Below are positions 1 to 64,000 of a stretch of DNA of 64,000 nt, in pieces (within the stretch, counting starts at the first letter, position 1; each line of letters begins with the position of its first letter). The translations under genes and the position numbers were made by a program. The notes below the pieces were generated by a model. It saw only the letters and a program-made list of their open reading frames with translations, was not told the origin of the DNA and made no database searches. The stretch covers positions 2,046,001 to 2,110,000 of the forward strand of contig NZ_CP017580.1 in assembly GCF_001806325.1 (NCBI RefSeq), written 5' to 3'. Source of the DNA: Curtobacterium sp. BH-2-1-1. GTDB lineage: Bacteria; Actinomycetota; Actinomycetes; Actinomycetales; Microbacteriaceae.

Positions 1-735
1 CCATCGGCGCCCGCGTGCGTCGGTGAGGTCGACCCAGAGCACGTCGACCGCGATTCCCACCAGCTGTTCGCGGGTGAAGCCGCTCGGCGGATCGTGCAAG
101 AACATCGAGAGCACGAATCCCAGAGCGTCGCCGAGGTCTCTGACCACGGGCTCGTCATCCGTGGTCCATGGGAGTTCCTCCCGGCCTTCCATACCCGGCC
201 AAACGACCCGGACGCCTGCGGCGAACGTCGGTGTCAGTGATTCGGTGTGCAGGTGTCGCCGAGTGGTCCGTCGCCGGAGACCCCGCGACGTCCCCGCACC
301 CGGGACGAGGAACCAGGTGTGCTGGTACTCGTCGTCGCGCGGGTCCAGGTCGATCGCGGCCGTCCACCGGAGCCGGATGTTGTCGATGCGCACGGGGCCG
401 CCGCTGTCGTTCCGCAGGTGGAACACGGGCGCGGCGGTGCGTGCGTAGGGGCTGCCGTCGACGCTGCCCGTGGTCCACCCGCCGATTTCGAGGTCTTCCG
501 GAGAAGCGCGGAGAGGAGAGAATCCGTAGTCCTCGGAGACACACCGGACGTACCGATCGTCCACCCACACGTGGGTGCTCGCCGCCTGGGCGCTCGCCGC
601 GTCGTTGACCGACCGGCGGTAGGTGACGAGTGCTGCGAACCCGCCGACGCCGGTCACCGCGGCAGTCACCCATGTGGCGAGCCCGACCGAAGCGGTGGTC
701 GTCGAGAGCAGCCACGTTCCGAGGTCCATGTTCAT
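1..735 (-). CDS. Membrane-anchored protein of unknown function (3' end cut by window edge)
   Basis: An open frame of 245 codons runs off the left edge without a stop. It starts at ATG 735; a second ATG two codons later at 729 is an equal alternative. Residues about 5-33 form one hydrophobic segment, followed by YRRS and then a soluble part rich in W, V and T. That part has a segment resembling a beta-sandwich (VFHLRNDSGGPVRIDNIRLRW region) and another hydrophobic, W-containing stretch near the edge. The codon pattern is normal for the neighbourhood, with G or C in most third positions, which separates it from the arginine-rich shadow frames. It is divergent from the phosphodiesterase at 843. 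I do not recognise the family. A single-pass protein with an exported or cytosolic beta-rich domain is all that can be said. Confidence 0.72.
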   Translation of the reverse strand, partial: MNMDLGTWLLSTTTASVGLATWVTAAVTGVGGFAALVTYRRSVNDAASAQAASTHVWVDDRYVRCVSEDYGFSPLRASPEDLEIGGWTTGSVDGSPYARTAAPVFHLRNDSGGPVRIDNIRLRWTAAIDLDPRDDEYQHTWFLVPGAGTSRGLRRRTTRRHLHTESLTPTFAAGVRVVWPGMEGREELPWTTDDEPVVRDLGDALGFVLSMFLHDPPSGFTREQLVGIAVDVLWVDLTDARGRRW

Positions 736-830
736 GAGCACAGCTCGTATCTGAGCAGATGGGCTGCCGGATGACGGCGAACGACACGCGCCCCGTTCGG
801 GTCACCCGGATTCGACATGAGTCCTGCCGG

Positions 831-836
831 TACGGT
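831..836 (+). promoter_or_regulatory. -10 box TACGGT, leaderless glpQ-type gene
   Basis: TACGGT ends six bases before ATG 843 and there is no Shine-Dalgarno sequence. The spacing fits transcription starting at the A of the start codon. Confidence 0.55.
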
Positions 837-842
837 GCACGC

Positions 843-1853
843 ATGACCCTGGTGATCGCCCACCGCGGCGCGTCCGGCTACCGTCCCGAGCACTCGCGGA
901 GCGCGTACGAGCTCGCGATCGAACTCGGTGCCGACGCGATCGAGCCGGACCTCGTGCCCACGAAGGACGGCGTGCTGGTGCTGCGGCACGAGAACGAGGT
1001 CTCCGGCACGACCGACGTCGCCGACCACCCCGAGTTCCGGCACCTGCGCACGACGAAGACGGTCGACGGGCAGAAGACGACGGGCTGGTTCACCGAGGAC
1101 TTCACGTGGGCCGAGCTGCGGACGCTGCGGACCCGCGAGCGCCTCCCCGCCCTGCGACCGGGGTCGGCGGAGCACGACGGCGAGGAGCCGGTCCTCCGCC
1201 TCGAGGACCTGCTCGCGATCCTCGACGCGGCTCCCCGGCCGGTCGGACTCGTCGCGGAGGTCAAGCACGCCGACTTCTTCGACCGAGCGGGCTTCCCGAT
1301 GGGGCAACTCCTCGACGGGGTCCTCGCCAAGACCGGGTGGCGCGGGGACGAGCGCCTCACCGTCGAGAGCTTCGAGAAGGGCGTGCTGCGAGACCTCCGG
1401 GAGCGCGGGACCGGCGGGCGGCTCGTCTACCTCCAGGAGGCGCGGGGCAGCGCGGCGGACGAGGTCGCGTCCCACGGGTCGTTGGCTCCCACCTACGCGG
1501 CCGAGCGGTCCGACGACGCGCTCACGGCCTTCGCGACGGAGTTCCACGGCATCAGCGTCGACCTGGGGACGCTGATGGCCGGGGTGGACAGCGTCGCGCT
1601 CGAGGATCCGGCACCCGTGCGGAGCGCCGTCGTCGACCGCGCGCACGAAGCCGGGCTCGCCGTGTACACGTGGACGCTGCGGCCGGAGAACCGCTTCCTG
1701 CCGGCGCCGTTGCGTCGCGGCGGCGAGGTCGCGGCGTTCGGCGACTGGGAGCGGTGGTTCACCTCGGTCGTCCGCACCGGCGTCGACGGGGTGTTCGCCG
1801 ACCACACCGACCTGGCCGTGCTCGCCCGCTCGGCTGTCGGAGGCCCGGCCTAG
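843..1853 (+). CDS. Glycerophosphodiester phosphodiesterase
   Basis: 336 residues, GDPD TIM-barrel family. The enzyme hydrolyses deacylated phospholipid diesters to sn-glycerol 3-phosphate and an alcohol. The catalytic H7-R8 lies in AHRGASGYRPEHS, where PEHS replaces the usual PENT. The metal-binding E and D lie in the next strand (IEPDLVPTKDGVLVLRHE), with the second catalytic histidine in that motif. The TTDV...HPEF stretch and the long insert after it are typical of the GlpQ branch. There is no signal peptide, so a cytoplasmic location is likely. The frame is open upstream to 759, but ATG 843 is chosen because the family begins at this motif and a -10 box sits six bases before it. Its TAG stop is the first half of the -10 box of pcrA. 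Confidence 0.93.
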   Translation: MTLVIAHRGASGYRPEHSRSAYELAIELGADAIEPDLVPTKDGVLVLRHENEVSGTTDVADHPEFRHLRTTKTVDGQKTTGWFTEDFTWAELRTLRTRERLPALRPGSAEHDGEEPVLRLEDLLAILDAAPRPVGLVAEVKHADFFDRAGFPMGQLLDGVLAKTGWRGDERLTVESFEKGVLRDLRERGTGGRLVYLQEARGSAADEVASHGSLAPTYAAERSDDALTAFATEFHGISVDLGTLMAGVDSVALEDPAPVRSAVVDRAHEAGLAVYTWTLRPENRFLPAPLRRGGEVAAFGDWERWFTSVVRTGVDGVFADHTDLAVLARSAVGGPA

Positions 1854-1856
1854 ACT
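1851..1856 (+). promoter_or_regulatory. -10 box TAGACT for pcrA, sharing the upstream stop codon
   Basis: TAGACT begins with the TAG stop of the phosphodiesterase gene and ends nine bases before ATG 1866, which has no Shine-Dalgarno sequence. Confidence 0.5.
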
Positions 1857-1865
1857 GTCCCGGAC

Positions 1866-4331
1866 ATGACGATCGTGCTCGACCCCTTCGACTCGACGCC
1901 CGGCCGTGCTGACGGTTCCGGCGCCGGTGACCGCGCCTACGACGACCCCTTCACCGCGGGTCTGAACCCCCAGCAGAAGGAAGCCGTCGAGTACCGCGGC
2001 GAGTCCCTGCTCATCGTGGCGGGTGCGGGCTCCGGCAAGACGAGCGTGCTGACCCGCCGCATCGCCCTGCTGCTCGCCAACCGAGAAGCCTGGCCGTCGC
2101 AGATCCTGGCGATCACCTTCACGAACAAGGCCGCGGCCGAGATGCGCGAGCGCGTGCGGGCGCTGGTCGGGCAGGCGTCCGAGGGGATGTGGATCTCCAC
2201 CTTCCACTCGGCGTGCGTGCGGATCCTCCGGCGCGAGGCCGAGCGCTTCGGGTTCGCGCAGTCGTTCACGATCTACGACTCCGCCGACTCGAAGGCCCTG
2301 CTCAAGCGGATCATCAAGGAGCTCGAGGCGGACTCGCTCGGGCTGACCGTGGGCGCTGCGGCCTCGAAGATCTCGAAGCTCAAGAACGAGCTGCAGGACA
2401 TCGACTCCTACGCCCGGAACATCAACGCGAACGACCCGCAAGAAGTCATGTTCACCGAGGTCTTCCGGCGGTACACGAACGAGCTGCGCCGGGCGAACGC
2501 GTTCGACTTCGACGACCTCATCGGCCAGACGGTGTTCCTCTTCCGCGCCTTCCCCGAGGTCGCCGCGCTCTACCAGCGCCGGTTCCGGTTCATCCTCGTC
2601 GACGAGTACCAGGACACCAACCACGCGCAGTACGCCCTCATCCGCGAGCTCACGCGGCCGGTCCCGGTCGAGCAGGTGGACAAGCTCGAGGACGCCGGGC
2701 AGCACGTCGCCCGCATGCGCGAGGCCGACGGGTCGATCGCCCCGGCGTCGCTGACCGTCGTCGGCGACTCCGACCAGTCCATCTACGCCTTCCGCGGGGC
2801 GGACATCCGCAACATCGTCGAGTTCGAGCGGGACTTCCCGAACTCGAAGGTCGTCCTGCTCGAGCAGAACTACCGGTCGACGCAGAACATCCTCGACGCC
2901 GCGAACGCCGTCATCGCGAACAACTTCGACCGGCAGGCGAAGAACCTGTTCACGGACGTCGGCGCCGGCGACAAGATCGTCGGGTTCACCGGCTACACCG
3001 GGCACGACGAGGCCCAGTTCGTCGCCGACGAGATCCAGCGCCTGCACGAGGACGGCATGTCCTACCGCGACATGGCCGTCTTCTACCGGACGAACTCGCA
3101 GACCCGTGCGCTGGAGGAGATCTTCATCCGGGCGGCGATCCCGTACCGGGTCCTCGGCGGCACGAAGTTCTACGAGCGCGCCGAGATCAAGGACGCCATG
3201 GCGTACCTGATCACCGTCGCCAACCCGGCCGACCCGATGGCACTCCGACGGGTCCTCAACGTCCCGAAGCGCGGCATCGGCGCGGTCACCGAGACCACCC
3301 TGCAGCGCTACGCCGACGAGCACGAGACGACGATGCGGGACGCCCTCCGGCACGCTGACGAACTCGGGTTCGGGCCGAAGGTGCGCAACGCGATCACGGC
3401 GTTCGCCGCCCTGCTCGACGATGTCTCGTCCCGCGCCGGTACCCAGCCGGTCGTGGACACCCTCACGCAGCTGCTCGACGGCTCGGGGCTGCTCGAGAAC
3501 CTCCGGAAGTCGCCCGACGCGCAGGACGCCGCCCGTGCGGACAACATCGACGAGCTCGTCGCGGTGACGCGGGAGTTCCAGAAGAACAACCCCGAGGGCA
3601 CGCTGTCCGACTTCCTGACCGAGGTCTCCCTCGTCGCCGCTGCGGACGAGCTCGACGACTCGTCGGGAACGGTGTCGCTCATGACCCTGCACACGGCGAA
3701 GGGGCTCGAGTACGACGCGGTGTTCCTCACCGGCGTCGAGGAAGACCTGCTGCCGCACCGGATGTCGGCGAACGAGCCGGGTGGCCCGTCCGAGGAACGC
3801 CGGCTCTTCTACGTGGGGATCACCCGCGCCAAGAAGTCCCTCTTCCTGTCGCTCGCGATGACCCGCGCGCAGTTCGGTGACGTCAACGTGGCGATGCCGT
3901 CCCGCTTCCTGCAGGAGATCCCCGAGGGGCTCATCGAGTGGAAGCAGTCTCCCGGCATGGCGAACAGCCGCGGCGGGACCGAACCCCGGGCCCTCAACGC
4001 CCGACGGGGCGGCGGGATCGGCGGCTCGGGCGGCGGCGCCGGCGGCGGGTACCGCGGCGGTGGCGGCTGGGGCGGTGGCTCGTACGACCGGGCGGCCGCA
4101 GCGCAGAAGACCCGTCCGAAGACCGAGTGGGCGAACCGCGTGTCCGGGCAGGTCCGCGACAACGGCGACATGGAGCTCGTGGCCGGCGACCGCATCAAGC
4201 ACGTCGACTTCGGCGAGGGGACGGTCTCGGCCGTGACCGGCATCGGCGCCAAGCGCATCGCCGAGATCGCGTTCGACTCCGCGGGCCGCAAGAAGCTCCT
4301 CATCAAGATCGCGCCCATCGAGAAGCTCTGA
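1866..4331 (+). CDS. pcrA: ATP-dependent DNA helicase PcrA/UvrD
   Basis: 821 residues, superfamily 1A 3'-5' helicase used in nucleotide excision repair, replication restart and removal of RecA. Visible motifs in order: Walker A GAGSGKT (53-59), Walker B DEYQDT (246-251), motif III GDSDQSIYAFRGAD, motif IV LEQNYRST, motif V LMTLHTAKGLEYDAVF and motif VI near GITRAKK. Length is normal for actinobacterial PcrA. After the motor comes a glycine-rich flexible stretch (about 715-745) and a C-terminal Tudor-like fold (about 770-821, beginning VAGDRIKHVDFGEG), which in PcrA contacts RNA polymerase. It appears monocistronic, with its own leaderless promoter. The start is ATG 1866; the first 35 residues are poorly conserved in the family. 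Confidence 0.97.
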   Translation: MTIVLDPFDSTPGRADGSGAGDRAYDDPFTAGLNPQQKEAVEYRGESLLIVAGAGSGKTSVLTRRIALLLANREAWPSQILAITFTNKAAAEMRERVRALVGQASEGMWISTFHSACVRILRREAERFGFAQSFTIYDSADSKALLKRIIKELEADSLGLTVGAAASKISKLKNELQDIDSYARNINANDPQEVMFTEVFRRYTNELRRANAFDFDDLIGQTVFLFRAFPEVAALYQRRFRFILVDEYQDTNHAQYALIRELTRPVPVEQVDKLEDAGQHVARMREADGSIAPASLTVVGDSDQSIYAFRGADIRNIVEFERDFPNSKVVLLEQNYRSTQNILDAANAVIANNFDRQAKNLFTDVGAGDKIVGFTGYTGHDEAQFVADEIQRLHEDGMSYRDMAVFYRTNSQTRALEEIFIRAAIPYRVLGGTKFYERAEIKDAMAYLITVANPADPMALRRVLNVPKRGIGAVTETTLQRYADEHETTMRDALRHADELGFGPKVRNAITAFAALLDDVSSRAGTQPVVDTLTQLLDGSGLLENLRKSPDAQDAARADNIDELVAVTREFQKNNPEGTLSDFLTEVSLVAAADELDDSSGTVSLMTLHTAKGLEYDAVFLTGVEEDLLPHRMSANEPGGPSEERRLFYVGITRAKKSLFLSLAMTRAQFGDVNVAMPSRFLQEIPEGLIEWKQSPGMANSRGGTEPRALNARRGGGIGGSGGGAGGGYRGGGGWGGGSYDRAAAAQKTRPKTEWANRVSGQVRDNGDMELVAGDRIKHVDFGEGTVSAVTGIGAKRIAEIAFDSAGRKKLLIKIAPIEKL

Positions 4332-4405
4332 GGCGCTGAGCTCCTGACGCCGACGCGCCCGGCCATGTCGGGAGCGCGCTGCCGCGCGTGACAATCGCCG
4401 CGAGG

Positions 4406-4424
4406 TGAGGTTAGCCTTACCTAA
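4406..4424 (+). promoter_or_regulatory. Iron box (DtxR/IdeR/DmdR type) over the des promoter
   Basis: TGAGGTTAGCCTTACCTAA matches the 19-bp DtxR-family consensus TTAGGTTAGGCTAACCTAA at 16 positions. It contains a -10-like TAGCCT (4412-4417), with GTGACA (4388-4393) 18 bases upstream as a -35. The box ends one base before the chosen GTG start. Repressor bound with Fe(II) would cover the -10 region, so the operon should be on only in low iron. Confidence 0.88.
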
Positions 4425-4425
4425 C

Positions 4426-5886
4426 GTGACAGCCCTCATCGAATTGCTGACCTCTGCCAACGCCGAGCGCTACCGGACCACCGTCACCACGACGGTCGAC
4501 CGGCTCGCGGACCGCATCTCCGACGTCGACCGACCGACGACCGACACCGCCGCGGACGAACTCCGGGCCCGCGTCGCCGCCGTCGACCTCGACGCGGAAC
4601 CCCTCGGGACGGACCGGGCGCTCGCCGAGCTCGACGACCTGTTCGTCCGCGAGGCCGTCTGGTTCCACGACCCGGCGTACCTCGCCCACCTCAACTGCCC
4701 CGTCGCGCTGCCCGCGGTCGCGGCGGAGTCGGTGCTCGCCGCCGTGAACACCTCGGTGGACACCTGGGACCAGTCACGGATCGGGACCGACATCGAGCGG
4801 CACGTGGTGGCGTGGCTCGCCGGGCGCATCGGGTTCGCGAGCGGTGACGGGGTGTTCACCTCGGGCGGGTCCCAGTCGAACCTGCAGGCGCTGCTGCTGG
4901 CGCGAGAAGCAGTGACGGCAGCGACGGCCGCGACAGCCGCGACGGCCCCGATGCTCACCGTCTTCGCCACCGCCGAGTCCCACTTCAGCGTGCGCAAGTC
5001 CGCCCGGCTCCTCGGCCTCGCCGACGACGCCGTCGTCGACGTCCCCACCGACCGAGCTGGCCGGATGCGTCCCGCGGCTCTCGCCGAGGCGATCGCGGCC
5101 GCCCGCACGGTCGGCCGCACCCCGATGGCCGTCGTCGCCACGGCGGGCACCACCGACCGCGGCGTGATCGACCCGCTCGAGCCGATCGCCGACGTGTGCG
5201 ACCTCGAGGACGTCTGGCTCCACGTCGACGCGGCGTACGGCTGCGGCCTGCTCGTGTCCCCGACCCGTCGGCACCTGCTCGACGGGATCGAGCGTGCGCG
5301 GAGCGTGACCGCCGACCTGCACAAGTCGTTCTTCCAGCCGGTGTCGTCGAGCGCTCTGGTCGTCCGCGACCCCGCCGACCTCGGCCGCACGGCCTGGTAC
5401 GCGGACTACCTCAACCCCGAGGACGCCGCCGAGCCGAACCAGGTCGACAAGTCCCTGCAGACCACCAGGCGGTTCGACGCGTTGAAGCTCTGGGCGACCC
5501 TCCGAGCGTCCGGCGCCGAGGCCGTCGGGCGGGCGTTCGACGCGGTGATCGACCTCGCGGCGGCGACGCACGCGATCGTCGACGAGCACCCGGACCTCGT
5601 GCTCGTCGCGCCGACGCAGCTCAGCACCGTGCTGTTCCGGTGGCAGCCCGCCGGCGTGACCGACGCGGACGCCGACGCACTGGTGGCCCCGATCCGTGCG
5701 GCCCTCCTCGCCGAGGGGCGGGTGCTCATCGCGAAGACCGTGATCGACGGGCGCCCCTGCAACAAGCTGACGCTGCTCAACCCGGAGACGACCCCGGCGC
5801 AGATGCGCGCCTCGCTCGACCACGTCGCCGCGACGGCAGCGCGCGTCCGCGCGGCCACCTCCGCCCCGGAAGGAGCAACGCGATGA
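4426..5886 (+). CDS. desA: Desferrioxamine biosynthesis lysine decarboxylase DesA
   Basis: 486 residues, PLP-dependent group II decarboxylase that turns L-lysine into cadaverine, the first step of desferrioxamine synthesis. The PLP lysine is K300 in DLHKSFFQP. The aspartate pairing with the cofactor is D268 in HVDAAYGCG, and SGGSQSN is the phosphate-side glycine motif. GTG 4426 is preferred over GTG 4405: the protein then begins where characterised DesA proteins do, and the start follows the -10 box by eight bases, leaderless. The 4405 start would put the iron box inside the gene. Codons around 4912-4947 are four 9-bp near-repeats encoding VTA/ATA, a possible slippage site. The stop overlaps the desB start by four bases (ATGA), showing translational coupling. 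Confidence 0.93.
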   Translation: MTALIELLTSANAERYRTTVTTTVDRLADRISDVDRPTTDTAADELRARVAAVDLDAEPLGTDRALAELDDLFVREAVWFHDPAYLAHLNCPVALPAVAAESVLAAVNTSVDTWDQSRIGTDIERHVVAWLAGRIGFASGDGVFTSGGSQSNLQALLLAREAVTAATAATAATAPMLTVFATAESHFSVRKSARLLGLADDAVVDVPTDRAGRMRPAALAEAIAAARTVGRTPMAVVATAGTTDRGVIDPLEPIADVCDLEDVWLHVDAAYGCGLLVSPTRRHLLDGIERARSVTADLHKSFFQPVSSSALVVRDPADLGRTAWYADYLNPEDAAEPNQVDKSLQTTRRFDALKLWATLRASGAEAVGRAFDAVIDLAAATHAIVDEHPDLVLVAPTQLSTVLFRWQPAGVTDADADALVAPIRAALLAEGRVLIAKTVIDGRPCNKLTLLNPETTPAQMRASLDHVAATAARVRAATSAPEGATR

Positions 5887-7301
5887 CCACCGCCGACGAC
5901 CTCCGGACCGCCGACCGTCCCGCCGACGAGACCGCCGACCGCCCCGTCCACGACCTGATCGGCATCGGCATCGGGCCGTTCAACCTCGGCCTCGCCTGCC
6001 TCACCGACCCGCTCGACGACCTCGACGCGGTGTTCCTCGACGCCGCCGACGGCTTCGCCTGGCACCACGGCATGATGCTCGACGACGCCACGATCCAGGT
6101 GCCGTTCATGGCGGACCTCGTGACGATGGCGGACCCGACCTCGCCGTTCTCGTTCCTGGCGTGGCTCAAGGAGACCGGTCGGCTCTACCCGTTCTACATC
6201 CGCGAGGACTTCCACCCCCTCCGCAGCGAGTACGACGCGTACTGCCGGTGGGCCGCCGACCGGCTCGACACCCTCCGCTGGGGTCGTCGGGTCACGGCCG
6301 TCGAGCACGACATGACGACCGACGTGTTCACGGTGCACGCCGAGACCGATCAGGGTCCCGAGACGTACCGCGCACGCCACGTCGTCGTCGGCATCGGCAC
6401 GGAGCCGTCCGTCCCCGCACCCCTGCGGGGCATCGACGGGCCGGCGATCCACTCCGCCGAGTTCCTGCCGAACCGTGACGACCTGCGCCGTGCCGGGTCG
6501 ATCGCGGTGATCGGCAGCGGCCAGTCCGCCGCCGAGGTCTACCGCGAGCTGCTCGAGGACGTCCGGCGGGACGGCTACCGCCTCGACTGGATCACCCGCT
6601 CGCCGCGGTTCTTCCCGATGGAGGACACCAAGCTCACGCTCGAGATGACGAGCCCGGAGTACACGGACCACTTCCACGCCCTGCCCGAGGACGTCCGCGA
6701 CCACCTCGGTCGCGAGCAGCGCGGACTGTACAAGGGCATCAGCGCGGACCTCGTCGACGCGCTCTACGACCAGCTGTACCGGCTCAGCGCCGCGGGACCG
6801 GTCCCGACGACGCTCCGCACCGAGACGAGCGTGGTCGACGCCGTGTGGCTGGCGGACCGGGGGACGTACCGGCTGACGCTCCGGCACGAGCAGCTCGGCG
6901 AGACGTACGAGCACGAGGTCGAGCGGCTGGTCCTGGCGACCGGGTACCGACCGCGGTCCGCGGCGTTCCTCGCACCGGTCGAGCACCTCGTCGCCCGCGA
7001 CTCCCAGGGGCGCCTGGCGGTCGCACGCGACCACCACGTCGACCGACTCGGCGGCCGCATCTGGGTGCAGAACGCCGAGGAGCACACGCACGGCCTCACC
7101 GCACCCGACCTCGGCATGGGGGCGTGGCGGAACGCGTCGATCATCCGCTCGGTCACGGGTCGGCCCGTGTACGGCCTGGAGGCGCGGATCGCCTTCCAGG
7201 AGTTCGGCCTGCCCGCCTCGGCCCGCTCCACGGCACGTGGCAGCACCGCGGACGGCGCGCCGCCCCGGCACGCGGCCGAGCGCGCGGAGGTCTCCGCATG
7301 A
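5883..7301 (+). CDS. desB: Cadaverine N-hydroxylase DesB (lysine/ornithine N-monooxygenase family)
   Basis: 472 residues, flavin-dependent N-monooxygenase that converts cadaverine to N-hydroxycadaverine with FAD, NADPH and oxygen. The FAD-binding motif GIGIGPFNLGLA is at residues 27-38. The NADPH-binding GSGQSAAEVY lies near residue 210, and the ATGYRPR-type motif (LVLATGYRPRSAAF) near 350, all typical of the IucD/SidA/PvdA family. The start ATG 5883 overlaps the desA stop. The frame is open far upstream, but that part is an arginine-rich shadow of desA. The stop overlaps desCD by four bases (ATGA). Regulation is through the desA iron box. Confidence 0.93.
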   Translation: MTTADDLRTADRPADETADRPVHDLIGIGIGPFNLGLACLTDPLDDLDAVFLDAADGFAWHHGMMLDDATIQVPFMADLVTMADPTSPFSFLAWLKETGRLYPFYIREDFHPLRSEYDAYCRWAADRLDTLRWGRRVTAVEHDMTTDVFTVHAETDQGPETYRARHVVVGIGTEPSVPAPLRGIDGPAIHSAEFLPNRDDLRRAGSIAVIGSGQSAAEVYRELLEDVRRDGYRLDWITRSPRFFPMEDTKLTLEMTSPEYTDHFHALPEDVRDHLGREQRGLYKGISADLVDALYDQLYRLSAAGPVPTTLRTETSVVDAVWLADRGTYRLTLRHEQLGETYEHEVERLVLATGYRPRSAAFLAPVEHLVARDSQGRLAVARDHHVDRLGGRIWVQNAEEHTHGLTAPDLGMGAWRNASIIRSVTGRPVYGLEARIAFQEFGLPASARSTARGSTADGAPPRHAAERAEVSA

Positions 7302-9661
7302 CCGTCGACGCGACCGCCCTGCCGGACGTGACCGAGGTCGGCGGGGCCGAGCCGCGCCTCCTGGCCGTCGAACCCGTGGACCCGGATCGTGACGCCGCCC
7401 TCGTGCAGTCGTGGCTCGCGCACCCCGCGTCGTCGTGGTGGGGCATGGGACACCTCGACGTCGACGCGGTGCGGACGTACCTCGCGGACGTACAGGCGGA
7501 TCCCGCGCAGGCCGCGTGGCTCGGCCTCCGTGACGGCGTCGCGGTGTTCCTCGCGGAGACGTACGACCCGGCACGGGTCCTGCTCACCGACGTGTTCGCC
7601 GCCGAACCCGGCGACGTCGGCATGCACCTGCTCGTCGCGCCGCCGCCCGCCGACGGACGGGTGCACGGACTGACGAGCGCCGTCATGCGCACCGTCGTCG
7701 AGCACTGCCGCGACGTCCTCGGAGCACGCCGCGTCGTCGTCGAGCCCGACGTCCGGAACACCGCCGTGCACGCGAAGAACGCCGAGGTCGGGTTCCGCGT
7801 ACTGCGCGAGGTCGACGTCGACATCGACGGCAAGCGCGCCCTGTTGTCCGTGCTCGACACCGACCGGATCGGGCTGCCCGACGGCGACGGGCCCGCGGCG
7901 CACCTCCGGCCGGAGCACCTCGAACCGGCCCAGCGGCACCTCGTGGCGAAGGCGATCGCCGAGTTCACGCACGAGCGCCTCGTGGAACCGCAGCCGGACG
8001 GCGACGCCTGGCGGCTCGACGCGGGGGAGTCGACCTACCGGTTCCGCGCGCGTCGGCACGTGCTCGAGCACTGGTCGATCGACGAGGCGTCGCTGACCCG
8101 CACCCGCGCCGGTGCGGCGGCCCCGCTCAGCGCGCAGGAGCTCGTCCTCGAGCTGCGCGACGGGCTCGGGATCCCCGACGCGCTGCTCGGCACGTACCTC
8201 GAGGAGATCGCCTCCACCCTCGCCAGCGCCGCCGCGAAGCACCGTCGCGGTGGGCCGTCCGCAGCGCAGCTCGCACGGGGGCGCACGGAGGGGGCCGACC
8301 GCGTCGTCGCGTCGTTCCAGGATGTCGAGTCGGCGATGACCGAGGGGCACCCGGCGTTCGTGGCGGCGAACGGGCGGATCGGGTTCGGGTTGGACGAGTA
8401 CCGCGCCTACGCTCCCGAGGCCGGCGGTCGGTTCCGCTACCGCTGGCTCGCCGCACGCCGGGCCTGCACACACGTCGCGCTCGCTGCGGACCGCACCGAG
8501 CGCGACCACTGGGCGGCCGAGCTCGACCCGGAGACCACCGCCGGGTTCCGGGCCGTGCTCGTGTCCCGGGGACTCGACCCCGACGACTACGTCTGGATGC
8601 CCGTGCACCCCTGGCAGTGGCAGCACCGGATCGCCGTCACGTTCGCGCCGGACCTCGGGCGGCAGGACCTGGTCGACCTCGGCGAGGGGCCGGACGAGTA
8701 CCAGCCGCAGCAGTCGATCCGGACGGCGTTCGACCGCTCCCACCCGGAGCGCTCCTACGTCAAGACAGCGCTCGCCGTGCAGAACATGGGGTTCCTGCGG
8801 GGAATGTCGCCCGCGTACATGCGGAACACCCCGGCGGTGAACGACTGGGTCGCGGCGCTCGTGTCCGCGGACGAGACGCTGGCCGGAGCCGGGTTCTCGG
8901 TGCTCCGGGAGCACGCGGCCATCGGGTACACCGGGGACGCATACCACCGGGTCGACGTGTCCTCACCGCAGCGGAAGATGCTCGCGGCGCTGTGGCGGGA
9001 GAGCCCGCTGCCGCGGGTGACGGACGGCGAGCGACTGCTGACGATGGCCGCCTTGCTGCACCGGGACGCCTCGGGTGACGCCGTCGTGTCGGCGCTGATC
9101 GAGGCATCGGGGCTGCCGGCCGACGAGTGGGTGCGGCGCTGGCTCGACGCGTACCTGCTGCCCGTGGTGCACTGCCTGACCGTGCACGACCTGGTGTTCA
9201 TGCCGCACGGCGAGAACCTCGTGCTCGTCGTCCGTGACGGGGTCGTGGTGCGCGCGGTGATGAAGGACATCGGCGAAGAGGTCGCGGTGCTCGGGCGGCA
9301 CGCCGACCGCCCGGTGCCCGCCGACATCGAGCGCATCGTGCACCCGGTGGACGACGACGAAGCGGCGCTCGCCGTGTTCACCGACGTGTTCGACGGGGTG
9401 CTGCGCTTCGTCGCGGCGATCCTCGACGACGATGGGGTCCTGCCGGAGTCGCGATTCTGGCAGGTGGTGGGGGAGTGCGTCGACGCGCACGCCGCGGCCC
9501 ACCCGGAGCGCCGGCGGCCGCTGGACCTGCGGGTGCCGGCGTTCGAGCACTCGTGCCTCAACCGGCTGCAGCTGCGGAACACGCTGTCGATGGTGGACCT
9601 GGCGGACCAGTCGTCGTCGCTCATCCGGGCGGGGGCGATGTCGAACCCGATCGCGCGGTAG
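7298..9661 (+). CDS. desCD: Fused DesC-DesD: N-acyltransferase plus IucA/IucC-type siderophore synthetase
   Basis: 787 residues. Residues about 20-190 are a GNAT-fold siderophore acyltransferase (W-x-M-GHLD region, LLTDVF, VVVEPDVRN) that would succinylate or acetylate N-hydroxycadaverine. Residues about 215-780 are an NRPS-independent siderophore synthetase (IucA/IucC with FhuF-like C-terminal lobe), shown by the ATP-site motif HPWQWQ (437-442), QQSIRTAF and the KTALAVQNMGF stretch. This part couples the hydroxamate units ATP-dependently and may cyclise them. In Streptomyces these steps are two proteins, DesC and DesD; here one chain does both. ATG 7298 overlaps the desB stop. No siderophore exporter or receptor follows. 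Product could be desferrioxamine E, B or a relative; the sequence does not decide. Confidence 0.9.
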   Translation: MTVDATALPDVTEVGGAEPRLLAVEPVDPDRDAALVQSWLAHPASSWWGMGHLDVDAVRTYLADVQADPAQAAWLGLRDGVAVFLAETYDPARVLLTDVFAAEPGDVGMHLLVAPPPADGRVHGLTSAVMRTVVEHCRDVLGARRVVVEPDVRNTAVHAKNAEVGFRVLREVDVDIDGKRALLSVLDTDRIGLPDGDGPAAHLRPEHLEPAQRHLVAKAIAEFTHERLVEPQPDGDAWRLDAGESTYRFRARRHVLEHWSIDEASLTRTRAGAAAPLSAQELVLELRDGLGIPDALLGTYLEEIASTLASAAAKHRRGGPSAAQLARGRTEGADRVVASFQDVESAMTEGHPAFVAANGRIGFGLDEYRAYAPEAGGRFRYRWLAARRACTHVALAADRTERDHWAAELDPETTAGFRAVLVSRGLDPDDYVWMPVHPWQWQHRIAVTFAPDLGRQDLVDLGEGPDEYQPQQSIRTAFDRSHPERSYVKTALAVQNMGFLRGMSPAYMRNTPAVNDWVAALVSADETLAGAGFSVLREHAAIGYTGDAYHRVDVSSPQRKMLAALWRESPLPRVTDGERLLTMAALLHRDASGDAVVSALIEASGLPADEWVRRWLDAYLLPVVHCLTVHDLVFMPHGENLVLVVRDGVVVRAVMKDIGEEVAVLGRHADRPVPADIERIVHPVDDDEAALAVFTDVFDGVLRFVAAILDDDGVLPESRFWQVVGECVDAHAAAHPERRRPLDLRVPAFEHSCLNRLQLRNTLSMVDLADQSSSLIRAGAMSNPIAR

Positions 9662-9753
9662 CGCGGGCGCGCGCGGCGCGGCCGCGGCGCGGCGCGGCCG
9701 CGGCGCGCGGTCCGGGGCGCGCGGCGCGGCGCCCCGCCCCGCGCGCGCGCGGC
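9662..9753. repeat. Low-complexity G/C-only stretch
   Basis: About 90 bases of almost pure G and C made of overlapping GCGCGG and GGCCGCGGC words directly after desCD. No coding frame of normal composition crosses it. Confidence 0.6.
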
Positions 9754-9773
9754 GGCTGGGACGGTTCGCGTTC

Positions 9774-9833
9774 GCACAACGAAAGTGCGCTCGAGCCACG
9801 GGATTGCGTGGTTCGAGCGCACTTTGGTTGTGC
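9774..9833. terminator. Long inverted repeat between convergent desCD and pdxH
   Basis: Arms 9774-9800 and 9807-9833 match at 25 of 27 positions around a six-base loop (GGATTG). It lies between two converging genes and is a likely bidirectional transcription stop, though no T-run follows either arm. Confidence 0.7.
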
Positions 9834-9890
9834 GGCAGGCAGGCAGGCAGGCGGGCCAGCGGCCGCCCGCCGCCCGCCGCCCGCGCCGCG
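9834..9890. repeat. Short tandem repeats (GGCA)4 and (CGCCCGC)3
   Basis: Four GGCA units (9834-9849), then three 7-bp CGCCCGC units around 9865-9885, immediately beyond the pdxH stop. These are slippage-prone and non-coding. Confidence 0.55.
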
Positions 9891-10529
9891 TTACGGCTGC
9901 AGCCGCGCCGACGACCACGCACCGTCGGCGAGCACGTACTGCAACCGCCGGTGCATCCGGTCGCGGCTGCCGTGCCAGAACTCGACGCGGTCCGGCTCGA
10001 GTCGCCACGCCACCCAGCCCTCCGGGCGGGGCACGTCGTCCTCGGACTCGTCGAGCAGCGCGTTCGCGTCGTCGATGAGGTCCTGCAACGTCCGGGGCTC
10101 GAGCACCGAGGACTGGTCGGCGATCGCGGTGGCGGCGCGGGACTTCGGCGACCGGTCGGCGAACAGCGCGTCGGACTCGGCGTCGGAGAGCTGCACGGCC
10201 CGGCCCTCGAACCGCAGCTGCTGCATGGTCTCCCGCCAGTACACCTGGAGCGCGGCGAGCGGGTTGTCGTCGAGTTGCCGGCCCGTCGGGCTGAGCGTCG
10301 AGGTCCCGAACACGAGCCCGCGGTCGTCGAGCCGCTTCACGTCCACGGTCCGCGCCGAGACCCGGCCGTCGGACCCCGCGGTGGCGAGCGTCATCGACAT
10401 CGGCTCGGACACGTCGCCGTCCCGCGCCTCGTCGATCCAGGTGCGGGCGACGTCGAACGGTGATGCTGGCGGGTCGGTGTACTCCGGGAACGCGAACGAG
10501 GTGTCACCGGACAGCGGGGCGGAGGGCAT
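9891..10529 (-). CDS. pdxH: Pyridoxamine 5'-phosphate oxidase
   Basis: 212 residues, FMN-dependent oxidase that makes pyridoxal 5'-phosphate from pyridoxamine or pyridoxine phosphate. Family signs: SMTLAT near residue 45, the R-VDVK-L-RGLVFGT strand pair, NPLAALQVYW, QLRFEGRAVQL, and the C-terminal W-R-LEPDRVEFWHGS-RMHRRLQY substrate motif. ATG 10529 is chosen over the in-frame TTG at 10541: TTGGGT sits six bases upstream, the spacing used by other leaderless genes here. Its cofactor product is needed by DesA across the terminator, but the two genes converge and are separately expressed. Confidence 0.93.
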   Translation of the reverse strand: MPSAPLSGDTSFAFPEYTDPPASPFDVARTWIDEARDGDVSEPMSMTLATAGSDGRVSARTVDVKRLDDRGLVFGTSTLSPTGRQLDDNPLAALQVYWRETMQQLRFEGRAVQLSDAESDALFADRSPKSRAATAIADQSSVLEPRTLQDLIDDANALLDESEDDVPRPEGWVAWRLEPDRVEFWHGSRDRMHRRLQYVLADGAWSSARLQP

Positions 10530-10547
10530 GCCCCCACCCAACCGCGA

Positions 10548-11249
10548 TCAGCCCGCCCACGTCCAGGTTGCCGGGGGACGGCCGCCACGGACCGCGGCCG
10601 TGGCCGGTGCGTCGGCCCGGACGAGCGCCGGGTTGGTCCGCAGCGCCCGGTTCGTGTTGCCCGGGTCCGGCTGCACGCCCGTCAGTGCGGTCTGCAGCGC
10701 GGAGGCGTCGGAGGTGGTGAACACCTCGCCGAGCAACGCGCGCGTGAGCGGCAGGTCGCGCCAGATCCGGGTACGGACGTGGTCGAGGGCGGCTCGGATG
10801 ATCGCGTCGTGGTCGAACGGGAGGCGCGGGTCGTCTCCCCCGGGCACGCGCCAGACCGCGGGTCCGGCGGCCGAGGGCGGGGCCACCACAGCGGCCGCCG
10901 CGGCCGGCGTCGGGGTCGTCACCGCCGGTGCCACGACGGCCAGGAAGGCGACGCTGATCGCGGCGCTCCGCGGGTCGCGGTCGGGTCCGTCGAACGCACC
11001 GACCTGCGCGAGGTGCCGGACCGCCGCCGCGTCGATCCCGGTCTTGGTGCGCAGTGCGCGTCGTGCACCGTCGGCGAGGAGTTCCGCACCCTCCAGGAGC
11101 ACGCCGGGGAGCGCCTCCTGGCCCGCGTACGGCGCGTACTGCCGACGCGCGGTGGCGACCCGCAACCCGTCGCTCGTCGTGAACGACATCGGGACGACGT
11201 CGATCGCGATGAGCGGCTGGTCGCGGGCCGCCGAGGTGGCGTCGGTCAC
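10548..11249 (-). CDS. nrtR: NrtR-type transcriptional regulator (degenerate Nudix plus winged helix)
   Basis: 233 residues. Residues about 15-135 are a Nudix fold in which the box has lost its catalytic REXXEE residues (LPGVLLEGAELL, then RALRTKTGI), so it should bind rather than cleave a ligand. Residues about 145-233 are the NrtR winged-helix domain (LPFDHDAIIRAALDHVR, then LPLTRALLGEVFTTSD). NrtR proteins repress NAD synthesis genes and are released by ADP-ribose or related metabolites. GTG 11249 overlaps the nadV stop (GTGA), so it is the last gene of the prs-nadV-nrtR operon. The likely operator lies before prs at 13687-13701. A plain Nudix hydrolase is less likely given the missing residues and the C-terminal domain. 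Confidence 0.85.
   Translation of the reverse strand: MTDATSAARDQPLIAIDVVPMSFTTSDGLRVATARRQYAPYAGQEALPGVLLEGAELLADGARRALRTKTGIDAAAVRHLAQVGAFDGPDRDPRSAAISVAFLAVVAPAVTTPTPAAAAAVVAPPSAAGPAVWRVPGGDDPRLPFDHDAIIRAALDHVRTRIWRDLPLTRALLGEVFTTSDASALQTALTGVQPDPGNTNRALRTNPALVRADAPATAAVRGGRPPATWTWAG
10815..10829 (+). repeat. Copy of 15-bp dispersed element inside nrtR
   Basis: GAACGGGAGGCGCGG, 14 of 15 identical to GGACGGGAGGCGCGG. It encodes the linker between the Nudix and winged-helix parts (DPRLPF). LPF is common in the family, so chance similarity is possible. Confidence 0.4.
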
Positions 11250-12838
11250 GCCGTCGCCCGACGGGCCGCGCGGTCGGCGCGCTCGGTGCGTTCCCGGCGG
11301 AGGGTCTCCCGCACGTCCGCGAACGACTGCAGGACCCGGAACCGGCCGTCGACCCACACGGGCTGGAGCAGGCTCGTCGCCTCGTCCTCGGCGGTGGCCT
11401 GGTCGGTCTGGCGGATCTCGCCGGTCGCGTCGCGGTGCAGGGCGATCCGGCCCTTCGCGCTCTTCTTGCCGCTGCCCGTCTTCGGGTCCTTCTGGATGTC
11501 GACGGGCTCGCCGTCCACCAGCGCCCAGGTGGCCTTGACCGCGCTGCCGAGGTTGTCGCGGGTCATGTACTGGTACGTGTACGAGCCGATGCCGAGCACG
11601 ATGTTGTCGCTCGCGTAGCCCTTGGCGGCGAGCCGCTCGTAGATGCGGCGGGCACGGTCGAGGGTGATGCTGTCGCCGTAGATCACGCCGATGTGCTGGT
11701 CGAGGACCTTGAAGCCCTGGTCGTTCACGGTGTGCCCGAAGATCTCGTCGAGGAGTTCGACGACGCCCTTCTCCTCGTGGCTGCGGGCCGGGTCGGTCAG
11801 CGCCGCGGTGTCGACCCCGTGGACGGTGCCGGTGACGATGTCCACCGGGTCGCCCGAGTCCGGGCGGATGACGAGCTTGCCGTCGCGACCCGTGATGCGG
11901 TCCTTCAACTGCGGGAGCGTCTCGGTGATCACCTTGAAGAGGTCGAACCCGTCGCTCACGGCCGACACGATGCCCGTCGGGTACACGTCGAGGATCTGCT
12001 CGAAGGTCGCCAGCTCGCCCTCGGCGCCGCGCACGCACATCACGCTGTGCTCGGTGGCCGGGACGCTCGCGGCCACCCAGCCGTTGTCACCCGGGTAGTA
12101 GCGGTCGATGAAGTCGAGCGACGGCATCGAGTCGGTGCCGAGGAACGAGAGGAGGTGCCCGGCGCCACCGGCCGCGGCCGACTCGATGCTCGACTGTCCC
12201 CGGAAGGAGAAGTCGTGCGCGGCGAAGTCGATGCTGGCCGGGTCGGCGCCGGTGCGGGCGGCCCAGTCCTCCATGAGGTCGCGGTACTCGAGCGCCTTCG
12301 TCGCGACGGTCGACGGGTGCCAGATCGAGGCCGACAGGGCCGTCTCGATGTAGTTCGGCAGCCAGAAGAACTCGTCGACGGTGTTCTCGACGGTGAGGGT
12401 CGCGACACCGATCGGGGCGAGGGTGCCCTCGGGGAGCGCGCGGATCTCGAGCGGGAGGTACCCGAGGCGGTGGAGTGCCCGGACGTGGTCGGTGCCGATG
12501 TGGTTCGGGCCGAAGTACCCCTGCAGTGCCTGCTCGAACAGGCCGGCGACCTCGTCCTCGTCCGCGGCGAAGAACGGCGCCCACGCCTCGACGAGGGAGC
12601 GCTGGATGAACGCCTGCAGGCCGAACACCACGGCGTGCGTCGACTCGGGCATGTGCGCGTTCGAACGGTTCGTCCAGTTGATGAGGATCCGGGTGGTGCC
12701 GGCCGGGTAGACCTGCCGGTGCGAGTGCTTGTAGCCGTCGACGGCGAGGAGCGGGGCGATCGGGCTCTGGGCGGTGAGGCGGGGCGCGATGCCGGTGGTG
12801 CCGTCGGTGCCGGTCGTGGTGGTGTCGGTCTGCGTCAT
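11246..12838 (-). CDS. nadV: Nicotinamide (nicotinate) phosphoribosyltransferase, NAMPT family
   Basis: 530 residues, NAMPT-type phosphoribosyltransferase that joins nicotinamide and PRPP to give NMN. Family signs: DGYKHSHRQVYPAGTT at about 34-49, the TNRSN strand, WLPNYIETALSASIWHPSTVATKA, DFSFRGQSS, RPDSGDP (PRPP-phosphate loop), and GIGSYTYQY near the C-terminus. Length is typical of NAMPT (about 480-530), longer than the usual bacterial PncB, which favours nicotinamide over nicotinate. ATG 12838 overlaps the prs stop by four bases, and the stop overlaps nrtR. The first 25 residues are T/G-rich and unstructured. Confidence 0.9.
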   Translation of the reverse strand: MTQTDTTTTGTDGTTGIAPRLTAQSPIAPLLAVDGYKHSHRQVYPAGTTRILINWTNRSNAHMPESTHAVVFGLQAFIQRSLVEAWAPFFAADEDEVAGLFEQALQGYFGPNHIGTDHVRALHRLGYLPLEIRALPEGTLAPIGVATLTVENTVDEFFWLPNYIETALSASIWHPSTVATKALEYRDLMEDWAARTGADPASIDFAAHDFSFRGQSSIESAAAGGAGHLLSFLGTDSMPSLDFIDRYYPGDNGWVAASVPATEHSVMCVRGAEGELATFEQILDVYPTGIVSAVSDGFDLFKVITETLPQLKDRITGRDGKLVIRPDSGDPVDIVTGTVHGVDTAALTDPARSHEEKGVVELLDEIFGHTVNDQGFKVLDQHIGVIYGDSITLDRARRIYERLAAKGYASDNIVLGIGSYTYQYMTRDNLGSAVKATWALVDGEPVDIQKDPKTGSGKKSAKGRIALHRDATGEIRQTDQATAEDEATSLLQPVWVDGRFRVLQSFADVRETLRRERTERADRAARRATA

Positions 12839-13665
12839 CGGATCTGCTCCGTCAGGTAAGGGGTGAGTTCGATCGTGCGCAGGCCCTCGATGGCATTCTG
12901 CGCGGGGTAGGAGTCCGTCGTGACGATCTCCCCGAAGTGCTCGGCGAGCTGCGGGGCCCGACCGGAGAAGACGCCGTGCGAGACCCACAGGCCGAGGCGG
13001 TCCTTCGTCAGCCCCGTCGCGGTCGCGAGGCCCATGAAAGTGCCGCCGCCGTCGCAGATGTCGTCGACGACGAGCAGGCGACCGGTGTCCGGCAGCGGCT
13101 CGCACGTGAAGCCGTCGAGCTTGCCGGTGTCCGGGTTGCGGTGCTTCTCGGCGCGGAACACCGGCAGCCCGCAGGCGTCGGCGACGGCGGAGGCCCGCGC
13201 GACCGCGCCCTTGTCGGGGGCGATGATCCCGCTGTAGTCCGAGCCGGCGACGACCTGGTCGCGGACGACGGTCTCGCTCGTGACCACGGTCAGGCGCTCC
13301 ACCAGGTCGACGATCACCGGCGAGTGCGGGTCGAACGCGATGACCTGGTCGATCCCGAAGCCGTTGATGACGTCCGCGTAGACCTTCGCGCCGAAGGGGA
13401 GGCCGCGGTCCTGCCGGGCGCCGGGCAGGTACGGGACGAGGGCGACGGACCGGGATCCGCGCTGCCGGACGGCGTCCGCCCACATGCCGAGCATGAGGAG
13501 GTCGTCGCCGTTCGTGCCGCGCAGGGTCGCGATCTCGATGAGGTCCCCCGCGTCGGCGTCGTGTGCGACCTTGACGTGTGCTTCACCGGCGGGGAACCGC
13601 ATGGTGGAGAACGTCGGTGTCGCCTGGGTGCCCCGGGTGGTCCGGGTGCTGAGTTCGACTGCCAT
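12835..13665 (-). CDS. prs: Ribose-phosphate pyrophosphokinase, short NAD-salvage type
   Basis: 276 residues, makes PRPP from ribose 5-phosphate and ATP. Visible are the ATP-loop region (LVPYLPGARQDRG), FDPHSP, the IIAPDKGA stretch, the catalytic KHRNP flap and the PRPP-binding loop LLVVDDICDGGGTF. It is 40 or so residues shorter than housekeeping PRPP synthetases, which usually form regulated hexamers. Short forms like this occur next to NAMPT genes, and I infer it supplies PRPP directly to NadV. The frame contains ATG 13665 preceded by a TACGGT -10 box at six bases, so translation is probably leaderless. It is the first gene of the operon; repression is expected through the palindrome at 13687-13701. 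Confidence 0.9.
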   Translation of the reverse strand: MAVELSTRTTRGTQATPTFSTMRFPAGEAHVKVAHDADAGDLIEIATLRGTNGDDLLMLGMWADAVRQRGSRSVALVPYLPGARQDRGLPFGAKVYADVINGFGIDQVIAFDPHSPVIVDLVERLTVVTSETVVRDQVVAGSDYSGIIAPDKGAVARASAVADACGLPVFRAEKHRNPDTGKLDGFTCEPLPDTGRLLVVDDICDGGGTFMGLATATGLTKDRLGLWVSHGVFSGRAPQLAEHFGEIVTTDSYPAQNAIEGLRTIELTPYLTEQIR

Positions 13666-13671
13666 GACCCG

Positions 13672-13677
13672 ACCGTA
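13672..13677 (-). promoter_or_regulatory. -10 box TACGGT of the prs-nadV-nrtR operon
   Basis: Read on the minus strand, TACGGT lies six bases before the prs ATG and 18 bases from TTGTCA, which serves as the -35. Confidence 0.6.
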
Positions 13678-13686
13678 CCACGGTAT

Positions 13687-13701
13687 TTGTCATTTTGACA
13701 A
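13687..13701 (-). promoter_or_regulatory. Palindromic operator TTGTCA-AAA-TGACAA, probable NrtR site
   Basis: Perfect 6-3-6 palindrome lying 22 bases upstream of the prs start. The arm at 13696-13701 is also the -35 box, so binding would exclude RNA polymerase. It is the only strong palindrome before the operon that encodes NrtR. The assignment to NrtR is inferred from position. Confidence 0.65.
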
Positions 13702-13715
13702 GAACTGGAGCGTGG

Positions 13716-16700
13716 TCACGGGACCGGCACCTGCACCGACACCAGTTCGCCGTCACCGAGGTGCACCAGCGCGGAGCCGACCTGCACCCGTTCGACGATG
13801 CTGCTGCGCGGCAGACGCATGCCGAGCAGGTCGCCCTCGGTGATCGCCTGCGGGCTGAGGAGCGCGCCCGAGCGACGTCGCTTCATGTCCACCTGCCAGC
13901 CCGTGAACCCGACGCCGAACTCGGCCGTCAACCCCGCCGCGACGATGGCCTGGCCGTTGTCCGCCGCGCTCTTCACGAAGCCCTGCAGCCAGCTCTTCGC
14001 GGGTGCGTCCTTGACGAGCTCGGCATCGTCGATGACGAGGACCCGGCGGCCGGGTTGCCCGTCGAACAGCGGCGCGAGGTCGGCCTCGGTGACGTCGACG
14101 CCCTCGTGCGCGCCGAGGACGCCGGGCTCGGACGCGAGGGCGCGCAGGGGCGACTGCCGCGGGGTGACGAGCACGATCTCGCCCCCCTCGCGCAGCACCG
14201 ACCGTGCGATCGACAGCAGGACGGAGCTCCGACCGGACTTCGCGGGACCGCCCACGACGAACGAGCCCGCGGCGGCGAGGTCCGGCCCGATGGCGGTGAG
14301 GTCGTCCCCGCCGATGCCGACGAGGCCGAACAGGGCGGCGTCGTCGTCGCGCATCTCCCACGCCCGGTCGAACGGCACGGGCCCGGACAGCTGGTCGACG
14401 CGGAACGGCCGACGGGCACGCTCGACCGCGCGGTCGCGCTCGGTCGCGAAGGTCGCGAGGGCGGTGATCGCCGCGGCCTGCGACTGACCGGTGCCGGCGG
14501 CGGCGAGCAGGGCGATCTGCGTCTCGGTGGCGGACTCCGACGCGAACGCCCGTCCGTCCGGGACCTGCTCGGGCAGCTTGCGGGGGTTGAGCGACGCGAG
14601 GCCGTAGTCGCCGCGGTCGGAGAGCCGGAGGACGAGCTTGTCCTCGACCAGGGTCGCCATCCGGCTCGACAGGAGCTGACGGTCCCCGGTGACCACCAGG
14701 TGGATGCCGACGCTCGCCCCTTCGCGCAGGAGGGTCATCACCTGGTCGGTCGGTGCACCGTGGTCGAGTTCGCCGAGCGAGCCGACGAACCCTTCCCACC
14801 GGTCGAGCATGAACACGATGTGGGGGAGCCGGTCGGCCGGCACGACCGCGGCCGCGCGCTGCTCGACGATGCTCGCGAACCCGCCGTCGGCGAGGACCTG
14901 CTGCCGGCGGGCGAGCTCCTGGGTGAGCTTCGTGAGGAGACGCTGCGCGCGTTCGGTCTGCACGCGCTGCACGACGGCGCCGGCGTGCGGGAGGGCCTGG
15001 ATCGGCAGCAGCGCTCCGTTGCCGCAGTCGAGCGCGTACACGTGGACGTCGGCTGCCGAGGTGTTCCGGGCGACCGCGGCGGCGATCGTGCGGAGCACCT
15101 GCGACCGACCGCTCCGCGGAGCACCCACCACGTAGAGGTGCCCGTCCGAGTCGAGGTCGAGGCTCCGGACCCGCTGCGCCTGCTCGGCCGGGAAGTCCTG
15201 CAGCGCGAAGGGCAGCGGGCCGACCCGGGCATCGGTCGTGCTGCTGTCGTCGAGTTCCCACGCCCGGTCGTTCAGGTCGGTGAAGAGCAGCGTCTCCGGC
15301 AGGGCGTCGAGCCACGGACGGTAGGGCGCCGGTCCACCGAGCTCGGTCGCCGCCTCGGCCACCGCGCCGACCAGTTCCTGCAGGTCGGTGCGTTCCTCTG
15401 CCTGCAGCTCCTTCGACTTCGGTGGCGCCGGTGGGGTGGTGCCGAGCGACGACCACGAGACGGCTCCGGCCCAGACCTGCTTGCGTCCGGTCGACAGCCC
15501 CGGACGCCGGCCGCCCACCCGACCGGCTTGGAACGGCAGCAGCGCGCCGGCCCCGAGCCGGATGTACCCGCGGCCGGGCGTGCTCTTCTGGATCTGCGCC
15601 GCGTCACCGGCGTCGATGACGTCGGTGCTCTCGCTCGAGTCCGTGACCCGGAGCGCGATCCGGAGGTTGGTGTTGGCGCGGATGTCGTTCGACACGACAC
15701 CCGTCGGACGCTGCGTGGCGAGGATCAGGTGGATGCCGAGCGACCGTCCCCGCTGTGCGATGTTGACCAGGCCGGTGACGAAGTCCGGGAGTTCGCGCAC
15801 GAGACTCGCGAACTCGTCGATGACGATGAGCAGACGCGGCATCGGCGGCAGCGGCTCACCGCGGACGAGGCGGTCGACGTAGTCCTCGATGTCCTTCGCG
15901 GCGGCGTCGGCCAGCAGGTGCTCGCGGCGACGGAGCTCGGCGCCGAGCGACTCGAGGGCGCGTTCCACCAGGTGCGTGTCGAGGTCCGTCACCATGCCGA
16001 CCGTGTGCGGCAGCGGCGCGAAGTCGCGGAACGCCGCACCGCCCTTGTAGTCGATGAGGACGAAGTTCATGCCCTCCGGGGTGTTCGTCGCCGCCAGGGA
16101 CGCGACGATCGTCTGCAGGAGCTCGGACTTCCCCGACCCGGTCGTGCCGGCGACCAGGCCGTGCGGGCCGTCCCTGCGGAGGTCGAACGCGAACGGGCCG
16201 TCGAGGCTCTCGCCCACGACCACCTCGGTGGTGCGCGCACGCACGTTCCACTTGCCCGTGATCGCCCGCGCCGTCGGCGGTTCCAGCAGCATCACGTCGA
16301 GCAGTCGCGACGACGACGGCAGCCCACCGGCATCGCTCTCGTCGTCGGCGTCGACCATCGGCGCCACCGCCCGGGCGACGGTCTCGAACCAGCCGTCCGG
16401 GATGCGGTCCGGTCGGACGTCGGTGACCGTCGCCTGACGCTGGGCGGCGACACGGATGCGCTCCGGACCCACCGTGACGACGACCGAGCACTCCTCGGGC
16501 AGCAGGCGTGCCTCTTCCTCGATGCAGATCGCCCGGACACCGACCGCGGGGCCCTCCTTGAGGATGCGGATCAGGCCCGGCAGTGCGCGCAGCCGTCGAG
16601 CGCCGTCGAGCACCACGACCACGTCGGGACCGGGGATCCCCCGCACGTTCGACTCGCGCATCGCCCGCTGCCGTGCGTCGATGAGCTGCCCGATCTCGGC

Positions 16701-18086
16701 GACGCGCGCGCCCAGCGTCTCGGCGTCGTTGCCGATCGCGATGACGGCGTCCTGCCCGAACCCCGGTCGCGCCTGTGGCACCCAGCGCAGCCAGGCCCAC
16801 TCGTCGGCGGACTGCGCGTCGGTGAGCACCACGAACTGGGTGTCCCGCGGGCTCTGCAGCACCGCGAGCTGCGCCACGAGCCACGACGTGAGGTGCCTGG
16901 TGTGCTCGTCGCGTCCGGCGACACCGACCACCCCGTGCTCGCCGAGGTCGACCACGACCGGCACGTCCTCGGCCAGCTTGTCGACCGCCCGCCGGTGCTC
17001 CAGCGCTGCCGGGTCCTCGAGCACGACGCCCGACGGCACGTCCGCCGTGCCGACGCGCAGCGTGAGGTAGTCGGGGTCGGTCCGCCGACGCTCCCACAGC
17101 CGGGCGCGACGGCGCAGGGCGATGTCGAGCACCGTCGCCGGATCGGGCGCGCTGGTGCGTGACTCGCGCTGGTACCGGACCACTGCCTCCAGGGCGTCCG
17201 CCTCGACCGCCTTCTTCGTCTCCTCGTACTCGGCCACCCGCTGCCGGTGCGTCTTCTTGCCGTTGCGGCGGTCCCACCAGGCGTTGCCGAACATGATGAT
17301 CGGCGACATGAGGCCGAAGGCCAGGTACGCGACGTTGTGGAAGATCGAGATCATCACGGCCGCCATGCCGAGCGGCGCGAGCGCCGCGATGATCGGGATG
17401 GAGCGGCGCGACTGCTGCCCCGGCGCGGCCGGCAGCTTGAAGACCGTCGGCGTCTCCTCCGGCAGCAGGCGCGGCGGCCGGGTGTAGTCGAGCGTCCCGC
17501 CACCTGGTGTCAGCGTGATCGCCGCCCGGTCGGCGTCCGGGACCGCGACCGACAGCAGCGTGTCGCCGATCGTGACGACGCTGCCGGGCTCGACGGACGT
17601 CTCCTCGTCGAGCTCCGTGCCGTCGAGGAGGACGCGCGAGCCGCGCGTCGGGATGATCGAGAACCGCCGGTTGAGGTCGAGGCGCAGGATCGCCGCGTAC
17701 TCCGGGGCGGTGCGGTCCGGCAGGTGCACCGTGGCGTCCGGAGCGGAACCGACGTGTGCGATGCCCGCGTCCAGCACCACGACCGTGCCGGCTCCGGGCC
17801 CGCCCACGATGCGGACGCTCGGCAGGTCGGCCGGCAGCGGGAGGACCGGCGCGGGGGCGCCGAAGGTCAGGCGGGACCCCTCGAGCAGGACACCGTCACC
17901 GAGCCGGGCGTGCGGGGTCGTCGGGACGGCGTCGACCGCGACCTCGACGATGGACTCGGCGCTCAGGCCGAAGCGACGGGCGACGATCTCGACGACCCCG
18001 CCGAGGACGGTGTCCTCGTCGCACTCGACCACGAAGTCCGCGGTGGCGTCGGTCGGCAGGTGGGTCGCGGTGAACGTCAGGCGCAC
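13716..18086 (-). CDS. essC: Type VII secretion motor ATPase, EssC/EccC-like with FHA domain
   Basis: 1456 residues, the membrane ATPase that drives type VII secretion. Order: N-terminal ubiquitin-like or linker region, FHA domain (about 70-160, GGPGAGTVVVLDAG onward), two close membrane helices (about 229-275), then three FtsK/SpoIIIE-type ATPase modules. Module 1 is intact: Walker A GTTGSGKS near 645 and Walker B LLIVIDEF near 758. Modules 2 and 3 have arginine for the Walker A lysine (GAPRSGRS near 990; GPAKSGRS near 1280), which suggests they bind substrate signals or ATP without fast hydrolysis, as in EssC. The single chain with FHA resembles Firmicutes EssC more than the split mycobacterial EccCa/EccCb. 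GTG 18086 is chosen because the family begins with the RLTFT strand; the upstream frame is shadow-like. Confidence 0.92.
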   Translation of the reverse strand: MRLTFTATHLPTDATADFVVECDEDTVLGGVVEIVARRFGLSAESIVEVAVDAVPTTPHARLGDGVLLEGSRLTFGAPAPVLPLPADLPSVRIVGGPGAGTVVVLDAGIAHVGSAPDATVHLPDRTAPEYAAILRLDLNRRFSIIPTRGSRVLLDGTELDEETSVEPGSVVTIGDTLLSVAVPDADRAAITLTPGGGTLDYTRPPRLLPEETPTVFKLPAAPGQQSRRSIPIIAALAPLGMAAVMISIFHNVAYLAFGLMSPIIMFGNAWWDRRNGKKTHRQRVAEYEETKKAVEADALEAVVRYQRESRTSAPDPATVLDIALRRRARLWERRRTDPDYLTLRVGTADVPSGVVLEDPAALEHRRAVDKLAEDVPVVVDLGEHGVVGVAGRDEHTRHLTSWLVAQLAVLQSPRDTQFVVLTDAQSADEWAWLRWVPQARPGFGQDAVIAIGNDAETLGARVAEIGQLIDARQRAMRESNVRGIPGPDVVVVLDGARRLRALPGLIRILKEGPAVGVRAICIEEEARLLPEECSVVVTVGPERIRVAAQRQATVTDVRPDRIPDGWFETVARAVAPMVDADDESDAGGLPSSSRLLDVMLLEPPTARAITGKWNVRARTTEVVVGESLDGPFAFDLRRDGPHGLVAGTTGSGKSELLQTIVASLAATNTPEGMNFVLIDYKGGAAFRDFAPLPHTVGMVTDLDTHLVERALESLGAELRRREHLLADAAAKDIEDYVDRLVRGEPLPPMPRLLIVIDEFASLVRELPDFVTGLVNIAQRGRSLGIHLILATQRPTGVVSNDIRANTNLRIALRVTDSSESTDVIDAGDAAQIQKSTPGRGYIRLGAGALLPFQAGRVGGRRPGLSTGRKQVWAGAVSWSSLGTTPPAPPKSKELQAEERTDLQELVGAVAEAATELGGPAPYRPWLDALPETLLFTDLNDRAWELDDSSTTDARVGPLPFALQDFPAEQAQRVRSLDLDSDGHLYVVGAPRSGRSQVLRTIAAAVARNTSAADVHVYALDCGNGALLPIQALPHAGAVVQRVQTERAQRLLTKLTQELARRQQVLADGGFASIVEQRAAAVVPADRLPHIVFMLDRWEGFVGSLGELDHGAPTDQVMTLLREGASVGIHLVVTGDRQLLSSRMATLVEDKLVLRLSDRGDYGLASLNPRKLPEQVPDGRAFASESATETQIALLAAAGTGQSQAAAITALATFATERDRAVERARRPFRVDQLSGPVPFDRAWEMRDDDAALFGLVGIGGDDLTAIGPDLAAAGSFVVGGPAKSGRSSVLLSIARSVLREGGEIVLVTPRQSPLRALASEPGVLGAHEGVDVTEADLAPLFDGQPGRRVLVIDDAELVKDAPAKSWLQGFVKSAADNGQAIVAAGLTAEFGVGFTGWQVDMKRRRSGALLSPQAITEGDLLGMRLPRSSIVERVQVGSALVHLGDGELVSVQVPVP

Positions 18087-18232
18087 GCGGCACCTGCCAC
18101 GTCGTGGGTCCTGGTCGTCGCGGAGCACCCCGTCGAGGCCCCCCGCAGCGTCGTGCTGCCGCTCATGGGTCGATTCTCGCAGGTTCCTGCGACGTGCAGG
18201 CCGGGTTGCGTCCGGCTTGTGGATGGGCGGTC

Positions 18233-18247
18233 GGACTGGAGGCGCGG
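18233..18247 (+). repeat. Copy of 15-bp dispersed element upstream of essC
   Basis: GGACTGGAGGCGCGG, 14 of 15 identical to the element and identical to the arm at 51786-51800. It stands alone here, between essC and the divergent gene at 18322. Confidence 0.55.
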
Positions 18248-18308
18248 TGCAGGGGAACGGGCTCTGCTCACCCATGCGTGCGGTTGCGGGCTCAGCGAGG
18301 CGGGTCGC

Positions 18309-18314
18309 TATCCT
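18309..18314 (+). promoter_or_regulatory. -10 box TATCCT, leaderless gene
   Basis: TATCCT ends seven bases before GTG 18322; no Shine-Dalgarno sequence is present. Confidence 0.5.
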
Positions 18315-18321
18315 TCGTGCT

Positions 18322-18945
18322 GTGCACGGCGCCCCACCGGAGATCCTGGAGTTCAGTCCGGTGCAGCTCTCCAAGTGGCGGATCATCTTCGGCGGTCTGG
18401 GGCCGACAGCGCTCTGTGCACTGATCGGCGGCATCGTCGTGCTCTTCCCTGCTGGCAGGAGCGCCGCGATCGGCCTGGCGTTCTACGGTGCGCTCTACGC
18501 GGTCATGGTGTGGCCGGCGATCGGCCTCGCCGTGTGGCAACGCAGGGTCGCGACGATCCGGATCACCGACGATGCGGTCGAGTTCCGAGGGATCGTCCGG
18601 CGCCGACTCCTCCCGCGGGACGCGGACCTTCGCTGCCTTCGCTCGGCGTTCGACAACTGGCCCGCCAACGAGATCCTCTTCATCGTCCACGGCGGCCGTA
18701 GGAGGCGTCGGATCAGGATCGACTCCTGGAACTGGACCACCCCGAGGATCCGCGAGATCAGCGGGGTGCTGCGTGCCCGGACGCGGTTGCCGAGCAAGGG
18801 GAAGAAGATCGAGCAGCTGGTACCGGGCGCCACCCGCTACTGGGAGCGGTCGATCGTGAAGCTCTTCGCGCTCATCTTCGCGGGGTGTTTGTTGGCGATC
18901 ATCGCGGTCGTCATCGTGTTCGGGTTCATCATCCCGATGGGGTGA
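18322..18945 (+). CDS. Membrane protein with PH-like middle, unknown function
   Basis: 207 residues. Two hydrophobic helices at about 22-42 and 46-66 (IFGGLGPTALCALIGGIVVL; IGLAFYGALYAVMVWPAIGL) precede a short beta-rich soluble part (about 70-125, VATIRITDDAVEFRGIVRRR) that resembles bacterial PH-domain-like modules. One more helix lies at the C-terminus (about 180-203). GTG 18322 is chosen for the -10 box seven bases upstream; ATG 18274 is in frame but would include a run-through region with no support. It sits alone on the plus strand inside the secretion locus, between essC and the minus-strand operon, so a link to secretion is possible but unproven. Confidence 0.78.
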   Translation: MHGAPPEILEFSPVQLSKWRIIFGGLGPTALCALIGGIVVLFPAGRSAAIGLAFYGALYAVMVWPAIGLAVWQRRVATIRITDDAVEFRGIVRRRLLPRDADLRCLRSAFDNWPANEILFIVHGGRRRRRIRIDSWNWTTPRIREISGVLRARTRLPSKGKKIEQLVPGATRYWERSIVKLFALIFAGCLLAIIAVVIVFGFIIPMG

Positions 18946-18987
18946 CACCGCACCGCGCAGCGTCTGGACATCTGTCCCGACGGGTCG

Positions 18988-19233
18988 TCATCGTCCGCCA
19001 CGCGCTCGACGGGATGACCGCAGGTGGCGGCTCCCGATGCTGACGCCGACGACCAGCGCGAACGCCCACACGATGTACCGGATGAGCCACGCGGTCGGTC
19101 CGTCCCAGGGGCCCGTGTCGTACTTGCCTCCTGGGAGGAGTGAGACGCCGACACCGATCGCGAGCACGATCACCGTGTCACGGGCGAATGCGACCCAGCG
19201 GCGTCCGGGCGTGAGGGGGCGTCGTCGTGTCAT
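18988..19233 (-). CDS. Small two-helix membrane protein
   Basis: 81 residues. Helix 1 is about residues 17-33 (DTVIVLAIGVGVSLLPGG), helix 2 about 45-62 (IRYIVWAFALVVGVSIG). Both ends are basic (MTRRRPLTPGRR; RHLRSSRRARGGR), so the two termini are probably cytosolic. ATG 19233 has a good ribosome site (AAGGAAG). Last gene of the minus-strand secretion operon, 34 bases after the preceding stop. Small basic two-helix proteins occur in other secretion loci, but no family is recognised. Confidence 0.75.
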   Translation of the reverse strand: MTRRRPLTPGRRWVAFARDTVIVLAIGVGVSLLPGGKYDTGPWDGPTAWLIRYIVWAFALVVGVSIGSRHLRSSRRARGGR

Positions 19234-19267
19234 GGCTTCCTTGGTGGTGCGGTTGTCGTCATTGACG

Positions 19268-19852
19268 TCATTGGGAGTCCGGGTTGAGCACCAGCCCGAG
19301 CGCGAACTGATCGACCAGTGGCGCAGCGAACGACTCGTCAGCACGTTTCGGGATGAAGGTGGTCAACACCGCGGTCAGCGGATCGGGCAGCTGCGCGATC
19401 GGCTGCACCCAGCGGATCGTCGTGGCCGGGACCGCACGGCGCACGAGTGAGCGTCCTGGTGTTTTCGCCCGGTCGAGGATGCGCGTGGCCGGGCCGAGCG
19501 CCGTCACGCAGGTCGACACATCGGGATCGCCGGTTCGTCCGGCGAGCGGGAGCAGTGCGTCGTCGACCGCCTGGGCAGCAGAATCCAACCCAGGGAAGTA
19601 CTGGATGACCGTGTACGCGAGTACCTCGACCGTCGGAGCGTCCGTCGTCAGGACGAAGAAGTCGTGGGCATCGACCTCGTTCCGCAATTGCGCCAGTTTG
19701 GTCATGGTCGATTCGAGCGACGATTCCAGGCGCTTCGGGACCGGCCGCTGGAGGTGACTGATCACGTTCGCTGTCGCGGCGCGCCCGGTGGTGGTCGGGT
19801 CGCCCTCGATGAACTTCGTCCAGGCGTTGACGTAGTCGAATTCGAGTCCCAT
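19268..19852 (-). CDS. Secretion-locus paralogue A, unknown family
   Basis: 194 residues, no signal peptide or membrane segment. It shares a layout with the genes at 19909 and 20579: N-terminal AWT near residue 10, a charged helix, then a strand pair like DFFVLTTDAPTVEVLAYTVIQYFPG, a G-x-ATRIL strand, an IRW strand and TFIPK near the C-terminus. ATG 19852 has a ribosome site (GGAGAG). The three genes lie in tandem and are clearly duplicated and diverged. Cytosolic location and the position in a type VII locus suggest a substrate chaperone, adaptor or immunity role. This is inference only. Confidence 0.82.
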   Translation of the reverse strand: MGLEFDYVNAWTKFIEGDPTTTGRAATANVISHLQRPVPKRLESSLESTMTKLAQLRNEVDAHDFFVLTTDAPTVEVLAYTVIQYFPGLDSAAQAVDDALLPLAGRTGDPDVSTCVTALGPATRILDRAKTPGRSLVRRAVPATTIRWVQPIAQLPDPLTAVLTTFIPKRADESFAAPLVDQFALGLVLNPDSQ

Positions 19853-19908
19853 CAGGTGCTCTCCGTCCTCGGTTGCCCGGTCACTTCGGCAGTCCTCAGC
19901 GACGACGC

Positions 19909-20484
19909 TCACGCCCAATCGACACGCACGTCGCGCAGAAGCTCGTCGAGCATGGGCCGAGCGAGGACGCTGTCGTTCTCGTCGCGGACGAAGAACGACA
20001 CGACCACCGTGAGCTCGTTCAGGCCGTCGACGATGGGGATGATCGCACGAACGACCTGCATCACCGGCCGCCCCCGGCCGCCGGCGCTGCGTTCCCGCAT
20101 CTCCACGAGCGTTGCTCTGCCGAGGGGCAGATCCAGTGTCCCGACACTGGCGTCGCCGATGCCGGACGCCCGCGGTGCACGAGCGTCGTCGATGAAGGTG
20201 TCCGCGCGGTCGACACCGGCGACGGTGTGCACGACCGCGTACGCGATCGCTCGGACCGTCGGTGCCGTGGTCGAGAGCACGAAGCAGGTCTCCGCCTTCG
20301 CCGCGGTCTGGAAAGCGGCGATGTCGCGCACGACCGTTCGGAGCACAGTGCGTTCTCGACGCTTCGGCCGCTGCTTCGCCTGCGCGAGAGCGTGCTCCAC
20401 CGCTGCGTCGGTGACCTCGTCGATCGCACCCTCGTCGTCGAGCAGCGTCCAGGCGCGGTTGTAGTTCCACAGCAAGCGAATCAA
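19909..20484 (-). CDS. Secretion-locus paralogue B, unknown family
   Basis: 191 residues. Conserved with its two neighbours: NRAWTLL near residue 9, an R/K-rich helix (KQRPKRRERTVLRTVV), the core CFVLSTTAPTVRAIAYAVVH (about 68-87), LGRATLVEMRERS, and VVSFFVRDEN. The start is TTG 20484, read from the GAGGGG ribosome site six bases upstream. The spacing to its neighbours (94 and 56 bases) is wider than elsewhere in the operon. Function unknown; see the paralogue at 20579. Confidence 0.82.
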   Translation of the reverse strand: MIRLLWNYNRAWTLLDDEGAIDEVTDAAVEHALAQAKQRPKRRERTVLRTVVRDIAAFQTAAKAETCFVLSTTAPTVRAIAYAVVHTVAGVDRADTFIDDARAPRASGIGDASVGTLDLPLGRATLVEMRERSAGGRGRPVMQVVRAIIPIVDGLNELTVVVSFFVRDENDSVLARPMLDELLRDVRVDWA

Positions 20485-20578
20485 TCAAGTCCCCTCGTTG
20501 CACCGCACGCGACCGCTCGAGGCATCGCGGTCGGTGTTCGGTCTGTGACCCGGACGCCGCCGTGCTCAGCAACCGGAC

Positions 20579-21145
20579 TCATCGCGCCGAGACATCCTGT
20601 ACGAGCCGATCGATCATCGGCAGCGCGACAGGCAGGTAGAGCTCGTCGGGGATGAAGGACGACTGCGCAACAGCCAGGTCGTGTCCGTGGCTGTCGATCC
20701 GGATGATCCACCGCACGATCGTCTGCAGACTGGACTTGCGACCTTCACCGATCCGCTCACGCGTCAGTATGCGGGTTGCTTCCCCGACCGCGAGTTGGTG
20801 ACGACTCACGTCCGCGTCACCGAGGCCAGAGGGCCTCGAGGCGAGAGCGCTCTCGACGAACTCGTCCACGAGGTGCGCTCCCGGCGACGAGTGCACGAGC
20901 GTGTAGGCGATCACCTGCACTCTCGGCGTGGTGCTGCAGAGCGCGAAGCAGGACTCGGCCCGGACCTCGTCCTGCAGCCGCGCCAAGTCTTCCATCCGCG
21001 AGCGAACCGATGACCGCTCTCGTCGCGTCACCTTCTGCTGAGCCTGCGCCACGGCTTCGCTCGTGGCCAGATCTGCGACCATCTCAGGATCGCCGTGTTC
21101 CAGCAGCGTCCAAGCCCGACTGTATGAGTACAGGACCTCGGTCAT
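20579..21145 (-). CDS. Secretion-locus paralogue C, unknown family
   Basis: 188 residues. Nearest to paralogue B: SRAWTLLEHGDPE at the N-terminus, TRRERSSVRSRMEDLARLQ, core CFALCSTTPRVQVIAYTLVH, GEATRILTRERIGEG, VRWIIRID and SSFIPDE. ATG 21145 overlaps the stop of the membrane protein upstream by four bases, so the two are translationally coupled. The conserved core strand pair and the C-terminal acidic motif suggest one alpha-beta fold of about 190 residues. Resemblance to LpqN- or EspG-like folds cannot be shown by eye. Confidence 0.82.
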   Translation of the reverse strand: MTEVLYSYSRAWTLLEHGDPEMVADLATSEAVAQAQQKVTRRERSSVRSRMEDLARLQDEVRAESCFALCSTTPRVQVIAYTLVHSSPGAHLVDEFVESALASRPSGLGDADVSRHQLAVGEATRILTRERIGEGRKSSLQTIVRWIIRIDSHGHDLAVAQSSFIPDELYLPVALPMIDRLVQDVSAR

Positions 21146-22614
21146 TCGTCACCTCTCTGCGCCCCGGTACGAAGCCACCGGACGAATCCGAGCGGCCGGT
21201 GGCCGCGTTCGGCCAGCCGCCTTCGGCTCATGAGCCAACTGCCGATGACGAAGGCACCGGCGAAGAGCGCTGCGTCGATGGCGCCCAACCAATTGTCTCT
21301 GTGGAGAAACCACCCGAAGAGGGCTCCGCCAGCAAGGACGGCGATCGCAATGTTCCGCTGGCCCCGAGTCGGGAACCGCCCTGGAGTCGGTGCCTGGTCT
21401 TGGACGTGTCGGGCGACGGGGATCCGGGTTGCAGACTCGATGATGATGGTCGCGAACACGGCGACGACCACCGCTATCGCGAGCACCCATCCGATGATGC
21501 GCAGGGGCAGCGCCTCCTCAGTCATCGGCACGGACGCAACCATTCCGCAGAAGAACGCTGCCCCAGCGACCAGGGGTATCGGCTGGACCCCGAGCCGACC
21601 GTTGGCGAGTGACTCGACCGAGATCGACCTGCTCCGTTGCGGATCGAGGCTCCTGCTCGCAGCCCATTCCGTGGTCGAAGTCGAGGAGGTCAGGATTCCG
21701 CGACCCGTGAGCCACTCCCACAGCTCCGACCGCCGAACCTCATCCGGGAACCACGCCCACGCCGGAAGTTGCGCGCGGATGGTCCCCGTACCGTCGCGGA
21801 GCACGGCGGCAGCGCCGTATTCACCTTGAACGAACTCTGCGCGGCGGAGAGCCGCGTCGCCTGAACCGGCCTGGTCGACCGACAGCAACTGCTCGGCACC
21901 TTGACCGTCGCGGAGCACGACGAGCTCGTCCCGGAGACCGATGCAAGCCGTCCTACGGAACCACGAAGGACCGTCCGCCGGTGCGATGCCGTGGTCTTCG
22001 ACGCGCTTGCGCCGGACACGTCCAGACAACGCGACGAACACTGCCGTCGCGAGCCCCAGGAGGACGGTAGTCTTGATCGCGACCCAGACAGCGTCGGAAT
22101 CGGGCCCGTTCATCAGCGTGGTGACCAAGGGTCCGTAGACGACGGCGAGGAACGCGAGACCACCGCCGATCACGATGGCCGTCATCAAGGCTGTCGAGCG
22201 GGCTGCGCGGTGACCCGCGGGCCGAACCAGATTCGCCTCTCGTACCAGAGCTCCGACACTGCTTTCGTCATGACGCGGGAAACGTTCGAGGAGCACGCTC
22301 AGCCCACTTGACCGCAAGGCAAGCTCCCTTGACGTCACCGTGACCGGCTCCATCCACCAGTCGTCGACAGCAAGCAGCCATGATCCGTTGTCACCACTGA
22401 GCAGGATGCCTCCGTTGCCAGCTGTCAAGGACACTGTCGGGGGGAGTTCGGTCCAATCGATGAACGTCGCGTTGCGGAGCGTCGAGGTGACGTTCCGGCG
22501 GCCCCGGTCCGACTCCGCGACCAAGGCGTCGTCCACCAGCCACAGTTGGCGTGTGTCGAAACGCGCAGCCCATCGATCGCTGGTCAACGCGGCTCGGGCG
22601 AGCGGCTCAGTCAT
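21142..22614 (-). CDS. Six-helix membrane protein of the secretion locus
   Basis: 490 residues. A soluble N-terminal part (about 1-140) precedes helices at about 143-163 and 177-196. Then come a second soluble part (about 205-340), helices near 345-362 and 372-392, and a final pair near 417-433 and 445-463. Lysine and arginine cluster on the same side of each pair, so the soluble parts are probably cytosolic. It is not recognisably EccB, EccD, EccE, EssA or EssB, but its place next to WXG100-family genes and between coupled genes makes it the best candidate for a membrane channel component partnering EssC. ATG 22614 overlaps the preceding stop by eight bases. Confidence 0.82.
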   Translation of the reverse strand: MTEPLARAALTSDRWAARFDTRQLWLVDDALVAESDRGRRNVTSTLRNATFIDWTELPPTVSLTAGNGGILLSGDNGSWLLAVDDWWMEPVTVTSRELALRSSGLSVLLERFPRHDESSVGALVREANLVRPAGHRAARSTALMTAIVIGGGLAFLAVVYGPLVTTLMNGPDSDAVWVAIKTTVLLGLATAVFVALSGRVRRKRVEDHGIAPADGPSWFRRTACIGLRDELVVLRDGQGAEQLLSVDQAGSGDAALRRAEFVQGEYGAAAVLRDGTGTIRAQLPAWAWFPDEVRRSELWEWLTGRGILTSSTSTTEWAASRSLDPQRSRSISVESLANGRLGVQPIPLVAGAAFFCGMVASVPMTEEALPLRIIGWVLAIAVVVAVFATIIIESATRIPVARHVQDQAPTPGRFPTRGQRNIAIAVLAGGALFGWFLHRDNWLGAIDAALFAGAFVIGSWLMSRRRLAERGHRPLGFVRWLRTGAQRGDE

Positions 22615-23080
22615 CGAACCTGATTATCGCAGCCAGTTGATCGACGATGGCGATCACGGCCTCCACATTGACTGCTTCCATCGACTCCGTCGAGAGGACC
22701 GCGATCGAGTCCGCGACGTGCCACGACCAGGAAGCATGCGTTGCGACGACCATCCCACGCTCGGGGAAGGGCTGGGGGAACCGTTGGACGAGCCGGAGAG
22801 CGGGGCCGGCGTGAGTCTGGATGATGCGTTCGTCGGGATCTTCGAGCACATCTGAAGCGCGGAGCCCCCGACGCACCTCACCCGGGCTGCGTCCGTCGAG
22901 CGGAACGACCCTGCCCACCAGCCATCCGATCGGACCACGGCGTTCGTCCACGACGAGCCATGCGGCGTTCGCTGCGCCGCTCAGAAGCAGTTCGGCGAGC
23001 GGATCCAAGTCATGTTCGCCGTCGCGGACGAGTGGAAGTGGAACCAGGGCGGGCGTGTCTGGCCAGCGAATCGAGATCAT
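22607..23080 (-). CDS. Small cytosolic protein of the secretion locus, unknown family
   Basis: 157 residues, no membrane segment. The C-terminal half (GPALRLVQRFPQPFPERGMVVATHASW...VEAVIAIVDQLAAII) has the same strand-strand-helix ending as the protein encoded at 23077, suggesting a related fold with a different N-terminal half. ATG 23080 overlaps the upstream stop by four bases. It is part of one coupled run with its neighbours on both sides. Confidence 0.8.
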   Translation of the reverse strand: MISIRWPDTPALVPLPLVRDGEHDLDPLAELLLSGAANAAWLVVDERRGPIGWLVGRVVPLDGRSPGEVRRGLRASDVLEDPDERIIQTHAGPALRLVQRFPQPFPERGMVVATHASWSWHVADSIAVLSTESMEAVNVEAVIAIVDQLAAIIRFDD

Positions 23081-23727
23081 GCGGTCGTCCAGGCGAATCC
23101 GCTCATCAGGATGTCGAAATGTGCCACCCGCTGATCAACGAAGTCGGTGCCGACTCCTCGGAACGAGACGACGACGAATGTCCCTGACTCATCCGGCACT
23201 CTGATGAGGTATTCGACGCGAGTCTGGTCGAGCGTTCCTGCTGCGTCCTCATCGCCTCGCAGGGCGCTCGTGTAGGCAAGGAGTCCGTCCGGCGTCGTCG
23301 TGTCGCCCGAAGCGCCCGCGAGCGTCGAAGAGATGCTGTCTCGCGTACGGACCGCCGGACCCGCTGGCAGCTCGATCAGATCGCCGCCCAGGCCCGCGGC
23401 GAGGTCGTCGGAACGCAGCTCAGCAACCTTCGGCCCGAGGTACGCGGCCGTGACGGTGATCATCATGTTCGCCCGGTAGCCGCCGAACTGCCCATCGAAA
23501 AAGAAGACGTCAGCCGTACCGATGTCACGCAGACCGGAGAGGGCGCGTTCGATGTCGCGTTCTGCTCTCTGGCGAGCGACAACCCGATCTCGTTCAGGCA
23601 GGTCCGAGCGCTTCGCGAGCATGGGGATGTGCCGCTCGACGAACCGTTGAGCCATCGACGGTCCAGCGTCTGCGGTCCGGTAGCGGTACCACCCGTCAGG
23701 CGTCAGGAAGCGGTAGGCCGTCGTCAC
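23077..23727 (-). CDS. Secretion-locus accessory protein, distant relative of the paralogue set
   Basis: 216 residues from GTG 23727, which overlaps the stop of the substrate gene upstream as GTGA; longer starts are open but lack this coupling. Sequence: YRFLTPDGWYRY near the start, a long charged helix (VARQRAERDIERALSGLR), a strand pair (DVFFFDGQFG, NMMITVTAAYL), then VEYLIRVPDESGTFVVVSFRG and a final helix. This order of elements (GW motif, helix, two strands, loop, two strands, helix) parallels the three 190-residue paralogues downstream, although identity is low. Being directly coupled to the WXG-type substrate it may be that substrate's chaperone or, if the substrate is toxic, its immunity protein. 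Confidence 0.82.
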   Translation of the reverse strand: MTTAYRFLTPDGWYRYRTADAGPSMAQRFVERHIPMLAKRSDLPERDRVVARQRAERDIERALSGLRDIGTADVFFFDGQFGGYRANMMITVTAAYLGPKVAELRSDDLAAGLGGDLIELPAGPAVRTRDSISSTLAGASGDTTTPDGLLAYTSALRGDEDAAGTLDQTRVEYLIRVPDESGTFVVVSFRGVGTDFVDQRVAHFDILMSGFAWTTA

Positions 23728-25010
23728 AGTGACCCGACGTGGATCTCTGTCTTCGAGTGCCAGTAGCTGTTCCAACCGGATTGAAGGTCGGTCTTCACGT
23801 CGCCCAGGGTCTGGATCGTCGACATGTTGCCGAGCGCCTGCGTCTCGATCGTCACGAGCGACGGCTTGACTGCCCTGATGTAAGCCTCACGCATGAGCGG
23901 TGCATTCCACGCGAGCTTCCGGACCATCACGGCCTCGGCGAGTCCGCCTGAGATCAGGTTGTCCGCGAGCCGGACAGAGCGGCCGTTCTCGACTGCCTTC
24001 GCAGCGTCGACTCCTCGAGTCGCCCCTCGGAGGAACGCGTTCGTCTCCTCGGCGACGGACCCGCCCCTTGCCACAACGCCAGCGGCGGCTTCTGAAGCCG
24101 TCTTGGTACCCACAGTCGCCCGGAGCATCTGCATTGCTGGCTTGGCTGCCGAGGCCGCTTTCAGCCCGACGGCGGAGAGTGCGAACATCACTGCGTCGTT
24201 GGTGACGTCGCCAGCCGTGGCATCACCGGCCACCGCCTGCGCTGAGGTCAGCAGGAGCTTGGTACCCGCTGCCACGAGCCCGATCACCGCGATGGCGAAG
24301 AGTGCACCGGGGATGAACAGGGCGGCGAGGACGGTCGCGAGCAGCAGTACCGGGCCGAGGGCGTCCAGGGCGTCCTTGATCACGTTGATGACGCCCCGCG
24401 CCCCGTGGATGGCCTGCTTCACGTGGTCGAACCAGCCGTCCTTCAGCCCGTCGTCCGCGCCCTGTCGGATGCGATCGGCGACCCGACCTGCCAGCTCCCC
24501 GTACTCGCCCTCTTCGCCGAAGGGCCCGGCGAGCCGGTGGATGATCGCCTTCGCCGCGTCGATGTCGCTCTGCGCCGCACTCAGCGCCCGGTCCTGCGCG
24601 TCGACCTGGTCCTGGTGTTCCGGACTGTCGGCCTCGGCCGTGATGGTCTGGTTCGCCGCAGCGCGGTGCGCGTCCCGCGCGTCCTGCGCCTGCAGCAGGG
24701 CTGCGTCGGCCTCGCGCTGGAGCCCCTCGAGCCCGTCCGCCCACTGGTCGAGCGCGGCGGCGAGCTCGGTGTAGCGGCCCTTGGCCTTCTCGATGGCACC
24801 GGCGAGGTCTCCGGCGGAGTCGCGGAACTTCGTCCCCGACTCGCTCTCCCAGCCCTCGCCGTCCTTCAGGCTGTTGAGGCGGTTGACCTGCTCGGTGATG
24901 GCCTGCTCGATCGAACGGGCACCGGAGGCGGACTGCCGGATCTCGGCCGGGTCGCCGGGCACCGGGTCGAGCTGCATGTCGACGGCGCTCCAGTCGCTGG
25001 GCCGTGCCAT
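23724..25010 (-). CDS. Type VII secretion substrate-like protein with WXG/LXG-type N-terminus
   Basis: 428 residues. The N-terminal 180 residues are an all-helical coiled-coil region with a WES turn (GEGWESESGTKFRDSAGDL, about 52-70), as in WXG100 and LXG proteins. Next come a strongly hydrophobic pair (about 217-262, VLLLATVLAALFIPGALFAI...LLLTSAQAV) and a C-terminal 160 residues of mixed helices that match no toxin motif I know. ATG 25010 overlaps the upstream stop by one base (TGATG). Possible roles are a secreted effector with a pore-forming or membrane domain, or a membrane-bound scaffold. The coupled gene at 23077 would fit as chaperone or immunity partner. Confidence 0.82.
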   Translation of the reverse strand: MARPSDWSAVDMQLDPVPGDPAEIRQSASGARSIEQAITEQVNRLNSLKDGEGWESESGTKFRDSAGDLAGAIEKAKGRYTELAAALDQWADGLEGLQREADAALLQAQDARDAHRAAANQTITAEADSPEHQDQVDAQDRALSAAQSDIDAAKAIIHRLAGPFGEEGEYGELAGRVADRIRQGADDGLKDGWFDHVKQAIHGARGVINVIKDALDALGPVLLLATVLAALFIPGALFAIAVIGLVAAGTKLLLTSAQAVAGDATAGDVTNDAVMFALSAVGLKAASAAKPAMQMLRATVGTKTASEAAAGVVARGGSVAEETNAFLRGATRGVDAAKAVENGRSVRLADNLISGGLAEAVMVRKLAWNAPLMREAYIRAVKPSLVTIETQALGNMSTIQTLGDVKTDLQSGWNSYWHSKTEIHVGSL

Positions 25011-25303
25011 CAGCTGTCCTTCCCGAGGATCTTGTTCGCGAGCTCGACCTCGGTCTGGGTGAAGCCGTCGTGCGCGCTCTCGGCCATCTCGGCCACGGCC
25101 TTGATCGACTCCTGGAGGCGCCCGCGCCGGATGTCCCAGTTGCCGGCGAAGTCGTCGATCGCACTGCCGACCGTCATCGAGCCGATGCCGGTCTTGTAGT
25201 CGGATGCGGCAGAGGCGACGTGTTGGAAGTCGCCGTGCAGTCTCGAGAGGTCGGATGCGAGATTCCCGATCAGGTCGAGATCGAGCTTGATGGTGCCGGC
25301 CAC
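25010..25303 (-). CDS. WXG100-like small helical protein
   Basis: 97 residues, all helical, with a central GNWDIRRGRL turn: W-x-I-R in place of the W-x-G motif. Length, helix-turn-helix form and position between a WXG100 gene and a WXG/LXG-type gene identify it as a type VII secretion substrate or partner. In this class, two such proteins form an antiparallel heterodimer; it probably pairs with the N-terminal domain encoded by the next gene, which is coupled by a one-base overlap. Confidence 0.82.
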   Translation of the reverse strand: MAGTIKLDLDLIGNLASDLSRLHGDFQHVASAASDYKTGIGSMTVGSAIDDFAGNWDIRRGRLQESIKAVAEMAESAHDGFTQTEVELANKILGKDS

Positions 25304-25409
25304 GGTTCCCCCGGTGGATTCCTACTGCTGCTGGTCGTTCGACGCCGCCCCTGCGGCGAGAGCGGTGGCCGGCACCCCCAGGCGCCGGCCACCGTCGTGC
25401 TTGTCCTGA

Positions 25410-25703
25410 CTAGCCGATGCTCGAAGCGAGCTGCTCGTCCGTCGACTCGAGCGTGTTCGCCGCGCTCTCGAGGAACCCGGCCATGCCGTCGATCGCCTGG
25501 ATCGTCTGCGTCGCGCCGGAGTTGAACTCCGAGTACGTCGCGTCGAAGGCCTTGGACGACTTGTCGGTGACGTAGCCCGACGACACGAGGTTGTCGATCT
25601 GGCTCTTGAGCTGGCTCAGCTGGTCCTCGATGGACTTCTGGCCGTTGCGCAGCTGCGAAGCCTGGTTGCGGAGATCGTCGTAGGTGACGTTGACGTTTGC
25701 CAT
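25410..25703 (-). CDS. WXG100-family (ESAT-6-like) protein
   Basis: 97 residues, two amphipathic helices joined at VSSGYVTDKSSKAF, where GYV takes the place of the W-x-G turn, a variant common in this order. No signal peptide, as expected for the family, which is exported by the EssC motor. ATG 25703 is chosen because GGGAGG lies eight bases upstream; ATG 25709 would leave only two bases. It is the first gene of the minus-strand secretion operon and is followed by a 106-base gap, so it may be made in excess over the later genes. Confidence 0.9.
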   Translation of the reverse strand: MANVNVTYDDLRNQASQLRNGQKSIEDQLSQLKSQIDNLVSSGYVTDKSSKAFDATYSEFNSGATQTIQAIDGMAGFLESAANTLESTDEQLASSIG

Positions 25704-25820
25704 GTGCATACCCTCCCGATGCGGTATTTGATGTACCGGGAGCCCCCGGCGGTTCGACGATACTTGATTCCGTTGCATCTCGCACCAGGTGGGGACAAGA
25801 ACCAGAACGAGGGGTACACC

Positions 25821-26330
25821 GTGGCACGACGTCGCAAGGACGAGGGGACACCGGAGCGTCCGGTCGTCACCCACGCCGAGGTCGAGCGCGATCGACAGGC
25901 CGGTCACCTGTCGCGGGCGTGGGTGCTGCCGAGCGCCCCGGTGTCCGACCGCGAGCCGGACGCCGTGGTGCACACCGACCAGCCGCTGCCCACGATCGGC
26001 GTGGTGCCGCGGCTCGTGCTCGAGGTCGCACCGGGCAACGTGGTGCCGCTCGACCAGCCGGTGGTCCTGGGGCGCAAGGTCCAGACGGCACCCGGGCGGC
26101 GTGCGGTGCTGCTCGACGACCCGGGTCGTTCGGTGTCGCGCGAGCACGCGGCGATCCGGCCGACGGGCGACGGTGGACTCGTGGTCGAGGACCTCGGCTC
26201 CGCGAACGGCACGGTCGTGGTCCGGGCGTCCGGGGCGCAGGAGCCGAGCGTGGGTGGCGCGCAGGTCGTGGCCCGACCCGGTGACGTGGTGATGGTCGGC
26301 GACTACGCCGTCCGGGTCCTCGCCGGCTGA
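25821..26330 (+). CDS. FHA-domain protein
   Basis: 169 residues. The C-terminal half (about 75-168) is a forkhead-associated domain with canonical phosphothreonine-binding residues: LGRKVQTAPG, GRSVSREHAAI and DLGSANGTVV. The N-terminal 70 residues are charged and probably flexible. GTG 25821 follows a GAGGGG ribosome site; the in-frame ATG 25704 would overlap the divergent WXG100 promoter. Divergent from the WXG100 gene, 117 bases away. FHA proteins are regulators in several actinobacterial and proteobacterial secretion systems, and EssC here also has an FHA domain, so a shared threonine kinase is expected elsewhere in the genome. Its end overlaps the next gene's end by 28 bases on opposite strands. 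Confidence 0.9.
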   Translation: MARRRKDEGTPERPVVTHAEVERDRQAGHLSRAWVLPSAPVSDREPDAVVHTDQPLPTIGVVPRLVLEVAPGNVVPLDQPVVLGRKVQTAPGRRAVLLDDPGRSVSREHAAIRPTGDGGLVVEDLGSANGTVVVRASGAQEPSVGGAQVVARPGDVVMVGDYAVRVLAG

Positions 26331-27154
26331 CCACCGGCCGCGTGCCGCCGCATCGCCCGCAGGAGCAGCGGCCCCGGCAACCGCAGCAGCCACCCGGGCA
26401 GGATCGCCCGTGCGACCCGCACCCGGCGCACGGTCCGCCGGAAGCGCCGCTGTTCGCGCGGCCCCCACGCGAAGCCGTACTCCGACCGGAGGGCGTCCGG
26501 GAGCATCCCGACGGTGACGACCCGCACGAGCGGCATCGCGGCCCGCACCCACAGCGGCGCGAACCGGGGGTGCAGCAGGTCGCGCACGACGCCGCGGGCG
26601 TCGTCGGTGACGCGGAGCCCGGCGAGCGTGCGGGTCCAGTACCGGTCGAAGTCCGGCACCGTCGCCGGCCACCGGTCCGCCGGCACGCGCAGCGCCGTGC
26701 CGATCGGGGCGTAGGCGTCGAGCACGCGTTCGGCCAGCGCGGGTCCCGCGGGCGTACCGAACAGCTCGTGGGCGCGCATCGCGGAGTCGTACAGGGTCGC
26801 GGCCACCCAGAGCTGCCGGTCCACGTCGTCGGCTCCGGCGACCGGCCGGTGGGCGCGGTCCACGAAGCCGGCCGCGACGGCAGCGTCGGCGTCGGTGCCG
26901 ACCACCACCGCGTACACGAACGTGAGGGTGTGGGCGAGCCGTTGCTGCGGCCGTCGAGCGAAGTCCGAGTGCCGCCGGACCCCCGCGGCGACCACGGGGT
27001 CGGCGATCTGGAGCAGGATGGCCCGGCCTCCGGCGGCCACGGGCGTGCTGTCGGCGAGGAACCGACGCAGGTCGCGTTCCGGGACCCCGCCCGAGGACGG
27101 ACTGGAGGGACGGCGCGGGCCCGGCCCCGTTCCTCCCGTCCGGCGACCGCTCAC
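26303..27154 (-). CDS. Oxygenase MpaB-family protein (DUF2236)
   Basis: 283 residues, DUF2236/MpaB fold, a helical haem-binding family whose best-known member cleaves a farnesyl side chain in fungi. Family signs: the RRHSDFARRPQQRLAHTLTFVYAVVVG stretch (about 50-76), AHRPVAGADDVDRQLWVAATLYDS and RYW near 178. Bacterial members are mostly of unknown substrate. GTG 27154 overlaps the upstream stop (GTGA). Convergent with the FHA gene, with overlapping 3' ends. Confidence 0.8.
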   Translation of the reverse strand: MSGRRTGGTGPGPRRPSSPSSGGVPERDLRRFLADSTPVAAGGRAILLQIADPVVAAGVRRHSDFARRPQQRLAHTLTFVYAVVVGTDADAAVAAGFVDRAHRPVAGADDVDRQLWVAATLYDSAMRAHELFGTPAGPALAERVLDAYAPIGTALRVPADRWPATVPDFDRYWTRTLAGLRVTDDARGVVRDLLHPRFAPLWVRAAMPLVRVVTVGMLPDALRSEYGFAWGPREQRRFRRTVRRVRVARAILPGWLLRLPGPLLLRAMRRHAAGGQPARTRTA

Positions 27155-27558
27155 GGTCGTGGCCCGCGCCGTCCGGCGCGGAGGCGGGGGAGCACGTCGA
27201 TCAGGATGGCAGCGGCGAGCGCGAGCGTCCCGCCCACCAGGGCGGCGACGAGGAACGCCGCGCTCCCGACCTGCCCCGTCGCGGCGGCGACCAGGACGGC
27301 GACCAGCCAGATGGCCGGGAGCGGCCAGAGGTGGCTCGGCGATCCGGCGACCACCGCGAGCAGCACCCCGGCGACGACCAGCGGCACCCAGAGCACGTTC
27401 GTGCCGCACGGTGGTCCGTACGTGCCCGGACCGCAGTCGGTCACGCCGGACCGGACACCCGTGTGCGCCGCGGCCGCGACGAGCAGGAGCGATGCGAGGG
27501 CCAGCAGCCGAGCCACGGGGGGCATGCTGCGGACACTGTCCTGGACGCGACGGAGCAC
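27151..27558 (-). CDS. Small four-helix membrane protein
   Basis: 135 residues with about four hydrophobic helices (LLALASLLLVAAAAHTGV; VLWVPLVVAGVLLAVVAG; LWPLPAIWLVAVLVAAATG; FLVAALVGGTLALAAAILI) and a CGPGTYGPPCG loop that could form a disulfide outside the cell. GTG 27558 is chosen because TACGAT lies six bases before it; longer frames are shadow-like. The start codon lies within the stem at 27551-27585. Coupled to the DUF2236 gene by a four-base overlap. Family not recognised. Confidence 0.75.
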   Translation of the reverse strand: MLRRVQDSVRSMPPVARLLALASLLLVAAAAHTGVRSGVTDCGPGTYGPPCGTNVLWVPLVVAGVLLAVVAGSPSHLWPLPAIWLVAVLVAAATGQVGSAAFLVAALVGGTLALAAAILIDVLPRLRAGRRGPRP

Positions 27559-27585
27559 GGCCCGATCGTACTGGGCCGTGCTCCG
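27551..27585 (-). terminator. Perfect 13-bp hairpin spanning terminator, promoter and start codon
   Basis: Arms CGGAGCACGGCCC (27551-27563) and GGGCCGTGCTCCG (27573-27585) are perfect complements around nine bases. It lies just beyond the stop of the acidic-protein gene at 27599 and so looks like its terminator. The loop and 3' arm also hold the -10 box (27565-27570 on the minus strand) and GTG start of the next gene. Confidence 0.7.
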
Positions 27586-27598
27586 TGGGGGCCGTCGG

Positions 27599-27892
27599 TC
27601 AGAGGGGCTTCGTACCGAGGTCGTTGCCGAGGTCGGGACGGTCCTCGTCGTCGTCGTGCTCCCACAGGTCGGGGGAACCCTCGCGCGGCGAGCCACCGGT
27701 CGGCCCGTCGTCGGTACCGTCACCGGGCTGCGGCTCGACGGTCTCGCCGGCGACGGCGTCGTTCGTGACGGTCTCGAGGGACTCCTCGGACTCGTCCACC
27801 TCGTACGGGCCGACGTGCTCGCGGTCGACGTCGTCGTCGCGACGCTGCTGGGCCTCGAAGTCGTCGACGGGGCTGATGCCGGGATCGCTCAT
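27599..27892 (-). CDS. Acidic, probably disordered small protein
   Basis: 97 residues with a very high D and E content and no hydrophobic core (DDFEAQQRRDDDVDREHVG at the start; DLWEHDDDEDRPDLGND near the end). It should be soluble and largely unfolded. ATG 27892 has a clear ribosome site (AAAGGAACCACC). Such proteins are common in this family of bacteria and of unknown role. Confidence 0.75.
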   Translation of the reverse strand: MSDPGISPVDDFEAQQRRDDDVDREHVGPYEVDESEESLETVTNDAVAGETVEPQPGDGTDDGPTGGSPREGSPDLWEHDDDEDRPDLGNDLGTKPL

Positions 27893-28089
27893 GGTGGTTC
27901 CTTTCCGTTGCGGGCTTCCTGCCTACCCGTCAGGCCTCGACGGGCGTCCGGTTTCGTGTCGTGTTCACCCGGGGGACACCTGCCGGTCACGCCGCCACGG
28001 CAGCATCGCGGGTGCTCGGGGGAGTGGAGCGCGGTCGCCGACGGGTGGTCGAGCGACCGCGCCTTCCCCGCCCGGGCGGTCGCGGCGGG

Positions 28090-29721
28090 TCAGAGCCGTT
28101 CGAGCAGGTCGTGCCGCTCGATGTCGGCCAGCGCGAGCGTGCGGTAGCCGGCGGACTCGAAGAACACCGTGATGCGGTCCTCCTCCGTGCTCATCACGAC
28201 ACCGGTGCCCCACTCGGCGTGCTCGACCCGGGCGTCCGGCGGCCAGGCCGTGTCGTTGGCGCCGTCGGCGACGTGTGCGGCGGCCTCGTAGGCCGTCCCC
28301 GACGAACAGGTGTCGCAGTTCCCGCACGGTTCCGGCAGCTCGTCCCCGAAGTAGCCGAGCAGGAACTGCCGCCGGCAGCCGGTCGTCTCGGCGAGCTGGC
28401 GCATCATCGCGATCCGGGACTCCTCCACCCGCTCCCGCTCGGCGGCGCGGTCCGCGGCGGCACGGGCCGCACGGTCGGTGTCCCGCGGACCGTCCGGCAC
28501 CCGGGCGATCCCTTCCACGTCCTCGCGCAGGGCCCGGGCGTCGAGCAGGGCGTTGAGCGCGCGACCCGCGGTCCGGCCGGAGAGGCCCGAGGCCTCCTCG
28601 ACCGCCGAACGGGGCGACGAGCCGGTGGCCGGGACGGCGTCGAACACGGCACGGACCGAAGCGGGGCGCGGTGCCCCGGACGCGAAGAACGTGCGCAGGC
28701 CGAAGTCCTCGGCGCGGTAGTGCAGGGTGGCGCCGGCGGGTTCGGCGTCCCGTCCGGCACGCCCGATCTCCTGGTAGTAGGCGTCGATCGACTCGGGCAC
28801 GTCGGCGTGCACGACGTACCGGACGTCCGGCTTGTCGATGCCCATGCCGAACGCGCTGGTCGCCACCACGACGTCGACGTCGCCGTCCAGGAACCCGGTG
28901 TGCACGGCCTCCCGCTCGCGGACCGGCATGCCGGCGTGGTACGGCCGGGCCCGACGACCCCGGGCGGCGAGCGCGTCCGCGTACTCCGTGGTCGCGGCAC
29001 GAATGGCGACGTAGACCACGGTGGCGCCGTCGAGCTCGGCCACCTGCTCGACCACGGCCGCGCGCTTCTCGGCGTCCTCGGCGTGCCGGACGACCTCGAG
29101 CCGGATGCCGGGCCGGTCGAAGCCCGACGCGAGCACGAACGGGTCGCGCATGCCGAGCCGTTCGACGATGTCGTCCCGCACCGGAGCGGAGCCGGTCGCG
29201 GTCAGCGCGAGCACGGGCGGACGGCCGAGACGCTCCGCGACCTCGCCGAGCGCCAGGTAGTCCGGGCGGAAGTCGTGGCCCCAGGACGAGATGCAGTGTG
29301 CCTCGTCGACGGCGAGCAGCACGACGCCGGCGTCGCGGAGTCGCTCGAGCACGTCGTCCTTCGCGAGCTGTTCGGGCGCCAGGAACACGTAGCCGACCGC
29401 ACCGGTGGCGACGGCGTCCCAGGCCTCGGCGACGGCGCGGGCCTTCCTCGTGGCGTTCATCGCGACGGCGCGGGGAGCGCCCTCGTGGTGCTCGAGTCCG
29501 ACGACCTGGTCCTCCTGCAGCGCGACGAGGGGTGAGACCACGACGACGACGCCGTCCAGCTCGATGCCGGCGACCTGGTAGATCGCGGACTTCCCCGATC
29601 CGGTCGGCATCACGGCGAGCGCGTCACGCCCGTCGAGCACGGCGTCGATGACGGATTCCTGGTCGGGGCGGAGGTGCCAGCCGAACACGTCGGCGGCGCG
29701 GGTGCGGAGGGCGTCGTTCAC
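28090..29721 (-). CDS. recQ: ATP-dependent DNA helicase RecQ with PcrA-like tail
   Basis: 543 residues, superfamily 2 3'-5' helicase. Walker A TGSGKS (40-45), DEAH box near 139 (AVDEAHCISSWGHDFRPDY), LALTATG, the YVAIRAATTEYA and IGRAGRD motifs, and a zinc knuckle of four cysteines near 455-480 (GCRRQFLLGYFGDELPEPCGNCDTC region). There is no HRDC domain. Instead the last 45 residues (RVEHAEWGTGVV onward) resemble the Tudor-like tail of PcrA at the other end of this window. GTG 29721 is chosen; upstream residues are shadow-like. It is a single-gene unit, divergent from sucC. Confidence 0.93.
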   Translation of the reverse strand: MNDALRTRAADVFGWHLRPDQESVIDAVLDGRDALAVMPTGSGKSAIYQVAGIELDGVVVVVSPLVALQEDQVVGLEHHEGAPRAVAMNATRKARAVAEAWDAVATGAVGYVFLAPEQLAKDDVLERLRDAGVVLLAVDEAHCISSWGHDFRPDYLALGEVAERLGRPPVLALTATGSAPVRDDIVERLGMRDPFVLASGFDRPGIRLEVVRHAEDAEKRAAVVEQVAELDGATVVYVAIRAATTEYADALAARGRRARPYHAGMPVREREAVHTGFLDGDVDVVVATSAFGMGIDKPDVRYVVHADVPESIDAYYQEIGRAGRDAEPAGATLHYRAEDFGLRTFFASGAPRPASVRAVFDAVPATGSSPRSAVEEASGLSGRTAGRALNALLDARALREDVEGIARVPDGPRDTDRAARAAADRAAERERVEESRIAMMRQLAETTGCRRQFLLGYFGDELPEPCGNCDTCSSGTAYEAAAHVADGANDTAWPPDARVEHAEWGTGVVMSTEEDRITVFFESAGYRTLALADIERHDLLERL

Positions 29722-29797
29722 CGTTCCACACTGCCGGGCGGATGCTGGGGGACCGTTCGACGGGTGCGCCCAGCGGATCGGGCGGGGCGGAGGTGAT

Positions 29798-29812
29798 CCG
29801 CGCCTCCCGACC
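29798..29812 (-). repeat. Single copy of 15-bp dispersed element, recQ-sucC intergenic
   Basis: CCGCGCCTCCCGACC on the plus strand, 14 of 15 identical to the complement of GGACGGGAGGCGCGG. No second arm is near, so it cannot be a terminator by itself. Confidence 0.55.
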
Positions 29813-29867
29813 GACGGGTGCGCGCGCGACGTGACGGGCGCGCACCGCGCGTCCACCTGCCGGCGCT

Positions 29868-29873
29868 AGGCTG
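29868..29873 (+). promoter_or_regulatory. -10 box TAGGCT for sucCD
   Basis: TAGGCT about 100 bases before sucC implies a leader RNA, unlike the leaderless genes nearby. A perfect small hairpin (CGCACG-GAA-CGTGCG, 29945-29959) stands just before the ribosome site. Confidence 0.4.
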
Positions 29874-29973
29874 GCTCCCGGCCGTTGTCTCGACATCGAG
29901 CGACCCTCGATGGTGAGTGTGGCGACCGGGTAACCGATGCCGATCGCACGGAACGTGCGGGAAGAAGAACAGC

Positions 29974-31143
29974 GTGGATCTTTTCGAGTACCAGGCCAGG
30001 GACCTCTTCGAGTCCTACGGCGTCCCCGTGTTGCAGGGGATCATCGCCGACACCCCGGACGAGGCGAGGGCGGCGGCCGAGAAGATCGGCGGAGTCGTCG
30101 TCGTCAAGGCGCAGGTGAAGGTCGGCGGTCGCGGCAAGGCCGGCGGCGTCAAGGTCGCGAAGACCCCGGACGAGGCCTACGAGCACGCCCAGGCGATCCT
30201 CGGCCTCGACATCAAGGGCCACACGGTCAAGCGGGTCATGATCGCCCAGGGCGCGGACATCGCCGAGGAGTTCTACTTCTCGGTGCTGCTCGACCGGGCG
30301 AACCGCTCGTACCTCTCGCTCACGAGCGTCGAGGGCGGCATGGAGATCGAGCAGCTCGCCGTCGAGAAGCCCGAGGCCCTCGCCCGCGTCGAGGTGGACC
30401 CCCTGACTGGCATCGACGCCGCAGCCGGTCGTGCGATCGCCGAGCAGGCCGGGTTCCCGGCGGAGCTCGTGGACCAGGTCGCCGACGTCTTCGTCAAGCT
30501 CTACGACGTCTACAAGGGCGAGGACGCGACCCTCGTCGAGGTGAACCCGCTCGTCCGCACGGGCGACGGCCAGATCCTCGCGCTCGACGGCAAGGTCTCG
30601 CTCGACGAGAACGCCGACTTCCGGCACGAGGGCCACAAGGCGCTCGAGGACACCGCGAGCGAGGACCCGCTCGAGGCCAAGGCGAAGGCCCACGGTCTCA
30701 ACTACGTCAAGCTCGACGGCCAGGTCGGCGTGATCGGCAACGGTGCGGGGCTCGTCATGTCGACCCTCGACGTCGTCGCCTACGCCGGTGAGCGCCACGG
30801 CGGCGTGAAGCCCGCCAACTTCCTCGACATCGGCGGCGGCGCCTCGGCCGAGGTCATGGCCAACGGCCTCGACGTCATCCTCGGCGACCCCCAGGTGAAG
30901 AGCGTCTTCGTGAACGTCTTCGGCGGCATCACCGCCTGCGACGCCGTCGCGAACGGCATCGTCGCCGCGCTGGGCATCCTCGGCGACGCGGCCACCAAGC
31001 CGCTCGTCGTGCGCCTCGACGGCAACAACGTGGAAGAGGGTCGTCGGATCCTGGCGGAGGCAGCGCACCCGCTCGTCACCGTCGCCGCGACCATGGACGA
31101 CGCGGCCGAGCAGGCCGCCGAACTCGCCGCCGCAGCGGCCTGA
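29974..31143 (+). CDS. sucC: Succinyl-CoA synthetase beta subunit
   Basis: 389 residues, ATP-grasp subunit of the TCA-cycle enzyme that makes succinate and ATP or GTP from succinyl-CoA. Visible are the ATP-grasp lysine motif [18 protein letters not shown] (about 42-59), EVNPLV near 188, and the C-terminal ligase region [12 protein letters not shown] and [11 protein letters not shown] 29974 gives the family's usual start [12 protein letters not shown] and has a purine-rich ribosome site. Followed 11 bases later by sucD. Confidence 0.97.
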
Positions 31144-31154
31144 AGGGACTGACC

Positions 31155-32042
31155 ATGTCGATCTTCCTCAACAAGGACTCCAAGGTCATCGTCCAGGGCA
31201 TCACCGGCGGCGAGGGCACCAAGCACACCGCGCTCATGCTCAAGGCCGGCACGCAGGTCGTCGGTGGCGTCAACGCCCGCAAGGCCGGCACCACCGTGAC
31301 CCACGGCGACGTCGAGCTGCCGGTGTTCGGCTCGGTGCGCGAGGCCATCGACACCACCGGAGCCGACGTCTCCATCGTCTTCGTGCCGCCGGCGTTCGCG
31401 AAGGACGCCGTGACGGAGGCCATCGACGCCGAGATCCCGCTCGTGGTCGTCATCACCGAGGGCATCCCCGTGCAGGACTCCGCGGAGTTCTGGGCGCACG
31501 CCAAGGCCCTCGGTGGCAAGACACGCATCATCGGCCCGAACTGCCCCGGCATCATCACCCCCGGGGAGTCGCTCGTCGGCATCACCCCGGCGACGATCAC
31601 CGGCAAGGGCCCGATCGGTCTCGTCTCGAAGTCGGGCACGCTGACCTACCAGATGATGTACGAGCTGCGTGACCTGGGCTTCTCGACCGCCATCGGCATC
31701 GGCGGCGACCCGGTCATCGGCACCACGCACATCGACGCGCTCGCCGCGTTCGAGGCCGACCCCGAGACCGAGGCGATCGTCATGATCGGCGAGATCGGCG
31801 GCGACGCCGAGGAGCGTGCGGCCGACTACATCAAGGCGCACGTCACCAAGCCGGTCGTTGGCTACGTCGCGGGCTTCACCGCGCCGGAGGGCAAGACGAT
31901 GGGTCACGCCGGCGCGATCGTGTCGGGTTCCGCCGGGACGGCCGAGGCGAAGAAGCAGGCGCTCGAAGCTGCCGGGGTGCGTGTCGGCAAGACGCCGTCG
32001 GAGACGGCGGCGCTGCTGCGCGAGGTGGTCGCGAGCAAGTAG
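31155..32042 (+). CDS. sucD: Succinyl-CoA synthetase alpha subunit
   Basis: 295 residues. N-terminal CoA-binding Rossmann fold ([13 protein letters not shown]) and the phosphohistidine motif [10 protein letters not shown] near residue 252, where the catalytic histidine carries the phosphate. [13 protein letters not shown] is the other active-site loop. The ribosome site is AAGGGACTGACC before ATG 31155. Cotranscribed with sucC. Confidence 0.97.
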
Positions 32043-32045
32043 CGC

Positions 32046-32060
32046 TCGCGCCTCCCGTCC
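32046..32060 (-). repeat. Single copy of 15-bp dispersed element after sucD
   Basis: TCGCGCCTCCCGTCC on the plus strand, 14 of 15 to the element's complement, four bases after the sucD stop and before the converging gene's end. Confidence 0.55.
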
Positions 32061-32075
32061 GTCAGGCGGGCACGT

Positions 32076-32927
32076 TCAGCGGCTCACCGCCGGTTCGGTT
32101 GTAATCGCCCGCAGGACATCCGAAGTCCACGCCGAACGGACCTGATGGTCGTTGCCGGCCTCGTCGACGTTGGTCGAGGCCAACGTCGGCCCGTTCCCGA
32201 TCGGCATGTGCAGGATCTGTCGATGGTCGTAGATGCCCACGGACTTCGGACTCGTCCCGGTCTCGACGGCCACGCGGTGCAGCCAGATGTCGTCGGCCCT
32301 CGGGGCGCTCTTGCGGAACTCAGAGCGACGGTCGCGCAGCGCCTCGAGCATCTTCGGCACCATGACGTGTCCCCAGCCTCCGGTTGCCAGGTGTCGTGCT
32401 GATGGTGGTCCGGCGGCGATCCGCTTCCAGTCGATGTACGGGGCGACGATGCCGCCGTGCATCTCGATACGCCGCGCGCGGTGCGTCGTGTTCGTCGACT
32501 GATCGGTTCGGTGCACGGACATCAGCGTCTCCAGCCACCGTCGCGGGAAGAGCCAGTCGTCGTCTGCGGTCACCAGCGGCACGCGGTGGACCGGGATCGA
32601 CTGCACGTAGGGGTAGTACTTCTTGTGCGGGCCGTCATCCTCGGTTTGGAGAACTTCCGCTCCGCGTGCGATGAGCCGCTGCAGGCCCGGCGTCGGGTTC
32701 GCCACCGTCGAGGCGTCGTCGAGCCACAGGATCAGCCGGCTCGGGCGGGCGGTCCCTCGGGCGATGCTCTCGAGCGCGAGGTGCGCGGTGGCGATGCGCT
32801 CGCCGAAGCTCGTCATGCTCACCACGGGGCCACCGGAACGCGTCACCTGTTCCGCGGAGGTCATGTTTCGTGCCTGCAGGGTGAGGAGGCGCTGTCGAGT
32901 GCGGGCGACGAGTACTGGATTGCGCAT
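32076..32927 (-). CDS. Putative GT-A glycosyltransferase
   Basis: 283 residues, soluble. VVSMTSFGERIATAHLALES near residue 35, RLILWLDDAS near 64 and LVTADDDWLFPRRWLE near 118 show a nucleotide-sugar transferase with a DxD-type metal site. WGHVMVP and DDIWLHR further on are typical of small actinobacterial surface-glycan transferases. Substrate unknown. ATG 32927 is used; ATG 32862 is an alternative. Upstream is the most AT-rich stretch of the window, and codon use is a little less GC-biased than neighbours. Both suggest recent transfer. It breaks the otherwise conserved sucCD to DUF6350 order. Confidence 0.75.
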   Translation of the reverse strand: MRNPVLVARTRQRLLTLQARNMTSAEQVTRSGGPVVSMTSFGERIATAHLALESIARGTARPSRLILWLDDASTVANPTPGLQRLIARGAEVLQTEDDGPHKKYYPYVQSIPVHRVPLVTADDDWLFPRRWLETLMSVHRTDQSTNTTHRARRIEMHGGIVAPYIDWKRIAAGPPSARHLATGGWGHVMVPKMLEALRDRRSEFRKSAPRADDIWLHRVAVETGTSPKSVGIYDHRQILHMPIGNGPTLASTNVDEAGNDHQVRSAWTSDVLRAITTEPAVSR

Positions 32928-32965
32928 ACATCCAGTATGAAATACAAAATTTTGAATAGCAACGC
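32928..32965 (-). promoter_or_regulatory. AT-rich promoter of the glycosyltransferase
   Basis: About 38 bases with a much lower GC content than the rest of the window, containing the palindrome CAAAATTTTG (32945-32954). On the minus strand TTGACG and TTGTAT are 17 bases apart and could be -35 and -10. Confidence 0.5.
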
Positions 32966-33055
32966 GTCAACGCTGTCAGGAGCCACGCCTCGCGCATGAG
33001 CGTTGGCTTGCGCCGAGCCGCCGCGCGGCTGACACGGGATCGCGACGACGGCACG

Positions 33056-33061
33056 TATCCT
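33056..33061 (+). promoter_or_regulatory. -10 box TATCCT, leaderless DUF6350 gene
   Basis: TATCCT ends seven bases before ATG 33069; no ribosome site. Confidence 0.55.
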
Positions 33062-33068
33062 CGCTGCG

Positions 33069-35258
33069 ATGAACCGCCTGGGAACCGCAGTGCTCGCCGC
33101 GATCGAGGCGGTCGTGACGGTCGGCGTCGGCATCGGGATCGCCCTCGTGCCGCTGACGCTCCTGTGGGGCTTCGAGTACGGACTCCAGGTCGACTGGGAC
33201 GTGTTCTGGAAGGCCACGGGGAGCGTGTGGCTCGTCGGGCACGGGGTCGACGTGTCGTTCGTGCTCGGCTCGGCGCTCGCGAGGTCGTCCGGGGTGAGCG
33301 GCGCCACCGACCCGATCCACGTGACGCTCGCGGCGCTCGGGTTCGCCCTCGTGACCGCCTGGCTCGCCGGACGTGCCGGGCGCCGGTTCGCCGAGACCGA
33401 GCACCGCACGACCGGGCTCCTCGTCGGCACCGGCGTCGTCGCCGTCCTCGGGCTCCTCGTCGCACTGTCGTCCCGGTCCGCGGCGACCGTGCCGACGCTC
33501 TGGCAGGCGATCGTCCTCCCGGCGCTCTGGTTCGGGATCCCAGCCCTCGTCACGAGCGAGGTGTGCCGACGGCGGCGGGGGCTCCCGGCCGACCCGGTCA
33601 CCGGGCGCGTGCTCGACCAGCTCGACCGTGTCCCGACCGCCTGGCGTGCGATCGCTGCGTTCGGCCTCCGTGCCGGCACCGCCGCGACGGCTGCGGTCGT
33701 CGCCGTCGCCGGGGTCGTCGTCGCCTTCCTGCTCTTCGCCTCCTTCGCCGAGGTCATCTCCCTGTACGAGCGGTCGCACGCCGGCGTGGTCGGCGGGATC
33801 GCCCTGACGGTCGGCCAGCTCGCGTTCCTGCCGGACTTCGTCGGCTGGGCGACGTCGTGGCTCGTCGGGCCCGGCTTCGCGATCGGGACCGGTTCCAGCG
33901 TGTCGCCGATCGGCACGACGCTCGGGCCGATCCCCGGTCTGCCGGTGTTCGGTGCGCTGCCGGCGTCCGGGCACGCGTTCGGCCTGGTCTGGGTCCTCGT
34001 GCCGGTCGTGGCCGGGTTCGCGGCCGGCGGCTTCCTGCGCCCCCGGCTCGTGCAGGCCCTCGGCAGTGCGAACTCCGCCCTGCACCGGGCGCTCGGCGGC
34101 GTCGCGGCGGGCATCGTCGCCGGTGTGCTGACCGGGCTCGTGGCCTGGCTCTCGGCGGGGTCGTTCGGCCCGGGCCGCCTGGCCGACGTCGGTCCGCACG
34201 CGCTGGTCGTCGGGGCGTCCGCGGCCCTCGAGGTCGGTGTGCCCGCCGTGGTGGCGCTCGCGGCCGGCAGCGACCTCGTCCGGATGCCCGAGCGCGGGTG
34301 GGCCCGGGAACAGTGGCACGAGACGGACGACGGCCCTGCGGACATGGACGCCGAGACCGCTGCCGACGGCTCGCTGCTCGCCGCACTCGACCGTGCCGGT
34401 GCCGGTCGGACCACCGACGTGCACCGCTTCGTGGTCGAGGAGACGCACGGCGGCACCACGGCCGAGGCCGCACGCGCGGACGACGCCCATGCCGACGGCG
34501 GCCGCGCCGACGGTGCCCACGGCGGCGACGCCCGGGGTCTGCCGGGGCGCGGCGGACCCGAAGAGGGCGATCGGGCACGCGTCGCCGCCACGCGGTACGA
34601 CCGCGACGACGCGACCGTGGGCAGCGCCCCGACAGCACCACGCGGCGAGCACGCCCCTGGGGTCGTCGCGGAGCACGACGGCACGACGGAACCGACCCGC
34701 ACCGAGACCGAGGCGGGTGGCCCGGCGGAGTCGAGCCGCGCCTCCCGGACCGCCCCCGACCCCGCACCGGACCGCGACCCGGACGCCGACGTGGCACTGC
34801 CGGACTGGGCCCGCACCGACGCCGTCGCCGCCGACCGGGTGCCCGCCGACCGCGTCACCGATCGCTCGCGTGCCACCGGCCGCGGGGGAGTCGGCGCGAT
34901 CCGCGACCGCCTGCGCGGAGCGGCCGACGGCGTCCGCGAGCGCGCCGGCGACCTGCGTGACCGGGTCACGGGAGCCGACGTCGACCGCGAGCCGGACGAG
35001 GCCGCCACCGCCGTGCCGCGTGCGCCGGGGACGGAGCCGCAGCCCGCGTTCCCATGGAGCACCGAGGAGTTCGTCGCGGGTCGAGACGACGTCGAGGACG
35101 TCGACGACCGTCACAGCGACCGTCGCGACGACCGGGGCAGTGCCGAGGGCGGCTCGGTGCCGTCCGCGCCGCCCGTGCAGCAGCAGCGGTGGGACGCCAC
35201 GGACCAGATCCCCGAGGACGAGCTGCCGTGGTGGCGCCGCCCGAAGGACGACCGGTGA
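33069..35258 (+). CDS. DUF6350-family polytopic membrane protein with long disordered tail
   Basis: 729 residues. The first 410 carry about nine to ten hydrophobic helices with the family's small-residue-rich pattern. The last 320 are charged and low in complexity (D, R, T, A, P) with no membrane segment, so a long cytosolic tail is likely. Members of this family stand before purN-purH in many actinobacteria; the function is unproven, with cell division suggested for some. ATG 33069 follows a leaderless -10 box. A copy of the 15-bp dispersed element lies in the tail's coding sequence at 34736-34750. Confidence 0.88.
34736..34750 (-). repeat. 15-bp dispersed element inside the DUF6350 tail
   Basis: CCGCGCCTCCCGGAC, 13 of 15 to the element's complement, read in frame as RASRT in the disordered tail. 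Confidence 0.4.
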
Positions 35259-35269
35259 CCGCAGCCCGG

Positions 35270-35275
35270 TAGGGT
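35270..35275 (+). promoter_or_regulatory. -10 box TAGGGT, leaderless purN
   Basis: TAGGGT ends six bases before GTG 35282. Confidence 0.55.
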
Positions 35276-35281
35276 TGTCCC

Positions 35282-35875
35282 GTGCTCGAACTGGTCGTCC
35301 TGATCTCCGGTGCCGGCTCGAACCTCCGGGCCCTGCTCGAGGCGACCCTCGACGCGGAGTACCCCGCTCGGGTCGTCGCCATCGGTGCCGACCGCGACGC
35401 CGAGGGGCTCGGTCTGGGCGAGGAGTTCTCCATCCCGACGTTCACGGTGCCGTTCTCGCGGTTCGACTCGCGCGAGGAGTGGGGCCGCGAGCTCGCCGCC
35501 CAGATCCGGCCGTGGTCGCCGGACCTGCTCGTGCTGTCGGGCCTCATGCGGCTGCTGCCGCCGGCGGTCGTTTCCGAGTTCGGCCCCGCGGTGATCAACA
35601 CGCACCCCGCGTACCTGCCCGAGTTCCCGGGTGCCCACGGCGTGCGGGACGCCCTGGCCGCCGGCGTGGAGCAGACCGGTGCGAGCGTGATCCAGGTCGA
35701 CGACGGCGTCGACAGCGGTCCGATCCTCGCCCAGGAGCGCGTCCCCGTGCTCCCCGGCGACTCCGAGTCGACGCTGCACGACCGGATCAAGCCGGTCGAG
35801 CGACGCCTGCTCATCCAGACCATCCTCGACATCGCCAACGGCACCACCGACCTGAAGGGCACCCCGAGCGCATGA
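35282..35875 (+). CDS. purN: Phosphoribosylglycinamide formyltransferase
   Basis: 197 residues, transfers a formyl group from 10-formyltetrahydrofolate to GAR in purine synthesis. Substrate-loop [15 protein letters not shown] at 5-19, catalytic [14 protein letters not shown] (His and downstream Asp in [10 protein letters not shown]), both normal. GTG 35282 is leaderless. The stop overlaps purH by four bases (ATGA). Confidence 0.97.
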
Positions 35876-37506
35876 GCGTGCACGCAGCCGACCCCAGCCT
35901 GTACCGCGACCGGGACCTCGTCCCCGTGCGGCGGGCGCTCATCTCGGTGAGCGACAAGTCCGGCCTGCTCGAGCTCGCCGGGGCCCTCGCCGACGCCGGT
36001 GTCGAGATCGTGTCGACCGGTTCCACGGCGCAGACCATCCGTGACGCCGGGTACGCGGTCACGGACGTGTCGAGCGTCACGGGCTTCCCGGAGTCGCTCG
36101 ACGGTCGGGTGAAGACGCTGCACCCGTCGGTGCACGCCGGGCTCCTCGCCGACCTCCGACTCGAGTCGCACGAGCAGCAGCTCGCCGACCTCGGCATCGA
36201 GCCGTTCGAGCTCGTGGTGGTCAACCTGTACCCGTTCGTCGAGACGGTGGCCTCGGGTGCCGACACCGCGACCGTGGTCGAGAACGTCGACATCGGCGGC
36301 CCCGCGATGGTCCGCGCCTCGGCGAAGAACCACCCGAACGTCGCGATCGTCGTGTCGCCGTCGTCCTACGCCGAGGTGGTCGAGGCCGTCCGCGCCGGCG
36401 GGACCACGCTCGAGCTGCGGAAGCGCCTCGCTGCCCAGGCCTTCGCGCACACCGCCGCGTACGACACCGCGGTCGCCGGGTACTTCGCGAGCGACGTCGT
36501 GGCGGACGCCGCGGCACCGACCACGCGCGGGGACATCGAGACGCCGGGGTCGTTCGACGAGCACCTGACGGTGGACGCCGACCTCGCGGCGACGCTCCGG
36601 TACGGCGAGAACGCCCACCAGGCCGCGGCGCTGTACACGAGCGCCGGTGGCACCGGGATCGCCCAGGCGGCGCAGCTGCACGGCAAGGAGATGTCGTACA
36701 ACAACTACGTCGACGCCGATGCCGCCGTCCGCGCGGCCTACGACTTCGCCGAGCCCGCCGTCGCGATCATCAAGCACGCCAACCCGTGCGGGATCGCGAT
36801 CGCCCCGGCGGACGCGGCCGACCCGATCGCCGCCGCGCACGCCGCCGCGCACGCGTGCGACCCGCTCTCGGCGTTCGGCGGGGTCATCGCCGCCAACCGA
36901 CCCGTCACGAAGCAGATGGCCGAGACGGTCGCCGACATCTTCACCGAGGTCGTCGTCGCGCCGGCCTTCGACCCCGAGGCGATCGAGATCCTCTCGCGGA
37001 AGAAGAACATCCGCCTGCTCACGCTGCCGACCGACTTCGCCCTCGCCCCGCGCGAGGTCAAGCAGATCTCCGGCGGGTTCCTCGTGCAGGACGCCGACCG
37101 CTTCACCGCGTTCGACCAGTCCACGTGGACCCTCGTCGCGGGCGGACCGGCCGACGAGCAGACCCTGGCCGACCTCGCCTTCGCGTGGAAGGCGAGCCGT
37201 GCGGTGAAGTCGAACGGGATCCTCCTGGCGAACCAGGGCGCGAGCGTCGGTGTCGGCATGGGCCAGGTGAACCGGGTCGACTCGTGCCACCTCGCGGTGA
37301 ACCGTGCGGGTGAGCGCGCCACGGGCAGCGTCGCGGCCTCCGATGCCTTCTTCCCCTTCGCGGACGGGCTGCAGGTGCTCCTCGACGCGGGCGTCCGTGC
37401 GGTCGCCCAGCCCGGTGGGAGCGTCCGCGACGACGAGGTCATCGCCGCGGCCACGGCTGCCGGCGTGACGATGTACTTCACGGGCGAGCGGCACTTCTTC
37501 CACTGA
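35872..37506 (+). CDS. purH: Bifunctional AICAR formyltransferase / IMP cyclohydrolase
   Basis: 544 residues, the last two steps of IMP synthesis. The N-terminal MGS-like cyclohydrolase part shows [13 protein letters not shown] and [15 protein letters not shown]. The C-terminal transformylase part has the Lys-His pair in [12 protein letters not shown] near 300 and [11 protein letters not shown] 35872 overlaps the purN stop; the open frame further upstream is a shadow. No hairpin follows; the next gene starts 667 bases on. Confidence 0.97.
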
Positions 37507-38173
37507 GTCGAACAACGGGCAACTCCGGGAAACGCTTGCGCACCACGTTCGACTGTGAATAGTCTGTAAGGCTCCGCGACAGGCACGCCGACGGCCCCAG
37601 TGTCCACGACAGACACCGGCCGGCGGCACCGCGGACACAACGGTGACGATGACGACGACTGGAGTGACGATGAACACGACGACCGGAACCGTGGCGACGG
37701 CTGCCCGTGCGGGTCTCGTGCTCTTCGTGGGGACCGCTCCCGACGCACGACCGTTCGGTGGGGCACGTGGCATCCGCCCACGTCCCGCACACGCGGCCGT
37801 CGCGCCGTACCCCCACCGGGGTGCGCCCGCCGTCACGGCACCGCTGTCCGCGTAGGGCTGCCTCCCACAGCCAGCGACGAGCCGCCGCGACACCAGCGAC
37901 GACGACGAGCACGGGCCAGCGCGAGCCCACGCCTGAACCCGGGGGACGACTGTCTCCCGGTGCACTCCGACCGAACCGACGCCGCGCGCGACGCGGCGGC
38001 GGGCGACCGCGACGAGGACCGAGCACGCCCCACCGGGGTGGGCACGGCCCGGGACGCGACCGACCCGCTCGGCCGACGACCACCACGCAACGGACACCGA
38101 GCCTCCAGATCGACGGCTGCGACAGCAGCGGCCGGTCCAGAGGGTCTCGGCACGACGCACGAGGACGCAATCC
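37507..38173 (+). other. 667-base stretch before the ABC exporter: long leader with a possible small ORF
   Basis: Directly after purH are inverted half-sites AGTCGAAC (37506-37513) and GTTCGACT (37547-37554). Between and around them are a possible -35 TTGCGC (37536-37541) and -10 TAGTCT (37560-37565), 18 bases apart. The remaining 600 bases before ATG 38174 are G/C-rich and have no frame with normal codon use over its full length. The best candidate is a 61-codon frame from ATG 37671, preceded by GGAGTGA, ending at TAG 37856. It has a hydrophobic start (VATAARAGLVLFVG) and could be a leader peptide or noise. Longer plus-strand frames crossing 37600-39321 are shadows. Confidence 0.5.
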
Positions 38174-39997
38174 ATGTCCAAGACGCCAGACCAGGCGCGC
38201 CCGTCCACCGACCGCCCCTCGACCTTCCGCGCGATCGCGCGGATCTACCCCTACGTGAAGCCCTACCAGGGCCGGCTCATCGGCGGCATGTTCGCCGCCA
38301 TGGGCGCCTCCCTGGTCGCGCTCGCGATCCCCTACGTCCTGCAGTGGCTCGTCGACGGCCCGCTGTCCTCGAAGGACTCCGCACAGATCTGGCCCGCGGG
38401 TCTCGGTGTGCTCGCGCTCGGCGTGCTCGAGGCCTTCTTCATCGCGTCCCGGCGCCGGATGGTCATGCGGCCGTCGACGCGCATCGAGACGAGCATGCGG
38501 AACGCGCTCTACGCGAAGCTGCAGGACCTGCCGGTGGCGTTCCACGACCGGTGGGAGTCCGGGCAGCTACTGTCCCGCTCCGTGTCAGACCTGTCGCTGA
38601 TCCGCCGGTGGCTGGCCTTCGGCGTCGTGCTGCTGGTCGTCAACATCGTGACGATCGTCGTCGGCTTCGTCGTGCTGTTCACCTTCGGGTGGCTGCTCGG
38701 CCTGGTGTTCCTCGTCGCGTCGATCCCGCTGTGGATCAACGGCCTGCTGTTCGAACGCCGGTACTCCGTCGTCGCGCGCCGCAGCCAGGACCAGGTCGGC
38801 GACCTCGCCACGAGCGTCGAGCAGTCGGTGCACGGCATCCGCGTGCTCAAGGCGTTCGGGCGCGGTCGCTACAAGCTCGACGAGTTCAGCGAACAGGCCG
38901 AGGCGCTGCGCGGCACCGAGATCGAGAAGGCGAAGGCGATCGCGGGCATCTGGCTGTGGCTGCTGCTCGTGCCCGACGTCGCGTTCGCGCTCTGCCTGCT
39001 CGCCGGCATCTGGCTCGCGAGCCAGGGGGAACTGTCCGTCGGGCAGCTGTTCGCGTTCTTCGCGACGGCGACGGTGCTCCGGTTCCCGATCGAGTCGATC
39101 GGCTTCCTGCTCTCGATGACGTTCGACACGCGCACCGCGGTCGACCGCTTCTTCGAGGTCATGGACTCCGAGAACACGATCACGGACCCCGAGCACCCGG
39201 AGACGATCGCGGAGCCGCACGGTGCGCTGTCGTTCAACGGCGTGCACTTCCGGTACCAGGACTCCCCGCCGCAGTTCCCGGACCTCATCAACGGGGTCGA
39301 CCTGCAGCTCCGACCCGGTGAGACCATGGCGCTCGTCGGGCTGACCGGCTGCGGCAAGACCACGCTGCTGTCGCTCGTGCCACGGCTGTACGACGTCACG
39401 GGCGGCTCCGTGACGATCGACGGCGTCGACATCCGCTCGCTGACCCGTGCGGAACTGCGTCGCCACGTCGGTGTCGCGTTCGAGGACGCCACGCTGTTCT
39501 CGACGACCGTGCGCGAGAACGTGCTGCTCGGTCGCCCGGACCTGTCCGGCGACGAGGCCGAGGCCCTCATGCGCGAGGCCCTCGACATCGCCCAGGCGTC
39601 CTTCGTGGACGACCTGCCCGACGGGGTCGACACCCGTGTCGGCGAAGAGGGCCTGTCCCTCTCCGGCGGGCAGCGGCAGCGCCTGGCGCTCGCCCGTGCG
39701 ATCGCGGCGCGGCCGTCGGTGCTCGTCCTCGACGACCCGCTGTCCGCGCTCGACGTCGACACCGAGGCGCGGGTCGAGGCCGGTCTCCGCCGCGTCCTCG
39801 CCGAGACCACGTCGCTCATCGTGGCGCACCGCCCGTCGACCGTGACGCTCGCCGACCGGGTGGCGCTCATGGAGAACGGCGTCGTCACGGCCGTCGGCAC
39901 CCACTCGGAGCTGATGGCGAACAACGACCACTACCGCTACGTCATCTCGTCGCTCGACGACGACGACGCCACCGCACGAGAGGAGGCGATGGCATGA
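38174..39997 (+). CDS. ABC exporter half-transporter, subunit 1
   Basis: 607 residues: six membrane helices (about 25-310) then an ATPase domain. Walker [10 protein letters not shown] (about 390), signature LSGGQRQR and Walker [13 protein letters not shown], where aspartate replaces the catalytic glutamate. The partner gene next door has the opposite changes, so together they should form a heterodimer with one working ATP site, like BmrCD or TM287/288. Substrate unknown; lipids or drugs are usual. ATG 38174 has no strong ribosome site. Coupled to the next gene by a four-base overlap. Confidence 0.92.
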
Positions 39998-41916
39998 GCC
40001 AGCAGGAGAAGAACCTCCCGGTCGACACGTCGGCCGGTCCAGGAGGCGCGGATCCTGTCGTCGACGACATCGCCGACACGCAGGCTGCCGCGCCCGTCAC
40101 CGCGTCGATCACCACGCTCGGCGTGCGCGGCGAGGAGCGCGAGGACTTCACCAAGGCGGAGAGCAAGCGCCTGCGGCGCCGCTCCCTCGCCCTGCTCGGG
40201 TCGCTCGCCGCGCCGCTCAAGGCCCGGCTCGTCGTCCTCGCCGTCGTGGTCGTGGTCTCGACCGCGGGCACGGTCGCGGGCCCGGCGCTCATCGCCTGGG
40301 GCATCGACAACGCGCTGCCGGCGGTGATGGAGCAGAACGACTGGGTGCCGGCCTTCGGCGTCGTCGCGACGTACATCGTCGTGGCGGTCCTCGGCGCCGT
40401 GCTCACGGCCTGGTACACGGTGCTGGCGGCGCGGATCAGCCAGGCGATCCTGTTCGACCTGCGCAAGCGGGTGTTCCTGCACACGCAGCGGCTCTCGCTC
40501 GAGTTCCACGAGACCTACACGTCCGGTCGGATCATCTCCCGCCAGACGAGTGACCTCGACTCGATCCGCGAGCTGCTCGACTCCGGGCTGAACCAGCTCA
40601 TCCAGGGCGTGCTGTACATGGTGTTCACCGCCATCGCACTCGTGGCGCTCGACCCGACGTCCGGGCTCGTGCTCGCGGTGTCGCTCGTGCCGCTGTGGTT
40701 CCTGATCCGCTGGTTCCAGTCCAACTCGCAGACGCTGTTCCGCGCCACCCGTGTCACCTCGGCGCGCGTGATCGTGCACTTCGTCGAGACGATGACGGGC
40801 ATCCGGGCGGTGCAGGCGTTCCGCAAGGAGTCCCGCAACCGCGACGAGTACGGCGGCTACGTCGAGGACTACCGGCAGGCGAACACGAAGGTGTTCAACC
40901 TGTTCGGGACCTTCGACCCGGTGCTCGTGCTCATCGGCAACGTCACGCTGGCCGCGGTCGTCGTCGTCGGCGGTTTCCGGATCGTCGGCGGGACGCTCGA
41001 GGTCGGCGCGCTGCTCGCGGTCGCGCTGTACGCCAAGCGCTTCTTCGACCCGGCCCAGGAACTCGCGATGTTCTACAACGGGTACCAGTCGGCCTCGGCC
41101 GCGATGGAGAAGATCTCGGGCGTGCTCGAGGAGCGGCCGAGCGTGCCGGACCCCGCGAAGCCGGTGAAGCTGCCGGACGCCACCGGGATGATGGACTTCG
41201 ACGACGTCGTGTTCGCGTACAACAAGGGCAAGGTCGTCCTGCCCGAGTTCGACCTGCACATCCCGGCGGGGCAGACGATCGCGCTCGTCGGGTCCACCGG
41301 TGCCGGCAAGTCGACGCTCGCCAAGCTCATGGCGCGCTTCTACGACCCGTCGCAGGGCTCGGTCAAGCTCGACGGCGTGGACCTGCGGGACCTCGACACG
41401 AAGGACATGCGCCGCGCGATCGTCATGGTCACGCAGGAGGCGTATCTGTTCTCCGGCACCGTCGCGGACAACATCGCGCTCGGCAAGCCGGGGGCGTCAC
41501 GGTCCGAGATCGAGTCGGCCGCGAAGGCGGTCGGTGCGCACGAGTTCATCATGGCGCTGCCCGACGGGTACGACACCGACGTGAACAAGCGCGGTGGCCG
41601 GGTGTCGGCCGGGCAGCGGCAGCTCCTGTCGTTCGCCCGGGCGTTCATCGCGGACCCGAAGGTGCTCATCCTCGACGAGGCCACGGCGTCGCTCGACATC
41701 CCGTCGGAGCGGCTCGTGCAGGAGGGGCTCGAGACGCTGCTCGCCGACCGGACCGCGGTGATCATCGCGCACCGGCTGTCGACCGTGGCGATCGCGCACC
41801 GGGTGCTCGTGATGGAGTACGGCCGGATCGTCGAGGACGGCACCCCGGACGACCTCATCGCCGGGACCGGACGGTTCGCGCAGCTGCACGCGGCCTGGCG
41901 GGACTCGCTCGTGTAG
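39994..41916 (+). CDS. ABC exporter half-transporter, subunit 2
   Basis: 640 residues. An N-terminal disordered 55 residues are followed by six helices and an ATPase domain with Walker [10 protein letters not shown] (about 430), a degenerate signature VSAGQRQLL and a complete Walker [13 protein letters not shown]. This combination marks the second half of a heterodimeric exporter. ATG 39994 overlaps the stop of subunit 1. The N-terminal disordered part contains the core of the 15-bp dispersed element (40037-40051). The gene ends before the inverted repeat at 41944. Confidence 0.93.
40037..40051 (+). repeat. 15-bp dispersed element inside exporter subunit 2
   Basis: GTCCAGGAGGCGCGG: the ten-base core GGAGGCGCGG is exact and 12 of 15 match overall. 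It encodes part of the N-terminal disordered region. Confidence 0.4.
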
Positions 41917-41943
41917 CGGCACCGTCGATCGACGCCCTCGGAC

Positions 41944-42004
41944 GAACCACGGATCCGACGTGGAACCACGCACTCGCGCTGGTTCCACGTCGGATTCGTG
42001 GTTC
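41944..42004. terminator. Long inverted repeat after the ABC exporter
   Basis: Arms 41944-41967 and 41981-42004 match at 23 of 24 positions around a 13-base loop. Each arm also contains an inner inverted pair (GAACCACG and CGTGGAACC), so a four-way structure is possible. It ends 19 bases before the next start. Confidence 0.65.
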
Positions 42005-42023
42005 CACGTGGTTGGGTTGACCC

Positions 42024-42449
42024 ATGAGCGACGACAGCGTGCAGCCCGGCGGCGTGGCCCTGCGCGACCCCTTCTACGGGGCACCCTTCACCGAGGCCGT
42101 CCGGCGGTTCTGGCGGAAGTACACCGTCTTCACCGGGCGGGCCTCCCGTTCCGAGTTCTGGTGGTGGTGGATCACGTCGCTCGCGATCGGCCTGGTGCTG
42201 CAGCTCGTGCCGCAGGTCTTCACGCCGGACACCCCGGTGCTCGAGAACCCGGTCGGCTCCTACCTGTTCGTGCTCTGGGGGCTCGCGACGCTGATCGGGT
42301 CCCTCGCCCTCGGCGCCCGACGGCTGCACGACGCGAACCTGTCCGGCTTCTGGCAGTTCCTGCACGTGGTGGTCGGCATCGGCTCGCTCGTGCTCTTCGT
42401 CATGTGCCTGCTGCCGTCGAACCCGAAGGGCGCACGCTTCGACGCGTGA
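42024..42449 (+). CDS. DUF805-family membrane protein
   Basis: 141 residues with three to four helices. Family signs: RFWRKYTVFTGRASRSEFWWW near residue 25 and LGARRLHDANLSGFW near 95. These proteins occur singly in many bacteria and have no proven function. ATG 42024 has no ribosome site; TTGGGT lies six bases upstream, the same weak -10 form as for pdxH. Confidence 0.88.
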   Translation: MSDDSVQPGGVALRDPFYGAPFTEAVRRFWRKYTVFTGRASRSEFWWWWITSLAIGLVLQLVPQVFTPDTPVLENPVGSYLFVLWGLATLIGSLALGARRLHDANLSGFWQFLHVVVGIGSLVLFVMCLLPSNPKGARFDA

Positions 42450-42458
42450 GGGCGCCGC

Positions 42459-42794
42459 TCAGAACGGGTCGTCCGCGTCCGTGGCGGGTGACCAGCGCGC
42501 CCGACGCATGTCGATCCTCCAGGTCGTCGTCCCCTGCACGAGCGGGGTGCCCTCGGCGCGGTAGTGCTCGTGCGCCCGTGCCTCGTGGTGCACCGGGGGC
42601 AGGCCGCCGGACCGCACCACGCGCCACCACGGCAGGTCGGAGCCCTCGTGCGCCATGACCTTGCCGACGGCACGCGACGCCCGGGAGCCGAGCGCCGCGG
42701 CCACGTCGCCGTAGGTCATCACGTGACCTGCCGGGATGAGCCGGACGACCTCGGCGACGGCTGCGCCGAAGTCGTCGGGGGGAGCCTCGGTCAC
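42459..42794 (-). CDS. Alkyltransferase-like protein (ATL)
   Basis: 111 residues, the DNA-binding half of O6-methylguanine methyltransferases. GHVMTYGDVAAALGSRASRAVGKVM matches the helix-turn-helix and arginine finger, but the active-site PCHRV is PWWRVV, with tryptophan for the acceptor cysteine. It therefore cannot take an alkyl group; ATL proteins instead flag alkylated guanine for nucleotide excision repair. GTG 42794 overlaps the preceding stop (GTGA), so it is coupled to the GNAT gene. Confidence 0.9.
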   Translation of the reverse strand: MTEAPPDDFGAAVAEVVRLIPAGHVMTYGDVAAALGSRASRAVGKVMAHEGSDLPWWRVVRSGGLPPVHHEARAHEHYRAEGTPLVQGTTTWRIDMRRARWSPATDADDPF

Positions 42795-43249
42795 ACCAAC
42801 TGCAGGACCGCGAAGTGGTCGCCGTACTGGGTCTCGCGCACGACCTCGAACCCGACGGCGCGGAAGAACGCCTCGGGGCTGTCGTCGCCACCGGGTTCGT
42901 ACACGACGGTGAGGCGCTCGAGCCCACGGTTGCGGGCCTCGTCGGCGAGGCCGTGCACCGCGAAGCGACCGACGCCGCGACCCTGGGCCGTCGCGGACAC
43001 GTTGACCCGCCAGATCGCGCTGCGCAGTTCTTCCTCGGCGTTGTCCTCGTCGAAGGTGCCGATGATCATGCCGACGACCTCGTCGCCGTCGAGGACCACG
43101 CGTGTCCACGCCGAGCTCGGCTTCACGTCCGACTCCGCGACGCCGTAGGTCGTCGGCTGCACGAACTGCTCCTGCCCGGGCTTGAGCGTCAGGGAGTTCG
43201 CCGCCGCAGCGGTCGACGCGGAGAGTTCTTCGAGGCGGAGGTCCGTCAT
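42791..43249 (-). CDS. GNAT-family N-acetyltransferase
   Basis: 152 residues. Acetyl-CoA-binding motif ATAQGRGVGRFAVHGLADEA (about 92-111) preceded by the WRVNVSATA strand, and a C-terminal EAFFRAVGFEVV. Substrate unknown. ATG 43249 is chosen because TACCCT (minus strand) ends seven bases before it. Coupled to the ATL gene downstream; divergent from the acyltransferase at 43326. Confidence 0.88.
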   Translation of the reverse strand: MTDLRLEELSASTAAAANSLTLKPGQEQFVQPTTYGVAESDVKPSSAWTRVVLDGDEVVGMIIGTFDEDNAEEELRSAIWRVNVSATAQGRGVGRFAVHGLADEARNRGLERLTVVYEPGGDDSPEAFFRAVGFEVVRETQYGDHFAVLQLV

Positions 43250-43256
43250 GCCGCTC

Positions 43257-43262
43257 AGGGTA
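43257..43262 (-). promoter_or_regulatory. -10 box TACCCT, leaderless GNAT gene
   Basis: On the minus strand, seven bases before ATG 43249. Confidence 0.5.
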
Positions 43263-43303
43263 GCCGTGCGACCCGTGTAGGGGCCACTACCGATCCCAAC
43301 GTA

Positions 43304-43320
43304 TGACATGTAATATGTCA
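43304..43320. promoter_or_regulatory. Palindrome TGACAT-GTAAT-ATGTCA in the divergent promoter region
   Basis: Perfect 6-5-6 palindrome of low GC content, ending five bases before the acyltransferase ATG. Size and symmetry suit a dimeric repressor such as MarR, TetR or LacI type. No matching regulator is encoded nearby except the ROK protein at 45386. Confidence 0.5.
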
Positions 43321-43325
43321 ACATC

Positions 43326-45365
43326 ATGACCTTCGATCGACGGATCCGCCACGACCTCACCGCATTGCGGGCAGTCGCCGTCCTGCTCGTCGTCGGCGTC
43401 CACGCGTTCGGCGTCCCGATCGGCGGGTGGGTCGGCGTCGACGTGTTCTTCGCGCTCTCCGGGTACCTGCTCGCGCGATCGATGGTGTCCGAACGAGTGC
43501 GAACCGGACGCTTCGCACTCGGCGGCTTCCTCCGCCGCCGTTTTTGGCGGCTGTTCCCGGCAGCGGTGCTGACCCTCGCCGTCGTGGCGATCGGCGCTGT
43601 GGTCGCGCTCCGCCAGCCGCTCGCCGCGTCCGTCCTGCGCGATTCGGGAGCGGCCGCGCTCGGCATCGTGAACTGGGTGTTCCTCGGCCGTGACGCCGAC
43701 TACTGGGCGTCGGCGTCCTCAACGTCCCCCCTCCAGCACTTCTGGTCGCTCAGTGTCGAGCTCCAGTTCTACGTCGTGTTCCCGCTGCTCGTGGCGGTCC
43801 TCTGGCGATCGCTCCGTCGACCCGACGCCGTCTCGGTGCGACGCATCGCCGTCGCGGCCTCGGTGCTCGTGCTCGTCGCGTCCGTGGCCTGGGCCGCGTC
43901 GGCGGGGACGACCGCGCCAGCAGCCTCGTACTTCGACACGGGATCGCGTCTCTGGGAACTGGCCGCCGGAGCCGCCCTCGGAGCACTCTCGGTCCCAGTC
44001 GGTGCGCGGACGCAGCGCGTGCCGGCCCGCATCCGCGTCGGCGGCGTCCTGTCCGGTCTCGGGGTCATCGGGGTCGCCGCCCTCACCGCCCCTGGTGCGG
44101 ATGCCGTCCCGGTCCCCGACGCGGTCCTGGCGGTCGTGGGAACGATCGTGGTGCTCGTCTCCGGGCAGGGGCTCCCTCCGCTCTCTGTCCTCCGGTGGCG
44201 CCCGGTGCAGTGGGTCGGTGAAGCGTCCTACTCGATCTACCTCTGGCACTTCCCGGCGATCGTCGCGGCGGCGTACGTCTTCCCCGAGCAGCGAGCGGTC
44301 GCCGGGAGCGCGGCCGTCCTCGTCGGGCTCGTCCTCGGCGGACTGTCACGCCGCTGGGTGGAACTCCCGGCGATGCGGGTCGGACGCCGACCCGGTGCGA
44401 CCGTCCGCGTCGTCGCCTCGGTCGCGTCTTTCGCGGTGGTGGCGTTCGGGACGGGTACGTTCACGGCAGCCCCGACCCCGCAGACCGAGCGGGTCGGCGA
44501 CGGGGTGGCCAGCGCGGTCGCCGAACCCTGGACCCCGCGGTCCCTCGGTGCCGCGCTCGGGAATGGTCTCCGGTCGGAACGGTGGCCGGTCGGACTCACC
44601 CCGGCGCTGGACGAACTGGTGCCGGGGCCGCCGCAAGGGTACGAGGCGTGCGACCGGACTGTCATCGGCGATCCCGGGTCGTGTCGCTTCGCGGCGGATG
44701 ATCCCGTCCGACAGGTCACGGTCGTGGGGAGCTCCGTGGGGGTCGCCCTGATGCCCGCGGCTGTCGGGGCCTTCGGACATGACTCGATCGTGCGCGGGTT
44801 GACCGCCAGCGGCTGTCCGATGCTCGACATCGCCGTGCGCGGGAAGTCAGACGACGATCGCAGGCGGTGCAATGAGCAACGAGCCGCGGCCATCGACGAG
44901 ATCAACGAGACGACGCCGGACATCGTGGTCGTCACCCACGGGTACGACGGGGTCGCGCAGCTCGTCGGGCGCCCGAGTCTGCCCGAGGCTGCGCGCGAGT
45001 GGGAAGCCGCCGCCGGTCGGTTCGTCGACGCCGTCGCCGGCTCGGGCGCCCGGGTCGTCTTCGTCGCCGCGGTGCCGCAGGGCGGGGACCCGTCGCAGTG
45101 TGCGGCGTTGCGGCTGAACGGCCCGGGCGCGTGCACCTCGGAACTGTCGGACGCGTACCAGCTCGGAGCCGCTGCCGAGCGTCGAGTCGCCGAGTCCCGG
45201 GCGGGCGTGGACTTCGTCGATTCGAGCGGCTGGTACTGCGTCGACGGCCGCTGCCCGGTCCTCGCGGACGACGTCCTGATCCGGAAGGACGGCCAACACA
45301 TCACGCGCGAGTTCTCCGAGCGTCTCGCCGTGGTCCTCCGCGAAGCGGTACTCGCCGAGCGGTGA
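43326..45365 (+). CDS. Acyltransferase-3 (OafA-like) with C-terminal SGNH domain
   Basis: 679 residues. Residues about 1-375 are an acyltransferase-3 membrane domain with ten or more helices (LTALRAVAVLLVVGVHAF, GGWVGVDVFFALSGYLL, LQHFWSLSVELQFYVVFPLL). Residues about 430-675 are an extracellular SGNH domain: VVGSSVGVALMP holds the nucleophile serine in place of GDS, DIVVVTHGYD the third block, and DGQHITREF the Asp-His. Such fusions acetylate surface glycans or peptidoglycan. ATG 43326 lies close after the palindrome at 43304. Confidence 0.92.
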   Translation: MTFDRRIRHDLTALRAVAVLLVVGVHAFGVPIGGWVGVDVFFALSGYLLARSMVSERVRTGRFALGGFLRRRFWRLFPAAVLTLAVVAIGAVVALRQPLAASVLRDSGAAALGIVNWVFLGRDADYWASASSTSPLQHFWSLSVELQFYVVFPLLVAVLWRSLRRPDAVSVRRIAVAASVLVLVASVAWAASAGTTAPAASYFDTGSRLWELAAGAALGALSVPVGARTQRVPARIRVGGVLSGLGVIGVAALTAPGADAVPVPDAVLAVVGTIVVLVSGQGLPPLSVLRWRPVQWVGEASYSIYLWHFPAIVAAAYVFPEQRAVAGSAAVLVGLVLGGLSRRWVELPAMRVGRRPGATVRVVASVASFAVVAFGTGTFTAAPTPQTERVGDGVASAVAEPWTPRSLGAALGNGLRSERWPVGLTPALDELVPGPPQGYEACDRTVIGDPGSCRFAADDPVRQVTVVGSSVGVALMPAAVGAFGHDSIVRGLTASGCPMLDIAVRGKSDDDRRRCNEQRAAAIDEINETTPDIVVVTHGYDGVAQLVGRPSLPEAAREWEAAAGRFVDAVAGSGARVVFVAAVPQGGDPSQCAALRLNGPGACTSELSDAYQLGAAAERRVAESRAGVDFVDSSGWYCVDGRCPVLADDVLIRKDGQHITREFSERLAVVLREAVLAER

Positions 45366-45373
45366 CAGCGCGG

Positions 45374-45379
45374 TATGGT
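45374..45379 (+). promoter_or_regulatory. -10 box TATGGT, leaderless ROK gene
   Basis: TATGGT ends six bases before ATG 45386. Confidence 0.55.
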
Positions 45380-45385
45380 CGCGGC

Positions 45386-46630
45386 ATGGCAGAGCATCGG
45401 CGCGGGGCGAACCTCCCGTCGATCGGCGGGTTCAACCGGACGGTGGTGCTCGACGCCGTGCGCCGCTCGCCGGACGGGCTGAGCCGCGTCGAACTCGCGT
45501 CCCGTACGGGCCTCAGCGCGCAGACCGTGTCGAACGTCACGCGGTTCCTCATCGAGGCGGGGATGATCGCCGAGTCCGGCACGGTCGTGTCCGGTCGCGG
45601 CAAGCCCCGCACGATCCTGCGGCTCGAGGCCGGCAGCCGCTACGCCGTCGGGGTGCACGTCGACCCGGCCGTCGTGACCTACGTGCTGCTCGACCTCGCG
45701 GGCACCGTGGTCGCGTCGAGCACCACGTCGACCCCGACCGCGGACGACCCGTCCGAGGTCGTCCGGACCATCGCGACCGCGATCGACGAGCTCGTCTCGG
45801 GCGCCCGCGTCGACGTCGAGGCCGTGCTCGGGGTCGGCATCGCCAGCCCCGGACCCATCGACGTCGACGCCGGCGTGGTGCTCGACCCGCCCTTCCTGCC
45901 GCGGTGGCGCGACGTCCCCCTGCGCGACGCGCTCGCCGAGGCGACCGGGTACCCCGTCCTCCTCGAGAAGGACGTCACGGCGGCCGTGGTGGGGGAGATG
46001 TTCCTCGCCGGGGAGTCCTCCGCGCGGAACTTCGCCTTCGTGTACTTCGGCACGGGCTTCGGCGTGGGCCTCGCCGTCGACCACGAGCCCGTCCGCGGGG
46101 TCGGGTCGAACGCCGGTGACGCCGGGCACATCATGGTCGACCAGGGCTCCCTCGCCGGGACGCCGGACGGCGAGGGCACGCGGGGCGAGGTCGGAGCGGC
46201 GGTGGCACCGGACCGCCTCGTGCACATCGCGCAGGCCCGGGGGCTCGCGCTCGGCGGCGCACCCGCGGACGTCGCCGCGGTCGACCGTGCCTGGGACGCC
46301 CTCGGCGCGGCGATCGACGCCGAGGACCCGGTCGCGGTCGGACTCGCGGCCGAGGCGGGGACGGTGATGGGCAACGCCGTCGTCCTCATCGTCAACCTGC
46401 TCGACATCGACCGCGTCGTGTTCGGCGGCCCGTTCTGGTCGCGGATCGCGAGCGCGGCCCTGCCCGCCGCGCGCGAGGCGATCGTCGGTTCGCCGCTGCT
46501 CGTGCCGAAGCACCCCGTCGTCGTGACGGAGAGCGGGCGCGGAGCGGACGTGGCCGCGGTCGGCGCGGCCTGCCTCGTCCTCGACGCGGCGCTGTCGCCG
46601 CGGGCGAGCACCCTCCTCATCCGTCGCTGA
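45386..46630 (+). CDS. ROK-family transcriptional regulator without the zinc motif
   Basis: 414 residues. N-terminal winged helix (about 15-75, LSRVELASRTGLSAQTVSNV) followed by a sugar-kinase-like fold with GVGIASPGPID and GTGFGVGLAVDHE. After DAGHIMVD, ROK proteins normally have CxCGxxGC for zinc; this one has a short loop with no cysteine. Sugar sensing may still work through the kinase-like cleft. ATG 45386 follows a leaderless -10 box. The nearest metabolic target is the sugar importer and mannosidase operon at 50406-56872, with palindrome TTGAC-N8-GTCAA before it; that link is inference. A terminator hairpin follows. Confidence 0.9.
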   Translation: MAEHRRGANLPSIGGFNRTVVLDAVRRSPDGLSRVELASRTGLSAQTVSNVTRFLIEAGMIAESGTVVSGRGKPRTILRLEAGSRYAVGVHVDPAVVTYVLLDLAGTVVASSTTSTPTADDPSEVVRTIATAIDELVSGARVDVEAVLGVGIASPGPIDVDAGVVLDPPFLPRWRDVPLRDALAEATGYPVLLEKDVTAAVVGEMFLAGESSARNFAFVYFGTGFGVGLAVDHEPVRGVGSNAGDAGHIMVDQGSLAGTPDGEGTRGEVGAAVAPDRLVHIAQARGLALGGAPADVAAVDRAWDALGAAIDAEDPVAVGLAAEAGTVMGNAVVLIVNLLDIDRVVFGGPFWSRIASAALPAAREAIVGSPLLVPKHPVVVTESGRGADVAAVGAACLVLDAALSPRASTLLIRR

Positions 46631-46655
46631 CGGGGGTCGGTCGCGACCAGCCCGT

Positions 46656-46695
46656 GACGGGAGGCGCGGTGCGGGCCCGACCCGCGCCTCCCGTC
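46656..46695. terminator. Terminator hairpin built from two copies of the 15-bp element
   Basis: Arms GACGGGAGGCGCGG (46656-46669) and CCGCGCCTCCCGTC (46682-46695), perfect over 14 bp. 26 bases after the ROK stop; no T-run. Confidence 0.75.
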
Positions 46696-46819
46696 CGGCA
46701 CACGGTGCCGTTCCCCGTGTCGGTCGCGACACCTGTCGTTCACCTCGCCGCCACCGGCCGGATGCCCGGATGCTGAACAGTCGTGCAGGTCCCCCCCGAA
46801 CTCCTGAGAAGGACTCTGC

Positions 46820-49264
46820 ATGCATCCCCGTGCTCTGCGCCTCGGCGCGTCCGTCGCCGCCGCCCTCGTCGTCGCCGCCGGCGTGCTGACGACGTCGCCC
46901 GCCTCCGCTGCCGTCGGTGACGACGACCCGTCCGTGGGCGCCGCGAGCCCGAACGGACTCGTCGTGAACGAGGTCGAGTCGAACGGCGACGACACCGACT
47001 GGGTCGAACTGCGGAACACCTCGTCGGCGGCGATCGACCTGTCCGGGTACGCGTTCCTCGACGACGACAGCTCGCACGAGGCGTACGTCCTGCCCGCCGG
47101 TTCGACCATCGCCGCGGGCGGGTACTTCGTCATCGACCAGGTGTCGGCGACCGCTCCCGGCTTCGACTTCGGGCTCGGCGGCGCCGACACCGCCAGGGTG
47201 TACGACCCGGCGGGCGAGCTCGTGCTGCGGTACTCGTGGACGGCGCACGCCGCGGTGACGTACGGGCGCTGCCCGGACGGGACCGGCGCGCTCGTGGACA
47301 CCACGGCGTCGACGAAGGGTGCGGCGAACGACTGCTCCTCGCCGGTGCGCATCAACGAGGTGGAGTCCGACGGTGGGACCCCGGGCGACTGGGTCGAGCT
47401 GACGAACGTCGGGACGACCACGGTCGACCTCGGCGGGTACGTGTTCCGGGACAGCGACGACACGCACGCGTACACGATCCCGAACGGGACGACCGTCGCA
47501 CCGGGTGGCTTCACCGTCCTCGACGAGCAGGACTTCGGGTTCGGGCTGGGCAAGGCGGACTCGGCGCGGGTCTTCGATCCTCGTGGCGACGTCGTCGACT
47601 CGTACACGTGGAGCGCGCACGCCGCGACGACGTACGGCCGGAACCCCGACGGCACCGGCGCGTTCGCGGAGACCTCGGCGCCGACCAAGGGCACCGCGAA
47701 CCGGTTCGCCGGGGTCGTCACCGCCGAGGCGTGGCCCGGCGGTCCGGACGAGCGGGTGCTCGACGACGAGGACACCTTCACCGGTGACCTGAGCGGCATC
47801 GACTGGACGGCCTCGGGTTCGACGTCGGGTTCGGCCGCCGGGCGGCTCTGGGCCGTGCAGAACGGGGACGGGCTGCTCTACCATCTCGTGTCCGACGGCG
47901 AGGGCGGATGGGCGCCCTCGAACGCAGCCGGTACGGAACTGCACTACGCCGACGGCTCCGGCACCCCGGATGCCGAGGGCATCACCGTCACGTCCGACGA
48001 CCCCGGCGCGGTCTACGTCTCGACCGAGCGGAACAACGACGTGTCCTCCACGAGCCGCCCGGCCGTCCTGCGCTTCGCCACCGCCGACGGCTCCCAGTCG
48101 ACGCTCGACGCCACCGACGAGTGGAACCTCGCGGCGGACTTCCCCGGGCTCGGCGCGAACGCGGGCCTCGAGGGCGTCACCTGGATCCCGGACTCCTGGC
48201 TCACCGCGCACGGCTTCGCGGACGAGCACACCGGCGCCGCGTACACGCCGGCGACCTACACCGGACACGGCGACGGGCTGTTCTTCGTCGGCGTCGAGGG
48301 CACGGCCAGCGTGTACGCGTACGCCCTGATGTCCGACGGTGCCTTCCAGCGGGTGGCCACGATCGCGACGCCGTTCTCCGTCGTCGCGGACGTCCAGTTC
48401 GACCCGACGCTGGACGCGCTCTGGGTGGTCTGCGACGACGCGTGCTCGGGCCGGACGGCGCTGTACGAGGTGGCCGACGGGGCCTTCGCGGCGACGACCG
48501 TGTACGAGGCGCCGTCGAACGCCGACCGGACGCTGGCGAACGAGGGCTTCGCGATCTCGGGTGTCTGCACGGGTGGCTCGCGGGCGACGTTCTACGCCGA
48601 CGACAACGACACGGACGGGTTCTCGCTCCGGACGGGCACCTACCCGTGCGACTCGCCGACGCCGGGCGACGGTGGGACGCCGGGCGACGGTGGGACGCCG
48701 GGCGACGGCGGCACGCCGGGCGACGGTGGCACGACGCCGACGCCGACGCCGACGCCGGGTGGCGGGTCGACGCCCGCCCCGGGTGACACCGCGCCGGGTG
48801 GCTCCACCCCCGGAGCGGGCGCATGGCCCTCAGGTGCGCCCGTCGCACCGTCCGAGTCGTCCCTGACCGAGGCGAACCGCGGCACGCTCACCGCCCCGGC
48901 CACGGCGCGCCCCGGCGAGACCATCACGATCGCCGTCGGCACCCGGTACGCCGGGCAGCAGGTGCACGTCTGGATGTTCTCCACGCCGACGCTGCTCGGG
49001 ACGGCCACGGTCGCGGCGGACGGCACGGTCACGGCGACCATCCCGGCCGAAGCTCCCGCAGGCGAACACCGCATCGTGGTGACCGCCGAGGACGGCACGG
49101 TGCTGGGCTGGACCACGATCACGATCGACCCCGTGACCGGCGCGCTGGCGTTCACGGGTGCCGAGGGGCTCGGGGGTGGGGCCGTGGCGGCGTTCCTGCT
49201 CCTGGCCGCCGGTGCGGGCGTGCTAGTGGTCCGTCGGCGCCGGGGGATCCCCGCCTCGGAGTGA
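46820..49264 (+). CDS. Surface protein: two lamin-tail domains, phytase-like propeller, sortase signal
   Basis: 814 residues. Signal peptide 1-31 (cut after ASA). Lamin-tail domains at about 45-150 and 175-290, each with VNEVESNGDD/INEVESDGG, WVEL and YVFRD/YAFLD strands. Residues about 300-610 resemble an esterase-like phytase or SdiA-type beta-propeller (LEGVTWIPDSWL, ADVQFDPTLDALWVV). Then come four PGDGGT repeats, TP and GG-rich linker, an Ig-like strand region (about 690-775), and a C-terminus LAFTGA, a hydrophobic helix and RRRR. LAxTG is the class E sortase variant of LPxTG, so the protein is probably anchored to the wall. The ribosome site is GAGAAGGA before ATG 46820. Extracellular DNA or phosphate capture are guesses. 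Confidence 0.85.
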   Translation: MHPRALRLGASVAAALVVAAGVLTTSPASAAVGDDDPSVGAASPNGLVVNEVESNGDDTDWVELRNTSSAAIDLSGYAFLDDDSSHEAYVLPAGSTIAAGGYFVIDQVSATAPGFDFGLGGADTARVYDPAGELVLRYSWTAHAAVTYGRCPDGTGALVDTTASTKGAANDCSSPVRINEVESDGGTPGDWVELTNVGTTTVDLGGYVFRDSDDTHAYTIPNGTTVAPGGFTVLDEQDFGFGLGKADSARVFDPRGDVVDSYTWSAHAATTYGRNPDGTGAFAETSAPTKGTANRFAGVVTAEAWPGGPDERVLDDEDTFTGDLSGIDWTASGSTSGSAAGRLWAVQNGDGLLYHLVSDGEGGWAPSNAAGTELHYADGSGTPDAEGITVTSDDPGAVYVSTERNNDVSSTSRPAVLRFATADGSQSTLDATDEWNLAADFPGLGANAGLEGVTWIPDSWLTAHGFADEHTGAAYTPATYTGHGDGLFFVGVEGTASVYAYALMSDGAFQRVATIATPFSVVADVQFDPTLDALWVVCDDACSGRTALYEVADGAFAATTVYEAPSNADRTLANEGFAISGVCTGGSRATFYADDNDTDGFSLRTGTYPCDSPTPGDGGTPGDGGTPGDGGTPGDGGTTPTPTPTPGGGSTPAPGDTAPGGSTPGAGAWPSGAPVAPSESSLTEANRGTLTAPATARPGETITIAVGTRYAGQQVHVWMFSTPTLLGTATVAADGTVTATIPAEAPAGEHRIVVTAEDGTVLGWTTITIDPVTGALAFTGAEGLGGGAVAAFLLLAAGAGVLVVRRRRGIPASE
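48662..48733 (+). repeat. Four 18-bp tandem repeats coding PGDGGT
   Basis: Units at 48662, 48680, 48698 and 48716, nearly identical, inside the surface-protein gene, followed by four TP codon pairs. Confidence 0.85.
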
Positions 49265-49268
49265 TCCG

Positions 49269-49319
49269 GTGAGCAGGAATGGTCGGGTTCGTGGTGCGGA
49301 CCCGACCATTCCTGCTCAC
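49269..49319. terminator. Perfect 20-bp inverted repeat after the surface protein
   Basis: Arms 49269-49288 (GTGAGCAGGAATGGTCGGGT) and 49300-49319 are exact complements around an 11-base loop, five bases after the stop. Confidence 0.8.
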
Positions 49320-49330
49320 GAACGCGCGCC

Positions 49331-49409
49331 CGCGGCCCCGCGAGCCCGCGGCCCCGCGAGCCCGCGGCCCCGCGAGCCCGCGGCCCCGCGAGCCCGCGGC
49401 CCGCGAGCC
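49331..49409. repeat. 16-bp tandem repeats directly upstream of phzF promoter
   Basis: CGCGGCCCCGCGAGCC repeated exactly four times (49331-49394), then a copy lacking one C (49395-49409) and degenerate remains up to about 49430. The array ends three bases before the phzF -10 box. Confidence 0.85.
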
Positions 49410-49432
49410 CGCGGGCCGCGCGCCCGCGGCGG

Positions 49433-49438
49433 TACGGT
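49433..49438 (+). promoter_or_regulatory. -10 box TACGGT, leaderless phzF-type gene
   Basis: TACGGT ends six bases before GTG 49445. The -35 position falls inside the tandem repeat. Confidence 0.5.
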
Positions 49439-49444
49439 CGCAGG

Positions 49445-50284
49445 GTGCACAACGAGATCCTCCGGTACACCGCCTTCGACGCCGAGCCCGGCGGCGGCAA
49501 CCCCGCCGGCATCGTGCTCGATGCGGCCGACCTCTCCGACGACGAGATGCTCGCGATCGCGCAGGAGGTCGGGTACCCCGAGACCGCCTTCGTCACCGGG
49601 CAGACCGCCACGGGCCCGCGCCTGCGGTACTTCTCGCCGGCGGCCGAGGTCCCGTTCTGCGGCCACGCCACGATCGCCACGGCAGTGGTGCTCGCCGAGC
49701 GCGAGGGTCTCGGGCGCCGGGTGTTCACGACCGCCGCGGGGGAGATCGCCCTCGACGCCACGACCGCTCCGGACGGCAGCGTGCAGGTCGCGATGACGAG
49801 CGTCCAGCCGGCGTCCCGGCCGCTCGACCCCGACCTCCGCGACCGCCTGTTCGCCCTGCTCGGCCTGAGGGTCGACGACGTCGCGGCGGGCTTCCCGGTG
49901 CTCGAGTCCTTCGCCGGCAACTGGCACCCGGTGATCGTGCTCGCCGACGTCGAGCTGTTCCACCAGTTCCGCTTCGCCCCGGAGCCTCTCGCGGCCCTCA
50001 AGCGCGAGGCTGGCTGGGCGGGGACGGTCACGGTCCTGCACCGTACCGACGCGCTGGAGTACGAGGCGCGCAACCTCTTCCCGGCCGGCCGGATCACCGA
50101 GGACCCGGCGACCGGTTCGGCGGCGGCGTCGACCGGCGCGTACCTGCGCGAGATCGGGGCCGTGCAGCCCGGCGACCGCGTGGTGATCCGGCAGGGACGC
50201 CACGTCGGACGGCCGAGCGTGCTGCTCGTCGACGTCCCGGCGACCGGCGGCATCACGGTCACGGGCGGTGCCACTCCGGTCTGA
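49445..50284 (+). CDS. PhzF-family isomerase
   Basis: 279 residues, fold of diaminopimelate epimerase. The catalytic glutamate is E46 in GYPETAFV; FCGHATIA (about 75) and EDPATGSAAAS (about 218) close the site. The N-terminus RYTAFDAEPGGGNPAGIV is typical. Most members away from phenazine clusters have unknown substrates, and no phenazine genes are here. GTG 49445 follows a leaderless -10 box. Confidence 0.9.
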   Translation: MHNEILRYTAFDAEPGGGNPAGIVLDAADLSDDEMLAIAQEVGYPETAFVTGQTATGPRLRYFSPAAEVPFCGHATIATAVVLAEREGLGRRVFTTAAGEIALDATTAPDGSVQVAMTSVQPASRPLDPDLRDRLFALLGLRVDDVAAGFPVLESFAGNWHPVIVLADVELFHQFRFAPEPLAALKREAGWAGTVTVLHRTDALEYEARNLFPAGRITEDPATGSAAASTGAYLREIGAVQPGDRVVIRQGRHVGRPSVLLVDVPATGGITVTGGATPV

Positions 50285-50323
50285 GCCGTCCGGGAGCGTG
50301 ACCGAATCGACACGCCACAGCTC

Positions 50324-50341
50324 TTGACACGGATAAGTCAA
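50324..50341 (+). promoter_or_regulatory. Inverted repeat TTGAC-N8-GTCAA over the sugar operon promoter
   Basis: TTGACA at 50324-50329 can be the -35, with TGGAGT (50347-50352) a weak -10 at 17 bases. The inverted half-sites suit a LacI- or ROK-type repressor. Confidence 0.5.
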
Positions 50342-50405
50342 TACGGTGGAGTAATCCTGCGCGCGGGTGACGGAGCCCGCGAACATCCCGTGCAAAGGAG
50401 CACCG

Positions 50406-51764
50406 ATGAAACGCCGCACCCGAATCATCGCCGGACTCGCAGCCGTGGCAGTCGCCGCGGTCGGTCTGGCTGGTTGTTCCAGCTCAGGCTCCGCCTCGAG
50501 CGACACCATCAAGATCGCGTACCAGAAGTTCGGTGCCTTCCAGCAGCTCGACGCCCAGATGAAGGTCGTCAAGACGGAGTACGAGAAGGAGAACCCGGGC
50601 AAGAAGGTCACGCTCGTCCCCATCCAGGCCCAGGGCAACGACTACTACACGAAGCTCGCGCTCATGAACAAGGCGCCGGCGACCGCGCCGGACGTCATGT
50701 ACGAGGACACCTTCCTCATCAAGGCCGACGCCGAGGCGGGCTACCTCCTGCCGCTCGACAAGTACACGGCGAAGTGGAAGGACTGGAGCCAGTTCTACGA
50801 CAACGCGAAGCAGGCCGGGCAGGGCGACGACGGCAAGATCTACGGCGTCCCGATGGGCACCGACACCCGGGCCCTCTGGTACAACAAGGACATCTTCAAG
50901 GAGGTCGGCCTGCCCGTCCCGTGGCAGCCCAAGACCTGGGACGACGTGCTCGCGGCCGCGAAGACGATCAAGGACAAGAAGCCCGACATCATCCCGTTCA
51001 ACATCTACTCGGGCAAGGCGCAGGGCGAGGCCTCGACGATGCAGGGCTTCGAGATGCTCCTGTACGGCGCGGACGGCTCCGGCAACACGCTCTACAAGGA
51101 CAAGAAGTGGGTCACCGGCTCGAAGCAGTTCGAGGACTCGCTGCAGTTCATCAAGGACGTCTACCAGGGTGACCTCGGACCCACGCCGCAGCAGGCGCTC
51201 GACACGAACGTCGGGACGACCATCGCCCAGACGTGGCTCCCGCAGGGCAAGCTCGCCATCGACCTCGACGGGTCCTGGCAGTCCGGCACGTGGCTGAAGT
51301 CCGGCACGGCTCCGTGGGCAGAGTGGAACGACGTGATGGGCCAGGCGCCGATGCCGACCCAGAACGGCCAGGAGCCCGGCTACAACTCGATGTCCGGTGG
51401 CTGGACCCTCGCGGTCGGCAAGAACTCGAAGAACCCCCAGGCCGCGTTCGACTTCATCACGAAGTTCCTCGACAAGGACGGGTCGCTCAAGTACGACAGC
51501 GAGAACAGCCAGATCGCCGTCCGCAAGGACGTCGCCGAGGACACCGCCTACACGGACGCGAACCCCACGTTCAAGTTCTTCTCCGGGCTCGTCGAGCACA
51601 CCAACTTCCGCCCGGCGACGAGTGACTACTCGCAGGTGTCCAACGCGATCCAGGTCGCGATGGAGGCGGTGATGACGGGGCAGCAGACGCCGAAGCAGGC
51701 GGCCGCCGCCTACGACAAGGCCGTCGAACAGGTGGTCGGCAAGGAGAACACGGTCTCCGGCTGA
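50406..51764 (+). CDS. Sugar ABC transporter substrate-binding lipoprotein
   Basis: 452 residues, family 1 solute-binding protein. Lipoprotein signal with lipobox VGLAGC (Cys about 22). Two-lobed fold shown by ALMNKAPATAPDVMYEDTF and WYNKDIFKEVG, and a C-terminal hinge helix (AAAAYDKAVEQVV). ATG 50406 has a strong ribosome site (AAAGGAG); the frame is open further upstream without support. The two permeases and the GH38 mannosidase downstream suggest a mannose-containing oligosaccharide as cargo. No ATPase gene is in the cluster; a shared MsiK/UgpC-type ATPase would be needed. Confidence 0.93.
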   Translation: MKRRTRIIAGLAAVAVAAVGLAGCSSSGSASSDTIKIAYQKFGAFQQLDAQMKVVKTEYEKENPGKKVTLVPIQAQGNDYYTKLALMNKAPATAPDVMYEDTFLIKADAEAGYLLPLDKYTAKWKDWSQFYDNAKQAGQGDDGKIYGVPMGTDTRALWYNKDIFKEVGLPVPWQPKTWDDVLAAAKTIKDKKPDIIPFNIYSGKAQGEASTMQGFEMLLYGADGSGNTLYKDKKWVTGSKQFEDSLQFIKDVYQGDLGPTPQQALDTNVGTTIAQTWLPQGKLAIDLDGSWQSGTWLKSGTAPWAEWNDVMGQAPMPTQNGQEPGYNSMSGGWTLAVGKNSKNPQAAFDFITKFLDKDGSLKYDSENSQIAVRKDVAEDTAYTDANPTFKFFSGLVEHTNFRPATSDYSQVSNAIQVAMEAVMTGQQTPKQAAAAYDKAVEQVVGKENTVSG

Positions 51765-51785
51765 TCGCTGCGGTGACCACCTGAC

Positions 51786-51828
51786 GGACTGGAGGCGCGG
51801 CTCGCGTCGTGCGCCGCGCCTCCCGTCC
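51786..51828. terminator. Hairpin of two copies of the 15-bp element, after the binding-protein gene
   Basis: Arms GGACTGGAGGCGCGGC (51786-51801) and GCCGCGCCTCCCGTCC (51813-51828), one mismatch in 16. In mid-operon it would act as attenuator, letting more binding protein than permease be made. Confidence 0.7.
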
Positions 51829-51877
51829 GACCCCACCCACCTTCGGAACCCCTCTCCGCACCCGGAAGGCAACCACC

Positions 51878-52828
51878 GTGTCCAGCACCCCCCTCGCGCC
51901 GACGCTGTCGGCGCCCGGTGCGCCGAAGCGCACCGATCCGCCGGTCCCGCGCAAGCGGAAGCCGCTGCGGAACGTGGGACGAGCGGTCCCGCTCCTCCCC
52001 GCCGTCGTCCTCCTCGTCATCTTCCTGCTCGGCCCCGTCATCTCGTCGTTCTACGGGTCGTTCACCAACTCGGCGCTGACCGGGGTCGGCGCCGCCGACC
52101 AGCAGTTCGTCGGCTTCCAGAACTACGTCGAGCTGTTCCAGGACCCGGACTTCCCGAAGTCCGTCATCCTCACCATCGTGTTCCTGCTCGCGTCCGCGGT
52201 CGTGGGCCAGAACGTGCTCGGGCTCGGGCTCGCCCTGCTCATGCGCTCGGCGAACAAGGCCGTCCGCGCGATCGTGGGCACGTTCGTCGTCGCCGCGTGG
52301 GTCCTGCCCGAGATCGTCGCCTCGTTCGCCGCGTACGCGTTCTTCAACGACGAGGGCACGCTCAACGAGTTCCTGCGGTCGATCGGGATAAGCGGCCCGA
52401 ACTGGCTCTACACGTACCCGATGCTCGCCGTCATCCTGGCGAACATCTGGCGCGGTACGGCCTTCTCGATGCTCGTCTACTCCGCCGCCGTGCAGGAGGT
52501 CCCCGAGGAGATCACCGAGTCCGCCGAGGTGGACGGAGCCGCCGGCTGGCAGCGCCTCGTCTACATCACCCTGCCGGTCATCCGCCGGTCGATCTCGACG
52601 AACCTCATGCTGACGACGCTGCAGACGCTGTCGGTCTTCACGCTGATCTTCGTCATGACCGGCGGCGGTCCCGGGACCAACTCGTCGACGCTGCCGATCC
52701 TCGCCTACCAAGAGGCGTTCAAGTTCTCGCAGCTCGGCTTCGGGACGGCGATCGCGACGATCCTCCTCGTGGTCGGCGCGGTCTTCTCGATCATCTACAT
52801 CAAGGCACTGAAGCCGGAGGTGGACTGA
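51878..52828 (+). CDS. Sugar ABC transporter permease (MalF-like)
   Basis: 316 residues, six helices beginning at about 38 (VPLLPAVVLLVIFLLGPVI). The EAA loop EEITESAEVDGAAGWQRLVYITLP (about 205-228) docks to the ATPase. GTG 51878 is chosen for the ribosome site GGAAGG; the frame runs upstream into the terminator. Overlaps the next gene by one base (TGATG). Confidence 0.93.
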   Translation: MSSTPLAPTLSAPGAPKRTDPPVPRKRKPLRNVGRAVPLLPAVVLLVIFLLGPVISSFYGSFTNSALTGVGAADQQFVGFQNYVELFQDPDFPKSVILTIVFLLASAVVGQNVLGLGLALLMRSANKAVRAIVGTFVVAAWVLPEIVASFAAYAFFNDEGTLNEFLRSIGISGPNWLYTYPMLAVILANIWRGTAFSMLVYSAAVQEVPEEITESAEVDGAAGWQRLVYITLPVIRRSISTNLMLTTLQTLSVFTLIFVMTGGGPGTNSSTLPILAYQEAFKFSQLGFGTAIATILLVVGAVFSIIYIKALKPEVD

Positions 52829-53727
52829 TGGCCATCACTGCCCCGTCCCTCGACCAGACCACCACCCGTTCGGTGACCGCACCGGGCTCGCTGCACATGA
52901 CCTCCCCGCGGGGTCGGACCATGCGCTGGGTGTCGAACGTCGTGCTGCTCGTCATCGCGGTGTGCTTCGCGGTCCCGCTGCTCTGGCTCGTCCTCGCGTC
53001 GGTCGACACCCAGGCGTCGCTGTCCGTGAAGATGCCGACGCAGTTCACGCTCGACAACTTCACGAAGGTGCTCACGCCGGAGCTGTCGTTCATCCCGCTC
53101 GCGAACAGCCTGCTGCTCTCCGGCGGCACGGCGGTCGTCACCGTGGTGTTCGCGCTGCTCGCCGCCTACCCGCTGTCCCGCTACAAGATGCGGGTCAACA
53201 AGCCGTTCCTGTACAGCATCCTGTTCGGCACCGGCCTGCCGATCACCGCCATGATGGTGCCGGTCTACGCGCTGTTCGTGTCGCTCAACCTCATCGACAA
53301 CGTGTGGGGCTGCATCTTCTTCCTCGCCGCCACCTCGCTGCCGATGGCGATCTGGATGGCGAAGAACTTCATGGACTCGGTCCCGGTGTCACTCGAGGAA
53401 GCGGCGTGGACCGACGGCGCCTCGATGATGACGACCCTGACCCGCATCGTGATCCCGCTCATGCGCCCGGGGATCGCCGTGGTGTTCATCTTCGTGTTCA
53501 TCCAGGCCTGGGGGAACTTCTTCGTCCCCTTCGTCCTGCTCCTCTCGCCCGACAAGGTGCCCGCCGCGGTGAGCATCTTCAACTTCTTCGGGCAGAACGG
53601 GGCGGTGGCGTACGGGCAGCTCGCCGCGTTCTCGATCGTGTACTCCGTGCCCGTCATCGCCCTCTACGTGCTCGTGTCCCGGGGCCTCGGCGGCGGCAAC
53701 GCCCTCGCCGGCGGCATCAAGGGCTGA
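52828..53727 (+). CDS. Sugar ABC transporter permease (MalG-like)
   Basis: 299 residues, six helices; EAA loop SLEEAAWTDGASMMTTLTRIVIPL near residue 190. ATG 52828 overlaps the MalF-like stop; the upstream open frame is a shadow. Followed 31 bases later by the alpha-mannosidase. Confidence 0.93.
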   Translation: MAITAPSLDQTTTRSVTAPGSLHMTSPRGRTMRWVSNVVLLVIAVCFAVPLLWLVLASVDTQASLSVKMPTQFTLDNFTKVLTPELSFIPLANSLLLSGGTAVVTVVFALLAAYPLSRYKMRVNKPFLYSILFGTGLPITAMMVPVYALFVSLNLIDNVWGCIFFLAATSLPMAIWMAKNFMDSVPVSLEEAAWTDGASMMTTLTRIVIPLMRPGIAVVFIFVFIQAWGNFFVPFVLLLSPDKVPAAVSIFNFFGQNGAVAYGQLAAFSIVYSVPVIALYVLVSRGLGGGNALAGGIKG

Positions 53728-53758
53728 CACCCGTCCCTGCTGGAAAGGAACCACCTCC

Positions 53759-56700
53759 ATGCACCACGACGAACCCCTCGTCGAAGCCCGCATCGCCCGG
53801 CTCGTCCGGGACCGCATCGACCCCGCCGTCCTGCGCCGGTCCGCACCGGTGGAGATCGCCGCCTGGACCGTGCCGGACGAGCCGGTCCCGTTCGACGTCG
53901 CGGTCGCGGCCGACTACGAGCCGTTCACGGTGGGCGGCTCCTGGGGCGGCCGACCGTGGGGGACCACCTGGTTCCGGATCCGCGGCACCGTGCCGGAGGA
54001 CTTCGGGACGGCGCCGGGCACCACGTCGGAGCTCCGGGTCGACCTCGGCTTCACGAAGCGCCACCCCGGGTTCCAGGCCGAGGGACTCGCGTGGCGGCCG
54101 GACGGCACGACCGTCAAGGGCATCGAGCCGAAGAACGACACCGTCCCGCTCGAGGTCGGTCCCGGTGAGTCCTTCGAGCTCTACGTCGAGGCCGCGGCGA
54201 ACCCGGACATCGGCGGCGACTCGTTCCAGGGGGCGACCCCGCTCGGGTCGCGCTCCACGGCCGGGACGACGCCGATCTACAAGGTGAAGGCGCTCGAGAT
54301 CGTCGAGCGGGACGACACCGTGTGGGAGCTCCAGCAGGACTTCTGGGTCCTCCGCGGCCTGATGGCCGAGCTGCCCACCGACGGCACCCGCGGCGCGGAC
54401 GTCCTGCGCGTGCTCGAACGCGCCGCCGACGCCCTCGACCCGGACGACGTCGCCGGGACGGCCGCCGACGCACGAGCGGTCCTCGCGCCCGTCCTCGCCG
54501 TGCCGGCCAGCGCCGCCGCGCACCGGGCGATCGCCGTCGGCCACGCGCACATCGACTCGGCGTGGCTCTGGCCGGTGCGCGAGACCGTCCGGAAGTGCGC
54601 CCGCACCTTCTCGAACGTGCTCGACCTGATGGACCGCGACCCCGACTTCACGTTCGCCTGCTCCTCCGCGCAGCAGTACGCCTGGATCCGGGACGGCTAC
54701 CCGTCGATCTGGGCCCGCATCAAGCAACGGGTCGCCGAGGGCCGGTGGATCCCGGTCGGCGGCATGTGGGTCGAGTCGGACACGAACCTCCCCGGCGGTG
54801 AGGCCCTCGCGCGGCAGTTCGTCGCCGGCAAGCGGTTCTTCCTCGAGGAGTTCGGGATCGACACCCCCGAGGCGTGGCTCCCGGACTCGTTCGGGTACTC
54901 CGGAGCCCTGCCGCAGATCGTCCGCGCCGCCGGCTCGAAGTGGTTCGTCACGCAGAAGCCCTCGTGGAACGAGACGAACGTCATCCCGCACACCTCGTTC
55001 CACTGGGAGGGCATCGACGGCTCCCGAGTCCTCACGCACCTGCCCCCGGCGGACACCTACAACTCGGACGTCTCACCCGCCGACCTGCACCGCGGCGAAC
55101 GGCAGAACAAGGAGCGCGGCGTCGCGAACACCTCGATGCTGCTCTACGGCTTCGGCGACGGCGGCGGTGGACCCACCCGCGAGATGGTCGCCGCCGCCCG
55201 ACGTCAGCACGACCTGGACGGGTCCCCGCGGGTCGACCTCGGCACCCCGGCGCAGGTCTTCGAGGAGATCGAGGCCGCACTGCCGACGCCGGCGGTGTGG
55301 TCGGGCGAGATGTACCTCGAATTCCACCGCGGCACGTACACGTCCCAGATCCGCACGAAGCAGGGCAACCGGCGCTCCGAGCACCTGCTCCGCGAGGCCG
55401 AGCTCTGGGCGTCCACCGCTGCCGTGCGACTCGGGCTCGACTACCCGTACGAGGAGCTCGAGCAGGCCTGGCACACCGTGCTCCTGCAGCAGTTCCACGA
55501 CATCCTGCCCGGCTCCTCGATCGCCTGGGTCTACGAGAACGCCGAGGCGAACTACGCCGAGGTCGCTCGTGTGCTCGAAGGCCTGATCGGCAACGCCACG
55601 ACGGCGCTCGCGAACGGCGGTGCCGCGGCGCTCGCCGGGGTCGGTGCGTCGTCCACCGCCCGGGCCGGCGGTGGGAGTGCCCTGCTGGACGCCCCGTCGG
55701 GGGCGGACGCCGCCGGCGGCAGCGGCTCGACCGGGAACGTCGTGCGCTTCAACGCCTCGCCGGTCGCGGCGGGAGACGCAACCGCCCTGGGTGGTTCGCT
55801 GGGCGACGAACCGCGAGCCGTGCCTCCCGTCCGGAACGGCGACCGCTTCGTGTTCGACACCGGCGTCGTCACGGCGACCATCGACGCGGCCGGTCACGTC
55901 GTGTCGCTCGTCGACCACGCGTCCGGACGCGACGCCGTCGCCCCGGGTGCGGCCGCCGCGGAGTACACCGTGTTCCGCGACACCCCGAACCAGTGGGAGG
56001 CGTGGGACATCGACCGCGCCTACCAGCGCAGCGGCACGGTGCTGGAGGCGTCCTCGGTCGAGGTGTCCGGCGACGAACTCGTCGTCCAGCGGTCCTTCGG
56101 GTCGTCGTCGATCACCACCCGGTACTCCGCCGTCGCCGGGCAGTCCGAGCTGACGATCGTGACCGAGGTCGACTGGCACGAGCGCCAGAAGCTCCTCAAG
56201 CTCGCGTTCCCCCTCGACGTCCGTGCGGCGTCGGCGTCGAGCGAGATCCAGTTCGGCCACATCGACCGGCCGACCCACCAGAACACCTCGTGGGACATGG
56301 CCCGCTTCGAGACGAGCGCCCACCGCTGGGTGCACGTCGCCGAGCCCGGGTTCGGCGTCGCCGTCGCGAACGACTCCACCTACGGACACGACATCACCCG
56401 GAGCACCCGGGCCGACGGCGGCACCACGACGCTCGTCCGGGAGTCGCTGCTGCGGGCACCGACGTTCCCGGACCCGCACGCCGACCAGGGGCACCACGTG
56501 TTCCGGACGGTGCTGCGGGTGGGTGCCTCGGTGCTCGACGCCGCCGATGCCGGGTACCGGCTCAACCTGCCGGTGCGCACGGTGGAGGGGACGACCACGG
56601 TCGACCCGCTCGTCACGGTGTCGTCGCCGCAGGTGTTCGTCGAGGCGGTGAAGCTCGCCGAGGACCGCTCCGGTGACGTCGTCGTGCGGCTCTACGAGGC

Positions 56701-56872
56701 GTCGGGCGGTCGCGCGGCCGACGTCGGCGTCGACTTCGGGTTCGACGTCGCCGGGGTGGCGGCGGTGGACCTGCTGGAACGCCCGCTGGGGGACTCGTGG
56801 GAGTCGGGGGAGCCGGTCGTGCTCACACTCCGGCCCTTCGAGATCGTGACCCTCCGGGTGCGTCGGGCCTGA
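53759..56872 (+). CDS. Alpha-mannosidase, glycoside hydrolase family 38
   Basis: 1037 residues. The catalytic domain (about 255-520) has zinc-binding HAHID at 262-266 and the nucleophile aspartate D376 in LPDSFGYSGALPQI. A further H lies in QQFHDILPG. Then come a three-helix domain with an alanine/glycine-rich linker (about 615-660) and C-terminal beta domains. No signal peptide, so it works inside the cell on imported mannosides. RBS AAAGGAACCACC before ATG 53759. Last gene of the sugar operon. The linker carries a copy of the 15-bp dispersed element (55818-55832). Confidence 0.95.
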   Translation: MHHDEPLVEARIARLVRDRIDPAVLRRSAPVEIAAWTVPDEPVPFDVAVAADYEPFTVGGSWGGRPWGTTWFRIRGTVPEDFGTAPGTTSELRVDLGFTKRHPGFQAEGLAWRPDGTTVKGIEPKNDTVPLEVGPGESFELYVEAAANPDIGGDSFQGATPLGSRSTAGTTPIYKVKALEIVERDDTVWELQQDFWVLRGLMAELPTDGTRGADVLRVLERAADALDPDDVAGTAADARAVLAPVLAVPASAAAHRAIAVGHAHIDSAWLWPVRETVRKCARTFSNVLDLMDRDPDFTFACSSAQQYAWIRDGYPSIWARIKQRVAEGRWIPVGGMWVESDTNLPGGEALARQFVAGKRFFLEEFGIDTPEAWLPDSFGYSGALPQIVRAAGSKWFVTQKPSWNETNVIPHTSFHWEGIDGSRVLTHLPPADTYNSDVSPADLHRGERQNKERGVANTSMLLYGFGDGGGGPTREMVAAARRQHDLDGSPRVDLGTPAQVFEEIEAALPTPAVWSGEMYLEFHRGTYTSQIRTKQGNRRSEHLLREAELWASTAAVRLGLDYPYEELEQAWHTVLLQQFHDILPGSSIAWVYENAEANYAEVARVLEGLIGNATTALANGGAAALAGVGASSTARAGGGSALLDAPSGADAAGGSGSTGNVVRFNASPVAAGDATALGGSLGDEPRAVPPVRNGDRFVFDTGVVTATIDAAGHVVSLVDHASGRDAVAPGAAAAEYTVFRDTPNQWEAWDIDRAYQRSGTVLEASSVEVSGDELVVQRSFGSSSITTRYSAVAGQSELTIVTEVDWHERQKLLKLAFPLDVRAASASSEIQFGHIDRPTHQNTSWDMARFETSAHRWVHVAEPGFGVAVANDSTYGHDITRSTRADGGTTTLVRESLLRAPTFPDPHADQGHHVFRTVLRVGASVLDAADAGYRLNLPVRTVEGTTTVDPLVTVSSPQVFVEAVKLAEDRSGDVVVRLYEASGGRAADVGVDFGFDVAGVAAVDLLERPLGDSWESGEPVVLTLRPFEIVTLRVRRA
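55818..55832 (-). repeat. 15-bp dispersed element inside the mannosidase gene
   Basis: CCGTGCCTCCCGTCC, 14 of 15 to the element's complement; read in frame as AVPPV in a domain linker. Confidence 0.5.
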
Positions 56873-56899
56873 GGCAGCGGGCTCGCGCGCGAAGGACCG

Positions 56900-56939
56900 C
56901 GGCGCCGGACGGGACACGGGTGCGTTCCGTCCGGCGCCG
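56900..56939. terminator. Terminator hairpin of the sugar operon
   Basis: CGGCGCCGGAC (56900-56910) pairs with GTCCGGCGCCG (56929-56939); two further pairs extend it inward. It lies 27 bases after the mannosidase stop. Confidence 0.75.
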
Positions 56940-56979
56940 TGCTGCGGGTTGGCGTGGTCGTTCCGGGCGTAGGCGGTCG

Positions 56980-57024
56980 AATCGGGCGTACCTGGTCGAA
57001 AGATCTGCCCAGGTACGCCCGATT
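56980..57024. repeat. Perfect 16-bp inverted repeat upstream of the AbiEi-type gene
   Basis: AATCGGGCGTACCTGG (56980-56995) and CCAGGTACGCCCGATT (57009-57024) around 13 bases. The word CGGGCGTACCTG returns in the repeat after the same gene (58181-58225). Confidence 0.85.
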
Positions 57025-57150
57025 TCGTCAGGGATCGCGCCCGTCCTGGGAAAGAACGTTGGTCCTCCACAACAGCGTGGGTCTGGAGGCGCGTCAACAG
57101 TTGACGAGATCGGACCGCTTTGCGCGTGGCTGGCCGGCATCGTCTCGTCC

Positions 57151-58122
57151 ATGAACGAACCGCTGCCCATCCTGCGGGCCTCCACCACGCGCGAAGCCGG
57201 CCTCGACGCCAGCACCCTCCGCCGCCGGACACGGCTGCACGGCCCCGGTCGTCTCGTCCGCGCGGGGCCGAACGCCTTCGTCGACGGGGCGGCGTGGGAC
57301 GCAGCGGGGCCCCGGCAGCGGTACGTCACCCGCGTGTACGCGCGGCTCGGTCGACTCGGCGGCCGGGCAACCGCCTCGCACGCATCCGCGGCCGCAGTGC
57401 ACGGGCTGCCGTCGCTCGGCGGGTGGAGCATCCCGGTCCACGCGACCGTGCCGGAGTCGATGTACCGCGCCCGGACCGCCGAACTGGTCCTGCACACCCG
57501 GCCGGTGTCCGACACCGAACGGACCCGAGCGGGCGACCTCGCGATCACCACGATTCCACGAACCGTCATCGACATCGCGATGACGGACGACCTGCGGACC
57601 GGAGTCGTCGTCGCCGATTCAGCGTTGCGCCGCGGCATCCGACGCGACGACCTGTGGCGGGCGCTGCACCCGAGCGCTCGGGGACGGGCACGGGCTGCGC
57701 AGGTCGTCGAGCTCGCAGACGGACGGTCGGGTTCCCCGGCGGAGTCTCTCGCGCGAGTGGTCTTCCGCGAGCTCGGGCTCCCCGTGCCCGTGCTGCAGCA
57801 GGAGTTCGTGATCGGTGGTCGTCGGTCCGCCGTCGACTTCTGGTTCCCGGACGAAGGGGTGATCGTCGAGATCGACGGACGCGCGAAGTACACGCAGGAG
57901 CGGTACCTCGGCGGTCGCGACCAGACCGAGGTGTTCATCGACGAGAAACGTCGGCACGCCCGCCTGCTCACGGTGCCGGGCGTCCGCACGGTGCTCCGCG
58001 TCGAGTGGCGCGAGCTGTTCGACCTCGACGCGCTGGCACTCCGGTTCCGTGCCGCCGGCCTCCCGTGTGCGGTCCGACCGGTGCGGAGCGCTCGACACCC
58101 CGCGACGACGCCGATGCGGTGA
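57151..58122 (+). CDS. AbiEi-type antitoxin domain fused to a DUF559/PD-(D/E)XK nuclease-like domain
   Basis: 323 residues. Residues about 1-70 resemble the N-terminal wHTH of type IV antitoxin AbiEi as found in actinobacterial members (REAGLDASTLRRRT, GRLVRAGPNAFVDG). The middle has ATASHASAAAVHGLP and TTIPRTVIDIA, which are AbiEi-like. The C-terminal 110 residues match the Vsr-like DUF559 fold: a conserved D in AVDFWFPDEGVIVEIDGRAKY and a later E in VLRVEWREL. Whether it cuts DNA is unknown. There is no AbiEii toxin gene beside it. ATG 57151 lies 126 bases after the inverted repeat. Bracketed by two repeats of one family, it is the most mobile-looking gene of this part of the window. Confidence 0.78.
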   Translation: MNEPLPILRASTTREAGLDASTLRRRTRLHGPGRLVRAGPNAFVDGAAWDAAGPRQRYVTRVYARLGRLGGRATASHASAAAVHGLPSLGGWSIPVHATVPESMYRARTAELVLHTRPVSDTERTRAGDLAITTIPRTVIDIAMTDDLRTGVVVADSALRRGIRRDDLWRALHPSARGRARAAQVVELADGRSGSPAESLARVVFRELGLPVPVLQQEFVIGGRRSAVDFWFPDEGVIVEIDGRAKYTQERYLGGRDQTEVFIDEKRRHARLLTVPGVRTVLRVEWRELFDLDALALRFRAAGLPCAVRPVRSARHPATTPMR

Positions 58123-58180
58123 GTCGGCTCAGTGTCCAACGCCGCTCGTTCTTTCCCAGAGCGTCCGCGATGCATGGTGT

Positions 58181-58225
58181 TTCCGGGCGTACCTGCCCGA
58201 AACTTCCGACCAGGTACGCCCGAAA
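58181..58225. repeat. Inverted repeat downstream of the AbiEi-type gene, related to the upstream one
   Basis: Arms 58181-58195 (TTCCGGGCGTACCTG) and 58211-58225 match at 14 of 15. A third half-copy, CAGGTACGCCC, follows at 58230-58240. It also serves as terminator between two converging genes. Confidence 0.8.
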
Positions 58226-58246
58226 CGGTCAGGTACGCCCCGGCGC

Positions 58247-58684
58247 CTACCCGCGCAGGGACTCGACGGCTTTGTCGATCCGACGCGCACGGGTCTCCGG
58301 GGACTTCGCCTGCACGACCGGGTCGGCGAGGGCCCGCTGCCGCGAGTTCGACAGCGTGTCGAAGGCCGCACGGACCCCGGCCTCCTGCAGCGCCGACGCG
58401 AGGTCCTCCGGCAGGTCGACGACGCGGGGCAGCGTGTCGACCTCGATCGTGACCTCGACGGTGTCGCCGGCCGCGACCCCGGAGGCGGCACGGTGCTCCG
58501 CCGACAGCGGGACGAGGGACTGCTCGTTCATCACGCCGATCGACGACCGGTACGTGTAGGCGCCGTTCAGGGTGACGACCACGGGCGGGCGGCGCCCCGC
58601 GCCCAGCGCGTCGACGACGTCGGACGGGACAGGCAGGCCGGTGGCCGTCTTCCGCGCCTGCAGGACGGTCGTCGTGAACTGCAT
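58247..58684 (-). CDS. DUF1905 / YdeI-family protein
   Basis: 145 residues. The N-terminal 90 residues are DUF1905 (VVVTLNGAYTYRSSIGVMNEQSLVPLSAEHRAASGVAAGD region), the last 45 the YdeI/OmpD-associated helix motif (DTLSNSRQRALADPVVQAKSPETRARRIDKAVESL). Related proteins are named for bacteriocin resistance, but the biochemical role is not known. Strong ribosome site AGGAGG before ATG 58684. Confidence 0.88.
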   Translation of the reverse strand: MQFTTTVLQARKTATGLPVPSDVVDALGAGRRPPVVVTLNGAYTYRSSIGVMNEQSLVPLSAEHRAASGVAAGDTVEVTIEVDTLPRVVDLPEDLASALQEAGVRAAFDTLSNSRQRALADPVVQAKSPETRARRIDKAVESLRG

Positions 58685-58903
58685 CCGTGCCTCCTGGATT
58701 GAACCGGGCTGGACGGGCCGGCCCGATGCGGGCCGACGCCGGTGCCGGCGCCTGTGCCGACAAGCGAAACCGTACAGGCGAACCCGCTGTTCCGCCGCCG
58801 TTCACCGCCGCAGCACTGGCCGGAAACCGGACGCGTCCACGATCGTCCAGGACCCGGACCCCGGTCCACCCCGACGCACCACAGCACCCGAAAGGCACAC
58901 CCC

Positions 58904-60046
58904 GTGCAGCACAAGCGCACCCTCGCCGGCATCGCCCTGGCCGCCGCCGCCATCGTCACCCTCGCCGGCTGTTCGGCCACGAGCTCCGCCAGCACGACCA
59001 AGGACGACACCGACTGGAAGACCGCCACGAGCGCCGAGTCCGCCGGTGGCATGGACGCCCTCGTGAAGGCCGCCAAGGCGGAGGGGCAGCTCAACGTCAT
59101 CGCGCTGCCGCCGTCATGGGCCAACTACGGCAAGATCATCGACGGCTTCACCAAGAAGTACGGCATCAAGATCACCTCCGCGAACCCGAACGGCTCGAGC
59201 GCCGACGAGGTCGCCGCGGTGAAGTCGCAGAAGGGCCAGTCGACGGCACCGGACGTGCTCGACCTCGGCAACGCCGTGCTGCAGCAGAACCTCGACCTCC
59301 TGACCGACTACAAGGTCGCGAACTGGAGCGACATCCCCTCGGACCTCAAGGACGAGGACGGCGCCTGGACCCGCGACTACACGGGCCTGATGTCCATCGG
59401 CTACGACTCGTCGAAGATCACGGACGCCCCGAAGGACCTGGACGACCTGCTCGGCTCCGAGTACAAGGGCAAGGTCTCGATCGCGGGCGACCCGACCCAG
59501 GCGAACCAGGCCGCGTCGGCGGTGTACCTCGCGGCGCTCGAGAACGGCGGCTCGGCCGACGACATCACGAAGGGCGTCGACTACTTCGGCAAGCTGAAGC
59601 AGGCGGGCAACTTCCAGAACGTGCTGCCGTCGCAGGCGACCGTCGCCTCGGGTGAGACACCCGTCGTGATCCAGTGGTCCTACAACAACCTGGCGTGGGG
59701 CCCGGCGGCCGGCGCGAGCGGGAACAAGAACTGGAAGACCGTCGTCCCCGAGGGCCAGGCCCTCGGCTCGTACTACTCGCAGGCGATCAACAAGGACGCC
59801 CCGCACCCCGCGGCGGCGCGCCTCTGGCAGGAGTACATCGCCAGCCCGGACGTGCAGAACCTGTACCTCCAGGCCGGCGCCTTCCCGTCCACCCTCGCCG
59901 CGCTCGAGAAGTCGGGCAAGGTCGACCAGGACGCCCTCGACGCCGCCGGTGGCGCGCCGAAGGACTACGTCGAGCTGACCGACGAGCAGGTCACCGCCGC
60001 GGCGAAGGTGCTGTCGGCGAAGTGGGCCTCGACGATGGGCTCCTGA
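58904..60046 (+). CDS. ABC transporter substrate-binding lipoprotein, iron/polyamine/phosphonate type
   Basis: 380 residues. Lipobox TLAGC (Cys about 25). The fold is that of AfuA/PotD-class proteins (DALVKAAKAEGQLNVIALP, GYDSSKITDAPKDLDDL, VIQWSYNN). GTG 58904 follows GAAAGG; the frame is open much further upstream without support. The ligand cannot be told: Fe(III), spermidine, thiamine and 2-aminoethylphosphonate binders look alike here. No iron box is visible upstream, which speaks mildly against iron. Confidence 0.9.
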   Translation: MQHKRTLAGIALAAAAIVTLAGCSATSSASTTKDDTDWKTATSAESAGGMDALVKAAKAEGQLNVIALPPSWANYGKIIDGFTKKYGIKITSANPNGSSADEVAAVKSQKGQSTAPDVLDLGNAVLQQNLDLLTDYKVANWSDIPSDLKDEDGAWTRDYTGLMSIGYDSSKITDAPKDLDDLLGSEYKGKVSIAGDPTQANQAASAVYLAALENGGSADDITKGVDYFGKLKQAGNFQNVLPSQATVASGETPVVIQWSYNNLAWGPAAGASGNKNWKTVVPEGQALGSYYSQAINKDAPHPAAARLWQEYIASPDVQNLYLQAGAFPSTLAALEKSGKVDQDALDAAGGAPKDYVELTDEQVTAAAKVLSAKWASTMGS

Positions 60047-60051
60047 GCAGC

Positions 60052-61038
60052 ATGACCACCGCATCGGCACCGGGTGTGCCCGCCCCCGCGGCGGGCACGA
60101 CCGCATCGGCACCGGTCGCCGGGGCGACGCTCGTCACGAGCGAGCAGCCGGCCGATGCCACCGCCCGCCGCGTCGCCGGACCCCGTGTCCGGCGCCGCGG
60201 CGGCATCGCGTGGCTCGGCCTCACCCCGTTCGCCGCCTACGTCCTGCTGTTCCTGGCCGTCCCCGCGGTGGTCGCGATCGGCAGCGGCTTCTTCACGAGC
60301 GACGGCGCGTTCACGTTCGCCAACCTCGCCGCGTTCGCCGACCCGTCGGTCATCCGTGCCTTCGGCGGCTCGTTCGCCCTGTCGGCCGTGTCCGCCGTGA
60401 TCGGTGCCGTCGTCGGGGCGATCGTGTGCTGGGCGCTCGCCGCACTCCGGCCCGACGGGCTCGTCCGGTCCGTGATCGACTCCGCCGCGAGCGTCCTCGC
60501 CCAGTTCGGCGGCGTCATGCTCGCGTTCGCGTTCATCGCCACGATCGGCGCGCAGGGCCTCGTCACGACGTGGTTGGTGTCCGTCTTCCACATCGACCTC
60601 AACGCCGAGGGCACCTTCCTCTACACGGTCCCCGGGCTCGTCATCCCCTACGTCTACTTCCAGGTGCCGCTGATGGTCCTCACGTTCATGCCCGCACTCG
60701 AGGGCGTCAAGACCCAGTGGGGTGAAGCCGCCGCCACCCTCGGCGCCTCCCGCGCGACGTACTGGCGCCGCATCGGCCTGCCCGTGCTCGCGCCGGCGTT
60801 CTGGGGATCGCTGCTGCTCCTCTTCGCGAACGGGTTCTCGTCGTTCGCCACCGCGGCGGCCCTGATCTCCCAGGGCGGGATCGTGCCGCTCACCATCCGC
60901 ACGCAGCTCACGAGCGAGACGATCATCGGACTGCAGAACGTCGCCGGTGTGCTCGCCTTCGGCATGGTCGTCGTGATGGCGATCGTGATGGGCGCGTACT
61001 CGCTGCTGCAGCGTCGGGCATCGAGGTGGCAGCGATGA
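60052..61038 (+). CDS. ABC transporter permease 1 (PotB-like)
   Basis: 328 residues, six helices from about 58 after a disordered A/T/P-rich N-terminus. The ATPase-docking loop is WGEAAATLGASRATYWRRIGLPVL (about 223-246). Starts five bases after the binding-protein stop, at ATG 60052, and overlaps the next gene (ATGA). Confidence 0.92.
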   Translation: MTTASAPGVPAPAAGTTASAPVAGATLVTSEQPADATARRVAGPRVRRRGGIAWLGLTPFAAYVLLFLAVPAVVAIGSGFFTSDGAFTFANLAAFADPSVIRAFGGSFALSAVSAVIGAVVGAIVCWALAALRPDGLVRSVIDSAASVLAQFGGVMLAFAFIATIGAQGLVTTWLVSVFHIDLNAEGTFLYTVPGLVIPYVYFQVPLMVLTFMPALEGVKTQWGEAAATLGASRATYWRRIGLPVLAPAFWGSLLLLFANGFSSFATAAALISQGGIVPLTIRTQLTSETIIGLQNVAGVLAFGMVVVMAIVMGAYSLLQRRASRWQR

Positions 61039-61952
61039 GCGCGGCCGCCCCGGTGCGTCCGTCGCGTGGGTCGGGTGAGTCGCGCCCGTCGCGCCCGTCG
61101 CGCCCGTCGTCTCGTCGTCGGCCAGGAGGCGCGGCTCGCCCCGGCCGCTTCGGCGCGGCCCCGTCACGGGTCACCGCCGCGATCGTGCTCGTCGTGGTCG
61201 GCCTCGTGTTCGCCGTCCCGCTCGTCGCCCTCGCGCAGTTCACCTTCCGCCAGGGGACGGACGGCAGCCTGACGCTCGCGCACTACGGCGCACTCGTCGA
61301 CCCGGTGAACGCCGCGACCTACCAGCCGGTGTTCGACGGTCTCGGGGCATCCCTGCTCATCGCGCTCATCACCGTGGGGATCGTGCTGCTCGTCCTGCTG
61401 CCGGCCCAGATCATCACGGCCCTGCGGTACCCGCGGCTCCGTCGGGTCCTCGAGTTCGTGTGCATCGTGCCGATCACCGTCCCCGTGGTCGTCCTCGTCG
61501 TCGGGTTCATCCCCGTGTACCAGGTCGTCGCCCAGGTCTTCGGCTCGGGCGCGTGGACCCTGTCGTTCGCGATCGGCATCGTCTCGCTCCCCTTCGCGTT
61601 CCGACCGATCGCCGCGGCCATCACCGCGATGGACATGGCCGTGCTCTCCGAGGCCGCCCGGTCGCTCGGCGCGTCGTGGTGGACCGTCACGTGGCGGGTG
61701 CTCCTGCCGAACCTCCGCCGCGGCATCACCGCCGCCTGCTTCCTGACCATCACGGTCGTCCTCGGCGAGTACACCCTCGCCTCGTTCCTCTCCCGCACGA
61801 CGTTCCAGACGGCGCTCCTGCTCGTGCAGTCGACCGACCCCTACGTCGCCGCGATCTTCTCGCTGGGCGCACTCGTCTTCGGATTCGTGCTGCTCGTCGT
61901 CATCGGCCGGGTCGGCTCCCGCCGTCGCCGTGCCCCGAAGGAGTCCGCATGA
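61035..61952 (+). CDS. ABC transporter permease 2 (PotC-like)
   Basis: 305 residues, six helices from about 45; docking loop LSEAARSLGASWWTVTWRVLLP near 200. ATG 61035 overlaps the permease 1 stop; the alternative at 61026 is nine bases earlier. The first 40 residues are a low-complexity R/P/S run (RPSRPSRPSSRRR) holding a copy of the 15-bp dispersed element. Overlaps the ATPase gene by four bases. Confidence 0.92.
   Translation: MSAAAPVRPSRGSGESRPSRPSRPSSRRRPGGAARPGRFGAAPSRVTAAIVLVVVGLVFAVPLVALAQFTFRQGTDGSLTLAHYGALVDPVNAATYQPVFDGLGASLLIALITVGIVLLVLLPAQIITALRYPRLRRVLEFVCIVPITVPVVVLVVGFIPVYQVVAQVFGSGAWTLSFAIGIVSLPFAFRPIAAAITAMDMAVLSEAARSLGASWWTVTWRVLLPNLRRGITAACFLTITVVLGEYTLASFLSRTTFQTALLLVQSTDPYVAAIFSLGALVFGFVLLVVIGRVGSRRRRAPKESA
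61120..61134 (+). repeat. 15-bp dispersed element inside permease 2
   Basis: GGCCAGGAGGCGCGG, 13 of 15, core exact; it codes part of the low-complexity N-terminus. Confidence 0.4.
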
Positions 61953-63019
61953 CCGTCACCGCCCCCGCCGCCCCGGCATCGCTCGCCACCGACGGCGCGA
62001 CCGTCGAACTGCACGGCGTCGAGAAGCACTACGGCGCGCACCGTGCCCTCGCCGGCCTGTCGCTCCGCATCGAACCCGGCGAGTTCGTGTCGCTGCTCGG
62101 GCCCTCGGGCTGCGGCAAGACGACCGCGCTCCGGGCGCTCGCCGGCCTCGAGGCCATCGACGCCGGCTCCATCCGCATCGACGGCGTCGACGTCGCGGGC
62201 ACCCCGGTGGACAAACGGGACATCGGCATGGTGTTCCAGCAGTACTCGCTGTTCCCGCACATGACCGTGCGGCAGAACGTCGCGTTCGGCCTGGAGATGC
62301 GCCGGGTCCCCGCCGCCGCGCGCCGCGAGCAGGTCATCGACGCGCTCGACATGGTGCACCTCGCCGAGTTCGCCGACCGCTACCCGCACCAGCTCTCCGG
62401 CGGCCAGCAGCAGCGCGTCGCCCTCGCCCGGGCCCTGGTCACCCGGCCCCGTGTGCTCCTGCTCGACGAGCCGCTGTCCGCGCTCGACGCCAAGGTGCGG
62501 GTCTCCCTGCGCGACGAGATCCGCCGCATCCAGAGCGACCTCGGCATCACGACCGTGTTCGTCACCCACGACCAGGAGGAGGCGCTCGCCGTCTCGGACC
62601 GCATCGCGGTGATGAACGCCGGCGACATCGAGCAGATCGGCACACCCGAGGAGCTCTACCGGTCCCCGTCCTCGGCGTTCACGGCGGACTTCGTCGGGCA
62701 GTCGAACCGGCTCCGCGGGGACCTGCGTGGGGGCGACGTGTTCGTCTACGGGTTCAGCGTCCCGGCCCTCGACGCCTCGGTGCCGGACGGCCCGGTGCTC
62801 GCCTACGTCCGCCCGGAGGACGTCGCCTTCGCCTCGGAGGGCGTCACCGGCACGGTCGTGGCCTCGAGCTTCCTCGGGTCGATCCGGCGCACCACGGTCC
62901 GGCTCGACGACGACACCGTCGTGACGGTGCAGCACGAGGTCGGCGACCGTCGTGCGGCCGGCGAGGCCGTCGCCGTGCGCCTGCTCGGCGCGCCCGTGGC
63001 GGTCGCCCCGCTCGCGTAG
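61949..63019 (+). CDS. ABC transporter ATP-binding protein (PotA/FbpC-like)
   Basis: 356 residues. Walker A GPSGCGKTT (about 49-57), Q-loop VFQQYSLFPHMTV, signature LSGGQQQRVALARAL, Walker B VLLLDEPLSALD, H-loop VTHDQEEAL, then a C-terminal TOBE domain (about 270-350). All catalytic residues are present. ATG 61949 overlaps the permease stop. Completes the four-gene importer; a 42-bp perfect palindrome follows. Confidence 0.95.
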   Translation: MTVTAPAAPASLATDGATVELHGVEKHYGAHRALAGLSLRIEPGEFVSLLGPSGCGKTTALRALAGLEAIDAGSIRIDGVDVAGTPVDKRDIGMVFQQYSLFPHMTVRQNVAFGLEMRRVPAAARREQVIDALDMVHLAEFADRYPHQLSGGQQQRVALARALVTRPRVLLLDEPLSALDAKVRVSLRDEIRRIQSDLGITTVFVTHDQEEALAVSDRIAVMNAGDIEQIGTPEELYRSPSSAFTADFVGQSNRLRGDLRGGDVFVYGFSVPALDASVPDGPVLAYVRPEDVAFASEGVTGTVVASSFLGSIRRTTVRLDDDTVVTVQHEVGDRRAAGEAVAVRLLGAPVAVAPLA

Positions 63020-63031
63020 CCGCGATCTGAC

Positions 63032-63073
63032 GGACGGGAGGCGCGGTGCGGGCCCGCACCGCGCCTCCCGTCC
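63032..63073. terminator. Perfect 42-bp palindrome made of two exact copies of the 15-bp element
   Basis: Twenty-one bp arms with no loop, including GGACGGGAGGCGCGG (63032-63046) and its exact complement (63059-63073). It stands between the ABC operon and the converging Nudix gene and should stop transcription in both directions. Confidence 0.85.
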
Positions 63074-63079
63074 CGTGGG

Positions 63080-63559
63080 TCAGCGCTGGAAGCGCGCGGC
63101 CGGGTCGTCGGACAGGGCCGCCTCGATCCGTGCCCGCATGGTCGCGGGCATCTCCGGCAGCGCGTCGAGCCGCGCCCAGAAGGCCTCGGTGTTCTCGCCG
63201 TCGGCGGGGAAGGGATCCCCGGAGACGTACCGGCAGGCGAACACCAGGTCGAGGTACTGCGCCCGGTCGCCGTTCGGGTACGTCATCTCCGGCAGCACCT
63301 GCACCCACGCGAGGCGCTCGGCGACGGCGACGACGTCGGCTTCCTCGAGGACCTCGCGTTCGGCGGCGACCGCGGGTTCCTCGCCGGGGTCGACGATGCC
63401 GGTGACCGGCGTGAACGCGTGGTTGTCGGCCCGGCGCACGACGAGGAGCTCACGGTCCGGGCCCTCGCCGCGCGTCACGACGGCGGTGACCCCGGTGAGC
63501 CAGAGCGGCTCGTTCCCGATCCTCGATCGGAGGGACAGGACGAAGTCAGGCGTGGGCAT
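63080..63559 (-). CDS. Nudix hydrolase
   Basis: 159 residues. Nudix box G-IVDPGEEPAVAAEREVLEEADV has all catalytic residues (REVLEE). Substrate unknown; small members usually clean up oxidised or non-canonical nucleotides. ATG 63559 is preceded at six bases by TAGCGT, so it is probably leaderless. Divergent from nagB. Confidence 0.9.
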   Translation of the reverse strand: MPTPDFVLSLRSRIGNEPLWLTGVTAVVTRGEGPDRELLVVRRADNHAFTPVTGIVDPGEEPAVAAEREVLEEADVVAVAERLAWVQVLPEMTYPNGDRAQYLDLVFACRYVSGDPFPADGENTEAFWARLDALPEMPATMRARIEAALSDDPAARFQR

Positions 63560-63565
63560 GCCGCC

Positions 63566-63571
63566 ACGCTA
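63566..63571 (-). promoter_or_regulatory. -10 box TAGCGT, leaderless Nudix gene
   Basis: On the minus strand, six bases before ATG 63559. Confidence 0.5.
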
Positions 63572-63593
63572 CCGACACGGGACCCTGTCGCGG

Positions 63594-63609
63594 ACTGGTC
63601 ATGACCAGT
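63594..63609. promoter_or_regulatory. DasR/NagR-type operator (dre site) before nagB
   Basis: ACTGGTCATGACCAGT is a perfect 16-bp palindrome and matches the Streptomyces dre consensus ACTGGTCTAGACCAGT except for the two central bases. It abuts the -10 box TAGGCT (63609-63614), so a bound GntR-family regulator would block the promoter. Confidence 0.85.
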
Positions 63610-63614
63610 AGGCT
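63609..63614 (+). promoter_or_regulatory. -10 box TAGGCT, leaderless nagB
   Basis: Six bases before GTG 63621; shares its first T with the operator. Confidence 0.55.
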
Positions 63615-63620
63615 GTCACC

Positions 63621-64000
63621 GTGGAGATCATCATCCTGCCCACGCCGGCTGAGGTCGGTCGCGTCGCCGCGGCCAAGATCGCCTCCGTCATCGCGAAGAA
63701 GCCGTCCGCCGTCATCGGTGTCGCCACCGGGTCCAGCCCGCAGGGCATCTACGCCGACCTGCAGCGTCGTGTCGACGCGGGGGGGATCTCGTTCGCCGAG
63801 GCCCGCGCGTTCGCCCTCGACGAGTACGTCGGCATCCCGCTCGAGCACCCCGAGTCGTACGCCTCGGTGATCCAGCGCGACGTCATCGAGCCGCTCGGGT
63901 TCGAGCCCTCCCGCGTGCGGGTCCCGGACGGCCGCGCGTCCGACCTCGAGTTCGCGGCGAAGGAGTACGACGCCGCGATCCGTGCCGCCGGCGGGGTCGA
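63621..64000 (+). CDS. nagB: Glucosamine-6-phosphate deaminase (3' end cut by window edge)
   Basis: First 126 residues of NagB, which converts glucosamine 6-phosphate to fructose 6-phosphate and ammonia. MEIIILPTPAEVGRVAA start, phosphate-binding VATGSSPQGIY (about 34-44), and the FALDEYVGIP motif (about 68-77), whose aspartate is the catalytic base. The frame is intact up to the window edge. GTG 63621 is leaderless. The operator at 63594 places it under an amino-sugar regulator, as in other actinobacteria. Confidence 0.95.
   Translation, partial: MEIIILPTPAEVGRVAAAKIASVIAKKPSAVIGVATGSSPQGIYADLQRRVDAGGISFAEARAFALDEYVGIPLEHPESYASVIQRDVIEPLGFEPSRVRVPDGRASDLEFAAKEYDAAIRAAGGV

Follow-up and report, generated by a model that had tools for sequence, protein, structure and literature searches.

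Genes encoded at the locus

The locus lies in a window of 64,000 nucleotides from the 3.80-Mb single-contig genome of Curtobacterium sp. BH-2-1-1 (G000); the features that we describe are collected in Table 1. Genes were called with our own codon-usage caller, and some genes were missed or merged.

Table 1. Genes of the locus (window positions) and domains of the EssC motor (residue numbers).
Feature	Position	Strand	Description
essC	13716-18086	-	1456 aa, GTG start; EssC/EccC-type motor
EssC ubiquitin-like domain	residues ~1-80		profile of residues 1-85 searched against PDB; N-terminus compared with EccD domain by hhalign
EssC FHA-like stretch	residues 92-181		Yop-YscD_cpl, below Pfam cut-off
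EssC transmembrane segment	residues 230-248		one clear segment
EssC ATPase D1			Walker A (GTTGSGKS) and Walker B intact
EssC, two further ATPase-like domains			Lys-to-Arg in Walker A
membrane protein gene	18322-18945	+	207 aa, 3 predicted helices; match in 4/9 relatives
tm2	18988-19233	-	81 aa, two predicted helices; weak RDD-like match below cut-off
pC	19268-19852	-	194 aa, family A (predicted Mog1/PsbP fold)
pB	19909-20484	-	191 aa, family A paralogue
pA	20579-21145	-	188 aa, family A paralogue, joined via pB/pC
tm6	21142-22614	-	490 aa, polytopic membrane protein, fast-changing; candidate immunity protein
im157	22607-23080	-	157 aa, probable short, diverged family B member
im216	23077-23727	-	216 aa, family A, adjoins effector; candidate Eag-like chaperone of effector hairpin
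lxg	23724-25010	-	428 aa; WXG-type N-terminus, hydrophobic hairpin (~207-245), variable C-terminus
wxg2	25010-25303	-	97 aa, WXG-like; probable targeting partner (covariation with effector N-terminus)
wxg1	25410-25703	-	97 aa, WXG100, conserved core component
FHA gene	25821-26330	+	169 aa, divergent from wxg1, conserved core component

A preliminary description of this DNA had listed the motor, an FHA protein, WXG-type proteins, a two-helix protein (tm2) and the membrane and paralogue genes, all of which were found in the gene calls; the FHA protein exceeded the PF00498 cut-off (36.9 bits vs 20.7). Its claim that the minus-strand genes from 25303 to 20579 are coupled was right, because neighboring genes overlap at all five junctions from wxg2 to pA (by 1, 4, 4, 8, and 4 bases). 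Two further assignments stood in part. Among the three proteins described as WXG100 or WXG-LXG type, wxg1 was a clear case (67.6 bits vs 27.3 for Pfam WXG100 and 51.7 bits vs 44.85 for TIGR03930) and lxg barely passed the Pfam WXG100 cut-off (27.6 bits vs 27.3), whereas wxg2 gave sub-threshold Pfam matches only (DUF6317 and DUF6507; E ∼0.02). In Pfam, lxg matched neither the LXG domain (PF04740) nor PAAR, scored 26.9 against the T7SS_signal cut-off of 27 bits, and contained no known domain at its C-terminal end. The putative six-helix membrane protein, tm6, has five strong helices by hydropathy and a sixth that is at most weak.

Other genes of the window include NAMPT-like and PRPP-synthetase-like (prs) genes at 11246-13665, named by sequence reading, which adjoin essC here and in six of the nine relatives considered below. 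Probable NIS-type siderophore genes (diaminobutyrate-decarboxylase-like, amine N-monooxygenase-like, and SbnF-like synthetase), all scoring below NCBIfam cut-offs, occupy 4426-9661, and a large protein encoded at 46820-49264 ends in a LAVTG-type sortase motif (22.6 bits vs a cut-off of 27).

The EssC motor and the partner subunits searched for

An FtsK/SpoIIIE-type motor encoded with a WXG100 protein places the locus within type VII secretion (T7SS) in the broad sense. EssC matched the Pfam FtsK_SpoIIIE model with 191.5 bits and has an intact Walker A motif in its first ATPase only. Consistent with the earlier view of a minimal T7SS-type locus with a distinct motor, its scores fell below the curated cut-offs for EssC (TIGR03928; 576 vs 778.4 bits), EccCa (TIGR03924; 417 vs 509 bits) and EccCb (TIGR03925; 307 vs about 346-347 bits); a motor from another genome of the genus (G031) scored 752 and 650 bits on TIGR03924 and TIGR03925. 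The same view had EssC carrying an FHA tag, and an FHA-like match was indeed found (E 9e-6), although its score remained below the Pfam cut-off (26.3 of 33.2 bits). At the N-terminus, for which Pfam gave scattered weak ubiquitin-like matches, the profile of residues 1-85 retrieved engineered ubiquitins from PDB (E 1.6e-5 and 1e-3), natural ubiquitin-fold chains at E 0.017 or weaker, and mycobacterial Snm4 at E 0.55; compared with the EccD ubiquitin-like domain by hhalign, the EssC N-terminus gave 86% (E 5e-6). In T7SSa and T7SSb, the ubiquitin-like and FHA-like modules are kept on separate subunits. As judged from these profile matches, the EssC chain of this locus joins the two. In a quick tree of 81 motors, which was built without Firmicute EssC, was thinned to a quarter of the rows from L138 onward, and carried a long-branch warning, the window clade (47 rows) was apart from a clade B (16 rows, none with genes of the family A described below), from a 13-row clade (six members with family A), and from the EccC rows.

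The reported absence of EccD and mycosin was borne out by profile searches, and homologues of EssA or EssB, named in advance as evidence against the description, did not appear. The EccD/YukD ubiquitin-like domain (PF08817) had no match in this genome and is present in 22 of 66 Curtobacterium genomes. The full EccD model found nothing in this genome, in a search that gave no control signal, and does detect a G031 protein (66.9 bits). Searches of this genome for EssB and EssA were negative with Bacillus subtilis as a positive control, the best mycosin score was 49.1 vs 278.75 bits, from weak matches far from the locus, and EccE had no match in Pfam and NCBIfam scans of the locus proteins. A 353-356-aa protein encoded beside two clade-B essC genes was considered as a mycosin and gave no mycosin match. 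Could this be an ordinary T7SSa or T7SSb, with further parts encoded at other sites in the genome or diverged beyond recognition? This explanation, which overlaps the others considered below, draws on the EccB search, which gave no signal in any of the 66 genomes or in the controls and so had no working control. We nevertheless consider it quite improbable, given a motor below three curated cut-offs, an EccD ubiquitin-like domain that is absent here and detectable in a third of the Curtobacterium genomes, and the missing EssB and EssA, for which the control worked.

The locus resembles the T7SSb of Bacillota (EssC, EssA, EssB, EsaA, EsaB, and LXG toxins with Lap/Esx partners) in its single-chain EssC-like motor with an FHA-like part, its WXG100 protein, and a polymorphic effector with a small helical partner, but differs in that EssA, EssB, and a YukD/EsaB domain were not found in the genome, in the ubiquitin-like N-terminus of EssC, and in having partners with a predicted Mog1/PsbP fold. 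With T7SSa (ESX), present in other Curtobacterium, it shares an FtsK/SpoIIIE-type motor, WXG proteins, and the likeness between the EssC N-terminus and EccD, but it lacks an EccD domain match, does not reach the EccCa and EccCb cut-offs, and has no mycosin at cut-off. On this sequence evidence, we conclude that the locus is a real and fairly widespread T7SS variant with a single motor in Actinomycetota. The accessible text of one Curtobacterium sp. genome note states that no T7SS genes were identified (PMC8830320).

A conserved core and a changeable cassette

An essC at least ∼92% identical was found in 10 of the 66 Curtobacterium genomes, this one included, one of which (G164) has an EccD-type domain elsewhere in its genome; the remaining genomes contain more distant essC relatives (34-51%) or FtsK-type matches only. 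Of the nine relatives (L102-L110), eight have a visible recQ-side flank, and all eight match the window there. Given its recurrence in nine other Curtobacterium genomes, the locus is not a product of chance. Present and alike in all nine are essC (92-99%), wxg1 (98-100%), and the FHA gene (88-96%), whereas wxg2 and effector counterparts, also found in all nine, are 29-94% and 30-70% identical, respectively. Loss of the WXG genes from close relatives that keep essC had been put forward as a finding that would speak against the preliminary description; WXG1 and a WXG2 are kept in 9/9.

Five relatives carry the cassette of the window. In these, wxg2 is 79-95% identical, im216 is 34-43% identical, and im157 is 34-43% identical, the highest value being over 72 residues. 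Because residues 1-200 of lxg are 78-95% identical and residues 301-400 only 23-34%, lxg follows the polymorphic-toxin pattern of a conserved N-terminus and a variable C-terminus, and it looks like a polymorphic effector with exchangeable ends, a candidate toxin. In the other four relatives (G170, G208, G162, and G207), a different cassette is present, in which WXG2 and the effector are shorter and tm6 has no match. Despite its other cassette, G170 retains pB and pC at 97% and EssC at 99%. Full-length pC counterparts (69-97%) occur in six of the nine relatives, G170 and G208 among them, and close pB counterparts (89-97%) in two. At 8226-8438 of L109 (G162), short pA/pC-type fragments only are present, which suggests decay of the paralogue array.

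The computation supports a division of the locus into a conserved core (EssC, WXG1, and FHA) and a changeable cassette, and we therefore no longer count tm6, tm2, or the paralogues as core parts. The initial idea that the machine includes the membrane proteins was not supported: tm6 has no match in four of the nine relatives and tm2 none in three, compared with 92-99% identity for essC. Considered as a core channel, tm6 was rejected, with counterparts 25-36% identical in five relatives (26-37% by our other count) and none in four. A database search with tm6 yielded a single 95% copy (E 1e-3; 7,995 candidates scored), and a search of genome contigs gave no lead. This pattern makes tm6 more likely an immunity protein than machinery.

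Families A and B accompany effectors with a hydrophobic hairpin

One family, A, comprising im216, pA, pB, pC, and 13 proteins from 11 loci, emerged from an iterated profile search that was seeded from another genome and covered 666 proteins, nearly all encoded within 9 kb of essC. A profile of the 13 proteins from outside the window recovered im216 (E 2.7e-8), pB (5e-5), and pC (1e-4), but pA at E 0.22 only, compared with 0.034 for the best of 1,000 shuffled window proteins; pC shares 32% identity with pA and 29% with pB. Profile similarity unites all four, im216 and the three paralogues, in family A, with pA joining through pB and pC. A second family, B, matched A at 86% (E 5e-6) when one-round profiles of disjoint sets were compared, with 0% for an A-effector control; we quote this comparison because the iterated sets of A and B overlap by 64 members. 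Orthologues of im157 matched family B with 68% probability (E 5e-5; disjoint sets). As im157 lacks part of the helical segment of family B, we consider it probably, not surely, a diverged member of B, the sister family of A.

AlphaFold models of pC and of a family B protein from a different genus have a Mog1/PsbP fold and match Mog1/PsbP chains that include the type VI secretion (T6SS) Eag chaperones and also the T6SS immunity proteins Tsi3, Tli4, and TplEi. Both families are predicted to adopt this fold, the prediction for im157 being taken from the model of the other B member. What had been called an uncharacterised paralogue array (pA, pB, and pC) can now be assigned to a family with a predicted fold. 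At the level of sequence, DUF1795 had no match among the 17 A1 and 18 A7 members scanned, a PDB search with A or B profiles gave no lead, and neither family matched a known machine part at the Pfam or NCBIfam cut-off. A hydrophobic N-terminus was found by hydropathy in 0 of 91 A and 0 of 40 B proteins, and the proteins look cytosolic. In L069 (4709-5809), several transmembrane helices are followed by a fused family B domain within a single protein of 366 aa, a hint that B may act at the membrane.

The best 80 of at least 552 essC relatives include loci from Curtobacterium, Frigoribacterium, Cryobacterium, Streptomyces, Catenulispora, Kineosporia, and Actinoplanes, and wxg2-effector-A-B modules recur among them, sometimes two per locus. 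With essC relatives that carry the same module in Streptomyces, Kineosporia, and Actinoplanes, this type of locus is not restricted to Microbacteriaceae. A hydrophobic hairpin was identified by hydropathy in 111 of the 113 effectors found, partly by construction of the effector profile. In locus counts that left out Curtobacterium L127-L131 and L137 as duplicates and L199 for want of a usable ORF, A was present in 68 of the 89 essC loci that encode an effector of this type and in 1 of the 44 that do not (133 loci). Because the effector profile was drawn largely from loci holding A, we also counted the 73 loci outside profile building, and obtained a similar separation (39 of 57 with the effector, 1 of 16 without). 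A lies within five genes of 79 of the 101 effectors that have room downstream. Where the locus contains an effector, 80 of 91 A genes are within three genes of it (43% expected), and 78 of these 80 share its strand.

Three explanations for A and B were weighed against these counts. The first is that they act as general adaptors that connect any effector with EssC, in the manner of EspG or EsaE, and not as hairpin chaperones. A adjoins essC and FHA in L036 and L037, pC persists in six of nine relatives, including two (G170 and G208) with the other cassette, B covaries with the effector N-terminus (see below), and globular chaperones are known T7SS parts according to the accessible portion of PMC10765036. 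However, no match to A or B was found in the 14 clade-B essC loci examined, and A is absent from 43 of the 44 loci without this effector type, so A tracks the effector and not the motor, and we regard the adaptor role as doubtful. EspG and EsaE are, like A and B, effector-associated partners of T7SS substrates; the A and B models differ in matching Mog1/PsbP chains, with EspG absent among the fold matches listed. No paper in open-licence PubMed Central names EspG with Mog1 or with PsbP.

Covariation within the cassette bears on the second explanation, that A and B are immunity proteins, with pA, pB, and pC as a set of orphan immunity genes comparable to the esaG and tsaI strings in Staphylococcus. 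All covariation values are for effectors of 340-620 aa. Over 68 effector-A pairs, the partial rank correlation of the distance between A proteins was 0.34 with the hairpin, 0.18 with the N-terminus, and 0.15 with the C-terminus (bootstrap 0.96 and 0.985 for the hairpin exceeding the other two), the last comparison being handicapped by the poor alignment of the C-terminal region, where mean identity is 17%. As a control, WXG2 followed the effector N-terminus in 99 pairs (0.43; bootstrap 1.0 and 0.995), and wxg2-type proteins are the probable targeting partner of that N-terminus. For B (36 pairs), the values were 0.29 for the N-terminus, 0.23 for the hairpin, and 0.02 for the C-terminus. Since A follows the hairpin most, a chaperone is favored over an immunity role for A. 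The immunity explanation also has to accommodate one family that accompanies effectors with unlike ends, and proteins that look cytosolic, which would fit poorly with a toxin attacking membranes from outside. In its favor, A and B vary as much as the effector C-terminus among six type-I loci, extra A copies outlive a cassette swap, and Tsi3, Tli4, and TplEi share the predicted fold. The available parts of two papers agree with it as well, describing strings of non-identical immunity genes in Firmicute T7SS (PMC9484751) and PsbP/MOG1 domains fused to SuFu-type immunity proteins (PMC3482391). On balance, we think an immunity role unlikely.

The third explanation, that this single-motor actinobacterial T7SS exports membrane-inserting polymorphic effectors with the help of Eag-like chaperones, is the one we lean toward as the probable one. 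The computation supports the division into core and cassette, the effector polymorphism, the families A and B with their fold, and the association with hairpin effectors. The conserved core consists of WXG1, the separate FHA protein, and an EssC that carries ubiquitin-like and FHA-like parts of its own. WXG2 would bind the 428-aa effector at its helical N-terminus and direct it to EssC. The hydrophobic hairpin would have to stay soluble before export, and im216, probably with im157, may wrap it in the cytoplasm as Eag proteins do for type VI effectors, a step suggested by predicted fold, operon position, and covariation. Once exported, the hairpin would insert in the target membrane, where or beyond which the variable C-terminus could act; tm6 would be the likely immunity protein, and the additional family A genes pA, pB, and pC probably are leftovers of earlier cassettes or serve other effectors. 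The fuller proposal, of a distinct single-motor T7SS branch in Actinomycetota with a motor carrying both modules and an A-B pair of cytosolic Mog1/PsbP-fold hairpin chaperones as an Eag-like solution, seems to us about evenly balanced between right and wrong.

Eag chaperones (DUF1795: EagT6/PA0094, SciW, and EagR1) share with A and B the predicted Mog1/PsbP fold, small size, effector-specific copies, and a position beside effectors with transmembrane helices, some of which contain RHS repeats; the accessible text of PMC7773334 and PMC4524185 describes such genes and their effector-specific copies. A and B differ in lacking a DUF1795 match and in being two sister families beside WXG-type T7SS effectors in Actinomycetota, and in that the window effector has a WXG-type N-terminus and no PAAR match. 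The accessible text of open-licence PubMed Central papers contained no link of Mog1/PsbP or Eag proteins to T7SS, and we found no account there of how T7SS keeps membrane-inserting effectors soluble before export. In 2025, the PsbP/MOG1 domain was called diagnostic of type VI secretion in the portion available of PMC12419801. If the chaperone reading is true, the link of a Mog1/PsbP fold with T7SS effectors would contradict that rule and would suggest that transmembrane cargo is handled by one fold in two secretion systems that are not related. Families A and B also put many unnamed genes beside actinobacterial essC into one frame.

Domains were recognized in a few longer effectors. The L035 effector, with an A gene near, ends in an ADP-ribosyltransferase domain (42.4 bits); its neighbor was considered as an ADP-ribosylglycohydrolase immunity protein and had no Pfam, NCBIfam, or convincing PDB match. 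The other longer effectors scanned, RHS effectors aside, gave no toxin domain. Two RHS effectors (L187 and L198) have no A within five genes. In Kineosporia (L201), an effector with RHS repeats and core has A nearby on the other strand, which echoes the T6SS RHS effectors that need Eag proteins. A plasmid-sized contig of 163,762 bases (L117; G194:C1) carries a 47% identical essC together with an effector and an A gene.
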